Positions 1-64,000 of a DNA stretch of 64,000 bases are shown piece by piece (within the stretch, counting starts at the first letter, position 1; each line of letters begins with the position of its first letter). Made by a program: the position numbers and the translations under genes. The DNA comes from a virus, in the IMG/VR virus record IMGVR_UViG_3300031576_000013, positions 30,809 through 94,808 of that record. One strand, given 5' to 3'. The notes under the pieces were generated by a model that ran no database searches, was not told the DNA's origin, and was given only the letters and a program-made list of their open reading frames with translations.

Positions 1-143
1 AGGACTTCGATGGCTTCCTGCCCGTTTTCTTCGCCCAACCCTGGATTTCGTATCAAGACGACACGCGCTGGAGGAATGGCGACGAGATCGCCCCGGCTGC
101 TCGCGATTACGACCTCGCCGAGAGGGTATGTTCGAGCAGGCAT
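1..143 (-). CDS. Partial CDS, tail/baseplate-region protein, runs off the left edge
   Basis: An open frame of 47 codons starts at an ATG at 143-141, immediately after the TAA of the tape measure gene (TAAATG), and stays open to the window edge. The visible N-terminus is MPARTYPLGEVVIASSRGD followed by a hydrophobic, beta-rich stretch. Genes just after the tape measure in contractile-tail phages usually encode baseplate hub or spike proteins, so that role is an inference from position. No family is recognised from so little sequence. Confidence 0.65.
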   Translation of the reverse strand, partial: MPARTYPLGEVVIASSRGDLVAIPPARVVLIRNPGLGEENGQEAIEV

Positions 144-2486
144 TTATTTTGCTCCGACTTGGTCGATCACATTGCCTCGTTGACGTGTAGTGTCGATGAC
201 GGCGCCAATATCGCGGTCGCCGACACGCAGAATGATTCCACTGCTGAAATTTACGTTTGTAACCTCCATATTTGTCGCACGAAGTTTTGCTATCTGTTGA
301 GGGGTCTGTACTACATCGGCTTTGAACCGCTCGGCTGCGGCTGCGCGAACGCGAGCTTCGGTTTCACGTCGTCCCACAGCTGGCGTTTCCTTGGTGCCGA
401 GTCGCGCGACGGTAGCCGCAGGGCCTTTTTTCAGCTCATCCAGATCTTTTGTAAGAAGGATGTTTTGTTCGCTGAATTTGATCCTGAATTGGTCAAGCGT
501 GTCGGTTGCTTCTTTCAAGGCTTGTTTAGCGCCAGGAACGCCTAGTTCTACCATTTTTGCCTGGATGCCGGCGGTAATTTGCAGCGCGCGAATAGTCTCC
601 TGAGTTTCGGATTCGGTCAACGTCATGCCTTTGCGCCATGTATCAAACGCGTTGGTGACTGTGTCGGATAAGATCGCTATGGAATCGAGCGGCAACGATT
701 TATCGACTTTGGCAGCGGCTTCGAGAGCTGTCTGCATTTTGCGCGGCGTTTCCGGGTCGAACGCCGGATACTTCGTCACTGCGGCGCCCGTGAACTCATC
801 GACAATTTTTCCGAAATTCGTGACAAGTTCAGCTTGTTTATTGAGTCCTTTTGCCAACGACTCGGTCGCTTGCAGACGAAGGTTTTCTGTCTGCTTGACC
901 GTATCGGCCGCGCCTGACGCAGTACCGATATCGACCCCGAAGAATTTGAGCAACGCCGGGACGACAAGATCGGCGAGCAGCATCAAAATGCCGAATGGGA
1001 TCGCTAGCTTTAGCAGTCGGAATGCTTGAGTAAGCATACGAACGCCAAGACTGGCCTCCATTGCGAGGATCGGGATGCCACTTAAGACGATTTCCATATT
1101 GGTTAGTCCGCCGGTAGTTGTGTAGGCCATCGTCCCGAGGCTGCGTACCGCATTAGTAAGAAATTTGAAGGCAAACATTGCCAGCTGTCCGAAACTGACC
1201 AAGGTCAGTAGTCCGAAACTGACCAATCCGACAGCTCCCAAAAGTAGGCCGAATCCGGCGGTCACTAGCGGAATGAACGTGAATTGACGCGCCAAACTTT
1301 CAGCGTATCCTACCGCCTTGCTGAACCAGCCTACGAGTGTCGTTAAAATCGAACTCATCGGACCAAATACCGCTGCGATTAAGCGGCCTCCCGCTTCAAT
1401 CAATATTTTTAGCTGGCTGCTCAATGTTGCGGTAGCGACTGCAAATGACGGTGTGATTTCGTCGCCGCCCTGTTTGACCAAATTGTTGAAATAAGCAACT
1501 GCGTCAGCGCCTTTGACAATTTCCCCGTTCGCCCCTTGTATGCCGCCCTTCAATGCGACGATTGACGCGTGGAACGCACGTCCTGTTTTTTCGCCGAATA
1601 TGGCATTTAGCTTGGCAACGGATGCTGCGCCATCTCCCGTAACGTTGGCCAAGTCGAGCATGATGTCGGTCAACGGGCGTAATGAATTGGTTTGTTCGTC
1701 GATAGTTTTGATCTGAAACTGATCTTGCAATGCAAGCATTTTTTTCGGTGTAAGGAGTTCGGTCAGCATCTGTCGCAAAGCTGTGCCTTCGACTTTTGCC
1801 GAGCCGAAAGAACGGCGCATCAGACCTGCGGCGACCATCAAATCATCGATGCCCACGCCGGCTGTTCTGGCGTTGGCGCCAGCGGCGATGATGATGTCGG
1901 TAAACTCTTTCATGTTGAGTGAAGTTGCGCGTGCTAACCGTTGCATCTTGCTTAGACGTTCCGGAACCATAGCGAGCGGTTCGCCCATCAAAACTATCTT
2001 CTGGGTCAGTTCACGGATCTGATCCGACGTCAAACCGAATGCAGTTGCAGCCAACGTCAAAGGCTTGATGACTGGCTCGATCTGCGTGGGCGTGAAACCT
2101 TCGGCCAGCAGATTCGCGGTCGCCTGTGCGACATCGTTCAACGCGGCGCCTGTTGTTTTGGCTGCGTCGATCATTGCAACTTTAAGTTGAGTCAGGTTCT
2201 CCGTTCCTCCAAGCGTGACGACGTTGACCTTTGCCATCGCCTCGGCGGTCGAGTCGGCCGCTAACGCCAGCTGTCCAGTTGCACTCGCGACTCCGCGCGC
2301 GACGTAAAGCGCTGTGAACGCGCCTGCGACCTGGACGAAATCTTTTCTAGCGACCTTTGCGTGTTCGGCGGCCAGTTTCGTGCTTCCCGAGACGTCTTGC
2401 ATGGCTTTTGCCGTCGCCGCCGCTTCCTGTTTGACTCCAGGCGCGAGAAACCTGAAGAGGAACTCGATCGTATTGAGGAGCGCCAT
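144..2486 (-). CDS. Tail tape measure protein
   Basis: This 780-aa protein should set tail length and be threaded inside the tail tube. The N-terminal 350 residues resemble the TP901-type core of tape measure proteins: an Ala-rich helix, then a region built around TTGAALNDVAQATANLLAEG. Two strongly hydrophobic blocks follow at about residues 400-450 and 490-520, as expected for the membrane-inserting part, and the C-terminal 250 residues are helical and charged. It lies directly after the tail-assembly chaperone and its frameshift extension, the usual neighbour. The ATG at 2486 is preceded by a GAGGATAGG-type ribosome site. Length fits a medium-size myovirus tail. Confidence 0.85.
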   Translation of the reverse strand: MALLNTIEFLFRFLAPGVKQEAAATAKAMQDVSGSTKLAAEHAKVARKDFVQVAGAFTALYVARGVASATGQLALAADSTAEAMAKVNVVTLGGTENLTQLKVAMIDAAKTTGAALNDVAQATANLLAEGFTPTQIEPVIKPLTLAATAFGLTSDQIRELTQKIVLMGEPLAMVPERLSKMQRLARATSLNMKEFTDIIIAAGANARTAGVGIDDLMVAAGLMRRSFGSAKVEGTALRQMLTELLTPKKMLALQDQFQIKTIDEQTNSLRPLTDIMLDLANVTGDGAASVAKLNAIFGEKTGRAFHASIVALKGGIQGANGEIVKGADAVAYFNNLVKQGGDEITPSFAVATATLSSQLKILIEAGGRLIAAVFGPMSSILTTLVGWFSKAVGYAESLARQFTFIPLVTAGFGLLLGAVGLVSFGLLTLVSFGQLAMFAFKFLTNAVRSLGTMAYTTTGGLTNMEIVLSGIPILAMEASLGVRMLTQAFRLLKLAIPFGILMLLADLVVPALLKFFGVDIGTASGAADTVKQTENLRLQATESLAKGLNKQAELVTNFGKIVDEFTGAAVTKYPAFDPETPRKMQTALEAAAKVDKSLPLDSIAILSDTVTNAFDTWRKGMTLTESETQETIRALQITAGIQAKMVELGVPGAKQALKEATDTLDQFRIKFSEQNILLTKDLDELKKGPAATVARLGTKETPAVGRRETEARVRAAAAERFKADVVQTPQQIAKLRATNMEVTNVNFSSGIILRVGDRDIGAVIDTTRQRGNVIDQVGAK

Positions 2487-2497
2487 ACCTATCCTCG

Positions 2498-2740
2498 TTA
2501 TCCCCGGCGTGCACGCTTGTACGCCGCGATTTCTTCGTTACGGCGTTTCACGATCTTTTCTTGGATCCGCAAGAACAAAGTGATGTCCATTTCCATCACT
2601 TCGGTGAACGAGAGGTTGTAGCTGCTCAGTTCGGACGGGGCCATGATCGTGCTCAGGACGGCGTCTAGCCACTCGTCTGCTTCTCGTTCGATTGCTTCCC
2701 CGTCTTCTTCAGATGCGGGAAGAAAGCCTGTACTAAAGGG
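2498..2740 (-). CDS. -1 frameshift extension of the tail-assembly chaperone
   Basis: A second reading frame overlaps the end of the upstream chaperone gene and lies -1 relative to it. It is open from a TGA just after the chaperone zinc ribbon down to a TAA at 2500-2498. At 2740-2734 the minus strand reads CCCTTTA, in phase as C CCT TTA, a canonical X XXY YYZ slippery heptamer. Slippage there joins residues 1-235 of the chaperone to 78 extension residues, giving about 313 aa. The extension is a charged helical tail (for example EAIEREADEWLDAVL and FLRIQEKIVKRRNEEIAAYK). In lambda-like G/GT and many other tails the same arrangement makes two chaperone forms just before the tape measure. An internal ATG at 2644 could also start a 48-aa product. 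Confidence 0.75.
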   Translation of the reverse strand, partial: PFSTGFLPASEEDGEAIEREADEWLDAVLSTIMAPSELSSYNLSFTEVMEMDITLFLRIQEKIVKRRNEEIAAYKRARRG

Positions 2741-3438
2741 AGGATGGCCCGCTGAACATTTTCACACCGGTTGCACTTGATTTCGATGATCGTATCGACG
2801 CCGCAGTCGATCGCTTCAAGTTCCTGTTGGAACTTGATTCCCTCGCTGTATGCGAGATCTTCGATCCACGTTTTCAGCGCTTCGAGATCGCTGGCGTCGA
2901 TCCCTTCTACGGCGACGATCCGACTCATATAAGTCGCCATGATTGCCGGCATTCCCATGTCGCGATTGAGTTCTAGCAACCGCGCGTCGTCGCTGCCGAT
3001 GAGGAATCGATACTTAACCTTACGCCCGCCGATAGTCGTCTCGAACGCTTTGCCCGTGCGTACGTTCTCGACGTACTTCGGATCCAGCTTCACGACTGGC
3101 AGTTTGTCCAGTTCGACTTCCCAAATGAAGTGGTTTTTGCAGAACTCTTCGCTGCATACGATATCCCATGAGAACTTCGGGCCGAAGGATGCGACTCGAA
3201 CTTCCTTGAAGGCGAAGATCTTATCCGCCTGGAGGATCTGTTCCCACGGGAGCACGGTCGGCGGATTGCTGCCCCAAGGATAAGGGCCGGGGTCGAGCGT
3301 CCGGACCCAGCAGTTACGTACGACTTCCGTCATGAAGCGCCCGGTACGTACGAGCTTGGGATCGGTGAGGATCATCTGCTCCTTCACCTTCATCTCCCGG
3401 ATAACGCCTTTAAGCCCAGAGGGGCACGTGATTTCCAT
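2665..3438 (-). CDS. Tail assembly chaperone (short form)
   Basis: A 257-aa protein directly upstream of the tape measure gene and overlapping the -1 frame extension described at 2498-2740. Near the C-terminus there is a Cys cluster (an isolated Cys about residue 211, then CNRC), followed by a region ending FFPHLKK. Such Cys-containing C-termini are seen in T4-type baseplate/tail assembly factors. By position and by the in-phase slippery heptamer it is best read as the tail-assembly chaperone that coats the tape measure during tail building. The fold itself is not recognised with certainty. Confidence 0.7.
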   Translation of the reverse strand: MEITCPSGLKGVIREMKVKEQMILTDPKLVRTGRFMTEVVRNCWVRTLDPGPYPWGSNPPTVLPWEQILQADKIFAFKEVRVASFGPKFSWDIVCSEEFCKNHFIWEVELDKLPVVKLDPKYVENVRTGKAFETTIGGRKVKYRFLIGSDDARLLELNRDMGMPAIMATYMSRIVAVEGIDASDLEALKTWIEDLAYSEGIKFQQELEAIDCGVDTIIEIKCNRCENVQRAILPLVQAFFPHLKKTGKQSNEKQTSG

Positions 3439-3468
3439 GACCTAGACCTCCTGTTTGTTGTTCTTGAC

Positions 3469-3996
3469 CTAGAATTCCGTTTCGGCGGCAAGCGCCCTTA
3501 CAAGCCCTCCTTTGACGGTTTCGACGCCTGGTTTGATGATGAAGTAGTCGTAGGCGAGCGTCAATTTCTCGATGATGACGTCGTCACGGCTGTTATCCCA
3601 ATCGCCGGCTTCGAAATCGATCGGGAAGGCGCCGATGATGTGGTACAGGCGGGCCGCGTCCTTTTGCCTGTTGTGCTGACGCAAGACCAGGTTGCGCCGG
3701 TAGGTCGGTTGGACAGGCACGCCCAAGCCCGCGCCGCTCGAGTGGAGGATCGATTCGAGCGCCCAATCGTACATTCGGCGGCTGCGCGAGAGCCCCCGTG
3801 AAAGGGTTAGCGGGGCAAACGACGCTGGACCGGGATCCTTGATCGGGATTGTAGATCCCGCTTCCCGGTACTCGATGACGTCGATCGACGCCGTTAGCGG
3901 ACCGGCTGCGGAGAAGAAGGCATCGAGACGTGCGCCTTGAGGAGACGTGACCTCTAGGCTGAAGTTGAATACCTCGAATAGATCCCGAATCGGCAC
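3469..3996 (-). CDS. Tail tube protein, T4 gp19-like (copy 2)
   Basis: This 175-aa protein resembles the T4 gp19 / conserved phage tail tube family. The pattern is an N-terminal FNFSLEV strand, then AGPLTASIDVIEYREAG, then LTLSRGL, then GDWDNSRDDVIIEKLTLAYD near the C-terminus. It is a paralogue of the neighbour at 4011-4526, with the same block order and the same WDN...D.V.IE.LTLA signature. Tube proteins stack as hexamers inside the sheath. One of the two may form the tube and the other a tube-initiation or tail-terminator ring, but the sequence does not say which. Confidence 0.8.
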   Translation of the reverse strand: MPIRDLFEVFNFSLEVTSPQGARLDAFFSAAGPLTASIDVIEYREAGSTIPIKDPGPASFAPLTLSRGLSRSRRMYDWALESILHSSGAGLGVPVQPTYRRNLVLRQHNRQKDAARLYHIIGAFPIDFEAGDWDNSRDDVIIEKLTLAYDYFIIKPGVETVKGGLVRALAAETEF

Positions 3997-4010
3997 ATCA
4001 TTTTCTTCGT

Positions 4011-4526
4011 TTACGGGCCGACGGCCACGTTGAACCGGCCCGCGCTGAGCGCACTGGCCAATTCAAATCGATCGATAGCGAGCGTCAGCATCTCGATCAC
4101 GACCTCGTCCACCGTGTTATCCCACTCACCTGCGACGTACTTCTTCGGCCACGCTCCAAAGAGTTTCCAGCGACGGATGATCTGTGTCTTGGTACGGTCG
4201 TTCTGGAGGATCGAGATGTTGCGCGAGTAGAGCGCGGGAGGCAGCCCGGCGCCGATGCCGCCCGCCTTGGCCGGGTCGGCAACCTGGAACATCCAGTTGT
4301 GGAGATCGACGTCCACGCCGACGCCGCGATCGAGCGTGACATCCGAGATCGTCACGCGGCCCGGCCACTTGATCGGTATGAGCGCACCGCCTTCGTAGTA
4401 ATCGATCTGCGCGACTTCCTGAGAAAGCTCGCTGGCTTTCTGGAAAAACAGCTTGTCGATTCCGTCGATTTGCACACGAAAATTGAATTTTTCGTGCAAG
4501 GTTCGCGCAGCAGCGAGAGATGGCAT
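4011..4526 (-). CDS. Tail tube protein, T4 gp19-like (copy 1)
   Basis: A 171-aa gp19-like protein with the blocks FNFRVQIDGI, ASELSQEVAQIDYYEGG, VTLDRGV and GEWDNTVDEVVIEMLTLAID. The ATG at 4526-4524 abuts the TGA of the HNH gene, and its ribosome site (AAGGAG) lies inside the last codons of that gene, so the endonuclease insertion left tube translation signals intact. It is a tandem paralogue of the gene at 3469-3996. It would be assembled inside the sheath encoded at 5475-7670. Confidence 0.82.
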   Translation of the reverse strand: MPSLAAARTLHEKFNFRVQIDGIDKLFFQKASELSQEVAQIDYYEGGALIPIKWPGRVTISDVTLDRGVGVDVDLHNWMFQVADPAKAGGIGAGLPPALYSRNISILQNDRTKTQIIRRWKLFGAWPKKYVAGEWDNTVDEVVIEMLTLAIDRFELASALSAGRFNVAVGP

Positions 4527-5468
4527 TCAATTTCTCCTTTCGTCTGAATCTTGAGGTAACTGGGCGAATTCTGGATGTGCCACTTCAGAGAGGGATTTAG
4601 CGTTGTGACAGGTCATACATAGCGCTTGGCCATTTTCGACGTTTGACCTGCCACCATCGACGTAACGAACGCCGTGGTCGAACTCTAGCTTTTCAAGATC
4701 GTTTTCACCACAGCGAACGCATTTGAACTCGCAACGCATTAGAATCCTAACTTTGTCGACGAACGAGAACCCTCTCGGCGTTAAAATTTGTTCGCGTCGG
4801 CGGCTATGGCGTTTACGGCGTTTGTGCCCCGGAAGATATTGAGGCGGTCCGGCGTAATGATGGCGCGGCTTAAGTTGAATAACGCTTTTGCATCCGCAAC
4901 TACAAAAATACTTTCCTTGATGATCTGCGAGCCATTTGCTGATTACAGCTCGCCGATGATGGCCTTGTAAGAATCTAGACTTGTACCAGGTATGAAATCG
5001 TTTCAATTCAATGACCCCATCACAACCGCAAGCACACAATCGCGGCTTACTAGCTAGTTCTGCCAACTTGGCTGCGGTGACGGCCTTGCGATTATGACCG
5101 TAAATGTACAAGCGCGTCGCGGAAGGGCTGACGATGAACGTCTTTTTGCATCCGCAATTGCAGAGGCGGGTTTCACGCTTCGGGAGTATCGCGGCAAAAT
5201 GATTGCGTACGGCTGCAATCCTTCGCGTTGCGACTTCAGGCACCATCGCGTTGTGTCCGTGAACATAAATTGAGTTCGTCTTGCCGAGATTTTTCGCCGT
5301 CCGATTTACTGGGCTGCCGCAACCACAACTACAAACCAGGGCAGGCCCTTCAACGATCCATCGCTCGGCTGCTGCCTTGCGGTGCCCGAAAATCCACGAG
5401 CTGTTTTGCGGCGCAGGTTTTTCGCAGCCGCAAGCGCAAGCGCGTTTTTTGGATGCAGCATCAATCAT
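4527..5468 (-). CDS. HNH homing-type endonuclease with five CxCGC zinc-finger-like repeats
   Basis: This 313-aa protein has five copies of a Cys-x-Cys-Gly-Cys ... Gly-His unit at about residues 11-29, 46-72, 103-125, 145-170 and 189-215, each about 20-27 residues long. A basic linker follows, then a C-terminal HNH nuclease domain at 246-290 with CVRC, a FDH metal-site motif, an Asn-rich stretch and CMTCHN. The repeats probably bind DNA through zinc. The gene sits between the sheath and tube genes with almost no spacer (6 nt to the sheath stop, 0 nt to the tube start). It is therefore most likely a free-standing mobile endonuclease gene and not a structural component. Confidence 0.85.
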   Translation of the reverse strand: MIDAASKKRACACGCEKPAPQNSSWIFGHRKAAAERWIVEGPALVCSCGCGSPVNRTAKNLGKTNSIYVHGHNAMVPEVATRRIAAVRNHFAAILPKRETRLCNCGCKKTFIVSPSATRLYIYGHNRKAVTAAKLAELASKPRLCACGCDGVIELKRFHTWYKSRFLQGHHRRAVISKWLADHQGKYFCSCGCKSVIQLKPRHHYAGPPQYLPGHKRRKRHSRRREQILTPRGFSFVDKVRILMRCEFKCVRCGENDLEKLEFDHGVRYVDGGRSNVENGQALCMTCHNAKSLSEVAHPEFAQLPQDSDERRN

Positions 5469-5474
5469 CGCTGT

Positions 5475-7670
5475 TTACAGAGCTGCGCTCAGGAGCTCTT
5501 CCTGCAAGGCTCTCGTGTCCTGGGTGACGAGAAGAATAATGAACTCGGCCGGCTTCGCCGTGGCAAGCCCGATCCGCGCGAGCAACTTGCCGGCCGTAAT
5601 CACGCTCGGCGTGTTCAGCTGATCCGAAACATCGACGAAGAATGCCTTGCTTGGATCTTTCGACGCGAGCGCGCCAGCCTTCACGAAAGGCATGATGACG
5701 GAGATCAAAACGCGCTCTACGCGATCACGTAGCTCCGGCGTGTTGATCTTGTTCTTTGCGAACTGAAGTGCGCGCTTTGCCGTCTGTTCGACCGCCGAAA
5801 CGCCTCGGCGCTCGCCGATCGAGGGGAAGTTCGACGTTCCAAGGCCGGTCCGTGCGCCGTCCGCGAAGAAACCCTGACCTCGCATGAAGACGACGGGATT
5901 CACCCGCTTCGGGAAGATCAGATCCCGCTTCTCTTCCCTCTGGACCTCCGTCGTTTCCAGATCGACGACGCCGAAAAGCCGTCCGTCTTCGGTGTTCGCC
6001 GGGTTGGCGAACGGGCCGACTTGCAGGTTTGCGTCGTTGCGCGAAATCACGCCGGTGATATGACCCGAGATCGGTCCCACGATTGTATCGATGTCGGTTC
6101 CGAAGATCCTCGGTGACGGGTTCGGGATCTTCACGCGCGGCCAGTAGAGCGCCCACTGTTCCGAGGCCGTGAGCGATTCGGCATGAGCTGCGATGTCCTG
6201 TGCGGTGAGGCCGGCGGGCGGATCGAGAATCGCCATAATTCGGCGATTGGTTGTGATCTCCGCATAGGTGGTCATCGCGTTCTGGGTCGCGATCGTCGAA
6301 CCGTCCGGAATGACGAGGAGCGTGACGTCTTCGATCTCGTCAAGCGCGCGAATCCCGGTCGGGGACGGTACGGTGTCGCCAATCAATTCGACATCGGAGA
6401 TGGTCGGCTCGGTGCCGCCCGCGAGGAACGCGCCGTTGCTGTTGTTGGCGGGACGGGCGGTTCCAAGGACGCTGGCGGTCACGTTTAGCGACCCAACTTT
6501 CGAGTCGTTGATGACTGTCGATGCGTAACGGGGCGAAGTCGAGTCGAACACGTTCAGGTTTGCGAAGCGTTCGACGATGAAACCATCGACCTCGACATCC
6601 AGATTGAATTCGCTCGCAATCCCCGACGTGGCGTTCTTGATGAAGATCTTGACGGCGTTGCCCCACGTTCCGACTGAGGTGGCGGTGAGCGTGAGGACGT
6701 TCGCGCCGGCGGCGGTTCCTGAGTGGATGGAATTGTCGAAGCCGATCTCGTCATCGGCGGTCGACGTACTGTCCACTTGAACGGTGGAGGTCGCACCAGT
6801 CGTGTTCGACGTAATGCGAACCTTGCTGCCCTCGACGGAAGCGACACCGCCGGCGATGGCTGTGTTGATCGCGAGAACGACCTCGTTGGCGGTGACCGCG
6901 TCGATGTTGGCGACGTTGCCCGTCCCGAGGACGGCCACAGTCGAAAAATTCAGCTTGCCAGCCGCGTTCGCGGTGCCGCCGGTGACCTGGATCGCCGACG
7001 ACGAGCCACGTTTGTTGGACGTGATCGTGACCTTGGTGCCTGCGCTCGTGACCGTAGCGGTCGCGCCCGAAAGCTGGGCGTTGATGACCGCCGCGACCTC
7101 TACGGCTGTCGCTGCGGCAATGCTGGCGAAGTCGGCGGCGTTGAACGTGACCGTCTGAACTGCTCCGGCGTCGACCTTCACCGTCAGGACGTCGGCATCA
7201 GCCAGTGCGAACGGCGCGGCGTTGCCGCTTTCGACGAGGCCCGCCGTCGCCGTGAATGTGACAGTCGGCTGCGGCACGCCGTCGATCTTGATGATCAACG
7301 TTTCGTCGGTGCTTGGTTCGAGATCGTAAGGTGCGGCAACCGAGGAGAGGATCGATCCGGAACTGGCGAGGCCGCTTATCAAGGTCTTGAGCGCGGCCAC
7401 GCCCCCCGAGCCAGCACGCACGATCCAACCCGTTCTGCCACCTTGTAGAAAGAAGTCGCGAATCGCGATCGGCAGATCGAACCCGAGGCGGAAGGTGCCG
7501 AAGGTTCGCGCGTATTCCTCGAATGACGTTACGAGCGTAGCGACGTTCAGCGGGCCTTTTACAGCCTTGCCGACCGCGCCAAGTACGGCCGTCTGGATTG
7601 TCGGAAGCGCAGGAATCTGCGGCTCTTCCTCTTGAACAACGATTTTCGATGACAGAAGTTCGCCGGCCAT
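5475..7670 (-). CDS. Contractile tail sheath protein
   Basis: A 731-aa sheath subunit. The N-terminus (VLGAVGKAVKGPLNVATLV, then a YARTFGTF block) and the long C-terminal half (ISGHITGVISRND, VVDLETTEVQREEKRDLIFPK, NPVVFMRGQGFF, RGVSAVEQTAKRALQFAKN) match the tail sheath family. Between about residues 130 and 360 there is an added Thr/Ala/Val-rich beta region with two internal repeats, each running from A.EVV.AIN through KVTITSN.G. This is probably a surface domain on the sheath. The longer-than-minimal length is explained by that insertion. Confidence 0.92.
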   Translation of the reverse strand: MAGELLSSKIVVQEEEPQIPALPTIQTAVLGAVGKAVKGPLNVATLVTSFEEYARTFGTFRLGFDLPIAIRDFFLQGGRTGWIVRAGSGGVAALKTLISGLASSGSILSSVAAPYDLEPSTDETLIIKIDGVPQPTVTFTATAGLVESGNAAPFALADADVLTVKVDAGAVQTVTFNAADFASIAAATAVEVAAVINAQLSGATATVTSAGTKVTITSNKRGSSSAIQVTGGTANAAGKLNFSTVAVLGTGNVANIDAVTANEVVLAINTAIAGGVASVEGSKVRITSNTTGATSTVQVDSTSTADDEIGFDNSIHSGTAAGANVLTLTATSVGTWGNAVKIFIKNATSGIASEFNLDVEVDGFIVERFANLNVFDSTSPRYASTVINDSKVGSLNVTASVLGTARPANNSNGAFLAGGTEPTISDVELIGDTVPSPTGIRALDEIEDVTLLVIPDGSTIATQNAMTTYAEITTNRRIMAILDPPAGLTAQDIAAHAESLTASEQWALYWPRVKIPNPSPRIFGTDIDTIVGPISGHITGVISRNDANLQVGPFANPANTEDGRLFGVVDLETTEVQREEKRDLIFPKRVNPVVFMRGQGFFADGARTGLGTSNFPSIGERRGVSAVEQTAKRALQFAKNKINTPELRDRVERVLISVIMPFVKAGALASKDPSKAFFVDVSDQLNTPSVITAGKLLARIGLATAKPAEFIILLVTQDTRALQEELLSAAL

Positions 7671-7688
7671 TTACATGCCCTCCGGGAT

Positions 7689-8036
7689 CTAGGTCGTTCG
7701 CAGGCGTTTCGGCGACGCCACGCTGGGCGTCGCGTCGAGTTTTTCTTCGATCACCTTGACCTCGATTTGACCGGTTTTTTCGGCCCTTGAGATCTGCGGT
7801 AGACGCCGTACGGCGCTATCCAATGTGACAGGCGGATCGCCCCAACTCAGGTGGATTCCCCTGGCGCTTTTGATCTTGCTGCGTTGAAGTCCGGAGCTGC
7901 CGTTCGATTTCGATACCGGACGGACCGATTCCGAAATTGTGCATTCGCAGAGCCCACTCGGTTCGCAGTAAAGCTCGTGATAGAGGGTGAACGCCATCGA
8001 TCCCTCTTTTGTGAGTCGAATCGCCACTTTCGGCAT
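7689..8036 (-). CDS. Hypothetical tail-region protein
   Basis: A protein of about 115 aa starting at the ATG at 8036, which has an AAAGG ribosome site; a TTG two codons upstream is less likely. It contains a short Cys pattern (YCEPSGLCECTI) near residue 25 and a basic middle region. It sits between the sheath gene and the IPT-domain protein. The family was not recognised. The position suggests a minor tail or head-tail joining component. Confidence 0.6.
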   Translation of the reverse strand: MPKVAIRLTKEGSMAFTLYHELYCEPSGLCECTISESVRPVSKSNGSSGLQRSKIKSARGIHLSWGDPPVTLDSAVRRLPQISRAEKTGQIEVKVIEEKLDATPSVASPKRLRTT

Positions 8037-8107
8037 CGTCAACCTTTCCGAAACACCCTACGCGAATCCGGATTCAAGGTCAAGCAGCCTTGCATACGAT
8101 TTCTCCT

Positions 8108-9094
8108 TTAAGTTTGCACGGTTTCGCCGCTGTCGCCGTCGATCTGGGTATATTGAACCTCGCCTTCCGGGGCAAGCGGCGCAACGGCGAACGGCTCCTC
8201 GACGGAAACTTCGACCCCCCGCACTTCGCAGGACGCCGTGAACGTCCGGATGTTGTGATCCGACGCCACGGAGGTGATCTGGGGGGGCGTAACGAGATGC
8301 AAAACCAGATCGGCGTGTCCTTGGCTGGGGTCGTCGATGTTGAAAGGGACATGGAGGAAACGGCCTCTTTCGAAGAATTCTATCGTCGAGCCGATCATGT
8401 TGATCATCTCGATTTCCGAGTTCGTCGCCCCGATGAGCGTGTACGAAAGACGTGCGACGAAAGGAGGCATGATGCGATTGAAAGTTCCGTCGCCGTTGTC
8501 GATTTCCTTGGTCTCGTTGTGCCAGTACTCGAGATCGCGGGTGACCGTCGGCCCCTGGATGATCAAGACGGGGATCTTCGAGACGGCGATGACGCCCGTG
8601 TCGGGGTCCGAAAAGTCGATATGAGTCGTGTGGACGACGTTGAGGAAGACGTGTTGACGCAGCGCGGCTATCAGAGCGCCAGACACCATCGTGAATGGAC
8701 TGACACGCGCGGTAGGAGCGTCGGTCGTCTCGTGGACGATTGGCCGTTTGTACGTATAGACCGTCGTCAGCGTCGTCACGAACTCGCCTGCGATCGGCAA
8801 GCCGGCGTCGTCCAGATTACGAATCGTCAACTTGACGGCAGCTAAGGGATCGTCGGTCGGCGCCGTGCGGAACGGCGGCGCTGTCACTTGCAGCTTCGTC
8901 GAGGAGATGACGTCGACGTTCGGCGCTGGCTCGCTGTCGAACTCGACGGCCACGCTGGGGTTGCGTGGTTCCGAAGGGCCGACCAACGGTTGAGGTAACG
9001 GCAGTCGAAAATTGGTGCCAGTGACGGTGACGATGTTTCCGCCACCCGTTGGCCCCTTCGTCGGAGCAACCGCTGTGAACGTCGGTATCGCCAT
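8108..9094 (-). CDS. Tail protein with N-terminal IPT/TIG immunoglobulin-like domain
   Basis: A 328-aa protein. Residues 4-115 have the IPT/TIG pattern (PTFTAVAPTKGPTGGGNIVTV, then VEF...V.V.S.T.L.VTAP), an Ig-like fold. Residues about 130-300 are a second beta-rich domain resembling phage tail-terminator or completion proteins. The start overlaps the upstream stop by one base (TAATG), so it is translationally coupled to the gene at 9094-9786. Ig-like domains are common as adhesive add-ons on phage virion proteins; that role is inferred. Confidence 0.7.
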   Translation of the reverse strand: MAIPTFTAVAPTKGPTGGGNIVTVTGTNFRLPLPQPLVGPSEPRNPSVAVEFDSEPAPNVDVISSTKLQVTAPPFRTAPTDDPLAAVKLTIRNLDDAGLPIAGEFVTTLTTVYTYKRPIVHETTDAPTARVSPFTMVSGALIAALRQHVFLNVVHTTHIDFSDPDTGVIAVSKIPVLIIQGPTVTRDLEYWHNETKEIDNGDGTFNRIMPPFVARLSYTLIGATNSEIEMINMIGSTIEFFERGRFLHVPFNIDDPSQGHADLVLHLVTPPQITSVASDHNIRTFTASCEVRGVEVSVEEPFAVAPLAPEGEVQYTQIDGDSGETVQT

Positions 9095-9786
9095 TATCCG
9101 CGCGTCCGAATTCGCAAGCCAATCTGAGGACCAACTACGGTCTTAACAAAGTTCCGAAGGACCATCTTCAATTGCGGCGCCACGCGGTCGAATCCCCGCG
9201 ACCAAGCATTTCGCGCGGGTACTGTGACTTGAAACGTCCGCGCTTTCCAGTTTCGCTTCGTCGAGCGCACTCTCGCTCTCTTGGTCTTTCCGCCGCCTTT
9301 ACCGCCTTTTCCTTCTCCGTAAACGATCTTCAGGTAATGGGCCATACGCGGGGTCAGCTTCACACGCCTTGTGAAACCCTTCGTATGGATCGCGGCCAGC
9401 TCGGCCATCGGAAGCTTTGAGTAATTGTGCGTTAAACCGAAGTAGCCGAGCTTGGTTTGGCGATCTCCAGGAATCAGACGGTACGAATTCAAGAGCTGCC
9501 CCGTCTGCCACAAGGGCGCGTCGTGGGTGACCGGCTTTCGTATCGGGAACACGCCCGGCTTTCCCAGTCGGCGAGTTGCCAGCGTTGCGTTGCTGAGCGG
9601 CGCCAAACCAAGGTTGTTCGTCTTCGTTCCTTCGACGATCGCGTTCCTTACTAGCGTTCCGATGCGTGTACCTGCTTCCCGAAACAAGCCCCGTTCGAAT
9701 AAACGGGGGATCCCGCGCAACTTTCCAGCGATGTTCGGCGGATCCTCGCGAAGTTCCCCTCCGGCGTTCTTGAATATCGTCGCCAC
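9094..9786 (-). CDS. Phage virion morphogenesis / tail completion protein
   Basis: A 230-aa protein with an N-terminal helix containing RLFERGLFREAGTRIGTLVRN, an LAPLSNATLATRR block and WQTGQLLNSYRLI. This pattern is shared with the Mu gpG / phage tail completion (Phage_tail_S) family. The C-terminal half is very basic and includes a Gly/Lys run (EGKGGKGGGKTKRARVR). It lies between connector genes and the sheath, where these proteins join head and tail. It overlaps the next gene by one base. Confidence 0.72.
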   Translation of the reverse strand: MATIFKNAGGELREDPPNIAGKLRGIPRLFERGLFREAGTRIGTLVRNAIVEGTKTNNLGLAPLSNATLATRRLGKPGVFPIRKPVTHDAPLWQTGQLLNSYRLIPGDRQTKLGYFGLTHNYSKLPMAELAAIHTKGFTRRVKLTPRMAHYLKIVYGEGKGGKGGGKTKRARVRSTKRNWKARTFQVTVPARNAWSRGFDRVAPQLKMVLRNFVKTVVGPQIGLRIRTRG

Positions 9787-10323
9787 TTAGATCGTTCCCT
9801 CGTCGCGCTGACTCAAGAACGCTATGTGTAGATCGTAGCCATCTGGACCGAAACCCCATGATGCAGGCAACACCTGGTTGACGAACAACCCTTCCTTGCT
9901 TGGCAGTCGCAGCGCGATGACTCCGGGGACGTTGTGTTTTTCGAGCTTCTCGATCCTATCGCCCTTCTTGATCGTCACGTTCCCACTCGTCGGGTCGATG
10001 AGTCCTAGCGGCAAAAGATCCTTGCGATGGAACACGAGCGCCATCTCGCTACGCGGCAAGTCGCCCGCGAACGACTGTCGGAGCTCGTCGAACTGCCCTG
10101 TCTCTACTTGGCAAGGGACTCGGACGGCCGCCATCTCTGTCCGCGTTGACTTTCGACCCTCGATCGACGCGCCTGCCTCCTCGTCATAAACGATCGGCTC
10201 GCGAAACACGTCGCTGTAGCCCTTCGCCGAGGTCGGCGGCGCAGTCGCCCGTGTTCCCTCTGTGTCCAGCCTCAAGATCACCGCATCCACGATGTTCAAG
10301 AGCAGCGGTACCCGAAAGATCAT
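9787..10323 (-). CDS. Hypothetical head-tail joining protein
   Basis: A 178-aa protein of mixed alpha/beta character with no recognised family. The ATG at 10323 is preceded within 2 nt by a full copy of the dispersed repeat (10325-10344), whose AGAAGAGGGGG end serves as the ribosome site. Position between the connector-like 358-aa protein and the morphogenesis protein suggests a stopper or neck component. Confidence 0.6.
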   Translation of the reverse strand: MIFRVPLLLNIVDAVILRLDTEGTRATAPPTSAKGYSDVFREPIVYDEEAGASIEGRKSTRTEMAAVRVPCQVETGQFDELRQSFAGDLPRSEMALVFHRKDLLPLGLIDPTSGNVTIKKGDRIEKLEKHNVPGVIALRLPSKEGLFVNQVLPASWGFGPDGYDLHIAFLSQRDEGTI

Positions 10324-10324
10324 G

Positions 10325-10344
10325 CCCCCTCTTCTGGGTTCCCC
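10325..10344 (-). repeat. Dispersed 19-bp repeat, copy upstream of a start codon
   Basis: On the minus strand this reads GGGGAACCCAGAAGAGGGGG, ending one base before the ATG at 10323. Its purine-rich 3' end lies where a Shine-Dalgarno sequence is expected. It is the only copy wholly outside a coding region. Confidence 0.85.
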
Positions 10345-10355
10345 GATGGATTACT

Positions 10356-11432
10356 TTAAACCGCTCCGTAGTGCGGCGGGCGTACATAAGGGATAAGCAG
10401 CTGGTCAATGAAGTCGTCGCCGGTCAAACCGCCGAACGACCCGCGCCCTCCGATTCCACCACCGCCCGTACGTCCGAACGAGATCGCTTGATCGCGCGTC
10501 TTCGCGCTGCGTACGCTGCTAGGCGCGGTGATGAATGGATCTTGTCCGAAGGGATCTTGTAGGTTGCGGGTTGCGAAGGCGCCCACGGCGGTCGTGATGT
10601 CGGTCGGAGTTTTGCCCAGCGGACCGCCGTCGGGATCGGTGTATCCCCATACTCCGGTGACGAAGATTCCCTGCGAAGACAGCGGGAAGAATTCGGTCGA
10701 CTGGAACAGAATGCCTTCAAAGCGTTCGATCTCGATACGGGGATCGTCACGATCGTCGGGATCGAGGAGCCCTCCGAGGTGGCGGTTGTAGACGCGCAAG
10801 CCGTCCAGCGACACTTCGGTCAAAGACGCTTCGATGCCAGTCACGCCGGTTTCGATTTCTACTTTGTTGATCCCGACGATCGGGTGCTGGGGCATGAGGC
10901 GCCGATTTCCGCGCCCGTCGAGCTTGAACAGGCGATATCGCGGCTCGAAGAAACGGCCGGTCAGGAGCTCGACTTTTCTTGAAGCGCGATCGACGAATTC
11001 TTGAATCGCCCCGACGGACTGTTCCGTGAACAGCGCGTTGGTCTTCAAGGTAACCGAGTCGAGATACCCAACATACGCAGCCCCTCGAGAGAACTTGTTC
11101 TTGTCGACGACCTCGAAGCGTTGCCGGAACTCGAATTCCGTTGAGGTGCTGGTTTCTTTGTACTTCCAGCGGATCTCGTGGGTGCCCGCCCTGAAGCCGG
11201 TCGCGGCGAAGTTTGCATGGTACACGCCAAGGGCGATACGCACTCCGACGGGGTCGGGTGAGAGATCAAGCGTCGCTTCCGGGATCTTCTCGATCGCCGC
11301 GCCGGCCGGAGGGATCTCAAAAACGCTCCGTTTCAGCGAGAATATGTCGATCAGCTTGCCGTCACGCTGAAACGCAAAGAACAGCGTTGGATTTGCGCAG
11401 TTTATCGTCTCGTCCTGTGCGACGGCAGGCAT
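10356..11432 (-). CDS. Connector-region protein with N-terminal beta domain
   Basis: A 358-aa protein. Residues 10-110 form an Ig-like beta domain (DLSPDPVGVRIALGVYHANF, then AGTHEIRWKYKETSTSTEFEF). Residues 120-290 resemble the helical/beta head-tail connector proteins: VGAIQEFVDRASRKVELLTGRFFEP, then GNRRLMPQHPIVGINKVEI and FVTGVWGYTDP. The tail is Gly-rich (FGRTGGGGIGGRGSFGG). It probably forms the adaptor ring below the portal. Confidence 0.65.
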   Translation of the reverse strand: MPAVAQDETINCANPTLFFAFQRDGKLIDIFSLKRSVFEIPPAGAAIEKIPEATLDLSPDPVGVRIALGVYHANFAATGFRAGTHEIRWKYKETSTSTEFEFRQRFEVVDKNKFSRGAAYVGYLDSVTLKTNALFTEQSVGAIQEFVDRASRKVELLTGRFFEPRYRLFKLDGRGNRRLMPQHPIVGINKVEIETGVTGIEASLTEVSLDGLRVYNRHLGGLLDPDDRDDPRIEIERFEGILFQSTEFFPLSSQGIFVTGVWGYTDPDGGPLGKTPTDITTAVGAFATRNLQDPFGQDPFITAPSSVRSAKTRDQAISFGRTGGGGIGGRGSFGGLTGDDFIDQLLIPYVRPPHYGAV

Positions 11433-11442
11433 GTGTGCAACT

Positions 11443-11769
11443 TTACCATTTGCGGGGTTGGCTCAACGTGATCTTCTTGATCCTGCGCACCGCCGACGCG
11501 AACTTCGCGGATTCCGAGTTCACGAAATCGATTGCGAGCTGTTCAACACGGTTGTCTGGATCCAAGAACCGGAACATGAATTCCCGCTCATCGCGATAGG
11601 ATTCGGCAAGCGGCAAATCCCTCATTGAGAGGTAGGACGCGAGGTCGAGATCGTAGACTTCGACTTTGTTGTTGCCGATGACACTCCAACCCCGGGAACG
11701 ATCGACGCGGGTGCCCGCCCGAAAGGGCGGAGATTCACTCCCGTTTGGCTGACGCGGTGCGTTCACCAC
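11443..11769 (-). CDS. Hypothetical structural-region protein
   Basis: A 108-aa protein rich in charged residues, with a helical C-terminus (EFMFRFLDPDNRVEQLAIDFVNSESAKF ends in a basic stretch). No family recognised. Spacing to both neighbours is about 10 nt, as in the rest of this operon. Confidence 0.55.
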   Translation of the reverse strand: MVNAPRQPNGSESPPFRAGTRVDRSRGWSVIGNNKVEVYDLDLASYLSMRDLPLAESYRDEREFMFRFLDPDNRVEQLAIDFVNSESAKFASAVRRIKKITLSQPRKW

Positions 11770-11777
11770 GCACCGCT

Positions 11778-12218
11778 TTAGCGCAGGTCTGCGGTCGACA
11801 AGTCGCTGGACTCATCTACGTCCAGCCGGCTTGGAATCGCCGCCTCACGCGCAATTGGCGCAGCGACAGCGGGCTCGGGCTTCACAGTCAGGTCCACTGC
11901 CGTGCGTTCGCCGGGCTTGGCGACCGTCTCCGACATGACGCCAAGCGCCACAAGGCGGCGTTCCTCTTCCTTGACGTCAATCACTTTCTTCTCGTCCGCA
12001 TCGACGATGTCGAACGCTGCTGCACCGGCATCCTGTTTGATCTGCTTCAGTTTTGCGGCCATCTCCGGGGTGACCTTGTACCAAGTGGGGCGATCCCCGC
12101 CTTGGTAAAGATTTCCGCCGAAGTGCAGCCGTCGGAGCCGCAAGCCGAGTCGCGGTGCGTAGGGCTTAAGTCGCGCGAACAGTTCGATGTTTGCCATTTC
12201 CTTGACCTCCTGCACCAA
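11778..12218 (-). CDS. Hypothetical protein after the capsid terminator
   Basis: A 146-aa protein with a basic N-terminal region (FARLKPYAPRLGLRLRRLHF) and WYKVTPEMAAKLKQIKQDAG, similar in style to the short capsid-vicinity proteins that carry a YxVTPExA block. The ATG has a GGAGGTCAAGGAA ribosome site. It is the first gene below the terminator at 12223-12260, so it starts either by read-through or from a local promoter that was not recognised. Confidence 0.6.
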   Translation of the reverse strand: MVQEVKEMANIELFARLKPYAPRLGLRLRRLHFGGNLYQGGDRPTWYKVTPEMAAKLKQIKQDAGAAAFDIVDADEKKVIDVKEEERRLVALGVMSETVAKPGERTAVDLTVKPEPAVAAPIAREAAIPSRLDVDESSDLSTADLR

Positions 12219-12222
12219 ACAC

Positions 12223-12260
12223 TAAAATAAAAAGGCTCGCCGGTCAACGACCAGCGAGCC
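12223..12260 (-). terminator. Rho-independent terminator after the capsid genes
   Basis: A 7-bp GC-rich stem (GGCTCGC at 12234-12240 pairing with GCGAGCC at 12254-12260) is extended by an inner GGTC/GACC pair. It is followed on the minus strand by an uninterrupted T-run and more Ts. A shorter T-run on the other side means it could also work in the opposite direction. It separates the capsid/decoration genes from the head-tail genes and would lower expression of the latter. Confidence 0.85.
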
Positions 12261-12282
12261 TTTTCTCAACCGCGATGGGCGG

Positions 12283-12507
12283 TTAGCCCTTGATCGTGGT
12301 CAGGGCTGCGGGAGTCAGCGTCGAGGCGTAGTTGGTGTCCATCACACCGGCGTCCGCGTCGAGCTTTGCGAGCAAGGAAATGAGCTTCGAACGAAGCTCG
12401 GTCAAGTCGTCGGCGACATCGCGGAACGAATCCGCGAGTTCCGGCGTTCCGTAACCGGGCTGCTGTCCGACGCCGCCGCTGAAGGAGTCGGTCTTGATGG
12501 TTGCCAT
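12283..12507 (-). CDS. Small hypothetical head protein
   Basis: A 74-aa helical protein. The centre, SFRDVADDLTELRSKLISLLAKLDADAG, suggests a short coiled coil or helical bundle. It lies between a decoration-like protein and the terminator, in the same transcription unit as the major capsid gene, so it may be a minor head protein. No family recognised. Confidence 0.65.
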   Translation of the reverse strand: MATIKTDSFSGGVGQQPGYGTPELADSFRDVADDLTELRSKLISLLAKLDADAGVMDTNYASTLTPAALTTIKG

Positions 12508-12516
12508 GTGCGCTCC

Positions 12517-12846
12517 TTACGAAGCGTTGACGACAACCTCGACCGTGATGGTCGAGAGATCGGTCGTCGCCGCTACTTCGCCGGTGCCGTCGGCCTTGTT
12601 TGCCATCAGCTTGTCGCTCACGCGGTTGTACCCGTAGTGCCGCGTGTCGAGCGCCCCGCCCGTCGTGACCTTGCCGACGGCAAGCACCGGTCCGATCGTC
12701 TTCCCCGCACCCACCTGAGCCTGCAAGCCGAGTGCGTATCCACCAGTTGGATAGGATGCGTCGAGGACGACGTTGAATCGCTTCGTGAAGGACGGCGCGG
12801 AAGGAATCCCGCCGAACGAATCTGGGGTCGTGACTGCGATTGCCAT
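12517..12846 (-). CDS. Capsid decoration-like protein
   Basis: A 109-aa Gly/Ala/Thr/Val-rich beta protein (NVVLDASYPTGGYALGLQAQ, then TTDLSTITVEVVVNAS) that follows the major capsid gene directly. Small beta-rich proteins in this position often decorate the capsid surface or sit at the head vertex. The role is inferred from position and composition. Confidence 0.6.
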   Translation of the reverse strand: MAIAVTTPDSFGGIPSAPSFTKRFNVVLDASYPTGGYALGLQAQVGAGKTIGPVLAVGKVTTGGALDTRHYGYNRVSDKLMANKADGTGEVAATTDLSTITVEVVVNAS

Positions 12847-12872
12847 GTTCGCTTTCTCCGTTTCCTGTGCGG

Positions 12873-13802
12873 TTAGACGCCGAAGACGCCAGTTGCCTTG
12901 ACCACTGCGGGCTCGTGCATGTACTTCACGTCAAGCCGCAGCGAGACGACCGTGATCACCTGACCCGCCGAGATGTCCTCGCCCATGCGGACGCGAACCT
13001 GACGATGGAACCCGAGGACGAAGTTCTTCGGGTCCGCAAGCAAGACGACGGTTTCGTTCGTACCGGCGCCGAGCGCGTCTGGAAACTCCGGGACGCCGAC
13101 GACGTCGTAGTCCTGGTACTTCGCGTCGGCTTGCGTTGCCAGCTGGATGTCGCCAAGGCTCGTCGCGCGGTTCGCGAGAGAGTCCTTGTAGTCGACTTTT
13201 GCCTGACGGTTCGTGAAGTAGGTGAGCGGCCCGGTCGAGAACTCGTCGGGCAGCGTCTTCAGCATGTCGCGGAGCACGTTCTTGGAGAGCGTGACACCGC
13301 CAGCCACAACGACGTTCGTGACTGCGTGCTTGATGAAACCGTCGAGTACCGCGAGGAGCGCGTCCGCCGACAGGGTGTCACCTTGCGCGATCAGGAAGTC
13401 CACGTCGCGAGCCACGGCTTCCGCCAGGGTCTCTGTGATCGTGTCCTTGTACGAACCGCGCTCGATCTGATCCTCGAGCACCTCGTCCGAGATCCGAACC
13501 TCGGCCTTCACGAGCTTTGCGTCGAGCTCGATGAAGCTGAGATCGGGCCTTGAACGCTGCGCCACCGCGAGGGCCTCGTTCTCCACGCCCGGCTTGAGCA
13601 CGCGCGAGCCGAAACGATGCTTGTCGCGTCGCTCCTTCGGACTCGCCATCGGTGTGACCATGATCCGCTTCATCAGTTCTGCGGATTTGATCATCACTCG
13701 GAAGAAGCGATCCGCCTGCCTCGGAACGAGCAAGCCACCGGCGGCAAGGCCGGCTGTGTCGAGATCTGCCTTTTGCAGCAAGACCCTGTTGTCGGTTGGC
13801 AT
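12873..13802 (-). CDS. Major capsid protein, HK97 fold
   Basis: A 309-aa protein with the pattern of HK97-fold capsid subunits lacking a long delta domain. It has an N-terminal arm, LVPRQADRFFRVMIKSAELMKRI, then SFIELDAKLVKAEVRISDEVLEDQIERGSYKDTITETLAEAVARDVDFLIAQGD as the spine-helix region, and A-domain strands near the C-terminus (TVVLLADPKNFVLGFHRQVRV). The ribosome site is AGAGGAG. Scaffold and protease genes lie immediately upstream and the decoration-like gene downstream, the standard order. Confidence 0.88.
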   Translation of the reverse strand: MPTDNRVLLQKADLDTAGLAAGGLLVPRQADRFFRVMIKSAELMKRIMVTPMASPKERRDKHRFGSRVLKPGVENEALAVAQRSRPDLSFIELDAKLVKAEVRISDEVLEDQIERGSYKDTITETLAEAVARDVDFLIAQGDTLSADALLAVLDGFIKHAVTNVVVAGGVTLSKNVLRDMLKTLPDEFSTGPLTYFTNRQAKVDYKDSLANRATSLGDIQLATQADAKYQDYDVVGVPEFPDALGAGTNETVVLLADPKNFVLGFHRQVRVRMGEDISAGQVITVVSLRLDVKYMHEPAVVKATGVFGV

Positions 13803-13876
13803 CTTTTTGCGCTCCTCTAGGACGGTTGATTTACCGTGAAAACTGCTGACCTCGACCTGTTCGTAATTTCACGCAA

Positions 13877-15133
13877 TTACGCGTTGTAGTCAAGAGGGAA
13901 AAGTCGGGATTCCGAAGACCCGTTCATTTCGGGCGAAGTGACACGATCGCCGGGTCGTGCTTCGGCCTTGGTAAGCGCCTGGCGAAGATCGCCGTTCGAC
14001 TTTTTGAGCGTGGCAAGTTCGGAATTGAGCGGTTCGACTGCCTTCGCCACGGCTTCGTTGATCATGCGTTCGGCTTCGCTGGCACTGATGCCCGGCTCTT
14101 TCTTTGCAGTTGCGGAGGGGTATTTCGAAGCGAGTCCCATGAGCAGCGTGTGGATCGCTTTCAGCTCACGCATTTCCTTTGCCGACGGCGCATCCATGCT
14201 CTTCACGCGGTTGGCAAGAGACAGCGCGCGTTCTGCGGCTTCGGTCAAAATACGCGACATACGACCCGCGCGCTTTTCGACGACCGAGTCATCGAGGGCG
14301 CCCAGAATTGCGCCGATCAGTTGCTGGAGCGAATCCATGTCGGTCGCGTCGATCATCACGCCCCCACGAGGGAACACGCCGTCGAGCTTCTTCGCGAGTT
14401 CGGTGATTGCTTCCTGCGTTGGCGCATCGGCGCTCGTGCTGGCCGACGCAAGCGCCTTCGCCACTTCCTCGATGTCGGCGCCGAGAGTCGCGCCGCTTTG
14501 TGTCGAATCCGGTTCTGGCTTTACCGGCGGTGGAGTCACCGTTTCGGTGCTCGTCGAAGCCGCATCCGATTCAGTCTTCGACATCGCTGCCGGCGCAGGG
14601 TACTTCTCTTTCACACCGGCGATCAACTTCCCGATCGCGGCGATCTCGGCGAGCAGCTTCCCGAAGTCACCTTCAGGCATTTTCTCGCCGCCGGCCTCTT
14701 TCAGCTTGTTGATCACCGAGGTCAAGCGCTCGAGCCCTTCGGTGAGCGTCGTCAACGCGACGGCGTCTTCCATCTTCGCCGAGTCCATCGCGTGAGTTGC
14801 GTCGTGTTCGTTTTTCGCGATGACGGCTGGATACGCATCTTCGATCTTACTCAGGCTGATCGAAACCTCGTGTGCTTCGTCGACGAGCGCTTTCTGTGTT
14901 GCCTCGTTTGCGTCCTTCAACTTGGTCACGATCGAGGTCAGACGCTCCAGGTTCTCAGCCAGCGTGGTAACGGTCTGAGAAACTGCTTTTTCAGTTAGCA
15001 TGGAATTTTCTCCTTCGCGCTTTCTCAAAAGGAAACGTCGTTTGTTCGCGGCTCGATCAACCAAGGAAACCTCCTCGATCTCGAAATCACGTAGACGTGA
15101 GACTGACGGTTTCGTTTTGGATGTCAAGTTCAT
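13877..15133 (-). CDS. Prohead scaffold-like protein with EVSLVDRAAN motif
   Basis: A 418-aa helical, Ala/Glu/Lys-rich protein. The N-terminus carries DFEIEEVSLVDRAANKRRF, a motif usually found at the C-terminal side of XkdF-type maturation protease/scaffold proteins. Two related coiled-coil segments follow (LAENLERLTSIVTKLKDA and LTEGLERLTSVINKLKEA), then long helices and a C-terminal coiled coil. Together with the protease domain that ends the preceding 1514-aa protein, it looks like the scaffold partner in capsid maturation. It is probably cleaved during maturation. Confidence 0.72.
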   Translation of the reverse strand: MNLTSKTKPSVSRLRDFEIEEVSLVDRAANKRRFLLRKREGENSMLTEKAVSQTVTTLAENLERLTSIVTKLKDANEATQKALVDEAHEVSISLSKIEDAYPAVIAKNEHDATHAMDSAKMEDAVALTTLTEGLERLTSVINKLKEAGGEKMPEGDFGKLLAEIAAIGKLIAGVKEKYPAPAAMSKTESDAASTSTETVTPPPVKPEPDSTQSGATLGADIEEVAKALASASTSADAPTQEAITELAKKLDGVFPRGGVMIDATDMDSLQQLIGAILGALDDSVVEKRAGRMSRILTEAAERALSLANRVKSMDAPSAKEMRELKAIHTLLMGLASKYPSATAKKEPGISASEAERMINEAVAKAVEPLNSELATLKKSNGDLRQALTKAEARPGDRVTSPEMNGSSESRLFPLDYNA

Positions 15134-15180
15134 TGATCTCGACGACTTCCTGTTAGCTTACCGCGCCTTGATGCGCGGTT

Positions 15181-18100
15181 TCAAGTAACAAATGGCGCGG
15201 CCAAAATCGAGTAGACCGGATCCGCCTCCTTGATCGCGGTTCCACCTATCGACCATCCGGTAAATTCCCCCCGTTTTACGGCTTCCCACAGCTCGTCGTC
15301 GACGATTCGTGCCGCAAGCAACCAAGTACCTTTTTTTACTGGCTGCTCTGCAACCGTGAAGTCTAGCGGTGCGAGATACGATTCGAGGATCTTTACGCGA
15401 CCATCAATCAATTTTCGGTGCATCAAACCGATATGGCCGTAGCGCTCCATGAACCCATGCGCTGCTTTGCGAATCTCGTCGGAGGAATAAACGTCGTTCT
15501 GCGCGTCGACGGTCTCGGGTTCGAGAACGATTCCCAAGACGTAACGCTCCTCCTTCGCGGTTTCTTCGGCCTTGAACAGCTTGACCGCGTGTGTCCAGGG
15601 GCGAAGCTCCAGTTTTGAAACCGGCGTCGACGAGGATGTCGCTTCTTTCTCGACGATCTTTTCGTAGTCGCGTCGAAGCGCGTCGCAGATTCGATGGGCG
15701 GCTTCTTCGTCGTGGCCTCGCGTCTTTTGATCGGCTACGCAAGCCTCGAAATTAGCGAAGCCGGCGAAGGGTTTTTCGATCTCGACAGAAACCTTCGCTT
15801 GCAATTGACATCCGAGATCCCAGAGCGGGGGAGGCGGTTCGGAAGCGCGCTTCTTGATTTCGTCGGGGTTGAGCATCGCGACGACTTCGTTGACCGTCAT
15901 CGGTGCCTCGTCGGTGACATCGATCACCGTTGGGGTGAATCCCGTGATCTTCCACTTGCCGGCTGTCATGCGGTTGAAGAGCACCTCCGTCACTTCGATG
16001 CGTAGAACATCGCCCGATTCGGCCTTCACCTTGCTGTTGAAGGATTTGCCCGCCGGAGCATATTTTTTCCCGGCGAGCTCGATCAAGTTGGGCCAGTTGC
16101 CTTGTTCCTTCTCGGGAATTGGTCCGAAGGCGTAGAAATAGTTGAAGACGCCCGGCGAATCCTTGACCGGGTGCTTGTCGTAGACGATTCCGCGCACCTC
16201 GCGAATCAGCTTGATCTTCGCCCAACCGTCGCTTTCGCCTCCAAGAGAGTAGGTCGCATTCGCGGATTTGAGCATCGCGCCTTCGGAGCCTGGCGAGGCG
16301 GCTGCCTTCGCGATCAACGAGTCCAGGCTCTCATGCGTTCTCGCTGTGCCCAGCGCCGGTACGAGTTTGATGCGGCTGCTTTGACGCTTGTTGAGGAACG
16401 CTTCCAGCAAACGGCGGCGTTCGGCTTGATCTTTTTGCGTGATGTTTCCCTCGTCGGGCAAATACAGCGCGTCGAAAATTTGTAGTTGGACGTTTGCGTC
16501 GTCGACTACTCCGGTCCCTCGGAACCTGGCCAAGTCCCTGCGGGGCGTGGCGGCGCCGTCGACGAACTCCATGAATTCTGCATCGAGCACGAATGGCCCA
16601 GGGAGTTTTGCCAGCTCGGCCGTGACGCCGGGCCAGTTCTTCATGTAGTTGCGCTGCTCGGTTTTCCGCGAAAAGAACTCTTCGGTGATAATGAAAACGC
16701 GGTCGCCATCTTTCTGAAGGGCGACGCGAAAACCGTTCAGTTTCGGTTCGACGAGGATTCCGCTGTCGAGCAACGCGCCGGTTGCGAAGTCTTCGTGCAG
16801 CCGATCGAGCTCACCACCACGAAACTCGTTCGTCTTTCGGGCTGCGACCTTCATAGGCTTGAAGACCGCGAGCGGCTTCAGCTCCTTCCGATCCCCACCT
16901 TTGTCGTCGGCGTCCTTGATCTTTCGCGGATCCCAAATCTGGACGTCCTCGATCACCGTCCCGTCTTGTAGAGAGACGTCGCGCACCTCGTGCGCCTTTG
17001 TGATCTTCTCACCGGGGACAGCGCGTGAAGGTTGTTTTCCGCGCTCCCATTGCCACAAATCACCGGCTTCCTCTTCGGCAACCAGCACAAATACCCCGTC
17101 ATCGGAGACATCCGCTAGATCGCCTCCGCGTACACGGATCTTCTTGAACTGGCGTTGGTCATCTAGAAATTCGATCTTGCCCCTTGACAGAATTCGCATC
17201 TGCGACGGCGTATTCTTCGAGGGATTGAATTCAACGCCGTGGACCTTTTCGCCGGGCGGCGCATCCCCTTCATAGGCAAGCAGCTTGTCGGCCTCCACGT
17301 TCGTGAGCGCACGGCGAATCACTGCGATCTTGTCGTTCTCGAAGGGGTCGCCTTCGAGTTGAAAATCCTCGATCTCATTCTCGCCGCGCTTGATGAACAG
17401 GTGAAACACCTGCGAGGAAGGCGCGGCACGGATCACGACCTGGCCCTTGAACCGTTGCCACGTCAGCGTGTAGGGCGCTGCCTTCAATTGCTTGAGCAGT
17501 CGCGTAGCGTTTTCCGTAGCTATGGTTGCCGCGATCCGGTCCATAGCTTCTTCCACGGTCCGCGCCTCGACGATCTCCGGCGCGATGTCGGCTGAAGGCC
17601 AAAACTTCTTGGTCTTCAAGGTCAGTCGGAAATCGCGGTTGATCTGTACGGTCTCAGCCGTCACGAGATGAGCTTCGATCAATGCGTTGCGGGTCGCTTC
17701 GACCTCTGATGGCTTATCCTTTTCCCAGTAACGAAATTCAGGCGGAATCGCGTTCTTGATTCCGAGCGGAAGCGCGGATCGGCCCTTCGGAGGGAGTGTC
17801 TTCGTTGCAATCGCGCGGCGCCGCAGAACGCTGGGCGTCAGATCCTTGTTGAACATCGCAACCCAGAAAGCTTCGCCCTCCCGGGTGCGCCGGCCCGTCT
17901 CGACTTCTTCTTCGGACGCGTCCCCTCGGCCCACGAGTAATCTAAAAGTCAGCAGCCCATGAAATTTTTGATCGCCTTCGACGGCGTACTCGGCAAAGAA
18001 CGGCTTGAGAATCAGGTGTGTGACTTGCGGGCGTGCGATTCGAACGATCACGCCTTCCTCCTCGGCGGTTGCGCCCACTTCGCCCGCCTCGAACTTGCGC

Positions 18101-19725
18101 CCTTCGATTTCGAGCCAAATCGGCGGCTGTAGGGACTTCACGGCGGCGAACACGCGATTCGGCGCGTTCATTGGTTTATTCCAGTACGAGCCCTCCATGT
18201 TGAAGGTGACTGCGAGTCGTTTGCCTTCAGGTACGGTGTCTACATCAGGCACTTTTCCTGCGCGCTGGATCGCAAGCGTGAAACCCGTGAGGAAATCCTC
18301 GCCGGTCTTGACACGGAAATCTCCGTGAACCGACCGACCTCTGAAATGACTCTGGAATACGGCCGCGCGGGGTTCTTCCTTTTCGGGATAGATCAGGATT
18401 GGGTTCTGCTGCTTCTCGGCGTCTTCGTCGCGCATATCGACGACGCGTTTTTCGGCGACGGGATGGACGACGAGATCGTAGAGATCTACGTAGCTCGTGT
18501 ATGGACCGCAGCCACCGGTATCTGGATCGGAGTCGTCATGGAATTGAACTCGCTGCGAAATCTCCGGCGGTAGCATCCGACCGAGCCTGAACTTCAAAAC
18601 TTGCAGTGTCTTCTCATCAAGTGGTCCGTCGATGAGCACGTCGACGTCGTTCTTCGTTTCGCCGTTGTTCACGATCGAACCGACTAATCGAACGACCGGT
18701 GCGCGAATCAGGAAGGGCTTCTCGAAGTGTTTGAGAACTTCTTCGAGTTTGAGTGGCGGGTATTCGCCCGTCGATCCCGGATGGATCGGAGCATATCGAT
18801 CGGTCTTGCCCGCCTTCGAAATATCATCGGTTTCTTTGGTACGTGCCACGCCTGAAGGTCCAATCACGAGGGGCTTCCTGCGGCGAAGCCGACGCAGTTC
18901 GGCTTCGATTCCGAGTGGGTCTTCCACCTTGTCGACCAGCGCGCGAGCTTCGCGCGTCAGCTCGTCGTCAAAGGGGTGTTTCAAATCGCGCCGTGTGAAT
19001 TCTTCGATCATGAACGCTTCAGCGTTCACCAGATCTTCGCGGCCAACGCCTTCCGCCGACAGCTTGTCGTTACCAGCGAAAAGGCTTGCGAACGCGGCGT
19101 GCAATTCCCTGTCGAGCCGCTTGAGTTTTGCGTCATCGAAAGCCTTCAGGTTGCGAGGCGTGATCTCCGTCAGGTCGAACGTTGCGTGTTGACCCGGAAC
19201 CGTGTCCAGATCTGCCGTGGTCAGATCGCCCTCACCTTTTGCGACCGCCTCTTCTTCGAGATCGATCTCGGGGCCGTATCGCCGCCCGGGCGGTGTCTTC
19301 TTCAGCTCGATCGGAGGATCGAAAGCCCGAACCAGCTCCATCGGGATGTAGAACACCGGCTTGACCGGTTCGAACTCGGCCAGCGAGAACTTGTCGATCC
19401 CCTCACGCAGCTCCTTCGGGACGTCGTCGAGCGACGCGAACTCCTGCGGCTCTCGTAGAACCACGATCGCCCAGGCGAAGGTCGCCTTGGCCTCTGTCGG
19501 CTCGATCTCGTTTAGCAAGATCTGCGCTTCTCCGCTGCGTCCCTCTTGCTTGCGTCGAGACAGGACGCCTGCGCTCTTGTCCTCTTGAAGCCGTGCGACG
19601 AGCATTGGCGGGTCCGGCATCTTCAATACCGGCAGTGGGCCTGCCGGCATTTCGAACTTGCGCTGCTCTTCTGGGTTCCCCGGCAAGGGAACGACCGCCT
19701 CAACGTGGGCGTTCGGGGTCGACAT
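15181..19725 (-). CDS. 1514-aa fusion: nucleotidyltransferase-like, LigD-PE-like, ATP-dependent DNA ligase, XkdF-like prohead protease
   Basis: Segments in order. At about 325-420 there is a nucleotidyltransferase-like region with VGSIVNNGETKNDVDVLI (hGS...DxDhL). At about 455-580 there is a region like the LigD 3'-phosphoesterase, with H460, H467, D469 and R471 in SHFRGRSVHGDFRV followed by KRLAVTF. At about 985-1175 lies an ATP-dependent ligase adenylation core: motif I EPKLNGFR (K995, with N where D is usual), LDAE at 1047-1050, EGAMLK at 1148-1153 and WAKIKL at 1168-1172. An OB-like region follows to about 1265. At about 1325-1350 there is a Cys/His helical segment, and at 1385-1514 an XkdF-like (Peptidase_S78_2) domain with LGIVLEPETVDAQNDVYSSDEIRKAA shortened in places, MHR and the candidate nucleophile S1492 in GWSIGG. 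The gene sits between portal and scaffold, the protease position. A dispersed repeat lies at codons 15-20. The protein may be cut by its own protease domain; this is inferred. Confidence 0.8.
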   Translation of the reverse strand: MSTPNAHVEAVVPLPGNPEEQRKFEMPAGPLPVLKMPDPPMLVARLQEDKSAGVLSRRKQEGRSGEAQILLNEIEPTEAKATFAWAIVVLREPQEFASLDDVPKELREGIDKFSLAEFEPVKPVFYIPMELVRAFDPPIELKKTPPGRRYGPEIDLEEEAVAKGEGDLTTADLDTVPGQHATFDLTEITPRNLKAFDDAKLKRLDRELHAAFASLFAGNDKLSAEGVGREDLVNAEAFMIEEFTRRDLKHPFDDELTREARALVDKVEDPLGIEAELRRLRRRKPLVIGPSGVARTKETDDISKAGKTDRYAPIHPGSTGEYPPLKLEEVLKHFEKPFLIRAPVVRLVGSIVNNGETKNDVDVLIDGPLDEKTLQVLKFRLGRMLPPEISQRVQFHDDSDPDTGGCGPYTSYVDLYDLVVHPVAEKRVVDMRDEDAEKQQNPILIYPEKEEPRAAVFQSHFRGRSVHGDFRVKTGEDFLTGFTLAIQRAGKVPDVDTVPEGKRLAVTFNMEGSYWNKPMNAPNRVFAAVKSLQPPIWLEIEGRKFEAGEVGATAEEEGVIVRIARPQVTHLILKPFFAEYAVEGDQKFHGLLTFRLLVGRGDASEEEVETGRRTREGEAFWVAMFNKDLTPSVLRRRAIATKTLPPKGRSALPLGIKNAIPPEFRYWEKDKPSEVEATRNALIEAHLVTAETVQINRDFRLTLKTKKFWPSADIAPEIVEARTVEEAMDRIAATIATENATRLLKQLKAAPYTLTWQRFKGQVVIRAAPSSQVFHLFIKRGENEIEDFQLEGDPFENDKIAVIRRALTNVEADKLLAYEGDAPPGEKVHGVEFNPSKNTPSQMRILSRGKIEFLDDQRQFKKIRVRGGDLADVSDDGVFVLVAEEEAGDLWQWERGKQPSRAVPGEKITKAHEVRDVSLQDGTVIEDVQIWDPRKIKDADDKGGDRKELKPLAVFKPMKVAARKTNEFRGGELDRLHEDFATGALLDSGILVEPKLNGFRVALQKDGDRVFIITEEFFSRKTEQRNYMKNWPGVTAELAKLPGPFVLDAEFMEFVDGAATPRRDLARFRGTGVVDDANVQLQIFDALYLPDEGNITQKDQAERRRLLEAFLNKRQSSRIKLVPALGTARTHESLDSLIAKAAASPGSEGAMLKSANATYSLGGESDGWAKIKLIREVRGIVYDKHPVKDSPGVFNYFYAFGPIPEKEQGNWPNLIELAGKKYAPAGKSFNSKVKAESGDVLRIEVTEVLFNRMTAGKWKITGFTPTVIDVTDEAPMTVNEVVAMLNPDEIKKRASEPPPPLWDLGCQLQAKVSVEIEKPFAGFANFEACVADQKTRGHDEEAAHRICDALRRDYEKIVEKEATSSSTPVSKLELRPWTHAVKLFKAEETAKEERYVLGIVLEPETVDAQNDVYSSDEIRKAAHGFMERYGHIGLMHRKLIDGRVKILESYLAPLDFTVAEQPVKKGTWLLAARIVDDELWEAVKRGEFTGWSIGGTAIKEADPVYSILAAPFVT
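19666..19681 (-). repeat. Dispersed repeat, N-terminal codons of the 1514-aa gene
   Basis: The minus strand reads GGGGAACCCAGAAGAG, 43 nt into the gene, translated as GNPEE. Same frame as the other sense coding copies. Confidence 0.8.
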
Positions 19726-20086
19726 GTAGCATCTCCGGCGCCCACGCGCTTACGTGCTTCGGCGGTTCCCACAACCTCCCGTCGAGCTCATTCCGCAAAG
19801 CGACTGGCAAAAAATCCACGGCCTTGTCGAGCGACCAGTGCAGATCGCCCTTCAAGATGCGAAACCACTTGATACAGATATCGCTGCGGCGCTTCACTTC
19901 GAGCTTCGATGGATTAGTCGCTGAGACTCGCGCTGCCGCACTCTCATTTCGTTCGAGGTCGTGTTTGAAGGACAGCGTGATCGCTTTGCGCATCCCATTC
20001 AGCACGCGATCAAGCCCATTCGGCTCGTTGATCAGCGAGGCGAAGGGCGCGGGATCCGTCTGGCTGTCGTCCATAGCGGCGATCAT
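19700..20086 (-). CDS. Hypothetical protein between zinc-ribbon protein and protease fusion
   Basis: A 128-aa protein, N-terminally acidic and then helical (DRVLNGMRKAITLSFKHDL), ending with a WEPPKHVSAW segment. It overlaps the start of the 1514-aa gene by 26 nt, so the two are probably coupled. No family recognised. The in-frame ATG at 20074 is an alternative start. Confidence 0.55.
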   Translation of the reverse strand: MIAAMDDSQTDPAPFASLINEPNGLDRVLNGMRKAITLSFKHDLERNESAAARVSATNPSKLEVKRRSDICIKWFRILKGDLHWSLDKAVDFLPVALRNELDGRLWEPPKHVSAWAPEMLHVDPERPR

Positions 20087-20107
20087 ACGGATCCGTCGAA
20101 AAGATGT

Positions 20108-20362
20108 CTACGTCAGCGTGATCAAACCGGTTTTCAGCTTCAATGCCACGCGGATGCCTTCGCCGTCTCTGGAGATTATCGCGTCAACTTTTCCCAGGCA
20201 CTCTGGGCATACAACCATCGCGACCCCACCGCCGTATCTGACGGTCACTTGTGTCTCCAGCACGCTCACCCGTTTGCACGCACGACACGCACCGACTCCC
20301 AGCGCTGCTGCCTTTTGCGCAGCTACAAAATCCGCGTACCCGGCCGGCCGATCCCCCGTCAT
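20108..20362 (-). CDS. Small zinc-ribbon protein overlapping the portal gene
   Basis: An 84-aa protein with CRAC and CPEC knuckles 24 residues apart, a typical zinc ribbon, and a C-terminal beta strand (GIRVALKLKTGLITLT). Its ATG overlaps the portal stop (ATGA at 20362-20359). Zinc-ribbon proteins of this size can bind nucleic acid; the actual role is unknown. Confidence 0.7.
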   Translation of the reverse strand: MTGDRPAGYADFVAAQKAAALGVGACRACKRVSVLETQVTVRYGGGVAMVVCPECLGKVDAIISRDGEGIRVALKLKTGLITLT

Positions 20363-22146
20363 TTTTCAGGTATCTCCTCGCCGCCAGTTCCTATTCCGGC
20401 TAACCGTTTATCATCGCCAGCTTCCCTGCGCCCCTGTGCGTGCCCGTTTGGCTCCTGGCGATGTTCGGCCCGGCCTTCCGAGGCGATTTGACTTGTCAAA
20501 GCTCGAATCCTTCCAGCCACGCGCTCCCCCTCTTCTTCTGGATTCCTTGATGGGGAACCTTTTCGAGCTTCCTGAAGGGTCAACTTGAAGGGCTGTTGTG
20601 TCCACGGATCTGTCAAAACTGGCAGTTCGCGGTTGAACACGTCGGTCGCTAGCGCGCGGCCCTCAGCTGGTGTGAGAACGCCTGCGTCGGAGAGCGTAGC
20701 TACGATCTCGGCCAGCACTTCGGGATCTTTTGTCGTCGGAGAGTTGGACTCGAATTTCCAGAAGGAGATGTGAAGTTCAGGCAGTAACTTTCTATTTATC
20801 ACTTCGTCGAACTGGTTTCGCAGCGGGGTGAAGACTTGATCTTCAGCTAGACGCAATGCGGCAAAAGCCGTGGCGCGATTGATCGCCCGGTCGCGCCCCA
20901 CCAAAATTCGTGGCAATCGGAAGCTCGACCCGATTTTTTCCCAGTTGCCCTCGTCGTAGTTTTGAAACAATGCATCTTGCTGCTGCGCTTCGCGTAGCGG
21001 GACGAACTTCATCGACGGGACGATTCCAGACGTACCTCCGGTCGATTTTTGGCCTTCGGCTTCGAGGACAAGAATCTTGTGGAAGTTTTTTCGTCCTTTG
21101 ATGTTGCTCTCGATGAACTCCTCGATGCGCGGCACAACCCCTTTAGCAAGCCGTCCGCCAGCGACGAGCAGCGCAAGCGGAGGGACGGTCTTGCTCTGGA
21201 AATAACTGAGGTTCACCTCGTCCAGTTCCCGGGAACCCAGAACAGCGGGTAGATTGCCGATCCATTGAGGGACTCCGTAAGTGGAACCAGGCGTCGGGAT
21301 TGCGAAGTGCAAAATTTCGTTGGCGGGTGCGTCCAGTGGCGGCTTGTCGGGATCGGCTTCGAGTGCTGCCGGCGACGCATAAATCTTGCCTGTTGCTCGC
21401 GAGACGGTGCGTGGGTCGCCGAATTCTTTGAAATACGCCTTGATCTTGCCCTGAATCGGATCGATCTCGGCGAACTTGCGAAAGAATCGGCGTTGAACGA
21501 CTTCCGTCGTCGAGATGCGTGTGGTTGGAATGCGTTCTTTTGTCTCAACAGGGATCGGATCGAGGGGCAGCAAACGCATCGTCACCGACGGTGCGAGCAC
21601 CAACCGCGCCGGCATTATTCTGTTGTCGCGTAGGATTTCCCAATATGCGTTTCCAGTCGTCAGCAAGTCTCGACGTGTTCGAGAGCGCAGCTCGACGAAG
21701 GAGTAATCGGGGCAACAGACGGCAAAGAAGGTACGCAGGCGATTGATTTCGATGCGCGCAACTCTGCGTAATTCTTCGAGTTTTGCACGAACGGCTTCGG
21801 AATCCGGCTCGACGAACGGCTCGCGGCGTTCCTCGCTTAGAACCAACCGTTCGACGATCATCTCGTCCCGGATATCGGCTTCGGCACCAGGCCGTGTGAG
21901 GTCAATTCCGGCAGTGTATTTGTGGCCGAACGCGTCGACGTTCGTGACGATCGCCTCAATATGCTGAGACAGCGACGACGAAAGCTCGTAGAGCTGAAGC
22001 AGCGTTTCGGGCGCGTACTTCGGTTCGAGGACGCCGGTTACGGCCTTTCCTTTTTGAGTGAGCGCTGTGAGCCACTCCACGGTCGAGACGGGGGCGTCCC
22101 TAAAGGTCGCCTTTCCAACGACGTTTTTCTCTTTCTTTTTCGGCAC
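20359..22146 (-). CDS. Portal protein
   Basis: A 595-aa portal of the PBSX/XkdE-like group. Recognisable blocks are LTQKGKAVTGVLEPKYAPETL near the N-terminus, HIEAIVTNVDAFGHKY, YGVPQWIGNLPAVLGSRELDEVNLSYFQ cut across the middle, NFHKILVLEAEGQ, and IGSSFRLPRILVGRDRAINRATA. The portal forms the dodecameric ring through which the terminase (55026-57492) packages DNA. Two diverged copies of the dispersed repeat lie in this gene, one sense near the C-terminus and one antisense in the PAVLGS segment. Confidence 0.88.
   Translation of the reverse strand: MPKKKEKNVVGKATFRDAPVSTVEWLTALTQKGKAVTGVLEPKYAPETLLQLYELSSSLSQHIEAIVTNVDAFGHKYTAGIDLTRPGAEADIRDEMIVERLVLSEERREPFVEPDSEAVRAKLEELRRVARIEINRLRTFFAVCCPDYSFVELRSRTRRDLLTTGNAYWEILRDNRIMPARLVLAPSVTMRLLPLDPIPVETKERIPTTRISTTEVVQRRFFRKFAEIDPIQGKIKAYFKEFGDPRTVSRATGKIYASPAALEADPDKPPLDAPANEILHFAIPTPGSTYGVPQWIGNLPAVLGSRELDEVNLSYFQSKTVPPLALLVAGGRLAKGVVPRIEEFIESNIKGRKNFHKILVLEAEGQKSTGGTSGIVPSMKFVPLREAQQQDALFQNYDEGNWEKIGSSFRLPRILVGRDRAINRATAFAALRLAEDQVFTPLRNQFDEVINRKLLPELHISFWKFESNSPTTKDPEVLAEIVATLSDAGVLTPAEGRALATDVFNRELPVLTDPWTQQPFKLTLQEARKGSPSRNPEEEGERVAGRIRALTSQIASEGRAEHRQEPNGHAQGRREAGDDKRLAGIGTGGEEIPEK
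20525..20545 (-). repeat. Dispersed repeat, diverged copy in the portal C-terminus
   Basis: The minus strand reads GGAATCCAGAAGAAGAGGGG and one more G: one substitution and a 3-nt expansion relative to the consensus. Translated as RNPEEEG, in the same frame as the other sense copies. Confidence 0.6.
21231..21249 (+). repeat. Dispersed repeat, antisense copy in the portal gene
   Basis: The plus strand reads GGGAACCCAGAACAGCGGG, while the portal gene runs on the minus strand and reads it as AVLGS. Confidence 0.6.
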
Positions 22147-22533
22147 TTACAGTGGCCGAGCGCGCAGCGCTTGTGAGACGCGGATCTTTACAGCCGTCGC
22201 CGTAGTTGCGGTCGCGTCGATTCGGATGAAGGCCACGGCGGCTTCGCCCAACTCGAAGATTTCCGCGAGATCTTTTTTGACCGTGAGCTTCGGACGCCGA
22301 ATCCACACGTTGTTGATGCCGTCGCGAATGAGCGGTTCGAGATCCAAGGTGTCGGTCAGAGCACCGCCGGTACCCGTCCAGTACACGAAGATCTTTTCCG
22401 CCCCTTTCGAACTGAACGCGACGGCCAATGGAAAGTTCGCGTCGCTCAGCGTCGTAGAGTCGGCCGCAGCTGCACCTGACAGAGAGCGGTGCTGTAGGAA
22501 ATAACCTGGACGATCGAGTGGCTGTTCTGGCAC
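22147..22533 (-). CDS. Hypothetical protein, first gene of the structural operon
   Basis: A 128-aa protein starting at a GTG with a clear AAGGAG ribosome site. The sequence is beta-rich with a hydrophobic middle (ANFPLAVAFSSKGAEKIFVYW), a basic strand and an Ala/Thr-rich end. Its stop abuts the portal ATG. Upstream on the minus strand a weak promoter (TTGCAA, 18 nt, TAGATT) can be drawn. No family recognised. Confidence 0.6.
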   Translation of the reverse strand: MPEQPLDRPGYFLQHRSLSGAAAADSTTLSDANFPLAVAFSSKGAEKIFVYWTGTGGALTDTLDLEPLIRDGINNVWIRRPKLTVKKDLAEIFELGEAAVAFIRIDATATTATAVKIRVSQALRARPL

Positions 22534-22602
22534 GAGAGACTCCTTATCTGAAATCTACAGCACTTACATAGGTCTTTGCAACGGCCCGACTTTTCGATAA
22601 GG

Positions 22603-22608
22603 TATGAT
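22603..22608 (+). promoter_or_regulatory. Candidate -10 element directly before the first fibre gene
   Basis: TATGAT at 22603-22608 lies 5 nt before the ATG at 22614, so transcription would begin at or within one or two bases of the start codon. No convincing -35 is seen at 17 nt; the nearest TTGCAA is 21 nt upstream. No ribosome site is present apart from a weak AAGG overlapping the element. It parallels the better promoters near 54.95 kb. Confidence 0.4.
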
Positions 22609-22613
22609 CGCGA

Positions 22614-24719
22614 ATGTCCGACCAGTTCTTTCTCGGCTCGGTTTTTGTGAATTCCGACGCCGGAACTTTGACGCAGGGCGACGTAGTCGTTTTCGACTCG
22701 GCGACCAACGGAGGAGTTAAACGAACCAGTATCGCAGGCGCGTCCAACACCGCTGGTATCGTCGTAGACGGCGGTCCGACGGCGACTCAAGTTTCGATCG
22801 CGACGATTGGTGGCCAGCGAACTCGCATAAAGGTCGCTCTCGGTGATGCTATCGCGCGGCTGGACAAACTGGTTACAAGCATCACGCCGGGGGTAGCAAA
22901 AGTTGACAACACCGCTGGGCTGGGCGCGGTCTTCGCTGTAGCGATTGAGGAGAAAGCGTCTGGCGACGGAACGGAAGTCGACGCGATTCTGCTTCCTTTC
23001 GGGATTGGGGCTCCGACAGGTGGACCGGTCACGGGCAGCGGCGTTGGAACCCGTGTCGCTTTTTGGACGCCTGTCGGGGCGACGACGGATCTAGGCAGCG
23101 ATCCGAGTCTTTACTGGGACAACACAGCCAAGCGCCTTGGTATCGGTACAACCACGCCGACAACCGATCTGGAAATCAAGAACGTCACAGCCGGCCCGAA
23201 GATCACGCTGCGCGCTGCTGGAGATATGATTGCAACGCTCTCGGTCGAGAGCGACGCGACGGCCAGTTTTGCCGTTTTCGATCCGGCGGGAGGTAGCACT
23301 GATCTGCTACTCAACGCAGACAACAACATCGTCGGAAACACTCCAGCCTACCAATTTTCTCCCAACGGCCCGACGGTAGATGCGAGCTTCGCTTCACAGA
23401 TTACGACGCTGATCAATTTCGCAACTTATGATAGCGCGATCGCCCGGACAATAACCAACGCCGCTACGGTCGGCATCGCAGGTCCGCCTGTTGCCAGCGG
23501 CAGCGTCACCATAACGAATTCGTATTCTTTGTGGTCGCAATCCGGAAATGTGCTGATCGAGGAACCCGCCGACACGGCCATACTTACGGTCAGAGCGTCA
23601 GGTTCCAGCAATTCGCGTGTAGTCGTTCATTCCGTCGCCGACATTGCCGAATTGATACTTCAGGGTCCGGCTGGCAATGCGGCGATGTTTTTGGACGGAA
23701 ATATTCTTCAAACCACCCTCAATACGGGCGGTAGTGTGCCTGACATCCAGGTGCACAGTGGTGGAACTTCCGTTGCTACGTACCACTATGCAACGATCAG
23801 CAATACACCCCTTGCTGCGGGAACAGTAGCTGAACGCCATCAGTTCCTCATCGATCCCACTAATTATAGTGGGACTGGCACGATCACCATCGCAGCCACC
23901 TTGACGGTTTATGGCCCGCCTACGGTATCTGGAGGCGGCACCATCACGAACCCCTTTGCATCATGGGTTCGCGACGGCAGCGTCAGATTCGACAGCGTTA
24001 CGGGCGCGGCCAAAGTTTTCGCAATCGATCAGAAATCTGGCGCCGGAAGTTGGACTGTTGCATTCCAAGATAGTGCCGTAACTCAAGCGGTAATCTTCTG
24101 GAGCACGTCTGAAGTAACCTTTCAGACCGTACCTGAAAATGTAGATCTCGTCCTCGGCGCGTCCGGCGACGCGACGTTGACGATCGAAGGTCCGAACAAC
24201 CACTCGCTCGTAATGGTGGGCACTCAGCTTTCGCCCAATGCGCCGACCGGGTATTTCTATCTGCGGACGATGGCGGGAAAACCTGTCAGTTTTCCAACCA
24301 GCGAAGGCGACAGCGCAGTTCCACTCGTCGTCGATACCGTCAACAATCGATTCTGTTTCTATTCGAGCGCTGCGTGGCATTGCATAGGTGGCACGGCGGT
24401 TGAGAACTTCGACATCATCAACACCGATTCGACGCTGCTAACCGCCGATCACGACACGATCGTTCGCACGACCAGCGGTACCATAACTGTCTTTTTGCCG
24501 CTGGTAAGTTCAGTTCCTAAAGGTAAGATGATCCGAGTTCGCACACGAATTGGCGCCGGTGACGTGATAATGACCCGTAGCGGCACCGACGTAATATCGG
24601 GTTCTACGGGTAATTCTCAAACATCGGAGACTTGTTCCGGGGCGAGCAACGTCTTGCAATTTATCTCCAACGGTCCTGCAACCGGCCGTTGGGATCTAAT
24701 TCAGCGCGACGGAGTTTAA
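22614..24719 (+). CDS. Tail fibre protein with repeated beta modules
   Basis: A 701-aa protein. The N-terminal 125 residues form a Gly/Val-rich beta domain (TQGDVVVFDSATNGGVKRT, then GIVVDGG). From about 130 it has the VTGSGVGTRVAFWTPVGATT and WDNTAKRLGIGTTTP motif typical of long fibres and endosialidase-type appendages, followed by beta-helix-like repeats. The C-terminal region (NNRFCFYSSAAWHCIGG, then ITVFLPLVSSVPKGKMIRV) resembles fibre tip domains. It opens the plus-strand fibre cluster. Confidence 0.78.
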   Translation: MSDQFFLGSVFVNSDAGTLTQGDVVVFDSATNGGVKRTSIAGASNTAGIVVDGGPTATQVSIATIGGQRTRIKVALGDAIARLDKLVTSITPGVAKVDNTAGLGAVFAVAIEEKASGDGTEVDAILLPFGIGAPTGGPVTGSGVGTRVAFWTPVGATTDLGSDPSLYWDNTAKRLGIGTTTPTTDLEIKNVTAGPKITLRAAGDMIATLSVESDATASFAVFDPAGGSTDLLLNADNNIVGNTPAYQFSPNGPTVDASFASQITTLINFATYDSAIARTITNAATVGIAGPPVASGSVTITNSYSLWSQSGNVLIEEPADTAILTVRASGSSNSRVVVHSVADIAELILQGPAGNAAMFLDGNILQTTLNTGGSVPDIQVHSGGTSVATYHYATISNTPLAAGTVAERHQFLIDPTNYSGTGTITIAATLTVYGPPTVSGGGTITNPFASWVRDGSVRFDSVTGAAKVFAIDQKSGAGSWTVAFQDSAVTQAVIFWSTSEVTFQTVPENVDLVLGASGDATLTIEGPNNHSLVMVGTQLSPNAPTGYFYLRTMAGKPVSFPTSEGDSAVPLVVDTVNNRFCFYSSAAWHCIGGTAVENFDIINTDSTLLTADHDTIVRTTSGTITVFLPLVSSVPKGKMIRVRTRIGAGDVIMTRSGTDVISGSTGNSQTSETCSGASNVLQFISNGPATGRWDLIQRDGV

Positions 24720-24723
24720 CGAC

Positions 24724-25419
24724 ATGGGCGCTTTCAGCCATACCAATTGGATTTGCGGCGAAATTTATTCGCGCGCTGTTCAATTCGTAGGCGCTGCACA
24801 AAGCGTGGGCCTTTACTTCGACGACTACATCGAGACCGAATCGCAACATCCGTTTGGCTGGGCGGCACAACTCGCGGCGGCTGGTGCGCTTGTTTTGCCC
24901 GCAGCAAGGTTGTCCGGCGTGATCCAGATGTCGTCCGGTGCGACGGCCTCGGGTGCCGCCGGAATTGCATCCGCCTCGCCGCTGGCCCGTTCGATCGGAA
25001 CGTCGAAGTGGTACTGGGCCTCGCGGCTGCGATTCACGACAGCGATCGACGCACAGACTTTCATGGGTGTTGGGTTGGCGGACGCCGTTTTGAGCCCGAC
25101 CGACATTTTTACGATCGGGATCCACGGGGACATCTCGACGGTCAACTTTACCGCGCGGCAGGTTGGTGCAGGAACCGCGTCGATAGATCTCGGCGTCGCG
25201 ATCGACACGAATACTTGGCATCTGTTCGAGCTTTACTGCAAAAGCGATTCGACAATTTATGCACGTGTCGATCGTGGCACAGAACAGTCGGTCGCGATGG
25301 GTACGTTGCCGTCCGCCGAGGATACGTTCGGCTTTCTCACGGCGAGGAACGGCTCGACGGCAGCCGATCGCGTCATGCAGGTCGATTACAGCGCTTGTCT
25401 ATATCCGCGTGATTCATAA
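24724..25419 (+). CDS. Tail appendage protein with lectin/glucanase-like jelly roll
   Basis: A 231-aa protein beginning 5 nt after the preceding stop. The pattern SKWYWASRLRFTTAIDAQTFMGVGLAD, then WHLFELYCKSDSTIYARVD and a C-terminal DYSACLYP, resembles the concanavalin A-like jelly rolls used as carbohydrate-binding modules on phage fibres. Position in the fibre cluster supports a receptor-contact role. Confidence 0.6.
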   Translation: MGAFSHTNWICGEIYSRAVQFVGAAQSVGLYFDDYIETESQHPFGWAAQLAAAGALVLPAARLSGVIQMSSGATASGAAGIASASPLARSIGTSKWYWASRLRFTTAIDAQTFMGVGLADAVLSPTDIFTIGIHGDISTVNFTARQVGAGTASIDLGVAIDTNTWHLFELYCKSDSTIYARVDRGTEQSVAMGTLPSAEDTFGFLTARNGSTAADRVMQVDYSACLYPRDS

Positions 25420-25442
25420 ACCAATAAGGTCAAGGTGATCAA

Positions 25443-25865
25443 ATGAGCGAGCACAAGATCAAAGAAGAGAATCGAACGAAGATGTTCAAGATCGGCTTTT
25501 CGTTTCGCGAGCGTGTGGTGCTCGCGTTACATCTCCTTCAGAACATCAAGCCCGCTAACCGAAGCGACCGCAAGCGCTTCGATACGCTATTCAATGATTT
25601 AGGGCTGGATGACATCGCTGAACGCCTCGATGGCGGCGGTGGTATCTCTCCGAAGGAGACCCAGCGGCAAGATGTCACCGTTTTCGACGTCACCGGTGAA
25701 GTGATTGATTACCTGTATGAGAAGCTGGACGGCCCTTCGAATGGTCCAGCTACGTTGACGATCGCCGACATCGAGCGTCGAATCGAAGACGTCAAGGCTG
25801 ACCGCTATACGCCTCCTTTGGCCGAGAACCTTCCATCCGAAGAAGCGGCGCCAGCGCCGTCGTAA
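25443..25865 (+). CDS. Hypothetical helical protein in the fibre cluster
   Basis: A 140-aa charged, helical protein (RERVVLALHLLQNIKPANRSD, then IADIERRIEDVKAD) with a Pro/Ala/Glu-rich tail. Unlike its neighbours it is not beta-rich, so it may be a fibre assembly helper instead of a fibre. No family recognised. Confidence 0.6.
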   Translation: MSEHKIKEENRTKMFKIGFSFRERVVLALHLLQNIKPANRSDRKRFDTLFNDLGLDDIAERLDGGGGISPKETQRQDVTVFDVTGEVIDYLYEKLDGPSNGPATLTIADIERRIEDVKADRYTPPLAENLPSEEAAPAPS

Positions 25866-25892
25866 CCGTCCTTCAAAAGAAAAAAAGGTGGT

Positions 25893-26660
25893 ATGGCGCG
25901 CAGCCTGATCCGCAACCTCACTCAGCTGCGAAGCGACTTCAAGGAGTCGTGCAGGGTTGCCACGACTGCCGCGTTGCCATCGTATGTGGCGTCGGGCGCC
26001 GGCGCCACCAAGACTCTTACGGCTTCTTCGACCGGCGCGCTCGTCATCGACGGCATGACGTTGGCTGTGAATGACCGCGTTCTCGTCAAAAACGAAGGCG
26101 GCGGCATCCATGTCGACAACGGCATCTACTACGTTTTTGCTACCGGCAGTGTGATCACTCCGTGGGAACTGAAGCGTACGATCGACGCTTTCGATGGCGC
26201 GAATTTCTCCGGGGGCGTCTTCACGGTCGTCGAAGAGGGCGTACTCAACGCGGAGACGGCCTGGATTCTTCGAACGAACGGTGTGATCGTCGTCGACACG
26301 ACTGCGCTCGAGTTCGTCGGGATGTCGGGGCAAACGCTCGAATTCGATCAGGGGCTTCTCAAAACCGTTTCGACGGTTAAGATCGAACTCGATGCGACGG
26401 CGGATCTGGAAGGAGTAGGCGCGGGGGGCGGTAGTTCGGGCCTTGAATTCGACGTAAACACCGCTGTCGGTAAACTTCGACTCGCTGTGGACCCGACCGG
26501 CGGTGTTCAACGAAACGCGTCCGGAGCAGCCGCCAAGCGCGACGGGAATTCGATCACGAGCAGCATGTTAGGACTACGTGTCAATTTCGACGATATCGTG
26601 CTAGAAACCGACGGCAAGATCGTGATCGATACCGGCGGAAATGTAGTAACCTTGACGTAG
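25893..26660 (+). CDS. Short tail fibre with DRVLVKNE-type repeat domain
   Basis: A 255-aa protein. Residues about 20-125 contain the fibre domain built on LVIDGMTLAVNDRVLVKNE, then DNGIYYVF and a W-containing strand. The same domain occurs in the genes at 26668 and 29917. The C-terminal half (LEFDQGLLKTVSTVKIELD, then DGKIVIDTGGNVVTLT) is a beta module of shaft type. AAGGTGG precedes the ATG. Confidence 0.72.
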   Translation: MARSLIRNLTQLRSDFKESCRVATTAALPSYVASGAGATKTLTASSTGALVIDGMTLAVNDRVLVKNEGGGIHVDNGIYYVFATGSVITPWELKRTIDAFDGANFSGGVFTVVEEGVLNAETAWILRTNGVIVVDTTALEFVGMSGQTLEFDQGLLKTVSTVKIELDATADLEGVGAGGGSSGLEFDVNTAVGKLRLAVDPTGGVQRNASGAAAKRDGNSITSSMLGLRVNFDDIVLETDGKIVIDTGGNVVTLT

Positions 26661-26667
26661 CGCAAAA

Positions 26668-29592
26668 ATGTCGATCCACAAAGCTCTAGCAGCTACCGAA
26701 ATCCACATTTTGTACGCGTTCTCGTTCGCGAGCGCCGCCGCTCGTGAAGGCGCGACTGGCTTGGTTGCAGCCGATGTCGGGAAGGTTGCATGGCAGACCG
26801 ACGATAATTCCTTCTGGGTTCTTACCGACGAGAGCCCGGTCACGTGGGTTTCGCTCGGCGGAAGCGGCGGTTTCGCTTCGTCGATCGCGATCAAAAATCA
26901 GTGCCGGGTGGCGAGCACCGCGAACATCGCATCTCTGTCGACGCTGTTGACGCTTGATGGCGTGACAGTCGCTGCCGGAGATCGCGTTCTCGTCAAGGAT
27001 CAAACAACGCTTAGTGAGAACGGCATCTACGTCGCCGCTGTCGGCGCCTGGACGCGAGCGAGCGACTTTGATTCCACCGCTGAGGTCAAAGGCGGCGTCC
27101 TTGTCGTTGTCTCGGAAGGCACGACGCAGTTTGATTCGATTTGGACGCTTGCGACCAACGATCCGATTACAGTCGGCGTCACCGGCCTGGTCTTCACTAC
27201 CGGTACGGTTACGCTCACAACGGCGGCGCCAGCCGATGTCACCAAAGCCGCAGCCGTCGTCGGCGTAGCGATTACCGCTGCCAGGGCCGATCACAAGCAC
27301 GACATCTCAACGGCTGCCGCCGCTGAATCTATCGATATTGGCGATACGGCCGCCGAAGGTTCTGCTTCTTCGCTTGCCCGCTCCGATCATCGTCACGCCT
27401 TCCCTGCTCCCTCTTCTGGGTACCCCGTCAATGTCGAGAATTCGGAATCTGATGGGACCGCGACGACGTCCGCCAGATCGGATCACCAACATAAGCTCGG
27501 CATTGGAACCACCAAGGGCGACGTTCTCGCGCATGATGGTACGACGTTTCAGCGGCTTCCGGTCGGGGTCGACAGTTTCGTCTTAACGGCCGACACCGCC
27601 GAAGCAAGCGGCGTCAAGTGGAACGCACCGAGTGCCGCCGACTGGCCGATTGGAACTGTTCGGTTCTTCATGCTTTCGCCCACCGGGTTGGACACGAACG
27701 TCGGTTTTGCCGATGGCGCTCCCGATGCTGCGAAAGCCGTCAAGACAATCGCTAAGTTGAAAACGCTGATCCCCCGTTTCGGCAACGGGCGTTCGGTCGT
27801 AATCGTGATCGAGGCTGGCGATTACTCTACCGAGGATCTCGAGTTCACCGATTACCATGCGTATCGGTTGTTTCTGGTACGTGGAACTGTGACCGATCCG
27901 ACAGGCGCATCTGTAGCGTTTGCCAATGACCTTGCAGACAAGATCGTCGATGGTTATGTCCGCGCACCAAGTACTGAAACGCTTGGTTACAGAGTCGATG
28001 GCGCTCCAACGGTCACATTATTTTCCTGCGTAAAAAACGTCGATGGTACTCCTCCCGGATTACCCGTCGAACCAGCCCTGCTCGGAATGCGTGTTCGCTT
28101 TGACGCCCTGACGCCGACCGTCGCATTGCGGAACGTGACGACGACTATCTGGAAAAACACTACAACTGCAATCACAGATTCAAATGATTTTCCAGCCGTA
28201 CCTGTAGCTGGCGGTCCTGGCGTCGGCGACGTTTTCTATATCGAGCGGCCTGGTGTCGACGTCGATCAGTTAGTGGTCGATGGTATGATAACGCGTACGA
28301 GGCTGGGAACATCGCCTACACCCATAGCGATCCCACCAATATTTTCAGGGATCAATGCTAAGGCTGTGACTACGCCGATCATAATACAGGGAAATGTTCG
28401 TATCGACCTGGTCGGTGTTCATGCTGCCGGAGCGACCGCACTTCCATTCACCGCGCAATACGTGCCAAATCTGCGAATGGTCGGCACGTACACCGATGAA
28501 GCTGGCGTCACGATAAGTGTCGGTAATGGCGGGCGGATTGTTGCGACAGCTAGCACAATCACCGCTTCGTTGACCAACGTTGGTGGGCTTTTTCAACGTA
28601 CCGCTTTTGTAGGCGGTTCAGGTGTTTTTGCAGCCGGCGGCGCGGGTCGAGCGTTCAACCTTTCCACCGGCAACGTCATCGTTGGCGGGCGTTTGGCGGC
28701 GTCAGGCGCCGGGAATCTGTTCAGCATCGGCAACGCCGGTGGCACCACCGCACGTCGACTTCGCTTCACGGCAAACACCGCCGGCGTCGATTTGGATTTG
28801 ACCGACGCCAACCATTTCAAGGTTTTTGGCGTCGAGAACGACACGTTACCCGCAGGGATTGGACCGATCCGCTTGAATGGAAACTTTCCTTCCGTCGACC
28901 TTGATGACGTCGTCATGAGTGCTGCTGGGTCAGGGTTCGGCTTGAATATGAATTGTCGTCATGCCCGCGTGAACATGGGCACGACGACGGCGATCACGAT
29001 TACAACTCCGACGGGACAGGAGATCATCTCGGGAACCGGCGGCGGCGGCCCGGTGTTCAGGTTTGCAGACGTTCAGGATCGTCATATTACCGTTAGGGAC
29101 GATCTCGGCAACGTCTTCACGAGACATCAAACTACCGATATCAACACAGCTCCCGAAATCGGGTTGACGCTCTCTGCGACTGCTTACCCATTATATGCGC
29201 AATTCAGAGTCGTACGGCGGGTAACCGGCGCGGCCGATGGAGAGTTCGGCGTCGCCAAGGCTGATGCGGCGAGCACGTCGGATCGCATTCTCGGTGTCCT
29301 GATGACAGATACGTTAGTCTCGCCGCGTGGGCGCATCGCAACACACGGTCCCGCAGTCTTGGAATTCGACGCGGACCCGGGAACTGCTCCCGCGCTCGTT
29401 TATTTATCGCACCTGGACGACGGCAGTATCGCAGGTTTGGGGCGAATCACGCCGCCACCCAGCAACGGTTTGAACCAAAAACTTCGTCTTGGACATTTGC
29501 TTCGCCGTTTAACGACGATCGCGCCGTTTCTCGGCGTCGTCGATCTGCATCCCGAGTTGATCCCGATAACATCGGACGGAGCAACGCCATAA
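26668..29592 (+). CDS. Long tail fibre with HxH repeats and beta-helix C-terminus
   Basis: A 974-aa protein. The N-terminus has a GLVAADVGKVAWQTDDNSFW domain, then the GDRVLVKDQTTLSENGIYV domain shared with two neighbours. It is followed by three AR(A/S)DHxH units about 35 residues apart (ADHKHDIS, SDHRHAFP, SDHQHKLG). In T4 gp37 such HxH motifs hold metal ions along the trimer axis. From about residue 320 a long beta-helix-like domain follows (FGNGRSVVIVIEAGDYSTEDL) with many short strands, probably the receptor-binding or depolymerase-like part. Confidence 0.78.
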   Translation: MSIHKALAATEIHILYAFSFASAAAREGATGLVAADVGKVAWQTDDNSFWVLTDESPVTWVSLGGSGGFASSIAIKNQCRVASTANIASLSTLLTLDGVTVAAGDRVLVKDQTTLSENGIYVAAVGAWTRASDFDSTAEVKGGVLVVVSEGTTQFDSIWTLATNDPITVGVTGLVFTTGTVTLTTAAPADVTKAAAVVGVAITAARADHKHDISTAAAAESIDIGDTAAEGSASSLARSDHRHAFPAPSSGYPVNVENSESDGTATTSARSDHQHKLGIGTTKGDVLAHDGTTFQRLPVGVDSFVLTADTAEASGVKWNAPSAADWPIGTVRFFMLSPTGLDTNVGFADGAPDAAKAVKTIAKLKTLIPRFGNGRSVVIVIEAGDYSTEDLEFTDYHAYRLFLVRGTVTDPTGASVAFANDLADKIVDGYVRAPSTETLGYRVDGAPTVTLFSCVKNVDGTPPGLPVEPALLGMRVRFDALTPTVALRNVTTTIWKNTTTAITDSNDFPAVPVAGGPGVGDVFYIERPGVDVDQLVVDGMITRTRLGTSPTPIAIPPIFSGINAKAVTTPIIIQGNVRIDLVGVHAAGATALPFTAQYVPNLRMVGTYTDEAGVTISVGNGGRIVATASTITASLTNVGGLFQRTAFVGGSGVFAAGGAGRAFNLSTGNVIVGGRLAASGAGNLFSIGNAGGTTARRLRFTANTAGVDLDLTDANHFKVFGVENDTLPAGIGPIRLNGNFPSVDLDDVVMSAAGSGFGLNMNCRHARVNMGTTTAITITTPTGQEIISGTGGGGPVFRFADVQDRHITVRDDLGNVFTRHQTTDINTAPEIGLTLSATAYPLYAQFRVVRRVTGAADGEFGVAKADAASTSDRILGVLMTDTLVSPRGRIATHGPAVLEFDADPGTAPALVYLSHLDDGSIAGLGRITPPPSNGLNQKLRLGHLLRRLTTIAPFLGVVDLHPELIPITSDGATP
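27407..27426 (-). repeat. Dispersed repeat-like sequence in the long fibre gene
   Basis: The plus strand reads CTCCCTCTTCTGGGTACCCC, one substitution from the reverse-complement consensus. The paralogous gene at 30.66 kb lacks it and encodes PTAGYP instead of PSSGYP, so this may be chance or a local conversion. Confidence 0.4.
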
Positions 29593-29915
29593 TGTACCAG
29601 GTTACCGTCGACGTCTCGCTGGCTTGCACCGATGGTCCCCGAGCGCCTGGGAAGTGCGTTGTACGTGTTTACACGTACTTGACGGTCGACGAACTGCAAA
29701 TCACGGAACATGCTATCATTTTGCAAGACGGTACATCTCAAGGCGTGAGGACCAAAGCGATCGATCCAGCGCATCCGTACGAGCAAACTGAAACTTTTTC
29801 GCTGAGTACACCTACCGGATGCGCTGATTTCAATGCCGCGTTTCCTGGGGTCGGTTCACCAACAGCGGTAGAAAGTTATCTTCGTATTAAAGGGCTGCTT
29901 CCTCCGGTAATTTGA
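29592..29915 (+). CDS. Small hypothetical fibre-cluster protein
   Basis: A 107-aa protein overlapping the preceding stop by one base (TAATG). It is beta-rich (YQVTVDVSLACTDGP, then VVRVYTYLTVDELQ) with three Cys. It lies between two fibre genes that share domains, so it may be a fibre cap or assembly factor. No family recognised. Confidence 0.6.
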   Translation: MYQVTVDVSLACTDGPRAPGKCVVRVYTYLTVDELQITEHAIILQDGTSQGVRTKAIDPAHPYEQTETFSLSTPTGCADFNAAFPGVGSPTAVESYLRIKGLLPPVI

Positions 29916-29916
29916 A

Positions 29917-31422
29917 ATGTCAGAGCTAACCACATCACAAGCCGCAATAATTGCCGCCGCACTCGCGCCCGGTTCTCGGACGCCTGTTCGTCTAGCAACG
30001 ATCGTCTCAATCACGCTCTCTACGAATCAATCGATTGACGGTGTCGTTACTGCTACTGGCGATCGTATTCTTGTAAAGAATCAAGCGACCGCGAGCGAAA
30101 ACGGGATCTATCTGGCCGCCGTTGGGGCATGGACCCGCGCTGCCGATTTCGATGAAGACGCGGAGGTCAAGGGCGGCGAGTTGATCCCGGTCTCGGAAGG
30201 TTCCACGCAAGCCGACACGGTTTGGCAACTGACGACCAACGATCCGGTCGTTGTAGGCGTCACGTCGCTCGTCTACGATTTGTATGGTCGATTGACATCG
30301 ACTGCGCCTGCGGACGTAATAAAAGCTGCCGCTGTAGTCGGTACTGCTGTTACAGCCGCACGTGCCGATCACAAGCACGATGTTACAACTGCCGCACCAG
30401 GCACGATTGCAGTAGGTGATGCAGCAACCGAAGGTACGGCGACCTCCCTTGCGAGATCCGACCATCTTCATGCGCTTACCGCTCCTGCGGCTCCTGCCGA
30501 TGTCACTAAGGCCGCTGCGAGTGCAGGAACGGCAACTACTGTTGCTCGTGCAGATCACAAACATGATATTTCGACAGCTTCGCCAAGCGCCGCTCTTGAC
30601 ATTGGGGACAGCGCAGCTGAAGGCACAGCGACCAGCCTCGCACGAAGCGACCATCAGCATTCTTTTCCAGCACCGACAGCTGGCTATCCAGTAGATGTAG
30701 CGGGGACCGAAGCTGACGGTACCGCTACGACGCCTGCTCGTTCAGACCACCAGCATAAGCTCGGCATTCTAACGACGACGGGCGACATCATTACGTACTC
30801 GACGCTGCCTGTGAGGCGCGCGGTAGGCACTAATGGCCAGGTTCTCACGGCGGACTCGGCCGAAGCAGACGGCGTGAAGTGGGCTGCGGCAGGTGGTGGT
30901 AGTAGCTTTCCCAAGTTTCACCTGTACGGTGACCAGCTCGCCAGCCCGAACTCGGCGAACTGGATCGTCAACGCGATGGCTCCTGCGGCGGCCGACTCGC
31001 TCAACGCCGCGCTCACCGTGCGGCGGTTCGACGACACGACCGAGGAGGGCGTCGGCTTCATACTTCGCATCCCCGCGTCGGCCACGAACATCATCATCGG
31101 CATGGTGACCCGGGCGCAGACGGCCCCTGGCGCCGCCCGCACCGTCGGCGTCAAGCTCTACTTCCGGCAGATCCCGGACAACGCGGCCGTGTCCACGACG
31201 TGGGCCGGCGCCAACGACGGCAGCCACGTCCTAGCCGACATCGCCATCCCGGCGAATACAAACTTCCAGTACGCCACGCAGACGCTCGCGCTCACGGCGA
31301 CCACGCCTGACCTCGTGGCCGACAAGCTCTACCAGGTGGAAGTGACGCGCATCAACCCGACGGCCGGCACGGAACTCGTCGGCGACTGGAATCTGCTCGA
31401 ACTGACGGCGGCCTTCTCATGA
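29917..31422 (+). CDS. Tail fibre with five HxH repeats and a compositionally distinct C-terminal module
   Basis: A 501-aa paralogue of the 974-aa fibre. Residues about 30-120 hold the GDRILVKNQATASENGIYL domain. Five DHxH units follow (ADHKHDVT, SDHLHALT, ADHKHDIS, SDHQHSFP, SDHQHKLG), then the shared LGI...TTGDIITY linker. From about 30900 the DNA becomes visibly more GC-rich at third positions and encodes a new beta domain (FILRIPASATNIIIGMVTRAQ). That module has probably been exchanged by recombination. It is coupled to the next gene by ATGA. Confidence 0.75.
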   Translation: MSELTTSQAAIIAAALAPGSRTPVRLATIVSITLSTNQSIDGVVTATGDRILVKNQATASENGIYLAAVGAWTRAADFDEDAEVKGGELIPVSEGSTQADTVWQLTTNDPVVVGVTSLVYDLYGRLTSTAPADVIKAAAVVGTAVTAARADHKHDVTTAAPGTIAVGDAATEGTATSLARSDHLHALTAPAAPADVTKAAASAGTATTVARADHKHDISTASPSAALDIGDSAAEGTATSLARSDHQHSFPAPTAGYPVDVAGTEADGTATTPARSDHQHKLGILTTTGDIITYSTLPVRRAVGTNGQVLTADSAEADGVKWAAAGGGSSFPKFHLYGDQLASPNSANWIVNAMAPAAADSLNAALTVRRFDDTTEEGVGFILRIPASATNIIIGMVTRAQTAPGAARTVGVKLYFRQIPDNAAVSTTWAGANDGSHVLADIAIPANTNFQYATQTLALTATTPDLVADKLYQVEVTRINPTAGTELVGDWNLLELTAAFS

Positions 31423-32111
31423 GCGTGAAGGTAACATCGGCATCGAACAACAACTTGCAGCGTCCGTCGGACGACGCGGCGCTCGCACCGGCGCAACTGA
31501 CCATCGCGTGCTGGATCAAGATGCATGTCGTGTCCGGGACGCAGGATCTCATCAGCAAAAGCGGCGTTTCGAGCGATCTGTCTTATGGATGGCGGCTCAC
31601 ATCTGCTGGCATTTTGGAACTGGGCACGAGCACAGACGGTACTTCGTTCAACACGACAAGTAGCGTCTCGACCATCGTAGTGGACACCTGCTATCACCTC
31701 TGCATGACCCACTCCACGACGGCAAAAACCCTCTACATCAACGGCGTGCAGGATGCGACTGGCGCAGGTCCCGGCGCCCTGTTCAACAGCACCGTCGCTC
31801 TGCACATCGGAGACCGCACCGACGGTGCAAATAACTCGAACTTCTTCATGGAAGACCTGCGGTTCTACAACCGGGCGCTGTCGCAGGCCGAGGTAGAGAC
31901 GATTTTTGCGTGCCAAGGCACGGATGGCATCATGCAGGGTGGCATCGCGCGGTATCAGATGGACGAGGGGGCGCCGGGCGTTATTATTGGCGAGACTGCG
32001 CATGTCAAGGACGTGTGGAACAACGCGCTCCACCTCAGCGCCCTTGGCACCACGCGGCCATCATGGGAAGAAGGCTTGATTGTGCACGCAAGACGGAGAC
32101 GCGCAGCGTAA
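31419..32111 (+). CDS. LamG/concanavalin-like receptor-binding protein
   Basis: A 230-aa protein with the LamG-type laminin/pentraxin pattern: LTIACWIKMHVVSGTQDLISK, HLCMTHSTTAKTLYINGVQD, LHIGDRTDG, and FMEDLRFYNRALSQAEVETIF. These jelly rolls bind glycans. It is translationally coupled (ATGA) to the preceding fibre and shares its GC-rich style in the 3' half, so the two may have arrived together. Confidence 0.8.
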   Translation: MSVKVTSASNNNLQRPSDDAALAPAQLTIACWIKMHVVSGTQDLISKSGVSSDLSYGWRLTSAGILELGTSTDGTSFNTTSSVSTIVVDTCYHLCMTHSTTAKTLYINGVQDATGAGPGALFNSTVALHIGDRTDGANNSNFFMEDLRFYNRALSQAEVETIFACQGTDGIMQGGIARYQMDEGAPGVIIGETAHVKDVWNNALHLSALGTTRPSWEEGLIVHARRRRAA

Positions 32112-32123
32112 AAGGAATCGTCA

Positions 32124-32663
32124 ATGGCTCTTTTGATTCACAGAACGACGTTCGAGACCAAATATGATGATCCGAACGATCATCCATTAGCGGATTACAT
32201 CCAGCGTGGCCGAGGCGCCGATAACTCGGATCTCGACGCGCTCGTGAACATCCCGAAGAAATACTGGAAAGTCGTTGACGATGATCGCCTCGCAGCTATG
32301 GACACGGGTGAACGCGCTGTGGTCGATGCAGCTGCGGTTCCAAGCCTAAAAGGAGCTGCGCTCAGTGCTCTCGGTTTGCAGGTCACTGAGTACATCGGTG
32401 CCAAATACAGCGAACCACTTCAACGTACACTGTTGGCACTCGAACAAAAGGCCCGCGCCGACGGAAAAATCAACAAGGCCAACTACATCAAACAGCTTTT
32501 TGATTGGGCGGAAAACGTTCTCGGATATTACGTTACGAAAGCGGGTGAATTGAGTGCCGCTGCCGACGTAGCAGCGTTGACAGCAATTTCGATCGATCTC
32601 ACACAATTCGACGCAAGTGATCCCCAGATCAAACTTCCAAACGTCCTTGCAATTACCGATTGA
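32124..32663 (+). CDS. Hypothetical protein at the end of the fibre cluster
   Basis: A 179-aa helical protein (DDDRLAAMDTGERAVVDAAAVPSL, then AYxx-poor helices with KADG-like linkers). Similar short proteins with a WKVVDDxLxxMxxxERxxVDA block follow phage fibre genes and contain a conserved YWKV...LSPAE-type motif. Function unknown. The ribosome site is AAAGGA. Confidence 0.6.
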   Translation: MALLIHRTTFETKYDDPNDHPLADYIQRGRGADNSDLDALVNIPKKYWKVVDDDRLAAMDTGERAVVDAAAVPSLKGAALSALGLQVTEYIGAKYSEPLQRTLLALEQKARADGKINKANYIKQLFDWAENVLGYYVTKAGELSAAADVAALTAISIDLTQFDASDPQIKLPNVLAITD

Positions 32664-32665
32664 TT

Positions 32666-33034
32666 ATGCGCCGGAAGTTGACAACTATCCTGCTTGTGAC
32701 GGGGATCGCAATCTACGTCGTTTGGGATATTTACGTCGCGTTCGTAGAGCATTCGTTGATCTCAGGGACCGGTGGAACGATCTCCGAAGTCACATTGAGC
32801 TACGCCGAACAGCATCCACAATTGCCCTACGCTGTCGGAGGCGTTTGCGGGCATCTGTTTACTCGTGTAGCTAAAGCGTCACAACGTTTGCTTCGAATCG
32901 GAATTCTTAGTTCGATAGCGATCAACTTGACAGTTGCGGACGTGTTCGTCAATTTTGCGGTACCGCCGCTTGCGATGTTGCTGATCGGCCTTCCTCTAGG
33001 CATCGTCTTGTGGCCACAAGTCAGGAGTGAATAA
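32666..33034 (+). CDS. Membrane protein, possible holin or lysis accessory
   Basis: A protein of about 122 aa starting at the ATG at 32666; a TTG at 32660 would overlap the upstream stop. It has an N-terminal transmembrane segment (TILLVTGIAIYVVWDIYVAFV), a soluble middle, and two hydrophobic segments near the end (IGILSSIAINLTVADVFV and LAMLLIGLPLGIVLW). It sits upstream of the endolysin among small membrane proteins, so a holin or pinholin role is possible. Confidence 0.6.
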   Translation: MRRKLTTILLVTGIAIYVVWDIYVAFVEHSLISGTGGTISEVTLSYAEQHPQLPYAVGGVCGHLFTRVAKASQRLLRIGILSSIAINLTVADVFVNFAVPPLAMLLIGLPLGIVLWPQVRSE

Positions 33035-33036
33035 AC

Positions 33037-33324
33037 GTGGGCGATACGCTATTACAGTACGGCGCTATCGGCGCGATTTTGATGGCAACGCTCACCGTAT
33101 TCTTGTGGGCATTCAAGCGGTTGTTCGATCATTTCTTGAATCAGCAAGACAAGAAAGAAGAACGCATTGGCACATTCATGGATGAATCAGTCGGTGCGAT
33201 GCGCGACATTCGTGAGCAAATAAAGATCGGAAACATGGAGTTGCTCGCGGAGATCAGAGCCCTTTCCGCCGCGCACGTCAGCCGAATCGTCGAGGAGATC
33301 AAGGAACGGAGGCCGTCGAGGTAA
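33037..33324 (+). CDS. Small membrane protein with one TM and a coiled coil
   Basis: A 95-aa protein starting at a GTG two bases after the preceding stop. It has one N-terminal transmembrane helix (GAIGAILMATLTVFLWAFKRL) followed by a charged helical tail. The layout resembles phage XhlA-type lysis proteins or a small holin. It is part of the lysis-region gene string. Confidence 0.6.
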   Translation: MGDTLLQYGAIGAILMATLTVFLWAFKRLFDHFLNQQDKKEERIGTFMDESVGAMRDIREQIKIGNMELLAEIRALSAAHVSRIVEEIKERRPSR

Positions 33325-33573
33325 ATGCTGCCCCCAAGAATCGAGGTCGCTAGCGGACCGATTAACGGGGCGAACAAGAAGTTCGCGACGGTTGAATTGT
33401 TTGTTCCTGGATCATTGGTTGTGCTTTTGAACGGCGTCGCGCTCGAAGGGACGCTCGACAACGGGTGGACCGAAACTGGCGGCAACGAATTCACGGTGAA
33501 AGAAGCGCCGATCGTCGGTGACGTGATTCAAGCCTTCTATCGACCGGTCGCGGGCTTCGCGCCGCCTTGTTGA
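33325..33573 (+). CDS. Small beta protein, paralogue of the next gene
   Basis: An 82-aa protein starting directly after the preceding stop. The pattern is GPINGANKKFAT, then LVVLLNGVALEG, FTVKEAPIVGDVIQAFYRP. The gene at 33581 has the same block order, so these are tandem paralogues. Similar short NG...F..P.GD.I.A.Y modules occur in phage tail-tip and fibre-associated proteins. Confidence 0.65.
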   Translation: MLPPRIEVASGPINGANKKFATVELFVPGSLVVLLNGVALEGTLDNGWTETGGNEFTVKEAPIVGDVIQAFYRPVAGFAPPC

Positions 33574-33580
33574 GAGAACC

Positions 33581-33934
33581 GTGGGCGTTGCCCGTATAGC
33601 CGCATGTACCGGCGCTGTTGATGGCGTGAACGTCACGTTTTTCACACCCACGCCCTACAGCGCGTTGAGCTTGGTCGCGATGGTCAACGGCCAAGCAAAG
33701 GTGGCGGCCAACGACGACGGCTTCATCGAAACCAACCCCGCGACGGGGGAATTCACGTTGAAGGAGGCGCCGCTAGTTCATGACGTGATCCAAGCGTTCT
33801 ACATCGACACAACGCCCGATCCATTCGAGGGCGTCGAACCGATCGTCGGCGTTTTGATCGATCTCGACTTCATCGCGGGTGTCGTTCGTGATCCCGAAGT
33901 ACTTGTAGGCCGTCTCCATGAATGCGAAGATTGA
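33581..33934 (+). CDS. Small beta protein, paralogue of the preceding gene
   Basis: A 117-aa protein starting at a GTG. It shares GAVDGVNVTFFT, LVAMVNGQ, FTLKEAPLVHDVIQAFYID with the 82-aa neighbour and adds an acidic C-terminal extension of about 35 residues. Probably a virion surface or tail-tip component; the role is inferred from the repeat module only. Confidence 0.65.
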   Translation: MGVARIAACTGAVDGVNVTFFTPTPYSALSLVAMVNGQAKVAANDDGFIETNPATGEFTLKEAPLVHDVIQAFYIDTTPDPFEGVEPIVGVLIDLDFIAGVVRDPEVLVGRLHECED

Positions 33935-33937
33935 GCC

Positions 33938-34315
33938 GTGGCCACGATCGTAACGGTTGCACCGCCTGTCGTCGAAGTCGGGATCGCGAAAGGGTCCACG
34001 AAAACGCTCGAGCTCAGCGTTATCGACGCCGTCGATGCACCCGTCAATCTGACCGGGGCGATCGTCACCTTTACGGTCAAAAAGAGCATCACGGACGTGA
34101 CTGCGCAGATCGTGAAGTCTTCGACTGACGTCGATGAAATTCTGATTACGAATCCGACCGGCGGTGTTGCCAGAATATTTTTGATCCCGACCGATACAAG
34201 TACGAAGGCGACCGGCCGCTACATCTTCGATATCTGGGTCGAGCTCTCTGGCGGCAAGAAGTACCAAGTTATCGGGCCGAGCACATTCACGATCAACCCG
34301 GCAGTCACACCGTAG
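33938..34315 (+). CDS. Ig-like baseplate/fibre-associated protein
   Basis: A 125-aa beta protein. The pattern KGSTKTLELSVIDAVDAPVNLTG, then VTFTVKKSITD, then ATGRYIFDIWVEL and a final strand resembles the N-terminal Ig-like domain of BppU-type baseplate upper proteins and related small phage proteins. It follows the two small beta proteins. Confidence 0.65.
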   Translation: MATIVTVAPPVVEVGIAKGSTKTLELSVIDAVDAPVNLTGAIVTFTVKKSITDVTAQIVKSSTDVDEILITNPTGGVARIFLIPTDTSTKATGRYIFDIWVELSGGKKYQVIGPSTFTINPAVTP

Positions 34316-34326
34316 GAGGCAAGTCG

Positions 34327-34737
34327 ATGGAAAACGCGAACGATCTATGGTCCGTCTTCATGACGAAAGAGTTCGGCATCGCGTGCGTCGCGATCGTTGC
34401 GATCATGTGGACGCTGAAGAAGGCAGCCAAGCAGGCGGCCCCGGCCCTCTACATCAAAGGATGGTTTCAGGCGATCATGACGCTCCTCAACCTCGGTTTC
34501 GGTTGCGTCGTCGCGATTCCAAAGGACTTTTTGGTCGGCAAGACTTACGGTCAGCGCGTACTGCTTGGTTTGTGCGCGGGGCTACTCAGCCACACATTCT
34601 ATTCGGCGGTGATCAAGCGCATAACCGCATTCGTCGAAGGGCGTAGTACGGACAAAGAAGCAGCACGCACCAGCGCTTCGATCGCAGCAGTACCCGAATC
34701 GACGCCGAAGCCGGGGAACCCAGAAGGAGGGAAATAG
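34327..34737 (+). CDS. Putative holin
   Basis: A 136-aa protein directly before the endolysin. It has hydrophobic segments at about residues 15-30 (EFGIACVAIVAIMWTL), 45-65 (FQAIMTLLNLGFGCVVAI) and 75-95 (VLLGLCAGLLSHTFYSAVI), and a polar C-terminal tail. Size, membrane topology and position fit a holin. Its last codons contain a full dispersed repeat that encodes PGNPEGG and supplies the ribosome site of the endolysin gene. Confidence 0.7.
   Translation: MENANDLWSVFMTKEFGIACVAIVAIMWTLKKAAKQAAPALYIKGWFQAIMTLLNLGFGCVVAIPKDFLVGKTYGQRVLLGLCAGLLSHTFYSAVIKRITAFVEGRSTDKEAARTSASIAAVPESTPKPGNPEGGK
34713..34731 (+). repeat. Dispersed repeat supplying the endolysin ribosome site
   Basis: GGGGAACCCAGAAGGAGGG, with AAGGAGG placed 7-8 nt before the GTG at 34738. 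Translated in the holin gene as GNPEGG, the same frame as other sense copies. Confidence 0.85.
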
Positions 34738-35403
34738 GTGGCTCGCATCAGCGAGATCGAACCACTTCACAAGGCGTTCCGTTCGAGACTCGAAAGAGTC
34801 CTGCGCGGACTCGCTTCGGAGCAGATCCCGCTGCGAGTCTACGAATCGGCGCGATCGCCATTTCGCCAAGCCGAGCTGTACGCTCGCGGCAGAGTCCCGG
34901 GTTACGGAACTCCTGGGCGGACGGTCACGAAAGCCTGCGCTTTCAGAAGTTTTCACCAGTACGGCCTAGCGGTCGATATGGTTTTCGATCTAGATCCAAC
35001 CAATCGCGACCAGTGGGTTTGGGGTATCCCCAAAAGTCAGGATCCGGTACTTCACGATCGCATCGAGAGTTGGTGGAAGCGGTACACGGAAATCTCCGGA
35101 AATGAAGGATTGATTCAGCTTTCCTTCGAGAAGCCTCACATCCAGCTGGGCGATACGAAGACCGAGCTTCCCAAATTGCTACGTGGTGAATATCCGCCTG
35201 GAGGCGGGTCGACTTGGGAAACGTGGTTCAACCAGCAAGTTCAAATCTGGGGACCGGCGGCCCGAAAAGAAATCGGCGTATCGCATCCAGGAGCACCGCC
35301 GAGTGTCACCGAACGCCCAGCATTCGACGCGGATTCGCCGGTCGACCCCGAATTGGTAGCGATGCTCGAGTCGTCTAACGCTGCCGATGAACAATCTGCC
35401 TGA
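34738..35403 (+). CDS. Endolysin, M15-type peptidoglycan peptidase
   Basis: A 221-aa protein with a VanY/L-alanyl-D-glutamate peptidase core. The zinc-site motif is SFHQYGLAVDMVFD (His and Asp ligands) and the second His lies in FEKPHIQL; an Arg-containing ESARSPFRQAELYARGR strand precedes them. It would cut peptide stems of the host wall at lysis. The C-terminal 50 residues are a low-complexity tail. It starts at a GTG with a strong AAGGAGG site provided by the dispersed repeat and follows the putative holin. Confidence 0.85.
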   Translation: MARISEIEPLHKAFRSRLERVLRGLASEQIPLRVYESARSPFRQAELYARGRVPGYGTPGRTVTKACAFRSFHQYGLAVDMVFDLDPTNRDQWVWGIPKSQDPVLHDRIESWWKRYTEISGNEGLIQLSFEKPHIQLGDTKTELPKLLRGEYPPGGGSTWETWFNQQVQIWGPAARKEIGVSHPGAPPSVTERPAFDADSPVDPELVAMLESSNAADEQSA

Positions 35404-35665
35404 GCCACGGCTGCCGCCGCGAAGGCGCGTGATCGTCGCGCCGCGATTTTGCGACGAATGTAAGATCGGCGAGGTCGTTTACACCGCACAGCCGGGGCGC
35501 TTGGCGACTTTTCGAGGTGTTCAAGTCGAGCTGCCGGCCGACGTGCGCATCCCTACGTGTAAAAACTGCGGGACCGAATGGGTTGACGCCGAGACGTCGA
35601 AAACAATCAACAGATCTCTGTTGCGCGCCTACGAAGATCTTCTACGCCGAAGCGCGCAACGGTAA
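35387..35665 (+). CDS. YgiT-type zinc-finger protein
   Basis: A 92-aa protein with CDEC and CKNC knuckles separated by a beta hairpin containing FRGVQVELPADVRIP, followed by GTEWVDAE. This is the YgiT/MqsA N-terminal zinc-finger pattern. In bacteria such domains belong to MqsA antitoxins or free-standing regulators; here no HTH domain and no toxin partner is visible. It overlaps the endolysin by 17 nt and runs 24 nt into the convergent PrimPol gene. Confidence 0.75.
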   Translation: MNNLPEPRLPPRRRVIVAPRFCDECKIGEVVYTAQPGRLATFRGVQVELPADVRIPTCKNCGTEWVDAETSKTINRSLLRAYEDLLRRSAQR

Positions 35666-36895
35666 GAAAGCAAGAGCACGTGGTCGAGGGCTGGTTGCGA
35701 GGTTGATGAGCAGCTCCCGTCCTTCAACCCCACGCGCGATGGCCTGAAGATCGTCTTCCGGACCAGCCCATCCTACCGAGGAACAGAACGCATCCCAGCG
35801 CACTTGGGCTTCGCGCTGCCGCACAACCGCCTGTCTCGGCGGGGTGATCCATTCCAGCACACGAATGCCCGCGAGTGCGGTGTCGAGACTCTTCAAGTTC
35901 AGCTTCAGTTTAACGGCCGGGGGCGTCTCCGGCGGGTTGTACCAGATCGAAGCCCGGTCCACGCGCACCTTCACCAACGCGCCGAACAGCGTCTCCAACC
36001 CTCGCGCGGCCTTCCGGATGTCGTACTCGAGTGTCGCGGGGCCGCCTGCACCCCGATCGACATAGTGTTCTCCGATTGGCAGAGTCAGAATCGCGTGCTT
36101 GATCGCTTCATCCCGCCAGCCAAGCAACATCGCCGAGTTGATGAATGCGAGGCAATATTCCGATCGCTGTCCCCTTGGAATCGGCACCGCGAACCGCGAT
36201 ACCAAACTTTCGCCGCTACGCCTTTCCACCATCGGGGAACCCAGAACAGGTAGCCCCCCTTCTGGGATCCCCGTCGAGGTTACTTCGCCGATATCGGGCC
36301 ACAGTTCGCGCACTTTCGCGTCGATCAGACTCGATGAATACTTCCGGCTTCCATCGAGCCACGCCAGATAGACCTCGCGAGGAGTATCCATTTTCCAGCA
36401 AACGGAACCTGGCAGGCGAAGAATCCGTGCGGGGTCGTGTACCGGGTCCGAATTCAGTGCGAGCTGCAAACGCCGCATACGCTCGCGGACTTCAGGTCCA
36501 GGTTCTTCAGGCTCGTTGAGGAGCCAATACAGGTGAAGTCCGCGCGAGGTTCTGACACAAGCGGATGCCGGGACGCCGGCTTTGGCCAACGCTTGGCAAG
36601 CGGGCCATGAGCCCTCCGGATCGTCTATGTCTGCAATGAAAGAGGAGTACGCTGCTACATCTTGATTGCGCCCGCGACATTCCTTACGCGGGTTGACGCC
36701 GAAGTAGATGTTGTAACGCTCCCTGTTTCTGCTTGCGGCCCATGATAGCGCGGGGGCAAGGTGATCCGGGCGTAAGGGGATCTTCAGAAATAGCGGTCGT
36801 AGCGCGTCGTCTTTCGTGATCGCACGGAATTCGCCCCAGCTTCCAGGAAGCGACCATAGTTCCTGGATGAGCGGAATTGTACTTTCAGCTAACAA
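35642..36895 (-). CDS. PrimPol-type primase (RepB/AEP superfamily)
   Basis: A 417-aa protein. The archaeo-eukaryotic primase signature is present: DxD in FIADIDDPEG, then RTSRGLHLYWLL with the conserved His, then DPARILRLPGSVCWK. A helical C-terminal region follows. It should make primers, and perhaps extend them, for the adjacent DNA polymerase. The start is TTG at 36895, chosen because GAGGAGG lies 6 nt upstream and no other start fits. A paired inverted copy of the dispersed repeat lies at about codons 208-221. Confidence 0.82.
   Translation of the reverse strand: MLAESTIPLIQELWSLPGSWGEFRAITKDDALRPLFLKIPLRPDHLAPALSWAASRNRERYNIYFGVNPRKECRGRNQDVAAYSSFIADIDDPEGSWPACQALAKAGVPASACVRTSRGLHLYWLLNEPEEPGPEVRERMRRLQLALNSDPVHDPARILRLPGSVCWKMDTPREVYLAWLDGSRKYSSSLIDAKVRELWPDIGEVTSTGIPEGGLPVLGSPMVERRSGESLVSRFAVPIPRGQRSEYCLAFINSAMLLGWRDEAIKHAILTLPIGEHYVDRGAGGPATLEYDIRKAARGLETLFGALVKVRVDRASIWYNPPETPPAVKLKLNLKSLDTALAGIRVLEWITPPRQAVVRQREAQVRWDAFCSSVGWAGPEDDLQAIARGVEGRELLINLATSPRPRALAFLPLRASA
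36234..36272. repeat. Inverted pair of dispersed repeats inside the PrimPol gene
   Basis: The plus strand carries GGGGAACCCAGAACAGG at 36234-36250 and, after 3 nt, the inverse CCCCCCTTCTGGGATCCCC at 36254-36272. The two arms can pair over about 13 positions with one mismatch. The coding strand reads GIPEGG, then PVLGSP. Confidence 0.8.
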
Positions 36896-36910
36896 GGACC
36901 GCCTCCTCGT

Positions 36911-39900
36911 TCACGAAACCTTCTCCCAGTTGCGAGCAATAGAAGCGTCGGCCAACAACCAAACGTGCCCTGCGGGGCCTTCGACTTTGTGCCGCATCTT
37001 CTCCTCGACCATCGACCTGATTGCCGGCGCATCCGACTCACGGCACTCGACGACGATCTGATCATGCACATTGAGGATAATATGCGCGTCGCTGTACTTG
37101 CGACGAAGTTCATCGTCAATTGCGAGCATTGACAGATTCTGGTAATCGCCTGCCGGAAATTGTATCGAATTTCCGGTGACGTACGTTCGCCCTGCGCGTC
37201 GTGCAACAAAATACCCGTTGGGAACCGATGGGCACCACAAACTTGCCTTCGCATTTTTGAAGTATCTGACGGTGTTTGGCATTAGCTGCGCTCGAGTGCG
37301 TTTGTACACGTGAACGTAATAAGCGCATCTGGATTTCGGTACGTTCGGCATTTTTTTGGATTTGAGTACGTACTTTCGAAAGTCGACCTTACGTATAGAG
37401 GCGGCTTCATTGCATAATATACAGAGTGTTTGGAACATATCTGCTTTTGCTTTTGTTCCGGCACAAAAGACAACAGCGCCACCGCACCTGGTACCGTCAC
37501 CATCTATCATTGTTTCTTTGAGCAGTCTCAATTGACTCGTCGTTAACCGCAGTAAAAAGTCGAATGTTAATATTCGATCCGGGAAGATTGTCCCTAACAT
37601 TCGCGCGGTTGGCCCAGTGAAGCGCCAGATTTTGTGAACCTTGTTTCTGTAACTTACGTACGCATTGACGAACGGACGCAAGCGGACAAATAACTCATCG
37701 ATGCGACCTGCTTTCTCCGGGTTAGCTTCTTCGCTTTGAAAAAGACTAATGTAGGTACGTCCTGAGTTCGGATGGCCGATGTAGCCATCTGTTAACGTCC
37801 ACGCAGCCAGCTCGACAAAGTCATCGCTGTACGTCTTTAACTCAGCACCAGGGTAGATACCGGTCCGGTGAATGCGATCATTACCCCAGTGCGATAATTC
37901 GGCCGATGTCTTGCAAACGCTACGCTCATACAACGTATCAACTAGCCAACGATGGTTGGGTGTCGTAACCGCTGACATTGTCTTAGTTTCGAAGCGGTAT
38001 AGTGGGCCTCTGTATTTCGGAAAACGATGGATTGCTGTTGGCTTTTGCCATTCGAGCGCGCCAGTAATGTGGTTCTTCGTTAGCAAGTAGTCGTCCGGCT
38101 TCAGGTTTGGACCAGCAACCCAACCTCTGAGTGTGAGAGCCTCTGTTTTGTCGTCAACGCAGTTGTTACTTGATAATGTTATCTCGACCGGCAATACCGC
38201 ATGGTAACGGCGGCGGCCAATTGGCGGCACTTCTTGGTAACCAAGACGATTCGTACGTTCCCACTCCTGTTCACAGAACATGCCAATCTCCGGGAACGCA
38301 CGGTCGAAATTTTTGCAGATTTCCTTGACGAAGCCGAGCGTTAAAGTTGCACGAATCGAAGCCGGCGTGTCCAGGTGCTCCATGATCTTCCCGTAGATCG
38401 TTTCGGCCTTCGCCCGGTAGTTCCGCGCGTAGACGCTGCGCTTAGTCAAAAAGCGGAGGTCGATCCACGCTTGACTTTTCTTCTCGAGCTTCGTGAATTG
38501 TTCGCCGAAGAAATCGGCGGCTGTCTCATTATGAACGTCGCGGCTCGGATCGTTGAAGATTTCGACCAGTTTCTTACAGCCGGCGCGGGCCGCCATGATG
38601 CGGTGTTCGATAGCTTTGGAATCGGCGCCCACGAGGACGCGCCCTTCACGTGTCTGAACGATGGCGCGAAGCATCTTGGGCCAGTTTTGAATCGACGGCT
38701 GTTCACTCGACCAACGCGAACCGACAGTCCCCGTGCTCTTCCAGTGAATATGGAGACGCCCATACTTATCCACGAGATCCGGCAATTTCGCGATAAAGGT
38801 CGAAACCAGCTTCGCGTTTTTGTCGAAATCGACCAAGGCTCGGATGACTTCGTTCCCGAGATGGGGAACCAAAGCAGCGGCGCTCGTAGAGGGTAAGGAC
38901 TTCTTAGTCGTGTAGACTTTTACGGGCAACGCGAGTCGCGCGTACAAAAGTTCGGATCGATGGCTCGGTTTACGGGGATCGAAATCTGGCCACGCCATCG
39001 TGCTCCGAACGAACGCGAGTGCGGCGTCGCGTTTCTGGATTAAACGCGCTTCGACTTCACGACGCTTGTCTTCGCCGATCGGAATTCCATATCTGCCCAT
39101 GCGCGCGGACAGTTCTGCGAGCTGAGTGTCCATCTGTGCGACGTGGCCTTGCTCGATCTCGGTCACTCGTTGCATGAGGATCGGCAACAGTTCTTGAGTC
39201 GCCAGCGCGTCGCGAGCGTTGTACGAAACGAGATTTGCGAGCGCGGCTTGTTTCTTCCTCTGCAACGCCTTGAAGTCGGCTTTCCAGGCCGCGATGTCGA
39301 GGAACTGGTGCGATACGAACCCGAGATTATGATCCTGTTCGGGATCTGTGATGTGGTGGAGCACGAGGTTGTCGTAATAGGCGCCGCCAAGTGGCATTCC
39401 ATACCGATACAGGACTTCGATATCATAAGCCATATTGTGGAAAATCTTCGGGTTCGGCCCTCCCATGACGGCCCGAGTCGCTTCCAGAAGGCGCCGTGTC
39501 TCGTTTTCGCCGATGGTCCCATCAGCGATGAACGACAACGCTTCGTTGGACGGCCAAAATGAAATCCCGACGGCATGTAAGCCGCAACTGTATTGGTCGA
39601 GGGCGTCCCGCTTGCCAACACCATAAGTCTCCGTGTCGATCGCGGCCGGCTTGCCTGCCTTGAAATTCTCCCAGATCCAATTCACGGCCCAATCGACCGA
39701 CACGTTCCCACCACCTGCCGGCAAGATCGTATAAATGCGCTCCGCGCGGTGCCAACCATCTTCCGCGATGCGCGCTGCGCGTTTCAAGTCTGTTACGACT
39801 ACTTCGTAATAGTGATTTGCTCCGCGCAACAGGAATGCCGGGTGCAAGGTCGGGATCAGAAGGGTCTTGGGGCTTGTCCAACCGCTCCCCTGTTCTGGGA

Positions 39901-39934
39901 TCTCGGATGCCGATACGGCTAACGCAGAGTTCAC
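36911..39934 (-). CDS. DNA polymerase I with 3'-5' exonuclease, interrupted by an intein; N-terminus carries the end of the glycosylase
   Basis: A 1007-aa precursor (676 aa without intein). Residues 1-60 do not belong to a polymerase: LIPTLHPAFLLRG matches motif B and the end of family-4 uracil-DNA glycosylase, continuing the upstream gene. Exonuclease motifs follow: D100/E102 in IDTETYG, N167/D171 in HNMAYD, Y238/D242 in YNARD. Polymerase motif A is D438 in GADSKAIEHR. Motif B is R494, K498, Y502, Y506, with Tyr where E. coli has Phe. Motif C is HDQ at 957-959 instead of HDE. The intein interrupts the conserved N.(P)IQ segment. The start is GTG, overlapping the upstream TGA (GTGA), with a GATAAGG site. 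A diverged dispersed repeat lies at codons 11-16. Confidence 0.88.
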   Translation of the reverse strand: MNSALAVSASEIPEQGSGWTSPKTLLIPTLHPAFLLRGANHYYEVVVTDLKRAARIAEDGWHRAERIYTILPAGGGNVSVDWAVNWIWENFKAGKPAAIDTETYGVGKRDALDQYSCGLHAVGISFWPSNEALSFIADGTIGENETRRLLEATRAVMGGPNPKIFHNMAYDIEVLYRYGMPLGGAYYDNLVLHHITDPEQDHNLGFVSHQFLDIAAWKADFKALQRKKQAALANLVSYNARDALATQELLPILMQRVTEIEQGHVAQMDTQLAELSARMGRYGIPIGEDKRREVEARLIQKRDAALAFVRSTMAWPDFDPRKPSHRSELLYARLALPVKVYTTKKSLPSTSAAALVPHLGNEVIRALVDFDKNAKLVSTFIAKLPDLVDKYGRLHIHWKSTGTVGSRWSSEQPSIQNWPKMLRAIVQTREGRVLVGADSKAIEHRIMAARAGCKKLVEIFNDPSRDVHNETAADFFGEQFTKLEKKSQAWIDLRFLTKRSVYARNYRAKAETIYGKIMEHLDTPASIRATLTLGFVKEICKNFDRAFPEIGMFCEQEWERTNRLGYQEVPPIGRRRYHAVLPVEITLSSNNCVDDKTEALTLRGWVAGPNLKPDDYLLTKNHITGALEWQKPTAIHRFPKYRGPLYRFETKTMSAVTTPNHRWLVDTLYERSVCKTSAELSHWGNDRIHRTGIYPGAELKTYSDDFVELAAWTLTDGYIGHPNSGRTYISLFQSEEANPEKAGRIDELFVRLRPFVNAYVSYRNKVHKIWRFTGPTARMLGTIFPDRILTFDFLLRLTTSQLRLLKETMIDGDGTRCGGAVVFCAGTKAKADMFQTLCILCNEAASIRKVDFRKYVLKSKKMPNVPKSRCAYYVHVYKRTRAQLMPNTVRYFKNAKASLWCPSVPNGYFVARRAGRTYVTGNSIQFPAGDYQNLSMLAIDDELRRKYSDAHIILNVHDQIVVECRESDAPAIRSMVEEKMRHKVEGPAGHVWLLADASIARNWEKVS
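37169..38161 (-). mobile_element. Intein with LAGLIDADG endonuclease in DNA polymerase I
   Basis: Residues 592-922 of the precursor (331 aa). It begins with Cys (CVDDKTEALTLRGW), has a block-B-like TTPNH, two LAGLIDADG motifs (AAWTLTDGYIG and LKETMIDGDGT) and ends YVTGN before a Ser. The penultimate residue is Gly, not the usual His. Removal joins SSNN to SIQFPAGD, restoring the conserved polymerase segment. The DNA is visibly more AT-rich than the extein. Confidence 0.9.
39885..39904 (-). repeat. Dispersed repeat at the start of the polymerase gene
   Basis: The minus strand reads GAGATCCCAGAACAGGGGAG, 30 nt into the gene, translated EIPEQG in the common frame. It sits exactly where the glycosylase C-terminal segment is displaced from its parent domain. 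Confidence 0.6.
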
Positions 39935-41514
39935 GACGCGGCCTTATCTTCTGTGATCGGTGCTATATCGATCTCGTGAATTGCGCCTCGACGTTCCATG
40001 ATCTTGGCGTTCGTGTCGTACAGAGAGCGCAATGCGACCGCGCCAAGGCCCACCACGACTCGCGGTTTGACAATCGCGAGTTCGTTGATCAAACGTGTAC
40101 GGCAATGTTGCGCAGATAGTTTGACGACTTGATCGGGGTTGAGTTGGACACCGTTATGGGTGAGCGTTCGGGGCTTGCAGTTGTGAACAATTCCAGCCAT
40201 CGTTACGAAATTACCCGTTTCTGCGACGTCTATGCAGTAGACGACTCCGTTTGGGCGTCTTGGTGTTGATTTAATGGTAGCTGCTCGATCCCAGTAGGTA
40301 GTCGGTGGCGTAGGTAAATACGCTTCTTTGTCAAATTTACCCCGTAGATTTGATGGCAATTTATAATCTAGATCAGGTGGGATAAATTTAGCGAGCGATT
40401 CTAAAAGTCGTTGAGTGCCGTTAGCCGTAAATGCTATGCGCCACCCGTGACCTTGACGTAAGTGACATTCAAAACCCTTATCGTTAACTAATTTGGACAG
40501 CCAAGCGACGTCGCTCTGGGAAAATGCGCATGTCGCGATTTCTGCAAGTGGGCGTCTGGTTTCCCTTAAACATGTGTACCCATCGTCGCAGAACCATACC
40601 GCGAGACCCAAAATGTCAAGATGATTTAAATATTGTTTGGCTGCATTCGATATTCCTTTGATGCCGTTGGGATAGAAAGCGGTGCGCATCGTTGCAATCC
40701 ATCGTGAAGCGTGAGTGGATACCCGTGTTTGATGCTGAATGTTGTTAACTCCAGGAGGCAGTTCGCTTATAGTGGGCATTAACGGACTAAGCGATTTAGC
40801 TTTCAATAGCGCATAAGACCGTTGATCATTCGCATGTGCAAACACCAAAGCCGATCTGTTCTTTGGGATGCAGGCGGCTCCTAACAAGGTACCAATAAAA
40901 ACTTGCAAACTACGTCCTTGTAAAGCGATTTGTCCGGTGGCGATTAGTTCACCATCAATGTCTCCAGCAGGAACCCATCCGTGAGGTGTCAAAAAAGGAT
41001 GGTCGACAGTGAAGCTTCCGGCCGAAATGCCTTTATCGCCAGCCAGTCGAGCGCTGCTAAAGTTTATCCGACACATTTCGCGCCCATTAAGATGGTTTCG
41101 ATACCATCCTGTGATCAAACTGGAACTAAGCGTGCCGTCTGATTTTAACGTCTTGACAGGTCCGCGAAGTTGTTTTGCTACAATTTCATTTATTCGACAT
41201 CTAGAGCCGTCACTCATACGAATTTGAGTCGTACCTTCGACACACAGAGCCGAATTCGATACCCATACTTCTGACCGAATGATCCCCGCGTCGGCCAGCA
41301 TCCGATTCAAATGCTGCCCCGCTGCGCCTACGAACGGCCGTAGTTCTTGCTCCTCGTTGTAGCCGGGGCCTTCGCCGATGATCGCGAGCTTCGCGCGAGG
41401 GTTTCCTTCGGGCGGTACAATCTTTGCGCCCTGTAAAGGACAGCCCGTGCAGTCGGGAATCGCAAGCAGCCCTCGATAAAATGGAAGGGCAACATCGTCA
41501 GGTGTGTCTTGCAC
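39931..41514 (-). CDS. Family-4 uracil-DNA glycosylase, C-terminally split, interrupted by an intein
   Basis: A 527-aa precursor. Fe-S ligands C22 and C25 (DCTGCPL), motif A GEGPGYNEEQELRPFVGAAG, then the third Fe-S Cys and the fourth in AQHCRTRL (C471) are visible, followed by VVVGLGAVALRSL and an RGAIHE segment. The protein stops there; the expected motif B (P.LHPA.LLR) is at the N-terminus of the next gene, in the -1 frame. The intein lies immediately before the third Fe-S Cys (C446). It removes uracil from DNA. Start GTG at 41514. Glycosylase domains fused to phage polymerases are known, so this looks like a split fusion. Confidence 0.82.
   Translation of the reverse strand: MQDTPDDVALPFYRGLLAIPDCTGCPLQGAKIVPPEGNPRAKLAIIGEGPGYNEEQELRPFVGAAGQHLNRMLADAGIIRSEVWVSNSALCVEGTTQIRMSDGSRCRINEIVAKQLRGPVKTLKSDGTLSSSLITGWYRNHLNGREMCRINFSSARLAGDKGISAGSFTVDHPFLTPHGWVPAGDIDGELIATGQIALQGRSLQVFIGTLLGAACIPKNRSALVFAHANDQRSYALLKAKSLSPLMPTISELPPGVNNIQHQTRVSTHASRWIATMRTAFYPNGIKGISNAAKQYLNHLDILGLAVWFCDDGYTCLRETRRPLAEIATCAFSQSDVAWLSKLVNDKGFECHLRQGHGWRIAFTANGTQRLLESLAKFIPPDLDYKLPSNLRGKFDKEAYLPTPPTTYWDRAATIKSTPRRPNGVVYCIDVAETGNFVTMAGIVHNCKPRTLTHNGVQLNPDQVVKLSAQHCRTRLINELAIVKPRVVVGLGAVALRSLYDTNAKIMERRGAIHEIDIAPITEDKAAS
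40180..41244 (-). mobile_element. Intein in the uracil-DNA glycosylase
   Basis: Residues 91-445 (355 aa). It begins CVEGTTQIRM, has block B VDHPF, a first LAGLIDADG-like motif lacking its acidic residue (FIGTLLGAACI), a second motif LGLAVWFCDDGY, and ends GIVHN before Cys. Excision joins NSAL to CKPR. The first endonuclease motif looks inactive, while the splicing residues (Cys1, His-Asn, Cys+1) are intact. Confidence 0.88.
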
Positions 41515-41628
41515 AGTAAACCTATTCGTGCCGTCGCTCGAGCATCGACCCGAGACGCGCGCCTTTAAATACGCAGGCGACGGCCACCCCGATTACAAGC
41601 TCGGGGTCAGCTTGAGGTACTTCCTAGA

Positions 41629-42246
41629 CTACTTCGCGCCGAACGGCTTCGCGGGCGGTGGCGCAGGCGCCATCGGACCGGGAACACCGGGGTAAGCCCC
41701 CAGCCCGGCTACCGGCGGGGGTGCGAATCCCGGCAGGTAACCTGGCGGGTAAGCCCCCGGCGGGTAGCCTGGCGCATAACCGGCCGGATGCCCGAAACCG
41801 GCAGGTTGAGGCGCAACGAATGCGCCCGGCTTGGCGGCTGCGGAAGCGCCGTTCCCTTCAACGGCGTCTTCGCTTCCGACACGGTTCACGTTCTTGCCCT
41901 GGTAGTCTTCGACCGACAGACTCGCCGAGACCATACACCCGATCAGGTGTTCATCCTCGACGACGTTCCACTGTTCCTTGGGGATTCGACACGCGTTCAG
42001 CAAGCGGGCGATACGAAAGCCTGCTTGCTGCTGGAGCGAATAGGACGCGATGATCTTCTTCCCCGAGAACTCCTGTGACACCCCCGGACCGGTGACGATC
42101 TCGAATTCGACCGTCTCCTTCAACTCGCCCGAGCTTCTGGCAGCTTCCTGACGAGCACCCACGATTCGCAGAATGTAGCGCCCCGGCGGATAGACGGGGA
42201 ACTGTCGGTCTTCGATTTTCGAAAAGTCCACTGGAAAACGAGGCAT
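41629..42246 (-). CDS. DUF669-like protein, probable single-strand DNA-binding accessory
   Basis: A 205-aa protein. Residues 1-125 (PPGRYILRIVGARQEA, ETVEFEIVTGPGVS, KIIASYSLQQQAGFRIARLLNAC, LIGCMVSASLSVEDYQG) resemble the phage DUF669/OB-type proteins that accompany recombination ATPases. The last 65 residues are a disordered Pro/Gly/Tyr tail with repeats of the form (A/P)GYxPG. It lies next to the RecA-fold ATPase, as in phages where this pair works in recombination. Confidence 0.68.
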   Translation of the reverse strand: MPRFPVDFSKIEDRQFPVYPPGRYILRIVGARQEAARSSGELKETVEFEIVTGPGVSQEFSGKKIIASYSLQQQAGFRIARLLNACRIPKEQWNVVEDEHLIGCMVSASLSVEDYQGKNVNRVGSEDAVEGNGASAAAKPGAFVAPQPAGFGHPAGYAPGYPPGAYPPGYLPGFAPPPVAGLGAYPGVPGPMAPAPPPAKPFGAK

Positions 42247-42293
42247 GGTTGATCTCCTTGCACGATGACTGTTGCATCTATAAGCGGAAAGCC

Positions 42294-44345
42294 TTATGCG
42301 ATTCCGCCCGGCGCAACGGGTAAGTTAGGCTGTTGGTGTTCCGAATTATTCTGTTGCGGTACTGGATTAATATAAGCTGCCGGATCTTCGCCAATGAACG
42401 GCCCGATACGGTGCGCAATAAAAGCGAAATGCGCCGGTATTGTGCCATCAGCAAAAGCAGCGCCGAATCTTCCTCCGGCCGGCGCCCCGTCAGCTGTCAC
42501 CGTTCGTAGCATGAACTGCGACACCAATTGACCTTGTTCCGTTCGTACCTGTTGCACGACCGATCTCATGATTAGATCGCACGAACCAGGCAATTTGGAA
42601 CTCGTGTTATGACAAACTATGCCATTCGCTACGAAGTTGTGCGTTCCAGGTATGGTTAGATCGAAAACCTCGCGTTCACCACCATCCCGAATTTGTTTGA
42701 TCGGAACGAACACGAATTCAGCAGATGCCTTAAGCATGAAAGTTATGTCTTCGTCGTAGGTTGCTAGTAAAGCCAACCTCTCAACGGTTCGCGTGTTCAT
42801 GTTTTGAACACCGGCGGTGTACGTTCGAAGTTCAAGCGTAGAACCGTCGAGCAGGCGCACCCGTTTTTGGGAGCGGTTCAACGCAGTGGTGAGTAGGCTT
42901 CGAGCCCACACCCGCTTGAGTCGTGCTGCTTGATGCGGCAAACTTTCTTTGCCTCGGTCAAGTGACTCTTTCGCCACTGCGATTTGTAGCCGGTCAGCCT
43001 TCATTTTGTTGTGTAAGAAGCCTATTTCTTTTGCGAAAATACGCAGCGCTCGGCCGCTAATAGACAAGCGCCAATAGGATTTGTCCCCGATAACTTTACG
43101 AAATAGCGACGCGTGGACGCCAAAGTTCCTTAGAACGGTTTGGACGTCGTACGCCATACTCTCAGACGCTGTGGACCATTCGATCTGCCCGACTGCTTTG
43201 TTGCAAAAGCCGTCGGTATCGAACAGGCCACGGATGAACATCGCAACGGATTCTCGGGGCGCGTTAAGGACGCTGGTCGGGAACACTTTACCAGCCGCTC
43301 GGCTGTATTTAACGCCGAGATCGGCGATGCGCGCCCGGATCTGTTTCGAGTAAATACCGTGAATATCGGCTAATTTGCCAGTCGTTTTCGGCTGATATCC
43401 AAAGTGCTTGTGAAAATATTCCTTGAAGGCTTGTACTACGCCGTCTTGGCGACGACAGAGTTTGATCGCGCGTTCTTGTGTTACAACACCGTCGCCTGTG
43501 ATCACTCCTAGAATATATGCGATCTCGGGATCTAGAGGCTGCGACCCCCACAAATTGGTAGCGCGGGGTAGAGCGACGTAGTCGCCTTTGTTCAAATTTC
43601 TTATTTCACGGAACTCAAGATCCCCGCTTTCGTTCATCACAAGGATGGGGTGCTCGGGCGTGCCGATCAACCGACTCTCGTCGACAAGTATAGCTTCAAG
43701 GGTTCGGCTCTTTCCCATTGGTAGATGGGCGGCAACAGCGCAGTTCTCGAAGCGATCTGTATCCCACGCAGTTATTTTGGCTCCTAACAGCGTCTTATCG
43801 GCCATTCGACGAAAACCGCAACTACTCGCAACGAGAGATTGCGCATCTAGACATTTTCCGTAGAGCATTGCTTTGTAGCCGACAACTTGGCCTTCCGGTC
43901 CTCTGTCCGATTCCTCCAGAGCGATCCAAACGACGTGCATCGGAACGTTGCGGAGGGTAGGTAGAAGCCACTTCTGCAAGTGCAAATCGAGCATACCCCA
44001 ATCACGCTGTCGCATCGGCCGCGTTCCATCTGTTGTCAGCTCCTGCAAAAAGATGTCGCTGTAATACGTGATGGAGTCGACTACGATCGTCCGCCAACCA
44101 TATCTGTCGCGATTTTTGGCGATGTAGTCAATTGCTTCCTTCATGTCTTGGCTACGGCCAATGGGTATTACGTCAGCGTTGCAGAAGCGAAGGGTGGTGT
44201 CGCCGCCTTCATTTCCGGCTGATAGAAACACCGGTTTCGGGAACGTGCTGGCCACCGTAGTCTTTCCGGAGCGCAGTGCTCCGTATATAAACGTGTGCAA
44301 AGGTTTGGGCGGCATCTGTTGTGAATTGATGACTTGAATTGCCAT
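42294..44345 (-). CDS. RecA-fold (Sak4-like) ATPase interrupted by an intein
   Basis: A 683-aa precursor (267 aa without intein). Walker A is YGALRSGKTT (residues 21-30), Walker B TIVVDS (86-91), then WIALEE with an acidic cap and KAMLYGK, where the intein is inserted. The C-extein begins TSSKLPGSCDLIM. The size and order match the Sak4-type single-strand annealing/RecA-like phage ATPases. The C-terminus is Gln/Asn/Pro-rich. Neighbours are the DUF669-like protein and the exonuclease, so it is probably part of a phage recombination system. Confidence 0.82.
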   Translation of the reverse strand: MAIQVINSQQMPPKPLHTFIYGALRSGKTTVASTFPKPVFLSAGNEGGDTTLRFCNADVIPIGRSQDMKEAIDYIAKNRDRYGWRTIVVDSITYYSDIFLQELTTDGTRPMRQRDWGMLDLHLQKWLLPTLRNVPMHVVWIALEESDRGPEGQVVGYKAMLYGKCLDAQSLVASSCGFRRMADKTLLGAKITAWDTDRFENCAVAAHLPMGKSRTLEAILVDESRLIGTPEHPILVMNESGDLEFREIRNLNKGDYVALPRATNLWGSQPLDPEIAYILGVITGDGVVTQERAIKLCRRQDGVVQAFKEYFHKHFGYQPKTTGKLADIHGIYSKQIRARIADLGVKYSRAAGKVFPTSVLNAPRESVAMFIRGLFDTDGFCNKAVGQIEWSTASESMAYDVQTVLRNFGVHASLFRKVIGDKSYWRLSISGRALRIFAKEIGFLHNKMKADRLQIAVAKESLDRGKESLPHQAARLKRVWARSLLTTALNRSQKRVRLLDGSTLELRTYTAGVQNMNTRTVERLALLATYDEDITFMLKASAEFVFVPIKQIRDGGEREVFDLTIPGTHNFVANGIVCHNTSSKLPGSCDLIMRSVVQQVRTEQGQLVSQFMLRTVTADGAPAGGRFGAAFADGTIPAHFAFIAHRIGPFIGEDPAAYINPVPQQNNSEHQQPNLPVAPGGIA
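42606..43853 (-). mobile_element. Intein with LAGLIDADG endonuclease in the RecA-fold ATPase
   Basis: Residues 165-580 (416 aa, the largest of the five). Starts CLDAQSLVASSCG, block B GTPEHPIL, LAGLIDADG motifs AYILGVITGDGVV and FIRGLFDTDGF both intact, block F FDLTIPGTHNFVANG, ends IVCHN before Thr. Excision joins LYGK to TSSKLPG. Confidence 0.92.
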
Positions 44346-44357
44346 TGTGATTTCCTC

Positions 44358-46397
44358 TCATTTCGCAGAGGGTTGAGTCCACGGTGCTATGTCGTAAAGG
44401 TTACTGGCCGTACCGTGCGACGAACAGTAATCATGGAATTTACACACTCCGTAGCCACGCGGGTTCTTGCACACCGCGAAGTTCATCGGCCAACGAGTTT
44501 CCTCCTTTGAATCGGCGGCCACTTTGTCTTCAAGCCTGTGAACGACGGGCTGAAGCGTCTCCGCAAAGCGCTTCACATCTTCGGGAGAGATTACGACTTC
44601 GAGCCGGCGACATTCGGGGGTCGCCGTCTTCGTAATGATGTTGATGATGAATCCGTTCAGCGGCCCGAAGACGCGATCAAGGGCGAGTTGCCACCAGATC
44701 CACGCCATGAGCAGGAACTGGCCGTCCATCCCATAACCGTCAACGACGTCGCGTGTGATACGGGCGAGGCAATTATGTGTGATTAAATCGGCTACAATAA
44801 ATGTATGTGTATCCGCGACCGTAAAATCAAAACAGGTTTCTGACGGTAAAATCATTACGTATTTGACTGCGTCTTCATAAATACCGTCAACCACTTTGGG
44901 TTGTTTGCCCATTGTTCTGAGCGATGTTTGGACGCGCAAAGCTTCGATTGCAGCGTCGTACAAGCGCGGTACGGGAATAATCTTTGCAATAACCTGGTTG
45001 AGGAATTCGATCTTGGATTGGCGCCCGACGATTGCTATTTGAGTGTAGGGAACGCGTTTACCTCTATAAGCAACGGTTGACCGTTGTAAAGTTGAAACGA
45101 AACCAATACGCGTGAGTAAGTGCTGCACCTGCAACGCCAGCAGTTCCGACGTAGTTGTATAGGCAATTCTTATCTTTACGCGCCCTTTCTCTGCGATTGA
45201 ATAAATCGCGCCATCACCGGACCACAGCATTCCGATTAGATTCTTGACCAAATCAGATGGCCCATCGAGATATTCATCCGGAATGCGTTTGACCTTAGCG
45301 TGTCGGCCAATAACGTTGGTTGGTGGTAGGATTTTTTGCGTAAACGATGTGACGACAAACTTATCTGGTCGTACATACGTTGACATTCTTCCGCCAAGAA
45401 ATTTGATGTCCGAGTGAATCTGCGCATTGTGTTTGGCGTCGTGCTTACCAATCATTAGCACGCGGGTTCCCACGCATCCGTCGCTAATATATGCACCCAA
45501 CAATCTGGCACGAGCGAGCATTTCTAACGAACTGTGTTGATTCTCAAACGAATCGTGGCACGCGATGCTAACGCGATCTCGATCCGTTACGGCTTCGCAA
45601 GGGATGTACCCTCGTTGCGTTCTAATCGGATGATTTAAACCTAGCCTAAATTGTCTGCCGCTGATTGTCTCGATTAGGACGATTGGTTTGGCTGGTATTT
45701 CGTAGCCGGCAACGATAGGCTTATAAACGTACTCGCGCTTTGCGTCGTCGAAGCTTTCGGCTTCGACAGTCTGTTTATTTTTAATGCGCTTGAAAATTTC
45801 TGCGGCGGTCATCATTCCACCACGTATCCGAATCCGGGCTGATCCTGGAACACATTTATGGTCAACTATATATACGCCGTCTTGGCACGGCCCATATGGC
45901 GCGGGCTGCGCATCTGCGGCCTTCTTTCGAATCAGCAAATCGATTCGAGACGAAATCGGCCCGCCGTCGTTCGTTGACAGGCCGGCATTACCGACTATTT
46001 CGTGCTCGACTGCACGGATGTCCCATGTTTTCGCGTCTTCTTCGCCGTACTTGGCGAAGTAAGCATTCAGCAATCGAGTGACTTCGGCAGCAAGCTCAGG
46101 CACTTCGTCTTTGATTGCGAGGATCGGCTCCCAAGTTTTAATGCCGCCCGATGAAAAATGCGCAGCGAGACACGCGTGCGCGAGTGTCCCAATGTCAAGC
46201 GCAGGCGAGTTCTTACGCTGGCGAAGTTTCTTGATCGATTCGAGAAAGTACATGCGCTCGCAAATCATGAAGGATGAGATCTTCGACCAGCCGCGAACTG
46301 AAGGACCGCCGAGGTACTCGGCGGCCAATTTGCGTCCAAGCAAGTCCGCGACGTGTGGGCGCACGACGAACAGATCGGCGGGTACAATCTTACTCAT
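44358..46397 (-). CDS. Cas4/AddB-like PD-(D/E)XK nuclease with Fe-S cluster, interrupted by an intein
   Basis: A 679-aa precursor from the ATG at 46397; a GTG at 46412 would add five residues. N-extein: YLGGPSVRGWSKISSFMICERMYF with the first Fe-S Cys, IGTLAHACLAAHF with the His of the RecB motif, SSRIDLLI (Asp), and IVDHK (catalytic Lys), after which the intein begins. C-extein: CLARITRDV through CKNPRGYGVCKFHDYC with three more Cys. Four Cys in this layout define the Fe-S RecB/AddB/Cas4 exonuclease group. It probably resects DNA ends for the RecA-fold ATPase next door. Its start overlaps the SNF2 gene stop. Confidence 0.85.
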   Translation of the reverse strand: MSKIVPADLFVVRPHVADLLGRKLAAEYLGGPSVRGWSKISSFMICERMYFLESIKKLRQRKNSPALDIGTLAHACLAAHFSSGGIKTWEPILAIKDEVPELAAEVTRLLNAYFAKYGEEDAKTWDIRAVEHEIVGNAGLSTNDGGPISSRIDLLIRKKAADAQPAPYGPCQDGVYIVDHKCVPGSARIRIRGGMMTAAEIFKRIKNKQTVEAESFDDAKREYVYKPIVAGYEIPAKPIVLIETISGRQFRLGLNHPIRTQRGYIPCEAVTDRDRVSIACHDSFENQHSSLEMLARARLLGAYISDGCVGTRVLMIGKHDAKHNAQIHSDIKFLGGRMSTYVRPDKFVVTSFTQKILPPTNVIGRHAKVKRIPDEYLDGPSDLVKNLIGMLWSGDGAIYSIAEKGRVKIRIAYTTTSELLALQVQHLLTRIGFVSTLQRSTVAYRGKRVPYTQIAIVGRQSKIEFLNQVIAKIIPVPRLYDAAIEALRVQTSLRTMGKQPKVVDGIYEDAVKYVMILPSETCFDFTVADTHTFIVADLITHNCLARITRDVVDGYGMDGQFLLMAWIWWQLALDRVFGPLNGFIINIITKTATPECRRLEVVISPEDVKRFAETLQPVVHRLEDKVAADSKEETRWPMNFAVCKNPRGYGVCKFHDYCSSHGTASNLYDIAPWTQPSAK
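44772..45854 (-). mobile_element. Intein with LAGLIDADG endonuclease in the PD-(D/E)XK nuclease
   Basis: 361 aa. Begins CVPGSARIRIRGG, block B GLNHPIRT, LAGLIDADG motifs LLGAYISDGCV and LIGMLWSGDGA both intact, block F CFDFTVADTHTFIVAD, ends LITHN before Cys. Excision joins IVDHK to CLAR, so the insertion point directly follows the catalytic Lys. Confidence 0.92.
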
Positions 46398-48087
46398 CGA
46401 TCCCGTACCCACCCGCGTCGATCATCGCGGTTACTTGATTCACAAAACTGCTTAGATCGTCGTCCGGCATTTTTGTTGACAAGGTTTTCACGAACTCGCC
46501 GGTGTCCGACACGATACCGACACTCTCAATCGCTTCGGCTTTGGTGAAAAGCGCTGTAATCAAATCTTCGTCGACGGTGTTTTCCGCGACGAGATATTGT
46601 ACGTGCACCGGTTTGATTTGTCCGGATCTGTGGAGGCGCCCTTCGGCTTGGAGTAAAACCGACGGCTTCCAGTACAAATCAGCGATGATCAACTCTTGGC
46701 AGGTAGCCAGCTGATTGATCGACTCGGACGCCGCAGCGAGCGTCGATACGAACGCAGCCGGTGATGTAACAGGTTCGGCCGCGAACGCGGTAGCGCAATC
46801 AATCCGCTTTTCTATACTGTCTTCTCCAGTTATGGGGCCGAATACGGTAACGCCACCCGCTTTCAAAGCTTTGGCGATTTCGCGGGCCGAGTTCTTAAAC
46901 CATGCGAATACAACGACCTTGCCGGCAGTTTTCGCGGCGGTTTCGGCAAGTTCGACGGCTATGTCGCGTTTTACACGCGACAAAATGCCGAGCATCGTTG
47001 TCAACTGAACGAGCCGCTCACCTGTGATACCGTTGACCAACCCGCGACCTTCGCTTTTCAAGAAGGCGCGTATGTCCAGCTCTGCGGCTTTGTATTTCGC
47101 GTATTCGTTTTGGTCGGCCTCATCGAGTTCCACGTTGATATGCTGGCGTGTAAGCGCCGGTAATTCAGCCATCACTTCATCTTTTGTGCGCCGGATCATC
47201 ACATCGGCAAGACGCAGCTTGAGCTCTTCGTTGTGCGATTCTCCCGCGTACGTCCAGCCGTATTCGCCATGCATACCGTTACAATAACGAAGTCCGAAGC
47301 TGTGGCGGTCGCCGAACGAATAAGGCTCGGCAAGATCGAGGAGCGCCCAAAGCTCTATACGCTTGTTTCGTACTGGCGTCGCCGTCAAAACGATCCGCTT
47401 CTCGACAGAAGCCAGTCGCGCGATGGATGATGCGGCTCGCCCGCGTCTTGTCTTCGGCGTTGCGTGATGCGCTTCGTCAAAGATCACGATCTTGGGGCGC
47501 AACTTGGTGAAGATCCAGGGCATCCACGCTTCGAGTATGTCGTAATGGCAAAAGAACCAACCGTCGTTTGGTTCATCAAAGACTTCACCGCTCGCATTCC
47601 TGCGCGAAGTTAGCGGCTTGACCTCGATGCCGTACCATTTCTTTGGTTCGCTAGCCGGACCGCACCAAACCCCGCGCGACAGCAGCGTTCCCACAACGAT
47701 GACAGGCTTCAAGCGTGTGCTGGTCGCTGTCGTCAACGCTTCGAGGCTTTTACCTAGTCCGAGATCGTCTGCATTGATCGTTCCGGCGCGAGCGTACATG
47801 AAGTCGAAAGCGTCCCATTGATACTGGCGCAATTGCGGTGCGTAGCTTCGGTCCGGACTGTCACCAGGAGATCGTTCGAACACAATCTCGGCATCGTTCA
47901 TTACGTGGACGAGACTTCGGTGTAAATACAAGATGCGGTTCTTCTCGTATGCGCCGGGGAGTACCTTAACACGCGGTACATCTTCGTCGTCACAATTGAC
48001 GAGGTAGTACCAATCAGGCCGCTCCGACTTAGCGACTTGTATCTTCGAGCGAGCTGGGGCCATCTGGCCCGACGATCCGGGTGCCAC
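46390..48087 (-). CDS. SNF2-family (SMARCAL1-like) helicase/translocase
   Basis: A 565-aa protein. Motif I DDLGLGKSLEA, motif II DEAHHA, motif III TATPVRNKRIELW, motif V/VI region SESINQLATCQELIIADLYW shortened here, and QAEGRLHRSGQ are all present in order. It is a compact dsDNA translocase that may remodel forks or recombination intermediates. The start is GTG at 48087, supported by AAGGAG nine bases upstream. An ATG at 48063 is an alternative. The start codon lies inside one arm of a 12-bp inverted repeat shared with the dnaB leader. Confidence 0.85.
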   Translation of the reverse strand: MAPGSSGQMAPARSKIQVAKSERPDWYYLVNCDDEDVPRVKVLPGAYEKNRILYLHRSLVHVMNDAEIVFERSPGDSPDRSYAPQLRQYQWDAFDFMYARAGTINADDLGLGKSLEALTTATSTRLKPVIVVGTLLSRGVWCGPASEPKKWYGIEVKPLTSRRNASGEVFDEPNDGWFFCHYDILEAWMPWIFTKLRPKIVIFDEAHHATPKTRRGRAASSIARLASVEKRIVLTATPVRNKRIELWALLDLAEPYSFGDRHSFGLRYCNGMHGEYGWTYAGESHNEELKLRLADVMIRRTKDEVMAELPALTRQHINVELDEADQNEYAKYKAAELDIRAFLKSEGRGLVNGITGERLVQLTTMLGILSRVKRDIAVELAETAAKTAGKVVVFAWFKNSAREIAKALKAGGVTVFGPITGEDSIEKRIDCATAFAAEPVTSPAAFVSTLAAASESINQLATCQELIIADLYWKPSVLLQAEGRLHRSGQIKPVHVQYLVAENTVDEDLITALFTKAEAIESVGIVSDTGEFVKTLSTKMPDDDLSSFVNQVTAMIDAGGYGIDE

Positions 48088-48220
48088 GTCCAGGTTCTCC
48101 TTGTATCACATGGGGCTCTTCGCCGTCAAGATCCCCTTGCGGTGTGGAGCGAAAAAGTGTACCCTTCCTCTTCCTGGACGTGGCGTCGATGGTACGTCCA
48201 TCGACGGCTTGGAGGTACTC
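48081..48220. promoter_or_regulatory. Divergent control region between SNF2 helicase and dnaB, with inverted repeats
   Basis: GCCACGTCCAGG at 48083-48094 is repeated in inverse form as CCTGGACGTGGC at 48173-48184. A third copy (GTGCCACGTCCAG) lies at 50731-50743 on the other side of dnaB. Immediately after the second copy, GTCGATGG (48185-48192) and CCATCGAC (48198-48205) form a perfect 8-bp hairpin with a 5-nt loop, ending 5 nt before the dnaB ribosome site. Only a weak plus-strand promoter (TTGCGG, 17 nt, TACCCT at 48160-48165) is seen. Operator or mRNA hairpin function is inferred. Confidence 0.5.
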
Positions 48221-50458
48221 GTGTCTACGAACGGCACCTCAGACGAACACCCGATCGCATTAGCCGACGAGCCATCTGACTCGCCGCCCAACGAGCAGGC
48301 GGTACCGACGCAGTTCACCCCGGAGCCTCCTCTCGAACCCTCGACGTGGCTTCCGCCGGACGTCGCGGCCATCTGGGCTAGCCGCGTCAAGCTACCGTAC
48401 ATCCCGACGTTCTCGGACAAGATCAATAAGTGCATCGGCGGTGGCTTGCGAGCGACGGGAACCTACGTTTGTACCGGTGGACCTGGCGTTGGAAAAGCTC
48501 AGCCACTCGATGCAAAAGTTCTAACACCGCGCGGCTTCGTTCCTATCGGGGCTATCCGCGTCGGCGACGACGTAATCGGCGTCGATGGCAAACCGCATGT
48601 AGTAATTGGGGTTTTTCCTCAAGGAAAAAGAGAAGTCTTCCGCGTCGTGACGTCTGATAAGCGCGCGACCGAGACTTGCGCGGATCATTTGTGGTTTACG
48701 AGAACACGTAGTGACGTTCGTGAAGGACGGCCGGGGCAAGTACGGACCCTCTCGGAGATTCGTAAACAGCTCGTGATCGGAAATGATCGCCTAAATCATC
48801 GACTGCCACAAATTGCGCCTGTTCACTTCGAAGCCGATCCGATTTTGCCACTTCATCCTTACGTTTTAGGGGCATTGTTAGGAGACGGTTGTTTGAAAGC
48901 ACGGCGCTTTACCAATCCAGAAACAGATATTCGTGATCGTGTCGCGAATTTTTTGCCTGTCGAAGACGAAATGGGCGAAGTCCTTGTCGATGGGATGACC
49001 TGCCAAATACGCAAACGTGTTCGTACAAATCTTATACGATCTAAGACACATTCAGCACTATGTACTTTGGGGCTCGAGTCTGCAAACGCGTATAATAAAT
49101 TCATTCCAGCGGTCTATCTAACCGCGAGCATTGAAGACAGACTCGAAGTTCTTCGCGGACTATTCGATACTGACGGCCACGTCGATAAAGATCACGTCGA
49201 ATATGCGTCAGCATCACCTAGATTGCGTGATGACGTTGTCTTCCTTGTAAGATCGCTGGGTGGCATCGCGACATTAGATGAACGCGTGCCACATTTTTCA
49301 TACAAAGGTGAACGCCGTGCTGGGGCGATTTCATATCGCGCGATAATTCACTTCAACAATGACGTAGTGCCTATTGCTTCATTGAAGCACAATGCAAAAT
49401 GGCGAGTTAATCACCATCAGAGTCATGTTAAAATTGCTGAAATAACCCTGATTGGCAAGAAAGAGTGCGTTTGCATCGCAATAGATAGCGTCGACCGGCT
49501 ATATATAACCGACGACTTTATTCCCACACACAACTCCACGATGGCCCTCGACGTTGCTGACGCTGCCATCCAACATGGTTTCCCCGTTATCTACGTAAGT
49601 TCGGAACTGACTTCTCAACTTCTTCTTGCGCGTTTCGCCGCGAAGAAACTTGGCGCCGGTTGGCTGGAGATGATCGACTCCGACGATCCGAAGCTGACCG
49701 AAACCAGCGAGGCCCTTTTTCAATCTGTTCGCCGGCATTTATGGGTCTTGGACCCAGAGCAGGCGCAGCAGTTTCCGTTATACGTTCGCGAGATCCGTAG
49801 TCGTCTGAGTCGTGAAGTCGGATACCAGGTGATGCCTTTGGTGATCATCGATTATATCCAAGATCTCGCTCAGCCTCGTGTTTCGCGCGGAAAAGATCAC
49901 CGCACGGCGGTAGGAGAAATCTCACGAGAGCTGCGTATGATGGCTGAACGCGAATTCCTGCCGATTTGGATTGTATCGTCCACGAGCCGGTCTTTCTACG
50001 CGAACGCCGAAGAAACTGATGACTCGATGTTGATCGCGTCCGCTAAAGAAAGTGGCGAAGTCGAATACAATGTGAACGCTTTGTTTCACGTACGCCGGCG
50101 CGATACGGGGTCTAAGAAGAACTTAGAACTGATGATCGTGAAAAACAGGTTCGGTGAAAATCCCGTGTCTGTCGTGTTCGGTTTTAACCCGAAGACCGGT
50201 GCGATGTTCCAGACTTCGCAGACCGGCGAACAGCTCGCGCTCGAGAGCTTGAAGGCACAAGTTTACGAGCTGATCAAGCTGCATCCGGGCAAATTCACGT
50301 CTGCGAAACAGATCGCCGCCACCCTCGGCGTCAAATTAGCTGTCGCCAAATTCACCTTGGATTCTCTCGAAACCGATCCATACCAAAAAATCACGGCAAA
50401 CAAGGACGGTCTTACAGGTTATTTCGTCACAGACGACGCGCCTGAAATTTTTAGCTGA
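48221..50458 (+). CDS. dnaB: DnaB-type replicative helicase interrupted by a class 3 intein
   Basis: A 745-aa precursor (399 aa without intein). The intein sits in Walker A: GGPGVGK, then STMALDVADAA. Downstream blocks are YVSSELTSQLLLARF, VIIDYIQDLAQPR (Walker B), EISRELRMMAEREFLPIW, and RRDTG...MIVKNRFG. The DnaB N-terminal domain is absent. The last 65 residues look like a winged helix (LHPGKFTSAKQIAATLGV). It is the only plus-strand gene of the replication module. The GTG start at 48221 is chosen for its GGAGGT site. Longer in-frame starts upstream are not supported. Confidence 0.87.
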   Translation: MSTNGTSDEHPIALADEPSDSPPNEQAVPTQFTPEPPLEPSTWLPPDVAAIWASRVKLPYIPTFSDKINKCIGGGLRATGTYVCTGGPGVGKAQPLDAKVLTPRGFVPIGAIRVGDDVIGVDGKPHVVIGVFPQGKREVFRVVTSDKRATETCADHLWFTRTRSDVREGRPGQVRTLSEIRKQLVIGNDRLNHRLPQIAPVHFEADPILPLHPYVLGALLGDGCLKARRFTNPETDIRDRVANFLPVEDEMGEVLVDGMTCQIRKRVRTNLIRSKTHSALCTLGLESANAYNKFIPAVYLTASIEDRLEVLRGLFDTDGHVDKDHVEYASASPRLRDDVVFLVRSLGGIATLDERVPHFSYKGERRAGAISYRAIIHFNNDVVPIASLKHNAKWRVNHHQSHVKIAEITLIGKKECVCIAIDSVDRLYITDDFIPTHNSTMALDVADAAIQHGFPVIYVSSELTSQLLLARFAAKKLGAGWLEMIDSDDPKLTETSEALFQSVRRHLWVLDPEQAQQFPLYVREIRSRLSREVGYQVMPLVIIDYIQDLAQPRVSRGKDHRTAVGEISRELRMMAEREFLPIWIVSSTSRSFYANAEETDDSMLIASAKESGEVEYNVNALFHVRRRDTGSKKNLELMIVKNRFGENPVSVVFGFNPKTGAMFQTSQTGEQLALESLKAQVYELIKLHPGKFTSAKQIAATLGVKLAVAKFTLDSLETDPYQKITANKDGLTGYFVTDDAPEIFS
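48497..49534 (+). mobile_element. Class 3-type intein with LAGLIDADG endonuclease in the DnaB P-loop
   Basis: 346 aa. The first residue is Ala (AQPLDAKVLTPRGF), so the standard N-terminal acyl shift is impossible. The class 3 triplet is visible: Trp in block B (ADHLW), Cys in block F (KKECVCIAID) and Thr in block G (PTHN), with Ser as +1. Endonuclease motifs are LGALLGDGCL and LRGLFDTDGHV, both intact. Excision joins GPGVGK to ST. Phage DnaB P-loop inteins of class 3 are known from mycobacteriophages. Confidence 0.9.
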
Positions 50459-50645
50459 TGTGTTTCCAAAACTGCGGTTGCCGCTCAATAGTTAGGGACG
50501 AAACCGGCTGATTTGCAGCGATTTCGAGCGCGATCCAACGGCCCATATGATCGCGGTCGACAAGTTCCACGGTTATTTCGGCGGTGCCTTTTTGCAACTT
50601 GAGACGGTTACCGGTTTTCAGCTTGTTCCAATCATCTGTTGTCAT
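50451..50645 (-). CDS. Small hypothetical protein convergent with dnaB
   Basis: A 64-aa protein (DWNKLKTGNRLKLQKGTAE, then WIALEIAANQPV), overlapping the dnaB stop by 8 nt on the opposite strand. Beta-rich with a small SH3-like look. No family recognised. A GGGGAT site precedes the ATG. Confidence 0.55.
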   Translation of the reverse strand: MTTDDWNKLKTGNRLKLQKGTAEITVELVDRDHMGRWIALEIAANQPVSSLTIERQPQFWKHIS

Positions 50646-50764
50646 GCGTTATCCCCTTGACTACAGGTTACGTAACTGTTACATCTGGGACGCCGCCCTG
50701 CGGGTCGCCCATAATAGGCGACCGACCTCGGTGCCACGTCCAGTAGCCCGAGCCGGGTCTCCCG
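50646..50764. promoter_or_regulatory. Intergenic region with palindromes and an operator-like repeat
   Basis: 119 nt without a gene. It holds the perfect palindrome GTTACGTAAC followed by a further GTTAC (about 50665-50680), a stem GGTCGCC...GGCGACC with 7-nt loop (about 50704-50724) and GTGCCACGTCCAG (50731-50743), a 13-nt match to 48081-48093. No T-run follows the stem, so it is not a clear terminator. Probable control region for the 64-aa gene or processing site. Confidence 0.45.
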
Positions 50765-51214
50765 TCAGGGGCGGCTTAAATTCAATGCTGTAGATGATCG
50801 CTTTCGGAACGTCTCCGCGAATGCGACTACCTGCGTGACGGCACCGATCAAAATCTGCACCCTTGGATGATCCAAGAACGCGCAGTGATGTCTGTAACCA
50901 GCGATCAAATCAACCTCGCTATCCGCGTGGACGATAATCGGCAAGTTTCTGGCAAGAGCTACGCCAAGCTCCACATAGGAGCCTCGGCCGCACGGCAGCA
51001 ATTGAATAAACAAATCCGCTGTCGTAATCCCGGTGATTTCTTGCAAAGCGCATTGGCGTCGCGCCTCGATCCCTCCTTTGTAAGATAGCCCTCGTAGATC
51101 GGGGTGCGTGGTCCAGTCGTAAGTTACGTTCCAGCCGTGTTCAGTCATCGCAGCGATCAAGGCTGAAACCTCGTTAGCGCGTGTTAACGACGAAGCGACG
51201 TAGAACGCGGTCAT
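50765..51214 (-). CDS. Nucleoside 2-deoxyribosyltransferase-like protein
   Basis: A 149-aa protein starting at the ATG that overlaps the UvrD-like gene stop (ATGA at 51214-51211). The pattern FYVASSLTRANEVSALIAAM, then VTYDWTTHP, ITTADLFIQLLPCGRGSYVELGVALA and a final LDHPRVQIL is that of the nucleoside deoxyribosyltransferase fold: N-terminal strand, Asp, and the Glu of the SxxELG motif. Phage members may act in nucleotide salvage or base modification; which one is not shown. Confidence 0.75.
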   Translation of the reverse strand: MTAFYVASSLTRANEVSALIAAMTEHGWNVTYDWTTHPDLRGLSYKGGIEARRQCALQEITGITTADLFIQLLPCGRGSYVELGVALARNLPIIVHADSEVDLIAGYRHHCAFLDHPRVQILIGAVTQVVAFAETFRKRSSTALNLSRP

Positions 51215-53184
51215 CGCCGAGCTGCTGCTACTTGGGTGCGCGCTAAAGTTAGATAGGGGATCGCTGCTTGTTCTATGAACGGCGCCGGTCTGCCTGCCGC
51301 TTCGCCGGTCACCTTGAATACCTTCCGTGTCCAAGAACAGCGAAACCTTCGTTTTGCACGTGTGAGACAGACATACGCTAAACGAACTTCTTCATCCTTG
51401 TCCGGATTTTTATAGTGCGGAAGCGTGCCGTCGTTCCAGCCTATCCCGTAGACGTGAGACCATTCTTGCCCTTTCGATCGATGGATTGACGACAACACGA
51501 CCGCATTTGGTTTTTTCGACGATCGTGCTTCGCGTACTGCGGCTTCCATCGCGTCCATGTAATCGAGAAACTCGTTGACCGAGCTGAACCGGTTCGCAGT
51601 CGCGAGAAATTGGTGGACGATCGCAGCTTTGTCGCTGTCAGGATCCGGCCCTTCGCTGCCGACTTCGATCTTGAGCTTTTGGAAGTACTGAGTCGTCGAA
51701 GTCAAAAAGCGGAGAATGTCGAACGGACGCTTGCCGGCGATATACAAGCCGTTCAAGTTTGCCATCAACGCCTTGAACTCCAAGCCCCGCTTACGCTGAT
51801 AAGGTTTGGGAGGATCGAAACGCTCGACGGCGTCCATGAACGCGATGCCATGATCGCGCGCAAAATCATCGACGCCTTGGACGTACGCCTTCCCGAGCTT
51901 ACGTGCCGGAACGTGGATGATCCGTTTGACCCAACGTTCGTCAGGGTCGCGTAACGCAGCGACGCGAAGGTAGCCGAGCAGATCCTTGACCTCGCGCCGT
52001 TCGTACATGCTTGCACCACTCCACACGACGTAGGGGATACCCTCTTTAAGCAGCGCGTCCTCGATCGGAGGCAGCAACGCCGTCGTGCGATACAAGATCG
52101 CGACATCGCCAGGCGTAATCCCATCTGCAAATAGCGTGCGAATCTCGGAACTGATCATCGATGCTTCTTCGGTCGGCGAATCGTAAACATTTGCGCCGAC
52201 AGAATCTGGGTCATTGGGCGCTTGATCATGCGGAATCGTTGCACCCGTCACATTCCAGTCGTACGACGCAACGAGTGCCGTTGCGCTTTGGCATATTTGA
52301 CGCGTCGATCGGTAGTTGACAGGCAACCGCTTGAGTGTGAACTCACGCGCAAAACTAACGAATTCTTCCGGCTCAGCACCGCGCCACCGATATATGCTTT
52401 GTACGGGATCGCCGACAAGCATCACGTTTCGTTGTTTCTCGATAAGAATACGTACAACCGCGTTTTGTACGATGCTGGAATCCTGTGATTCGTCGATAAG
52501 CAGGTAGTCAAAACGCGCTTGCCATTTCGCCCGCGCAGCACCGTCATCGACCAACGTCAACCAACCCAGCAACAGCATGTCGTCGTAATTGATCAATTGC
52601 CGCTGGAGACGCGCCTCTTCAAAACGTCGGTAGACATCGGTGTAAACCCGGAACAGCCAGGGCGTCTCCGTGCGCGCTTTGAATAACTGAGCGATCTTGT
52701 CTTGATTAGCGGTCCATAGATCGGGATGCGCCGAAAGCGCGGCCCCTTTAGCCAAACTTATCAGGCGGGCGGCTTCACCGTAATCTAGACCTCGATCACG
52801 GAGTTCCGGGCCGTTGACAATTTCTTTCAGCGCGTACGTTAAAGCATTACTATCGTCGAATTTGAATAAACCACCCCATTTATGTCCGTCCATTCGTAGA
52901 ATCTCGTTGCACAACGAGTGAATCGTGCCGATGCGAAGATCCTTAGCCACACCGAGCGCTAGGCAGCGGGAGTGCATTTCGCCGGCAGCATCCTTGCCGA
53001 ATGTAAATGCGCCGATCTTTAGCGGATCGATGCCGGCATAGATCAACTGCTCGATTCGAAGGGTTACGACCGTTGTCTTGCCTGCGCCGGCGGCTGCCGC
53101 TAGAACGAAACTTCCGTCTTGGGCGTGAACGGCATCGTGTTGATACTCGTTCAGGTTAACGTGGATCGGTCTCGTGCACGTCAT
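51211..53184 (-). CDS. UvrD/Rep-like superfamily 1 helicase
   Basis: A 657-aa protein with the SF1A set: Q motif LNEYQHDAV (11-19), motif I AAAAGAGKTT (29-38), Ia IGAFTFGKDAAGEM, II LLIDESQDSS, III GDPVQSIYRWRGA, IV LPVNYRST, V IHRSKGQEW and VI RLAYVCLTRAKRRF. It is a 3'-5' helicase. Its start overlaps the next upstream gene by 4 nt (ATGA), so three genes in a row here are coupled. Confidence 0.9.
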   Translation of the reverse strand: MTCTRPIHVNLNEYQHDAVHAQDGSFVLAAAAGAGKTTVVTLRIEQLIYAGIDPLKIGAFTFGKDAAGEMHSRCLALGVAKDLRIGTIHSLCNEILRMDGHKWGGLFKFDDSNALTYALKEIVNGPELRDRGLDYGEAARLISLAKGAALSAHPDLWTANQDKIAQLFKARTETPWLFRVYTDVYRRFEEARLQRQLINYDDMLLLGWLTLVDDGAARAKWQARFDYLLIDESQDSSIVQNAVVRILIEKQRNVMLVGDPVQSIYRWRGAEPEEFVSFAREFTLKRLPVNYRSTRQICQSATALVASYDWNVTGATIPHDQAPNDPDSVGANVYDSPTEEASMISSEIRTLFADGITPGDVAILYRTTALLPPIEDALLKEGIPYVVWSGASMYERREVKDLLGYLRVAALRDPDERWVKRIIHVPARKLGKAYVQGVDDFARDHGIAFMDAVERFDPPKPYQRKRGLEFKALMANLNGLYIAGKRPFDILRFLTSTTQYFQKLKIEVGSEGPDPDSDKAAIVHQFLATANRFSSVNEFLDYMDAMEAAVREARSSKKPNAVVLSSIHRSKGQEWSHVYGIGWNDGTLPHYKNPDKDEEVRLAYVCLTRAKRRFRCSWTRKVFKVTGEAAGRPAPFIEQAAIPYLTLARTQVAAARR

Positions 53185-54632
53185 CGCCTACCCAAGCACA
53201 ATATTAATACGCACAGCACAGCAAACCCGGCGAGAATCCACTTGACGACAGGCGGCATCGCGTTGGCCGCGTCATATGCCGCCACATCTGTGATGTCAAT
53301 CGAACGCACGCTTGGCGTATCGGTGGGCAAGGGGGTGACGGTATAGCCGGCCTCAACGTAAGCCTCGTAGCGCTCCCTGGTGTGATTCTCCAGCCATCTG
53401 TGTCCGTAATCGGCAAAATCATAGAGATCGAACGTAACCTTTGTCCCGTCGGGGCGCGTACCACGGCCCAAACGTTGGATCGCTTCGATGAAGCTGCGCC
53501 CCGCCGACGCGATGATCACAGATCGGATTTCAGGCGCATCGACACCCTCGTAGAAAACGCTGGATGCAACTATCGCTTTGGTTTGGCCGCCTCGTAAACG
53601 CGCGATTGCTGCATGACGAACAGCGGCGGGCGTGTGTCCATTGATCCACTCGACACGGTAATCCGGCAGCGAAGCCAGTCGCTTGGTCAGGATTTCACCG
53701 TGCAGACGTTCCTTCACAAAGATGATTGCCGGCGTGGGCGCCCGCCGCGCGATTTCGAGCAGCGCAGCATTGCGGGCTTCCGAAAATACGATAGTCGATC
53801 TGTAAAAATCGTGCCAATCTTGGAAGCCTGACGTTTGCCTTAATACCGTCCAGATCACCCTCGGCGGTACGATGTGGCCTTGTTCGACGAGCGTTTTGGC
53901 CGGGATCTCGTAGATTACAGGCCCGAGCAAGCCGACAGTTCTAACGTTTTGTTCGTCACCTCGGAGCAGTGGCGTAGCCGAAAGACCCAAACGCCAGTAC
54001 GCGTTGTAAGCCCTGGCAATTGTACGACTCGTCGTCAACCCCGGCGCTCTGTGAGCTTCGTCCACTAACAGACCTTCAGCTTCAAGTAGCAGGCGCCCCC
54101 CTTCTGGGTTCCCCGGCGATATCAAGGATTGATATGTGGCACACACAACGCGATGCTTCGTTGATTTTCGGCCGCCTCGAAATTCGCCGATTTCTTCATT
54201 CAAGAGCTGCTGCATCTTGTGAGCTGTTTGTTCGACCAAATTTGAACGGTGTACAACGTACAACCAGCGACAAGGCAACGCGGCGGCAAACCCCGTGGCG
54301 ATGATTGTTTTACCGCCACCGGTTGGTACTTTGATCAGACCGCGCGTTTTTTCGATTCCGGCTGCGACGGCGGCGTTTTGATAATTCCGCAAGTAGGGCG
54401 GCAGTTCTTTGGACGTACAAGGTATCGTACGTTCATCGATCAACGGCACTTTTAGGCTCTCTGCCATTATCTGCGCGATGCCGGATGCAAAGCCGCCATT
54501 TACGCTGCGCAGTCCGTAACCACCCTCGAGCGGTTCTTCGATCTGATCTAGAACAACGTCGATGGCGCTACGATCACCTTCTGGAAAGGTCCAAACGTTT
54601 CCCATGCGAAGGATGGTTGATGTTCGCGTCAC
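53181..54632 (-). CDS. SF2 helicase (XPB/UvsW-like) with C-terminal membrane helix
   Basis: A 483-aa protein. Motif I VPTGGGKT (102-109), II LLVDEAHRAP, III GLSATPLL, V SSVFYEGVDAP, VI QRLGRGTRPDG. The last 20 residues are WILAGFAVLCVLILCLGRR, a single strongly hydrophobic helix with a basic end, unusual for a helicase and suggestive of a tail anchor. A dispersed repeat encodes SPGNPEGG between motifs Ib and II, in a loop position. Starts at GTG overlapping the upstream TAG (TAGTG). Confidence 0.85.
   Translation of the reverse strand: MTRTSTILRMGNVWTFPEGDRSAIDVVLDQIEEPLEGGYGLRSVNGGFASGIAQIMAESLKVPLIDERTIPCTSKELPPYLRNYQNAAVAAGIEKTRGLIKVPTGGGKTIIATGFAAALPCRWLYVVHRSNLVEQTAHKMQQLLNEEIGEFRGGRKSTKHRVVCATYQSLISPGNPEGGRLLLEAEGLLVDEAHRAPGLTTSRTIARAYNAYWRLGLSATPLLRGDEQNVRTVGLLGPVIYEIPAKTLVEQGHIVPPRVIWTVLRQTSGFQDWHDFYRSTIVFSEARNAALLEIARRAPTPAIIFVKERLHGEILTKRLASLPDYRVEWINGHTPAAVRHAAIARLRGGQTKAIVASSVFYEGVDAPEIRSVIIASAGRSFIEAIQRLGRGTRPDGTKVTFDLYDFADYGHRWLENHTRERYEAYVEAGYTVTPLPTDTPSVRSIDITDVAAYDAANAMPPVVKWILAGFAVLCVLILCLGRR
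54096..54114 (-). repeat. Dispersed repeat inside the SF2 helicase gene
   Basis: The minus strand reads GGGGAACCCAGAAGGGGGG, translated GNPEGG, in the common sense frame. Confidence 0.85.
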
Positions 54633-54934
54633 TATTTTTTCTCAGTTATTTTGCGGTAAAGTGTAAGAGCTTCGGACGCACCCACAGGTAAATTCATCGT
54701 TTCCAAAATCGCGCCAGCGGTTGTGCTATATTCCTCTTTCACGTACGACTGTACACTTAACCAGTTTACCCAAGCGCAACCACCGAACTTGATATATTTC
54801 AGCTTTGATTTACCTTGTTTTAACCAATGACTAACCGTAGATGGCGATAAATAGAAAAGACCACCAACGACACCTGCTCGCAAGTAACCGTTTACAGCCA
54901 TGATTTCTTCGCGACCCGGGCTTATTATTGCCAT
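54632..54934 (-). CDS. Small HTH-containing protein, first gene of the replication operon
   Basis: A 100-aa protein with a helix-turn-helix-like region (GGLFYLSPSTVSHWLKQGKS, then KYIKFGGCAWVNWLSVQSYV) similar to excisionase/MerR-type DNA-binding proteins. The first ATG lies 6 nt after a near-perfect -10, so this mRNA may be leaderless. An internal ATG at codon 12 would leave a 33-nt leader. As the promoter-proximal gene it may regulate the divergent terminase or its own operon; inferred. Confidence 0.7.
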   Translation of the reverse strand: MAIISPGREEIMAVNGYLRAGVVGGLFYLSPSTVSHWLKQGKSKLKYIKFGGCAWVNWLSVQSYVKEEYSTTAGAILETMNLPVGASEALTLYRKITEKK

Positions 54935-54940
54935 GTTTCA

Positions 54941-54969
54941 ATCATACCAAGTCTTTGATACGCTGTCAA
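54941..54969 (-). promoter_or_regulatory. Sigma-70-type promoter for the replication operon
   Basis: On the minus strand TTGACA (54969-54964), 17 nt, TATGAT (54946-54941), then 6 nt to the ATG at 54934. The -35 is perfect and the -10 matches five of six. The expected start of transcription falls on the start codon. Confidence 0.85.
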
Positions 54970-54991
54970 CAGTTGATCTAGACGCATTCTC

Positions 54992-55019
54992 TTGAAACGC
55001 TTGCGTTGTGGGGTAGAAT
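54992..55019 (+). promoter_or_regulatory. Sigma-70-type promoter for the terminase genes
   Basis: TTGAAA (54992-54997), 16 nt, TAGAAT (55014-55019), then 6 nt to the ATG at 55026. No ribosome site lies before the ATG, so the mRNA is probably leaderless. It lies back-to-back with the minus-strand promoter, 22 nt apart. Confidence 0.75.
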
Positions 55020-55025
55020 GCGGCT

Positions 55026-55841
55026 ATGAGTGAAGACCTTCCACAAAACCAGAAAAAGCTTAGAGATCGGCGCCGTTCGATAACCGGTGAGATCTACGCA
55101 AGGCTGGTCAAGGCGTATCTCAAGCAGGAGGTTCCGACGAAGGAGTCCTTGGTAGAAGCGACTGGCGTGGCAACAACCGTGGCCAAACGCGCGATGCGTA
55201 TCGGTTGGCCGGAATTGGGGCTGCCCCCGCTGTCCATGGCGACGCAGCAGCTTGCCAACATCGAGGAAGTCAACCGGCTGATGTCCAAGATGGTCGTGGA
55301 TAAGCAAGAGATCGTAAAGACGTTGTTCGATGGGATTTCCAAGTCGGTTCCGGCACCTGGTCCCGACGACGTCAACGCCGTTGCCGAGGAAGCCAGTAGA
55401 CGCGCCGCCGAAAGCGCGATGGCGGCCCGCAGGCAGATGGCCTCCGCTGGCAAGGCAGCGCAGGCGGTCGAAGCATTGGCCGATGCGTTTTTAGCCAAAA
55501 TTGAAAAAGGCGAGTGGGAGATTCCGGAGAAGATTCGTCCCGAACACGTCTTTTTGCTCTCGAAGGCCGCCGACACCATCGCGGGCGCGGTGCATAAAGC
55601 GACGCAAACCGAACGGCTGCGCGCTGGTCAGCCTGAGCAGATCGTCGGTGCACATATCACAAGCCTAATTGTCGGCGCGACGCCTGAAGAGCTGCGTTTC
55701 ATCGCTGAGCACGGAACGTTGCCACCGCGATTGATGGGTGTCAGTGGTCAGATAACGTCGCTACCTGTAATCGACGTCGATGCAACAGTGCCATCGGAAA
55801 ATGCTGATGACGCTTTAGAGGCTTTGCCCGATGAAAAGTGA
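55026..55841 (+). CDS. Terminase small subunit (probable)
   Basis: A 271-aa protein directly before and overlapping the large subunit gene by 11 nt. The N-terminus has an HTH-like region (LVEATGVATTVAKRAMRIGW), followed by a long Ala-rich coiled-coil segment (residues about 110-160), then helices ending with a beta segment. This layout fits small terminases that bind packaging sites as a ring. The family assignment rests on position and layout. Confidence 0.7.
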   Translation: MSEDLPQNQKKLRDRRRSITGEIYARLVKAYLKQEVPTKESLVEATGVATTVAKRAMRIGWPELGLPPLSMATQQLANIEEVNRLMSKMVVDKQEIVKTLFDGISKSVPAPGPDDVNAVAEEASRRAAESAMAARRQMASAGKAAQAVEALADAFLAKIEKGEWEIPEKIRPEHVFLLSKAADTIAGAVHKATQTERLRAGQPEQIVGAHITSLIVGATPEELRFIAEHGTLPPRLMGVSGQITSLPVIDVDATVPSENADDALEALPDEK

Positions 55842-57492
55842 CACGGGGAACCCAGAAGAGGGGCAGCCGTTGGGCGCCGAAAGCGAGGGCGCGAAGGCGG
55901 TTAATTCGAACAAACGCAAGAAAATGATCGACGCAGCAGCGGCTGCAAAGGCCGAGGAAGTTTGGACAAGTACAGCGCTCAAGACGATGGCGGAAGGGAA
56001 ACGCCATGCGATCAGACATACGCGCGATCGATCGCAACTGGAAGCCATTGCGGTCGCGAAGCTGGTTGAGCAGATCCGCGAAGCTCAGAAAGATCCCGTC
56101 GCATTCGTAGAATTTGCGATGCGTACACCTCGCGGGGATCGATTGGCACTCGCGCCGTTTCACAAGGAGTGGTTACGCGCGATGCATTCTAAATCGCGTG
56201 TAATCATCGAAGCGCCTCGAGGTCATGGAAAAACTAGCTGCGTAATTGGATACGCGTTATTTGCGCTCGGCGCAAATTCAAACCTCAGAATAAAATTTGT
56301 TTGCCAGAACGACGCGAGAGCGAAGGAACGCTTGTTCGAGTTCAGAACGAATTTAGAGTCCAATCCCGCATTGAAAATGGTGTTTCCGAATCTTAAACAG
56401 GCCGATGTTGGCGACTGGACGAAGACGAAATTGTACGTGGAGCGCGAAGCGCGAACCCGCGATCCTTCGTTCGAGGCTATTGGGATTCTCAGCTCCGTCA
56501 CTGGCAGCCGTCCGGATCTGGTGATCTGCGATGACATCGCCGATCTGCGTAACGCAATTTTGTACCCGGCGCTTCGTGAGGACGTGAAGCAGAAGTTTTT
56601 CGGCGAACTCGAACCCGCGATGGAGGTCGACGGGCGAATTATCGCGATTTGTACTCCGTATCACGCTGCCGACATCAACGCGGTCTTGAAAGCGAATTCA
56701 GAATGGACTTACGTGCGGCATGTGGTTGGCGATGCGTCGGATCCGTTCAAGCCGTTGTGGCCGGAACATTGGTCCCGCGATAAGCTCGAAGGTATGCGAC
56801 GTAGAGTCGGTTCTGTCGAGTTTGCACGAGCGTATCAATGTGTCGCGTTGTCGGGTGACGTTGTTCCGTGTCGACCCGAATGGATTAAGTACTATGACAA
56901 GGAGCTGCTCGGCGACCCAAACGCCTTGATTTGCGTTCAAGGCTACGACCTCGCGATTTCACAAGCGACATCGGCTGATTATTTCGCGTGCGTTACGCTG
57001 CTTTATTCGACAGAAAAGAATCTGGTGTTCGTCGCCGATGCTTTCAAAGGCCGTTTGTCTTTTGCAGACCAAGGAATGACGGTCATCAATAATGCTCAGC
57101 GATGGCGGCCAGATAAGATCTCGATTGAAAGCGTGGGCCTCGGAGGGGCGCTTGAAAACTTCCTGCGTGAGCGTGCGCCTGTACCGCTGCCCTTATTTCC
57201 ATATCGACCTCGGGGCGACAAGCAACGTAGGTTCTTGGAGACCACACCGCTTTTCGAAGATGGCCGCGTGTTCTTTCATCCGAACCTGGATCCCCAACGG
57301 AACGTCCTGATAGCGGATCGCGGCGATCTGATTAGCGAACTACTGGAATTCCCGTTGAGCAAACACGACGACATGGTCGACGCTTTTACGTGTGCGGTCC
57401 AAGCCCTCTCCGAGTTCAGGGTAGCCGAACCCGAAGAGGGCTGGACTCAAGGTGAAAGTACCCGAGTACGACTATCCGTCCTCGGCAGCTGA
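55831..57492 (+). CDS. terL: Terminase large subunit
   Basis: A 553-aa protein. ATPase: Walker A IIEAPRGHGKTSCVIG, Walker B LVICDDIAD, coupling motif IAICTPYH. Nuclease: QGYDLAISQATSADYF (Asp), FVADAFKG, and SKHDDMVDAF with the metal-binding Asp pair. It pumps DNA into the prohead through the portal and cuts it. A full dispersed repeat lies 11 nt after the ATG and encodes TGNPEEG. Confidence 0.93.
   Translation: MKSDTGNPEEGQPLGAESEGAKAVNSNKRKKMIDAAAAAKAEEVWTSTALKTMAEGKRHAIRHTRDRSQLEAIAVAKLVEQIREAQKDPVAFVEFAMRTPRGDRLALAPFHKEWLRAMHSKSRVIIEAPRGHGKTSCVIGYALFALGANSNLRIKFVCQNDARAKERLFEFRTNLESNPALKMVFPNLKQADVGDWTKTKLYVEREARTRDPSFEAIGILSSVTGSRPDLVICDDIADLRNAILYPALREDVKQKFFGELEPAMEVDGRIIAICTPYHAADINAVLKANSEWTYVRHVVGDASDPFKPLWPEHWSRDKLEGMRRRVGSVEFARAYQCVALSGDVVPCRPEWIKYYDKELLGDPNALICVQGYDLAISQATSADYFACVTLLYSTEKNLVFVADAFKGRLSFADQGMTVINNAQRWRPDKISIESVGLGGALENFLRERAPVPLPLFPYRPRGDKQRRFLETTPLFEDGRVFFHPNLDPQRNVLIADRGDLISELLEFPLSKHDDMVDAFTCAVQALSEFRVAEPEEGWTQGESTRVRLSVLGS
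55845..55863 (+). repeat. Dispersed repeat at the start of terL
   Basis: GGGGAACCCAGAAGAGGGG, the consensus itself, at codons 6-11 and translated GNPEEG. Confidence 0.9.
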
Positions 57493-57702
57493 AGCACCGT
57501 TTAATATCAGCATTTCCGCGTTGAGGTCAGCGCGAGCGTCAGGGTATATAAGTAATAGCTCCTCGATCGCCCATTTCAGAGCAGATGCCTCTGCACGGTC
57601 ATAAGTAAGCTCCTTTCCGGTGGCTTCACCCGCCTCGATACGCGCTAGGAGAAACTGGCGTCGCCGTTCTAGTCGCGATATTCGACGCGCATGTAACCGC
57701 AT
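57472..57702 (-). CDS. Small helical hypothetical protein
   Basis: A 76-aa basic-then-acidic helical protein (RRISRLERRRQFLLARIEAG). It overlaps the convergent terL end by 21 nt and starts 5 nt after the stop of the next minus-strand gene. No family recognised. Confidence 0.55.
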   Translation of the reverse strand: MRLHARRISRLERRRQFLLARIEAGEATGKELTYDRAEASALKWAIEELLLIYPDARADLNAEMLILNGASAAEDG

Positions 57703-57707
57703 GGCGG

Positions 57708-58187
57708 TTACGCCGCTTTCGGCGGCTTCGTCCGTACGTGGGTCTTCGGTATCACAATCGTAGTATCAGCGAACGTTAAGGTGACGAACTTCCCTGAAGC
57801 GGACGTTTCTGAGTACTTGAGCTCCGCGTTTTTCGGGATCAAACCAACATACTTGTTGGCGTGCTTGGGTTTGATCCACACCAAAGCACCAGGTACAAAG
57901 GGTACCTTTTTCGATGTCGCAGGCTTTGCTTTCGGCAGGGCGTAGCCCGTCTCGAAAAGCGCCGATAGCAAACCGACGATTGCGCCTCGGTGCTTTTCGG
58001 CCTCCTGAGCGTGGTCGAAAAGCTGCGTCAGCGTTGCTTTGTTCGATGCATCCGACTCATTTGCCGACCACCGTTCGAACTTCTTCTTCAGAGCTGCCAG
58101 ACCGTTGATCTTGCCTACGCGCTTCAGCAGTTTCTCGGTTGGTGATGGCTTTATTGCGATCTTCTTTGTCTTTGATCCGCTTGACAT
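57708..58187 (-). CDS. Hypothetical protein with lysine-rich N-terminus
   Basis: A 159-aa protein. Residues 1-85 are helical and basic, and 95-155 form a small beta domain (PGALVWIKPKHANKYVGL, then KFVTLTFADTTIVIPKTHV) that could be SH3-like. AAAGGGAAC precedes the ATG. No family recognised. It overlaps the upstream zinc-finger gene by about 130 nt. Confidence 0.6.
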   Translation of the reverse strand: MSSGSKTKKIAIKPSPTEKLLKRVGKINGLAALKKKFERWSANESDASNKATLTQLFDHAQEAEKHRGAIVGLLSALFETGYALPKAKPATSKKVPFVPGALVWIKPKHANKYVGLIPKNAELKYSETSASGKFVTLTFADTTIVIPKTHVRTKPPKAA

Positions 58188-58446
58188 GATGTTCCCTTTC
58201 TTCCTTGACTTGACCTGATTTACACGAAATGTGAACCGGCAGAAACCCTCTCCGGCTCGTTATGAAATAAGCTTCGTCAGGCGATTTTATTGATTTATTA
58301 CACACTACGCAAACGGGAAAAGCTTTTCGCTCCTCGATGCAATCGAAATGCCCGCAATTATCTTTGCAGGGAAAACGATCACCACAGTCGTCGCAGACTT
58401 CGAAGCTGCGCTTCTTTATCCAGGTGTTATGTCGGCAATCAACCAT
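58057..58446 (-). CDS. Cys-rich zinc-binding protein
   Basis: A 129-aa protein from the ATG at 58446. CDDCGDRFPCKDNCGHFDC, then CVVCNKSI, a His and a further Cys give two zinc sites, resembling treble-clef or LIM-like fingers. The last 40 codons overlap the next gene in another frame and encode a charged low-complexity tail, so the natural end may be earlier than annotated. Confidence 0.5.
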   Translation of the reverse strand: MVDCRHNTWIKKRSFEVCDDCGDRFPCKDNCGHFDCIEERKAFPVCVVCNKSIKSPDEAYFITSRRGFLPVHISCKSGQVKEEREHHVKRIKDKEDRNKAITNRETAEARRQDQRSGSSEEEVRTVVGK

Positions 58447-58486
58447 TTTATTTGGCGCCCTCTTTGATTGCAACCGGTTGACACAC

Positions 58487-58828
58487 CTACGGCACTCCCG
58501 CGAGGCGTAACTCTTTCCAATTGAACGCGCTCACGCCAGCGGCTTTTGCCAAGGCAATAGTGAGGCCGCAATCGCGCGCTGTCTCAACGACCTTGAAACT
58601 GTCGTTGCCACCGAAGAGCTTGAGCTTGCGGTGCGTCTCGGCCAGTCCGCGCGAAAGGCCACAGATCCACGCATCCTTCGGATCTTGTAGACGTTTCTTG
58701 TTCCGTCTCGGCTTGAGCCGCCCAATATTCAGCTTTCCGGCGATGCAATCATCAAGCCGGTAAGCGTGAATAGTAGCGCCGTTGTAGTCGCTGGCTACTA
58801 CCGAGGCGGCGCGCACTCCTCTTTTCAA
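58487..58828 (-). CDS. Hypothetical protein, start uncertain
   Basis: An open frame of 113 codons containing KDAWICGLSRGLAETHRKL and VETARDCGLTIALAKAAGV, which looks coding. The only start with a good ribosome site is an ATG at 58841 (GGAGG 6 nt upstream), but it lies in another frame that ends after 29 codons. The frame used here begins at a poor TTG. A 1-nt frameshift near the run AAAAGAGG would join them. Confidence 0.45.
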   Translation of the reverse strand: MKRGVRAASVVASDYNGATIHAYRLDDCIAGKLNIGRLKPRRNKKRLQDPKDAWICGLSRGLAETHRKLKLFGGNDSFKVVETARDCGLTIALAKAAGVSAFNWKELRLAGVP

Positions 58829-58939
58829 ACTCGCTATTCATTCAAAACCTCCGTGGGTTGTGTCAACCGGATAAGCATGTTTGATTGTATCGATAATGGC
58901 GTTATAACTTCTTAGCGAGGTTGAGCGCCGAGGGGCGGA
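58829..58939. other. Non-coding spacer below the micro-gene chain
   Basis: About 110 nt that break the chain of coupled genes. Minus strand: no strong terminator; a possible -10 (TACAAT, near 58880) without a good -35, and the GGAGG site for the ATG at 58841. Confidence 0.4.
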
Positions 58940-59263
58940 TTATGTCACGGGTCCATGGATCGCCGCCTTCAACTCAGCGAGCAGCGTGTCTTCGAGTTCG
59001 TTTCCGTGTCCAATCACAAGTCCGTCGCGCACCGTCAGCATCGCGGCGGGCCATCCATCACGCTCGATGTAGGCATGGAATGGCGGCACCTCGACGCCGA
59101 CCGAGCACTTCGTCGGCGTTCCGTGTCCGTTGACGGCGACGAGCCAGCGATCGCCGAGACGGTGTTCCCAGCAGCCTACAAATCTGGCCAGTGGAGCGGC
59201 TCCGAGCGCGATGGTAAGATCCGCGATGAGCGCGTACGCTTCTGAGACCGACGGGCGGATCAT
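58940..59263 (-). CDS. Last gene of the micro-gene chain, hypothetical
   Basis: A 107-aa protein starting at the ATG that overlaps the upstream TGA (ATGA at 59263-59260). Contains FVGCWEHRLGDRWLVAVNG and YIERDGWPAAMLTV. Its C-terminus (LAELKAAIHGPVT) is similar in protein and DNA to the end of the amber-interrupted gene upstream, so the two share an ancestral 3' part. No family recognised. Confidence 0.65.
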   Translation of the reverse strand: MIRPSVSEAYALIADLTIALGAAPLARFVGCWEHRLGDRWLVAVNGHGTPTKCSVGVEVPPFHAYIERDGWPAAMLTVRDGLVIGHGNELEDTLLAELKAAIHGPVT

Positions 59264-59481
59264 TTGGTGACTCCACGGATCGCCGCTTTCAACGTGTCGA
59301 TCAACGAGTCTTCGTCGCTCAGCCACTTTAGCCGTAGTGTGCCGTCGTCAGATTTGGACAGCCGTACCCTCTTGGTGCCTGCGGGAACACCGCCGAGAGT
59401 CTATTCGTGCGAGTACGTCTCCGACATCTCGACGCCGTCGAAGAACACCCGTATCTTTGGGTCTTCCTGTTTGTCTTTCAT
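59260..59481 (-). pseudogene. 73-codon gene interrupted by an in-frame amber stop at codon 27
   Basis: The frame starts at an ATG (59481) with an AAAGGTGG ribosome site and overlaps its neighbours by 4 nt at both ends. It reads ...MSETYSHE, TAG (59403-59401), then TLGGVPAGTKRVRLSKSDDG and on to LKAAIRGVTK. Both halves look coding and share one frame, so this is a nonsense-interrupted or read-through gene, not two genes. CAG to TAG is the simplest change. TAG ends other genes here, so it is not generally reassigned. Confidence 0.65.
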
Positions 59482-59528
59482 GCGCCACCTTTCGGCTTCA
59501 CGGTCACCGTCTTGATGCGAGTGCTCAC
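59478..59528 (-). CDS. 16-aa coupled micro-ORF
   Basis: GTG start overlapping the upstream TGA (GTGA), ending at an ATGA with the next gene: MSTRIKTVTVKPKGGA. Its 3' end carries the AAAGGTGG ribosome site of the next gene. It may exist mainly to pass ribosomes along. Confidence 0.45.
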   Translation of the reverse strand: MSTRIKTVTVKPKGGA

Positions 59529-59758
59529 GCGTCACCAAGCGCATCGTGCGCCATGACCACCGGGCACTTCAGGGTGTGGCCGCCGCGCCCTCCGCAGGCG
59601 CGGCACACCTGCCCCGGCTCGACATGGATGTCACCGGTCAAGGAAATCCGGTACAGGGCGGCGCGCAGGCGACCTATCTCGTCGCCCATGCACGCTTGAC
59701 ACAGGTGCGGTCGCTTGCTGTAGAGGTAGCCGTGTGGGCAGTCGCGCGTGGCGGTCAT
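59525..59758 (-). CDS. Zinc-ribbon mini-protein
   Basis: 77 aa with two Cys knuckle pairs: a DCPHG...LCQAC site and a VCRACGGRGGHTLKCPV site typical of DnaJ-like or rubredoxin-like knuckles. Coupled by ATGA upstream and GTGA downstream. Confidence 0.72.
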   Translation of the reverse strand: MTATRDCPHGYLYSKRPHLCQACMGDEIGRLRAALYRISLTGDIHVEPGQVCRACGGRGGHTLKCPVVMAHDALGDA

Positions 59759-59976
59759 TTCGTGCCCTTCCGATTCAAAGCATCCACCACAAGCTGCAAA
59801 GCACGACAAGCTGGAAACTGGTACTTCCCGCCGCCCCGGCCGCAGACACAGGAACTAGCTACCTGCATACCGCCACTAGGATGCGCACCCCTCACCAGCT
59901 CCATTAACACCTCCAAATCCCCCAAATCGGAATCGGATTTTACCAAATCTCTTAACACTCTTGGAACATAGGTCAT
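59755..59976 (-). CDS. Small hypothetical protein with Cys pair
   Basis: 73 aa. Helical N-terminus (MTYVPRVLRDLVKSDSDLG), then SSCVCGRGGGKYQFPAC, then a C-terminal helix. Coupled by ATGA at both ends. No family recognised. The DNA of the first 40 codons is AT-richer than the rest of the chain. Confidence 0.65.
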   Translation of the reverse strand: MTYVPRVLRDLVKSDSDLGDLEVLMELVRGAHPSGGMQVASSCVCGRGGGKYQFPACRALQLVVDALNRKGTK

Positions 59977-60047
59977 CGCGCGCCCTTCCGGTGCTCGCCG
60001 CGGCGGGGTGCGCCGCCCACCTTCGCTTCAAGCTCGGCGCGGGTCAT
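59973..60047 (-). CDS. 24-aa coupled micro-ORF
   Basis: MTRAELEAKVGGAPRRGEHR followed by four residues; basic. ATGA overlaps at both ends. Too short for a family call; coding status rests on the unbroken 4-nt-overlap chain. Confidence 0.4.
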   Translation of the reverse strand: MTRAELEAKVGGAPRRGEHRKGAR

Positions 60048-60271
60048 GCGTGCTTGAGCGCCTTTTCCAGCGCTTCCTCCGCAGTCCAGCCGGACCACCA
60101 TCGTCGTTGACGCCCCACCTTCGCGCACCAGATGCGCCCGACGTTCGCGCGGTCGATGACCTTGCGCATGGAGATGCCGGCCGATATGGCGTCCGGCCAG
60201 TAGGTCGTCGCGCTGAACTTCTGCACCCACACCGAATGATGCTCCCTGGCAGCAAGCTCGAATGGGCTCAT
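60044..60271 (-). CDS. Hypothetical protein, 75 aa
   Basis: Starts at ATG 60271, overlapping the upstream TGA. SPFELAAREHHSVWVQKFSA, then VIDRANVGRIWCAKVGRQRR, ending in TAEEALEKALKHA. Small alpha/beta DNA-mimic-like or ligand-binding size; no family recognised. ATGA overlap downstream. Confidence 0.65.
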   Translation of the reverse strand: MSPFELAAREHHSVWVQKFSATTYWPDAISAGISMRKVIDRANVGRIWCAKVGRQRRWWSGWTAEEALEKALKHA

Positions 60272-60393
60272 GCTACGCTCACTTTCGCCATGACCTCCCC
60301 AGCGCGGTCGGTCATCATGCAGTCCACGCACGCGAAGTCCTTGTTGCTGGGGCCAACGTGGTCACCGCAGCGGCAAACACAGCCGTTGATCAC
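60268..60393 (-). CDS. 41-aa zinc-knuckle micro-protein
   Basis: GTG start overlapping the upstream TGA (GTGA). Contains CVCRCGDHVG and CVDC, giving a four-Cys site. ATGA overlap with the next gene. Confidence 0.6.
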   Translation of the reverse strand: MINGCVCRCGDHVGPSNKDFACVDCMMTDRAGEVMAKVSVA

Positions 60394-60755
60394 CGCAGGG
60401 GCTCCTTCGGCAAGAATGCTTGCCACGCACGATGATCGATGCTCGTGGCGATTCGCATACGAATATCAGCGGCGAACGCACCGGCCATTTCCATGCCTGG
60501 TAGATCAACGGTAGCGGAGGCTTCCTCGCGCAGCATCGCAGCAATCGCCTCGGCGGCTTCCTTGCGGCCCTCCTCACGTACCTGATAAGAATCAGGAGGT
60601 GGTTTTGCCCATCCAATAGCGGATCGCTGTAACTCGTCCAAATCCCCGGTCGCCATGACCGCCACGCGATCGCCAGGCGTGAAGTCGCCGCCGGTCCATC
60701 GTGCGAAATAGCCAAGAGGACCATCTTTACTTACCGTTGCATCAATGCGTTTCAT
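60390..60755 (-). CDS. Hypothetical protein, 121 aa
   Basis: Starts at the ATG at 60755, with AAGGGAG upstream. Beta-rich first half (DGPLGYFARWTGGDFTPGDR, then VAVMATGDLDEL) and helical second half (GRKEAAEAIAAMLREEA). No family recognised. Coupled at both ends. Confidence 0.65.
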   Translation of the reverse strand: MKRIDATVSKDGPLGYFARWTGGDFTPGDRVAVMATGDLDELQRSAIGWAKPPPDSYQVREEGRKEAAEAIAAMLREEASATVDLPGMEMAGAFAADIRMRIATSIDHRAWQAFLPKEPLR

Positions 60756-60775
60756 GTGGCATCTCCCTTCGTCAT
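60752..60775 (-). CDS. 7-codon coupled micro-ORF (MTKGDAT)
   Basis: Lies between the TGA of the lysozyme-like gene (ATGA at 60775-60772) and the ATG of the 121-aa gene (ATGA at 60755-60752). It contains that gene's AAGGGAG site. Likely only a ribosome relay, if translated. Confidence 0.3.
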   Translation of the reverse strand: MTKGDAT

Positions 60776-61178
60776 CGCAGCACCATCGTCGCATACGCGC
60801 TCGGTCCACAGCGGTGCCCACGGTATCGGCTCAGGGCGCCCTCGACGGTCCCGCACAGGCGCAGCGCGCGGCGCAAAAGCAGCACACCGCAGGCCACGTT
60901 TCCTGCCGTGGTCCTGATGTCGATGTCGCGGCACCACCGGGCCGGGTCGGCGGTGGGCGTGGGCATGAGCCCCATAACACCGAAGGCCCCCGTGCGCGGG
61001 TTCACGGCGTCTGGCCTGTAGCTCGACTCGTGCCACGCGACGGCAGCGACCAGCGCGGCATCGGCGCCGGCTTCCTCGGCGAGCACAGGAGCCAGCGCCT
61101 CGGCGCGGGTGCGGCACGGCCTCCGGCAGTCGGGGCCGGCGAGTTCGATAAGTAGGGAATGGCCGCGATGAGAGTCAC
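60772..61178 (-). pseudogene. Lysozyme-like transglycosylase gene with a frameshift near its start
   Basis: The frame ending at 60772 carries an SLT/lysozyme-like domain: AEALAPVLAEEAG, ALVAAVAWHESSYRPDAVNP with the catalytic Glu, GAFGVMGLMPTPTADP, and a final LSRYRGH. It is open back to 61185 but lacks a start there. The GTG overlapping the HNH stop (GTGA at 61178-61175) begins MTLIAAIP in another frame. A -1 shift at CCC gives MTLIAAIP joined to LLIELAGPDC and the full domain. So it is either a frameshifted gene, a sequencing error, or a frameshift-expressed gene. A GTG at 61086 would give a 104-aa form. Confidence 0.6.
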
Positions 61179-61696
61179 CGAAGCCTCAAAGGAGTGTGCA
61201 GTGTTTTCTCTACAGACCAGCCGGCGCGCCGACGACCGCGCAAGGTGCCATATTTAATACCGAGTCGGCCGGCGGCTTCCCGTAGAGATACGCGGTGTCC
61301 CTCCATGATTATACCAAGGGACCGGCGCGTGTTGAGCAGTTGCTCGCTTTGCGAAGCCCAGCGACAGTTTGCAGGATCATAGGGGCCATCATTATTTCTG
61401 CGCTCCAGTGTTAAGCCCAATGGTCGTGGCCCCATATCTGCCAGGAAATTAGCGAATGCCAACCAACGTTCGCAAACCGTGATCCCACGTCCGCCATAAT
61501 ACCAATAGCGCGAATTGGCGGGATTGGTGCAACGTTGCACCATAGCACTCCACAAGCGATATTCCTTGGTGTGGGACGCGTTGTGACTGAGACTCGTGTA
61601 TGCGCCACACGCGCGGCTACAAAAGACGCGCTCACCGCTGCCGTGTTTGCGGCGCTGAAATGCCGCGCCACAGTAGCTACACGTAAAGTGGTACAT
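61175..61696 (-). CDS. HNH endonuclease with N-terminal zinc ribbon and C-terminal DNA-binding domain
   Basis: 173 aa. CSYCGAAF...FCSRACGA zinc ribbon, then YRLWSAMVQRCTNPANSRYW, YYGGRGITVCERW, LTLERRNNDGPYDPANCRWA (HNH core of the phage AP2/HNH type), and a NUMOD-like C-terminus (SLREAAGRLGIKYGTLRGRR). AAAAGGA precedes the ATG. It overlaps the 20-codon ORF upstream and lies next to the frameshifted lysozyme-like gene; a mobile insertion in the chain. Confidence 0.85.
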   Translation of the reverse strand: MYHFTCSYCGAAFQRRKHGSGERVFCSRACGAYTSLSHNASHTKEYRLWSAMVQRCTNPANSRYWYYGGRGITVCERWLAFANFLADMGPRPLGLTLERRNNDGPYDPANCRWASQSEQLLNTRRSLGIIMEGHRVSLREAAGRLGIKYGTLRGRRRAGWSVEKTLHTPLRLR

Positions 61697-61739
61697 CCGA
61701 TGTCCTTTTGATGGCGGCGGCGAGCAGAGCGGCGGTCAT
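61677..61739 (-). CDS. 20-aa coupled micro-ORF (MTAALLAAAIKR...)
   Basis: ATG overlaps the DUF1643 stop (ATGA at 61739-61736). The peptide is hydrophobic at its start, and its second half overlaps the HNH gene start. It may be the 5' remnant of a gene cut by the HNH insertion. Confidence 0.4.
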   Translation of the reverse strand: MTAALLAAAIKRTSDVPLYV

Positions 61740-62383
61740 GGATTCCTGTGCAGAGCAACGACTTCCTGCGAGCCGCGCACCATCAGTGGGTGGCGGGGCT
61801 CGCCGTGCTTCGTGACGCCAAGGCACCAGGTGCCGCTCCTGACCCGCGCCAACCGTCGCACATGCCTGGCCGCGCGGTCCAACTCCGGCCGGATGCCGGC
61901 ACCCCACGCGAGCACGACGCGCGAGCACAGGTCGAATAGCGTGTCCAGCGCGTCTGCCTGCTCCTGCGACCATGCGCATGCGTAGGCGTAATCCCAGTCG
62001 AGCTTCTTCGGTTCCGTACCGCGCAGCGGTGTGAGGTTACCGACGATGACGCCACTCGCGCCCTCTGTCAGCCCGAAGCCACAGCACCGCCTCACCGTCG
62101 GGTCGTTCGTGGTCGCGCCCGCTTTCGATGGGTTGAGCATGCAGAACCCGAGCGGCTTCCTCTCGTCGATTACCAACGGATTGAATGCACGCCAGAGCAG
62201 ATAACGCTGTCGCCCATCCGGGCTCTCCCACGCCCCCGAGTGAGCACCGAGCCGCTCCCACCATTGGCCGCTGAGACACGGGCAGCCGGTGCAACATGGA
62301 TTTGGCACGTGGACCCTGAAGCACACTTCGCACTGGTGGTCCCACGGGTATAGGACGGAGCGGCTGCTGACGACAGCGGTCAT
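61736..62383 (-). CDS. DUF1643-family protein
   Basis: 215 aa. An N-terminal Cys cluster (CEVCFRV and PCCTGCPC) precedes a clear DUF1643 pattern: LGFCMLNPSKAGATTNDPTV shortened, RRCCGFGLTEGASGVIVGNL, VVLAWGAG, and CLGVTKHGEPRHPL. DUF1643 proteins are frequent in phages; their biochemical role is not established. Start overlaps the upstream TAA by one base (TAATG). Confidence 0.82.
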   Translation of the reverse strand: MTAVVSSRSVLYPWDHQCEVCFRVHVPNPCCTGCPCLSGQWWERLGAHSGAWESPDGRQRYLLWRAFNPLVIDERKPLGFCMLNPSKAGATTNDPTVRRCCGFGLTEGASGVIVGNLTPLRGTEPKKLDWDYAYACAWSQEQADALDTLFDLCSRVVLAWGAGIRPELDRAARHVRRLARVRSGTWCLGVTKHGEPRHPLMVRGSQEVVALHRNP

Positions 62384-62691
62384 TAGGAAGCCTTCTTCAG
62401 AGTATTTTGAATCATCGGCACCGTGTCTATGTACTCGCTAGAGGCCAGGATCTTTCCCGGGAGTGCACCGAGCGCGCGGTTTGGGTTCAGGTGGATACGG
62501 AGGTTGTCTCGGTCACCGGATTTGCACACCGAGAGAAGTCTCTGGCCCTCGGGGGAGAAGCACTCCCACGGGTCTCCGGTGGGGATGTCGCCCTCGGTGG
62601 TTATGATGATATCGGTGGTGTCGCAGTTGGTCACGGTCTCGAATTCCCTCGGGATGGTCACGGTTTGTCCGGCTCGGGTTGTGATTTCTAT
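62383..62691 (-). CDS. Hypothetical protein, possible ATA start
   Basis: About 102 aa: EITTRAGQTVTIPREFETV, then TDIIITTEGD and HLNPNRALGALPGKIL. A strong AAAAAAGGAG sits 6 nt before an in-frame ATA at 62691-62689. The nearest in-frame canonical start is a GTG at 62724 with no ribosome site. The annotation uses the ATA tentatively; a 113-aa form from 62724 is the alternative. No family recognised. Confidence 0.55.
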   Translation of the reverse strand: MEITTRAGQTVTIPREFETVTNCDTTDIIITTEGDIPTGDPWECFSPEGQRLLSVCKSGDRDNLRIHLNPNRALGALPGKILASSEYIDTVPMIQNTLKKAS

Positions 62692-62724
62692 TTGGGTCTC
62701 CTTTTTTGTGTTTGAAGGGGTCAC

Positions 62725-62856
62725 ACTGATAGGTCGGAATACACCGATTCTCTGTTGGCTTCACCAACTTGTCATTACGCAGTGTGCAATTCACAGCACA
62801 CTAGTCAGCTCCACCAGCTACACACACACACACACACACACACACAACGATTTCCT
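62725..62856. other. Non-coding gap in the micro-gene chain
   Basis: 132 nt without a supported gene between the hydrophobic 25-aa peptide and the 102-aa gene. It holds a (CA)13 tract at 62821-62846. A weak minus-strand promoter is possible (TTGGTG, 18 nt, TGTATT). No terminator stem is clear. Confidence 0.5.
62821..62846. repeat. (CA)13 dinucleotide microsatellite
   Basis: Thirteen uninterrupted CA units on the plus strand (TG on the transcribed minus strand), unusual in phage DNA and prone to length change. Confidence 0.95.
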
Positions 62857-62934
62857 TTACACCCTGGGGTACGCAATGACTCCATGGAACACGAGTGCGA
62901 TGCAGGCTGTGACGAGTAGCGTGAAGATTTCCAT
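62857..62934 (-). CDS. 25-aa hydrophobic membrane peptide
   Basis: ATG directly after the upstream TAG, with AGGAG 6 nt upstream inside the preceding ORF. The peptide begins MEIFTLLVTACIALVFHG, a single transmembrane helix, and ends with a short polar tail. Could be a small membrane-acting phage peptide. Confidence 0.55.
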   Translation of the reverse strand: MEIFTLLVTACIALVFHGVIAYPRV

Positions 62935-62970
62935 CTAGTTCTCCTGGTTCTTGTGAGGTTGATTCCTCAT
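62935..62970 (-). CDS. 11-aa coupled micro-ORF (MRNQPHKNQEN)
   Basis: ATGA overlap with the upstream ORF; its last codons encode the AGGAG site for the hydrophobic peptide. Probably a ribosome relay. Confidence 0.35.
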   Translation of the reverse strand: MRNQPHKNQEN

Positions 62971-63014
62971 ACCAAGAGGTCGGGCGACACGGCGAGTAGG
63001 GCGGCGAGAGTCAT
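62967..63014 (-). CDS. 15-aa coupled micro-ORF (MTLAALLAVSPDLLV)
   Basis: ATGA overlaps at both ends. Its start resembles those of the 20-aa ORF at 61739 and the lysozyme-like gene at 61178 (MT(L/A)xA...), a recurrent opening in this chain. Confidence 0.4.
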   Translation of the reverse strand: MTLAALLAVSPDLLV

Positions 63015-63202
63015 TGTGCTTTGTCGTCGATTTCGCGATCGCGTTCTGCGTGATGTAACCGTCCCGCCAACTGTTTGGCAGCAATCGAACCCGTCCGACC
63101 GCTGCGGCTCTTGTGCTTCGGCTTCGCCGTGGGTCCGTGCCGCAGAATCGCGCGCGTTGCACGGCGTATTCGTCGCGTTCGCGACTTGTGCCTGCGTTTC
63201 AT
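63011..63202 (-). CDS. Small very basic protein
   Basis: 63 aa with more than a third Arg/Lys/His (MKRRHKSRTRRIRRATRAIL). Probably nucleic-acid binding. ATGA overlaps on both sides. Confidence 0.6.
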   Translation of the reverse strand: MKRRHKSRTRRIRRATRAILRHGPTAKPKHKSRSGRTGSIAAKQLAGRLHHAERDREIDDKAQ

Positions 63203-63960
63203 TGTGAGCCCTCCTCCATCGCGGATGCCGGTGAGTCTTCCGCAGCAGCTACCCGCGCCTCCGCCTGGGACGGCAGAAGCCCGACCACTGGCGCCTCTCC
63301 TCCTCCCCCGTTTTCCGACCTTGTGACCGCGGCTTCCAGTGCATCGAGTACGACGTCAGCGACTCGATCTGCCGCCCCTGCCGCCCTTGCCGCCTCTGCC
63401 GCCCCTGCCGCCCATGCCGCCTCTGCCGCCCATGCCGCCCTTGCCGCCTCTGCCGCCCCTGCCGCCCATGCCGCCCTTGCCGCCTCTGCCGCCCCTGCCG
63501 CCTCTGCTGCTGCTCGTCTCCATTCGTCTTGGCTCACTACGGCGCCCGCCGCCGAGCGGTCGAACAACCCCACCATCGCGTCCAGAGCATCCCGACATCC
63601 CCACTCGTCGGGTTCTTCTCGGCGGGCAACGCGCATGATCGCTGCACCCACAATGAATCCGGCGCGCCGCCATGCCTCAACGTCGAGCGCGTGCCACCGG
63701 CGCACCACGCCAGCGTAGCGTAGGACCACCTCGGGCCAATGCGCATCGCTCGGGTTGTCGTCGATCCACACGGTCAATTGCGCCATCCACTGTGGCATGA
63801 CTTCCGCTGGGCACGCCGCCGCGCTCTGTGCTACGCCCGCCTCGGGTGACAGCGCCGCCAAGAGGCACGCTCTCTCCTGCCCATCCATCCATCGGCGCCG
63901 CAACAATCGATTTTCAGCGATCATGGTATCCAGGTTTGACACTCGATCTTCCAGGTTCAT
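63199..63960 (-). CDS. Ala-rich protein with tripeptide repeats
   Basis: 253 aa. The N-terminal half is an ordinary helical domain (QERACLLAALSPEAG, WIDDNPSDAHWPEVVLRYAG, AMRDAL-like segments). Residues about 148-196 are tripeptide repeats (E/G/R/W)AA encoded by a 9-bp tandem repeat. Similar Ala/Trp/Arg-rich proteins are common in phages and function is unknown. AAGGAGG precedes the ATG, which overlaps the upstream TGA. Confidence 0.7.
   Translation of the reverse strand: MNLEDRVSNLDTMIAENRLLRRRWMDGQERACLLAALSPEAGVAQSAAACPAEVMPQWMAQLTVWIDDNPSDAHWPEVVLRYAGVVRRWHALDVEAWRRAGFIVGAAIMRVARREEPDEWGCRDALDAMVGLFDRSAAGAVVSQDEWRRAAAEAAGAAEAARAAWAAGAAEAARAAWAAEAAWAAGAAEAARAAGAADRVADVVLDALEAAVTRSENGGGGEAPVVGLLPSQAEARVAAAEDSPASAMEEGSQ
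63371..63505. repeat. 9-bp tandem repeat, 15 units
   Basis: Fifteen head-to-tail units of GCCGCC(C/T)NT on the plus strand, grouped into higher-order sets of three to five units. It lies inside the Ala-rich gene and keeps its frame. Confidence 0.9.
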
Positions 63961-64000
63961 TTTTCCTCCTTACCCACAGCCATTTCACGCGTGACGGCGC
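63957..64000 (-). CDS. Partial CDS, 3' end only, at the right edge
   Basis: The last 13 codons of a frame open to the edge (AVTREMAVGKEEK, stop). Its TGA overlaps the ATG of the next gene (ATGA at 63960-63957), continuing the coupled chain beyond the window. Confidence 0.5.
   Translation of the reverse strand, partial: AVTREMAVGKEEK

Follow-up and report, generated by a model that had tools for sequence, protein, structure and literature searches.

Phages with several inteins have been described, and the literature maxima found were the cluster C1 mycobacteriophage ET08, which has five or more inteins in a genome of ~155 kb (PMC3029335), and the crAss-like Zeta phages, with up to three inteins per genome (PMC7886860). 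Class 3 inteins have been defined by the lack of an N-terminal nucleophile combined with Trp at B:12, Cys at F:4, and Thr at G:5 (PMC3196547). The record analyzed here is a 94,808-bp (94.8-kb) uncultivated phage that is linear and possibly incomplete, of which the window (the whole analyzed stretch of 64,000 nucleotides) covers record positions 30809-94808. Like ET08, it has five intein-bearing genes in one phage, but the ET08 inteins are dispersed over 155 kb with no more than three per ~13-kb stretch.

Each of five ORFs between positions 36911 and 50458 was interrupted by a single long insert, in frame and bounded by intein end motifs (Table 1); the ORFs coded for PolA, a family-4 uracil-DNA glycosylase (UDG), a Sak4-like recombinase, a PD-(D/E)XK nuclease, and a DnaB-like helicase. 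The inteins ranged from 331 to 416 aa, summing to 5,427 bp in a stretch of 12,366 bp (12.4 kb), with no stops and the reading frame kept throughout. All five had the block B His, the C-terminal Asn, and a +1 Cys/Ser/Thr, as well as a Cys at residue 1 or F:4 as splicing nucleophile. The ORFs, boundaries, and splice residues bore out the preliminary description of five inteins in five genes, as did the conserved motif interrupted in each gene for the claim that they sit at functional cores. The insertion sites are already known or of the usual kind. Intein or LAGLIDADG models (Pfam/NCBIfam) matched every intein except that of PolA, for which no Pfam model matched, and the Hint fold of the other four was supported by sequence matches to intein families or intein structures. 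No further inteins were detected elsewhere in the record with Intein_splicing, LAGLIDADG_3, BLAST with the five inteins, and the PolA-type profile, a search that a very divergent mini-intein could escape.

Table 1. Features of the intein-bearing module, with positions in the window; a slash marks a splice junction.
Feature	Position	Strand	Evidence or motif
PolA precursor (3'-5' exonuclease and family A polymerase), 1007 aa, with intein	36911..39934	-	Pfam DNA_pol_A 1.5e-40, exo1 8.9e-11
PolA intein, 331 aa	37169..38161	-	NN/C1...TGN/S
C-terminal UDG motif (PTLHPAFLLRG...), within PolA ORF start	39758..39862	-	51% over 37 aa to Moorella phage UDG C-terminus
UDG (family 4/UdgX-like) N-terminal part, 527-aa precursor with intein	39931..41514	-	Pfam UDG 4e-16, NCBIfam UDG_fam4
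UDG intein, 355 aa	40180..41244	-	L/C1...VHN/C; LAGLIDADG_2 1.3e-19, Intein_splicing 2.9e-4
Small intein-free ORF	41629..42246	-	Weak phrog_3724 match, phrog of unknown function
Sak4-like RecA-fold recombinase precursor, 683 aa, with intein	42294..44345	-	AAA_24 2.7e-14; phrog_124 Sak4-like 1.7e-21
Sak4 intein, 416 aa	42606..43853	-	GK/C1...CHN/T; Intein_splicing 2.8e-17, LAGLIDADG_3 5.1e-18
PD-(D/E)XK (Cas4/RecB-like) nuclease precursor, 684 aa, with intein	44358..46412	-	PDDEXK_1 1.3e-6; phrog_1218 exonuclease; intein-free homologues
Nuclease intein, 361 aa	44772..45854	-	DHK/C1...THN/C; intein_Nterm 4.8e-5, LAGLIDADG_3 3.2e-13
SNF2-type helicase, intein-free, in same operon	46390..48087	-	Pfam SNF2-rel_dom 4.7e-20; no intein model
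DnaB-like replicative helicase precursor, 785 aa, intein in P-loop	48101..50458	+	DnaB_C 1.5e-15
DnaB intein, 346 aa, class 3 by motif	48497..49534	+	GK/A1...THN/S; PDB DnaB and gp41-1 inteins matched

Among 161 comparison loci (IMG/VR and related), which were chosen for holding an intein and so are not a random sample, 140 had one intein-bearing ORF, 20 had two, one had three, and none had five. Five intein hosts near each other is therefore the extreme of what was seen, and to this extent the earlier statement that few modules are this dense stands. The density itself is matched by the one locus with three intein-bearing ORFs, L222 (IMG/VR contig 3300005663_002624), which likewise holds five inteins in 12.0 kb (2825-14864), of PolA-, UDG-, and class 3 types, and the idea that the present cluster outranks every other in density was abandoned for this reason. 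The L222 inteins differ in occupying three host genes (portal with two, TerL with two, and a P-loop ATPase with one) instead of five replication genes, and one of its TerL inteins is at Walker B FFDE/C. IMG/VR single-protein scans with the Sak4, PolA, and UDG proteins gave no matches.

The five inserts are very probably separately acquired selfish inteins that homed via their LAGLIDADG endonucleases into conserved DNA-metabolism motifs and now excise themselves. Homing, past or present, would have proceeded by endonuclease-driven gene conversion during co-infection, inserting each intein into a strongly conserved motif, and accumulation in one cluster may reflect the frequent exchange of the replication module between co-infecting phages. 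Each intein would then be synthesized as an in-frame part of its host protein, from which it would excise itself while ligating the exteins into active enzyme, with the UDG, Sak4, and nuclease inteins predicted to splice by the class 1 route, the DnaB intein by class 3 in which the F:4 Cys attacks first, and the PolA intein by either. The preliminary description gave all five inteins Hint ends and LAGLIDADG blocks; the ends held for all of them and both LAGLIDADG catalytic acids were kept in four of the endonucleases (PolA, Sak4, nuclease, and DnaB), which are apparently intact, while that of UDG lacks the first LAGLIDADG Asp. The comparison yielded no near relative of the phage whose sites are empty, so homing may or may not be recent; the TerL relatives share structural genes and have a different replication module.

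Retention of the five inteins because conditional splicing, such as redox or metal control, times or pauses replication is unlikely, even though H2O2 reversibly blocks an M. smegmatis class 3 intein located at this DnaB P-loop position (PMC6195587), all five inteins have a catalytic Cys (Cys1 or F:4), and each interrupts a conserved functional motif. Several nearby replication genes are intein-free, including those for SNF2-, UvrD-, and ResIII-type helicases, a primase-like ORF, and the ORF at 41629-42246, for which position and length suggest a candidate single-strand-binding protein. With adjacent helicases and the primase-like ORF free of inteins, the suggestion that the entire replication apparatus requires splicing was overstated. 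The recombination modules of MW202477 and MW202455 have similar content (SNF2 helicase, PD-(D/E)XK nuclease, Sak4-like ATPase, and PolA or UDG-PolA), but their compared genes are intein-free, so that inteins are not required for module function. The mostly intact endonucleases are what selfish spread requires, and no regulatory feature was seen in the sequence. By analogy with the M. smegmatis intein, conditional splicing, put forward in the preliminary description as a possible control point, is a possible benefit to the phage. Elsewhere in the window, a 1514-aa ORF (15181-19725, - strand) combines two fused parts, an ATP-dependent DNA ligase domain (aa ~988-1172) and a prohead protease of XkdF type (aa 1388-1499), while the protease ORF in structural relatives is only ~347 aa and has no ligase match.

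The DnaB intein splits the P-loop GVGK/S, as judged from the motif and the DnaB_C match. It is not a standard Cys1 intein: it begins with Ala1, having neither Cys1 nor Ser1, and carries the Trp-Cys-Thr triplet at B:12, F:4, and G:5 (HLW with W66 at 48692-48694, Cys326 at 49472-49474, and T344 at 49526-49528), so that it is class 3 on motif grounds. It ends in THN with a +1 Ser and keeps both LAGLIDADG Asp residues. A1, H64, W66, C326, T344, H345, and N346 were unchanged across 23 aligned sequences, and all 22 inspected IMG/VR relatives had Ala after the Lys and ended in HN/S or HN/T. These relatives lie nearly all in P-loops of various ATPases, with some hosts Sak4-like by eye, and the TerL of L125:7235-11188 has two class 3 inteins simultaneously (Ala1...THN/S). 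The DnaB class 3 inteins of M. smegmatis (DnaBi1; PMC6195587) and mycobacteriophage Bethlehem share Ala1, the triplet, and the THN end, and DnaBi1 occupies the same P-loop GK/S site but is a mini-intein, whereas the intein here carries an endonuclease.

The PolA intein combines Cys1 with the class 3 triplet. Its N-terminal part has the block B TPNHRW and W72 (37946-37948), its C-terminal part has the F:4 Cys310 (37232-37234), T329 (37175-37177), and a TGN end followed by a +1 Ser, and its LAGLIDADG acids are D125 and D222. The AlphaFold2 model from a 59-member alignment of relatives had a mean pLDDT of 95.1 (the single-sequence prediction had a pLDDT of only 32), and its best PDB matches in Foldseek were the endonuclease-bearing inteins TliVMA, PI-PfuI, and PI-SceI. 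In the family alignment, Cys310 and Gly330 were conserved in 59/59 members, Thr329 in 57/59, and Trp72 in 32/59, along with Cys1 in 59/59, partly owing to the search pattern CVD..TE that selected for Cys1. The profile also matched AceL NrdHF, a class 3 split intein, and placed the ET08 gp3 intein in the same family (E 1e-44). As Cys1 is present, the PolA intein was not filed as class 3 and is a mixed-motif intein that could splice by either the class 1 or the class 3 route; its penultimate residue is Gly, and the missing penultimate His leaves splicing efficiency uncertain. The PolA-type does not constitute a new class because a Cys at F:4 has already been described in class 1 inteins (PMC3196547). 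Loci L126-L205 form a large viral family of Cys1/F:4-Cys inteins ending in Thr-Gly-Asn in many host genes including PolA, one of them in a Streptomyces echinoruber contig. The Pfam intein model detected just six of the 59 family members, meaning that viral inteins are undercounted by standard Pfam screens. It is improbable that the family is a living class 1/class 3 intermediate and that the replication module here, by bringing one of its members together with a true class 3 intein, is a set of splicing switches firing at different rates or to different stresses.

The remaining three inteins all have Cys1, lack the Trp-Cys-Thr triplet, and are read as class 1 from these residues. The Sak4 intein has TPEH, a VFDL block F, CHN, and a +1 Thr, and retains both LAGLIDADG Asp. 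The preliminary description placed it beside a conserved Gly-Lys of a RecA-fold ATPase; the GK/T site stood, with the correction that this GK/T is outside the P-loop. Its relatives in Cyrano RecA and G019 TerL occupy P-loop GK/T motifs, and the Sak4 intein may be an ectopic landing on a look-alike second GK/T. In the structural relatives G019 (L117:7416-10193) and G020, TerL carries a separate P-loop intein, a relative of the one in Sak4.

The nuclease intein is inserted immediately after the catalytic Lys and has a CFDF block F, THN, a +1 Cys, and both LAGLIDADG Asp, while block B is GLNH with Gly in place of Thr, making its splicing efficiency uncertain. An intein follows the catalytic Lys at the same site in the ET08 gp202 RecB/Cas4-like nuclease (ELK/, read from sequence) and its family has been described (PMC5050341), but it is class 3-like and related to the DnaB intein here, not to the nuclease intein.

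The UDG intein has TVDH, VHN, a +1 Cys, and Cys337 at F:4 but neither the Trp nor the Thr of the class 3 triplet. A full-length relative with 25% identity is found in the T5-like DNA polymerase of SelmaRatti and Gostya9, a different host gene, in which the first LAGLIDADG Asp is intact. The UDG-intein endonuclease (LAGLIDADG_2) is probably dead because LLGAACI replaces the LFGDGAL of this relative with loss of the first catalytic Asp, while the splicing residues are retained. The UDG domain is itself divided, as the UDG stop overlaps the GTG start of PolA (GTGA at 39931-39934) and the first ~60 aa of the PolA ORF are a C-terminal UDG piece with the His-Pro motif (blastp to UDG and UDG-polymerase fusions). 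Taken together, the two ORFs matched a single UDG-polymerase protein (residues 27-164 and 165-794 of ctfzr933) and by these matches are a split UDG-polymerase fusion, in contrast to MW202455 and KX853510, where UDG and polymerase are a single protein (one ORF in MW202455). A programmed frameshift between them was rejected, as visual inspection of the 13-nt overlap revealed no slippery heptamer.

The degraded UDG endonuclease, the divided UDG domain, and the absent block B Thr of the nuclease intein could also be read as some of the five having decayed into non-splicing inteins that leave pseudogenes, as known for the phage-type intein Arth_1007 (PMC3196547). This is quite unlikely given the essential splicing residues and open frames of all five. 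Moreover, inteins commonly lose the endonuclease while splicing is kept.

The separate acquisition of the five inteins, as first proposed, was upheld by each resembling outside inteins more closely than its four neighbors and by differing composition. Matches among the five were absent or weak, the best (E 2e-9) being between Sak4 and DnaB inside the endonuclease. The closest outside relatives were in a viral PolA for the PolA intein (46% identity, with exteins just 23% identical), another virus for the DnaB intein (49% identity), a phage RecA intein for Sak4 (E 3e-29), and the T5-like polymerase intein for UDG (E 6e-25); that of the nuclease intein had E 1e-11. The PolA, UDG, nuclease, and DnaB inteins are compositionally foreign, with GC3 of 0.51, 0.40, 0.47, and 0.43, respectively, versus 0.60-0.66 in their exteins; a GC3 ≤0.51 was found in one of 160 comparable windows of other genes and none was as low as the UDG, nuclease, and DnaB inteins. 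The Sak4 intein did not differ from its extein (0.54 versus 0.56). A single intein copied across five genes of the phage, for which the distant LAGLIDADG_3 similarity among the Sak4, DnaB, and nuclease inteins (E 2e-9 and 3e-4) could speak, is very unlikely given the nearer relatives of each in other viruses and the differences in splicing class, composition, and endonuclease family (LAGLIDADG_2 in UDG).

Alignment of in silico spliced exteins with intein-free homologues, the check proposed for the junctions, was flush at four sites: PolA NN/SIQ versus NYPIQ, NWPIQ, and NSPVQ; UDG SNSAL/CKP versus TNIAKCRP; Sak4 GK/TSSKLPG versus GKAQMWLPG; and nuclease VDHK/CLAR versus MDHK/TCK. Spliced UDG also matched the Thermus UDG (PDB 1ui0; 1.2e-22) through the junction, where the +1 Cys is presumably the expected Fe-S ligand. 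That the inserts are native enzyme domains, a reading for which being in frame without stops would also fit, is ruled out for practical purposes by these flush alignments, the matches to intein/LAGLIDADG models and folds, and the relatives of the inserts in unrelated host genes.

The locus is an unusually dense, though not unique, pile-up of a known type of selfish element. In one phage, five proteins of replication and repair are each expected to require splicing, with differing splicing signatures, and the locus offers a test bed for intein crowding as selfish accumulation versus regulation, and for a possible dependence of splicing class on the insertion site.
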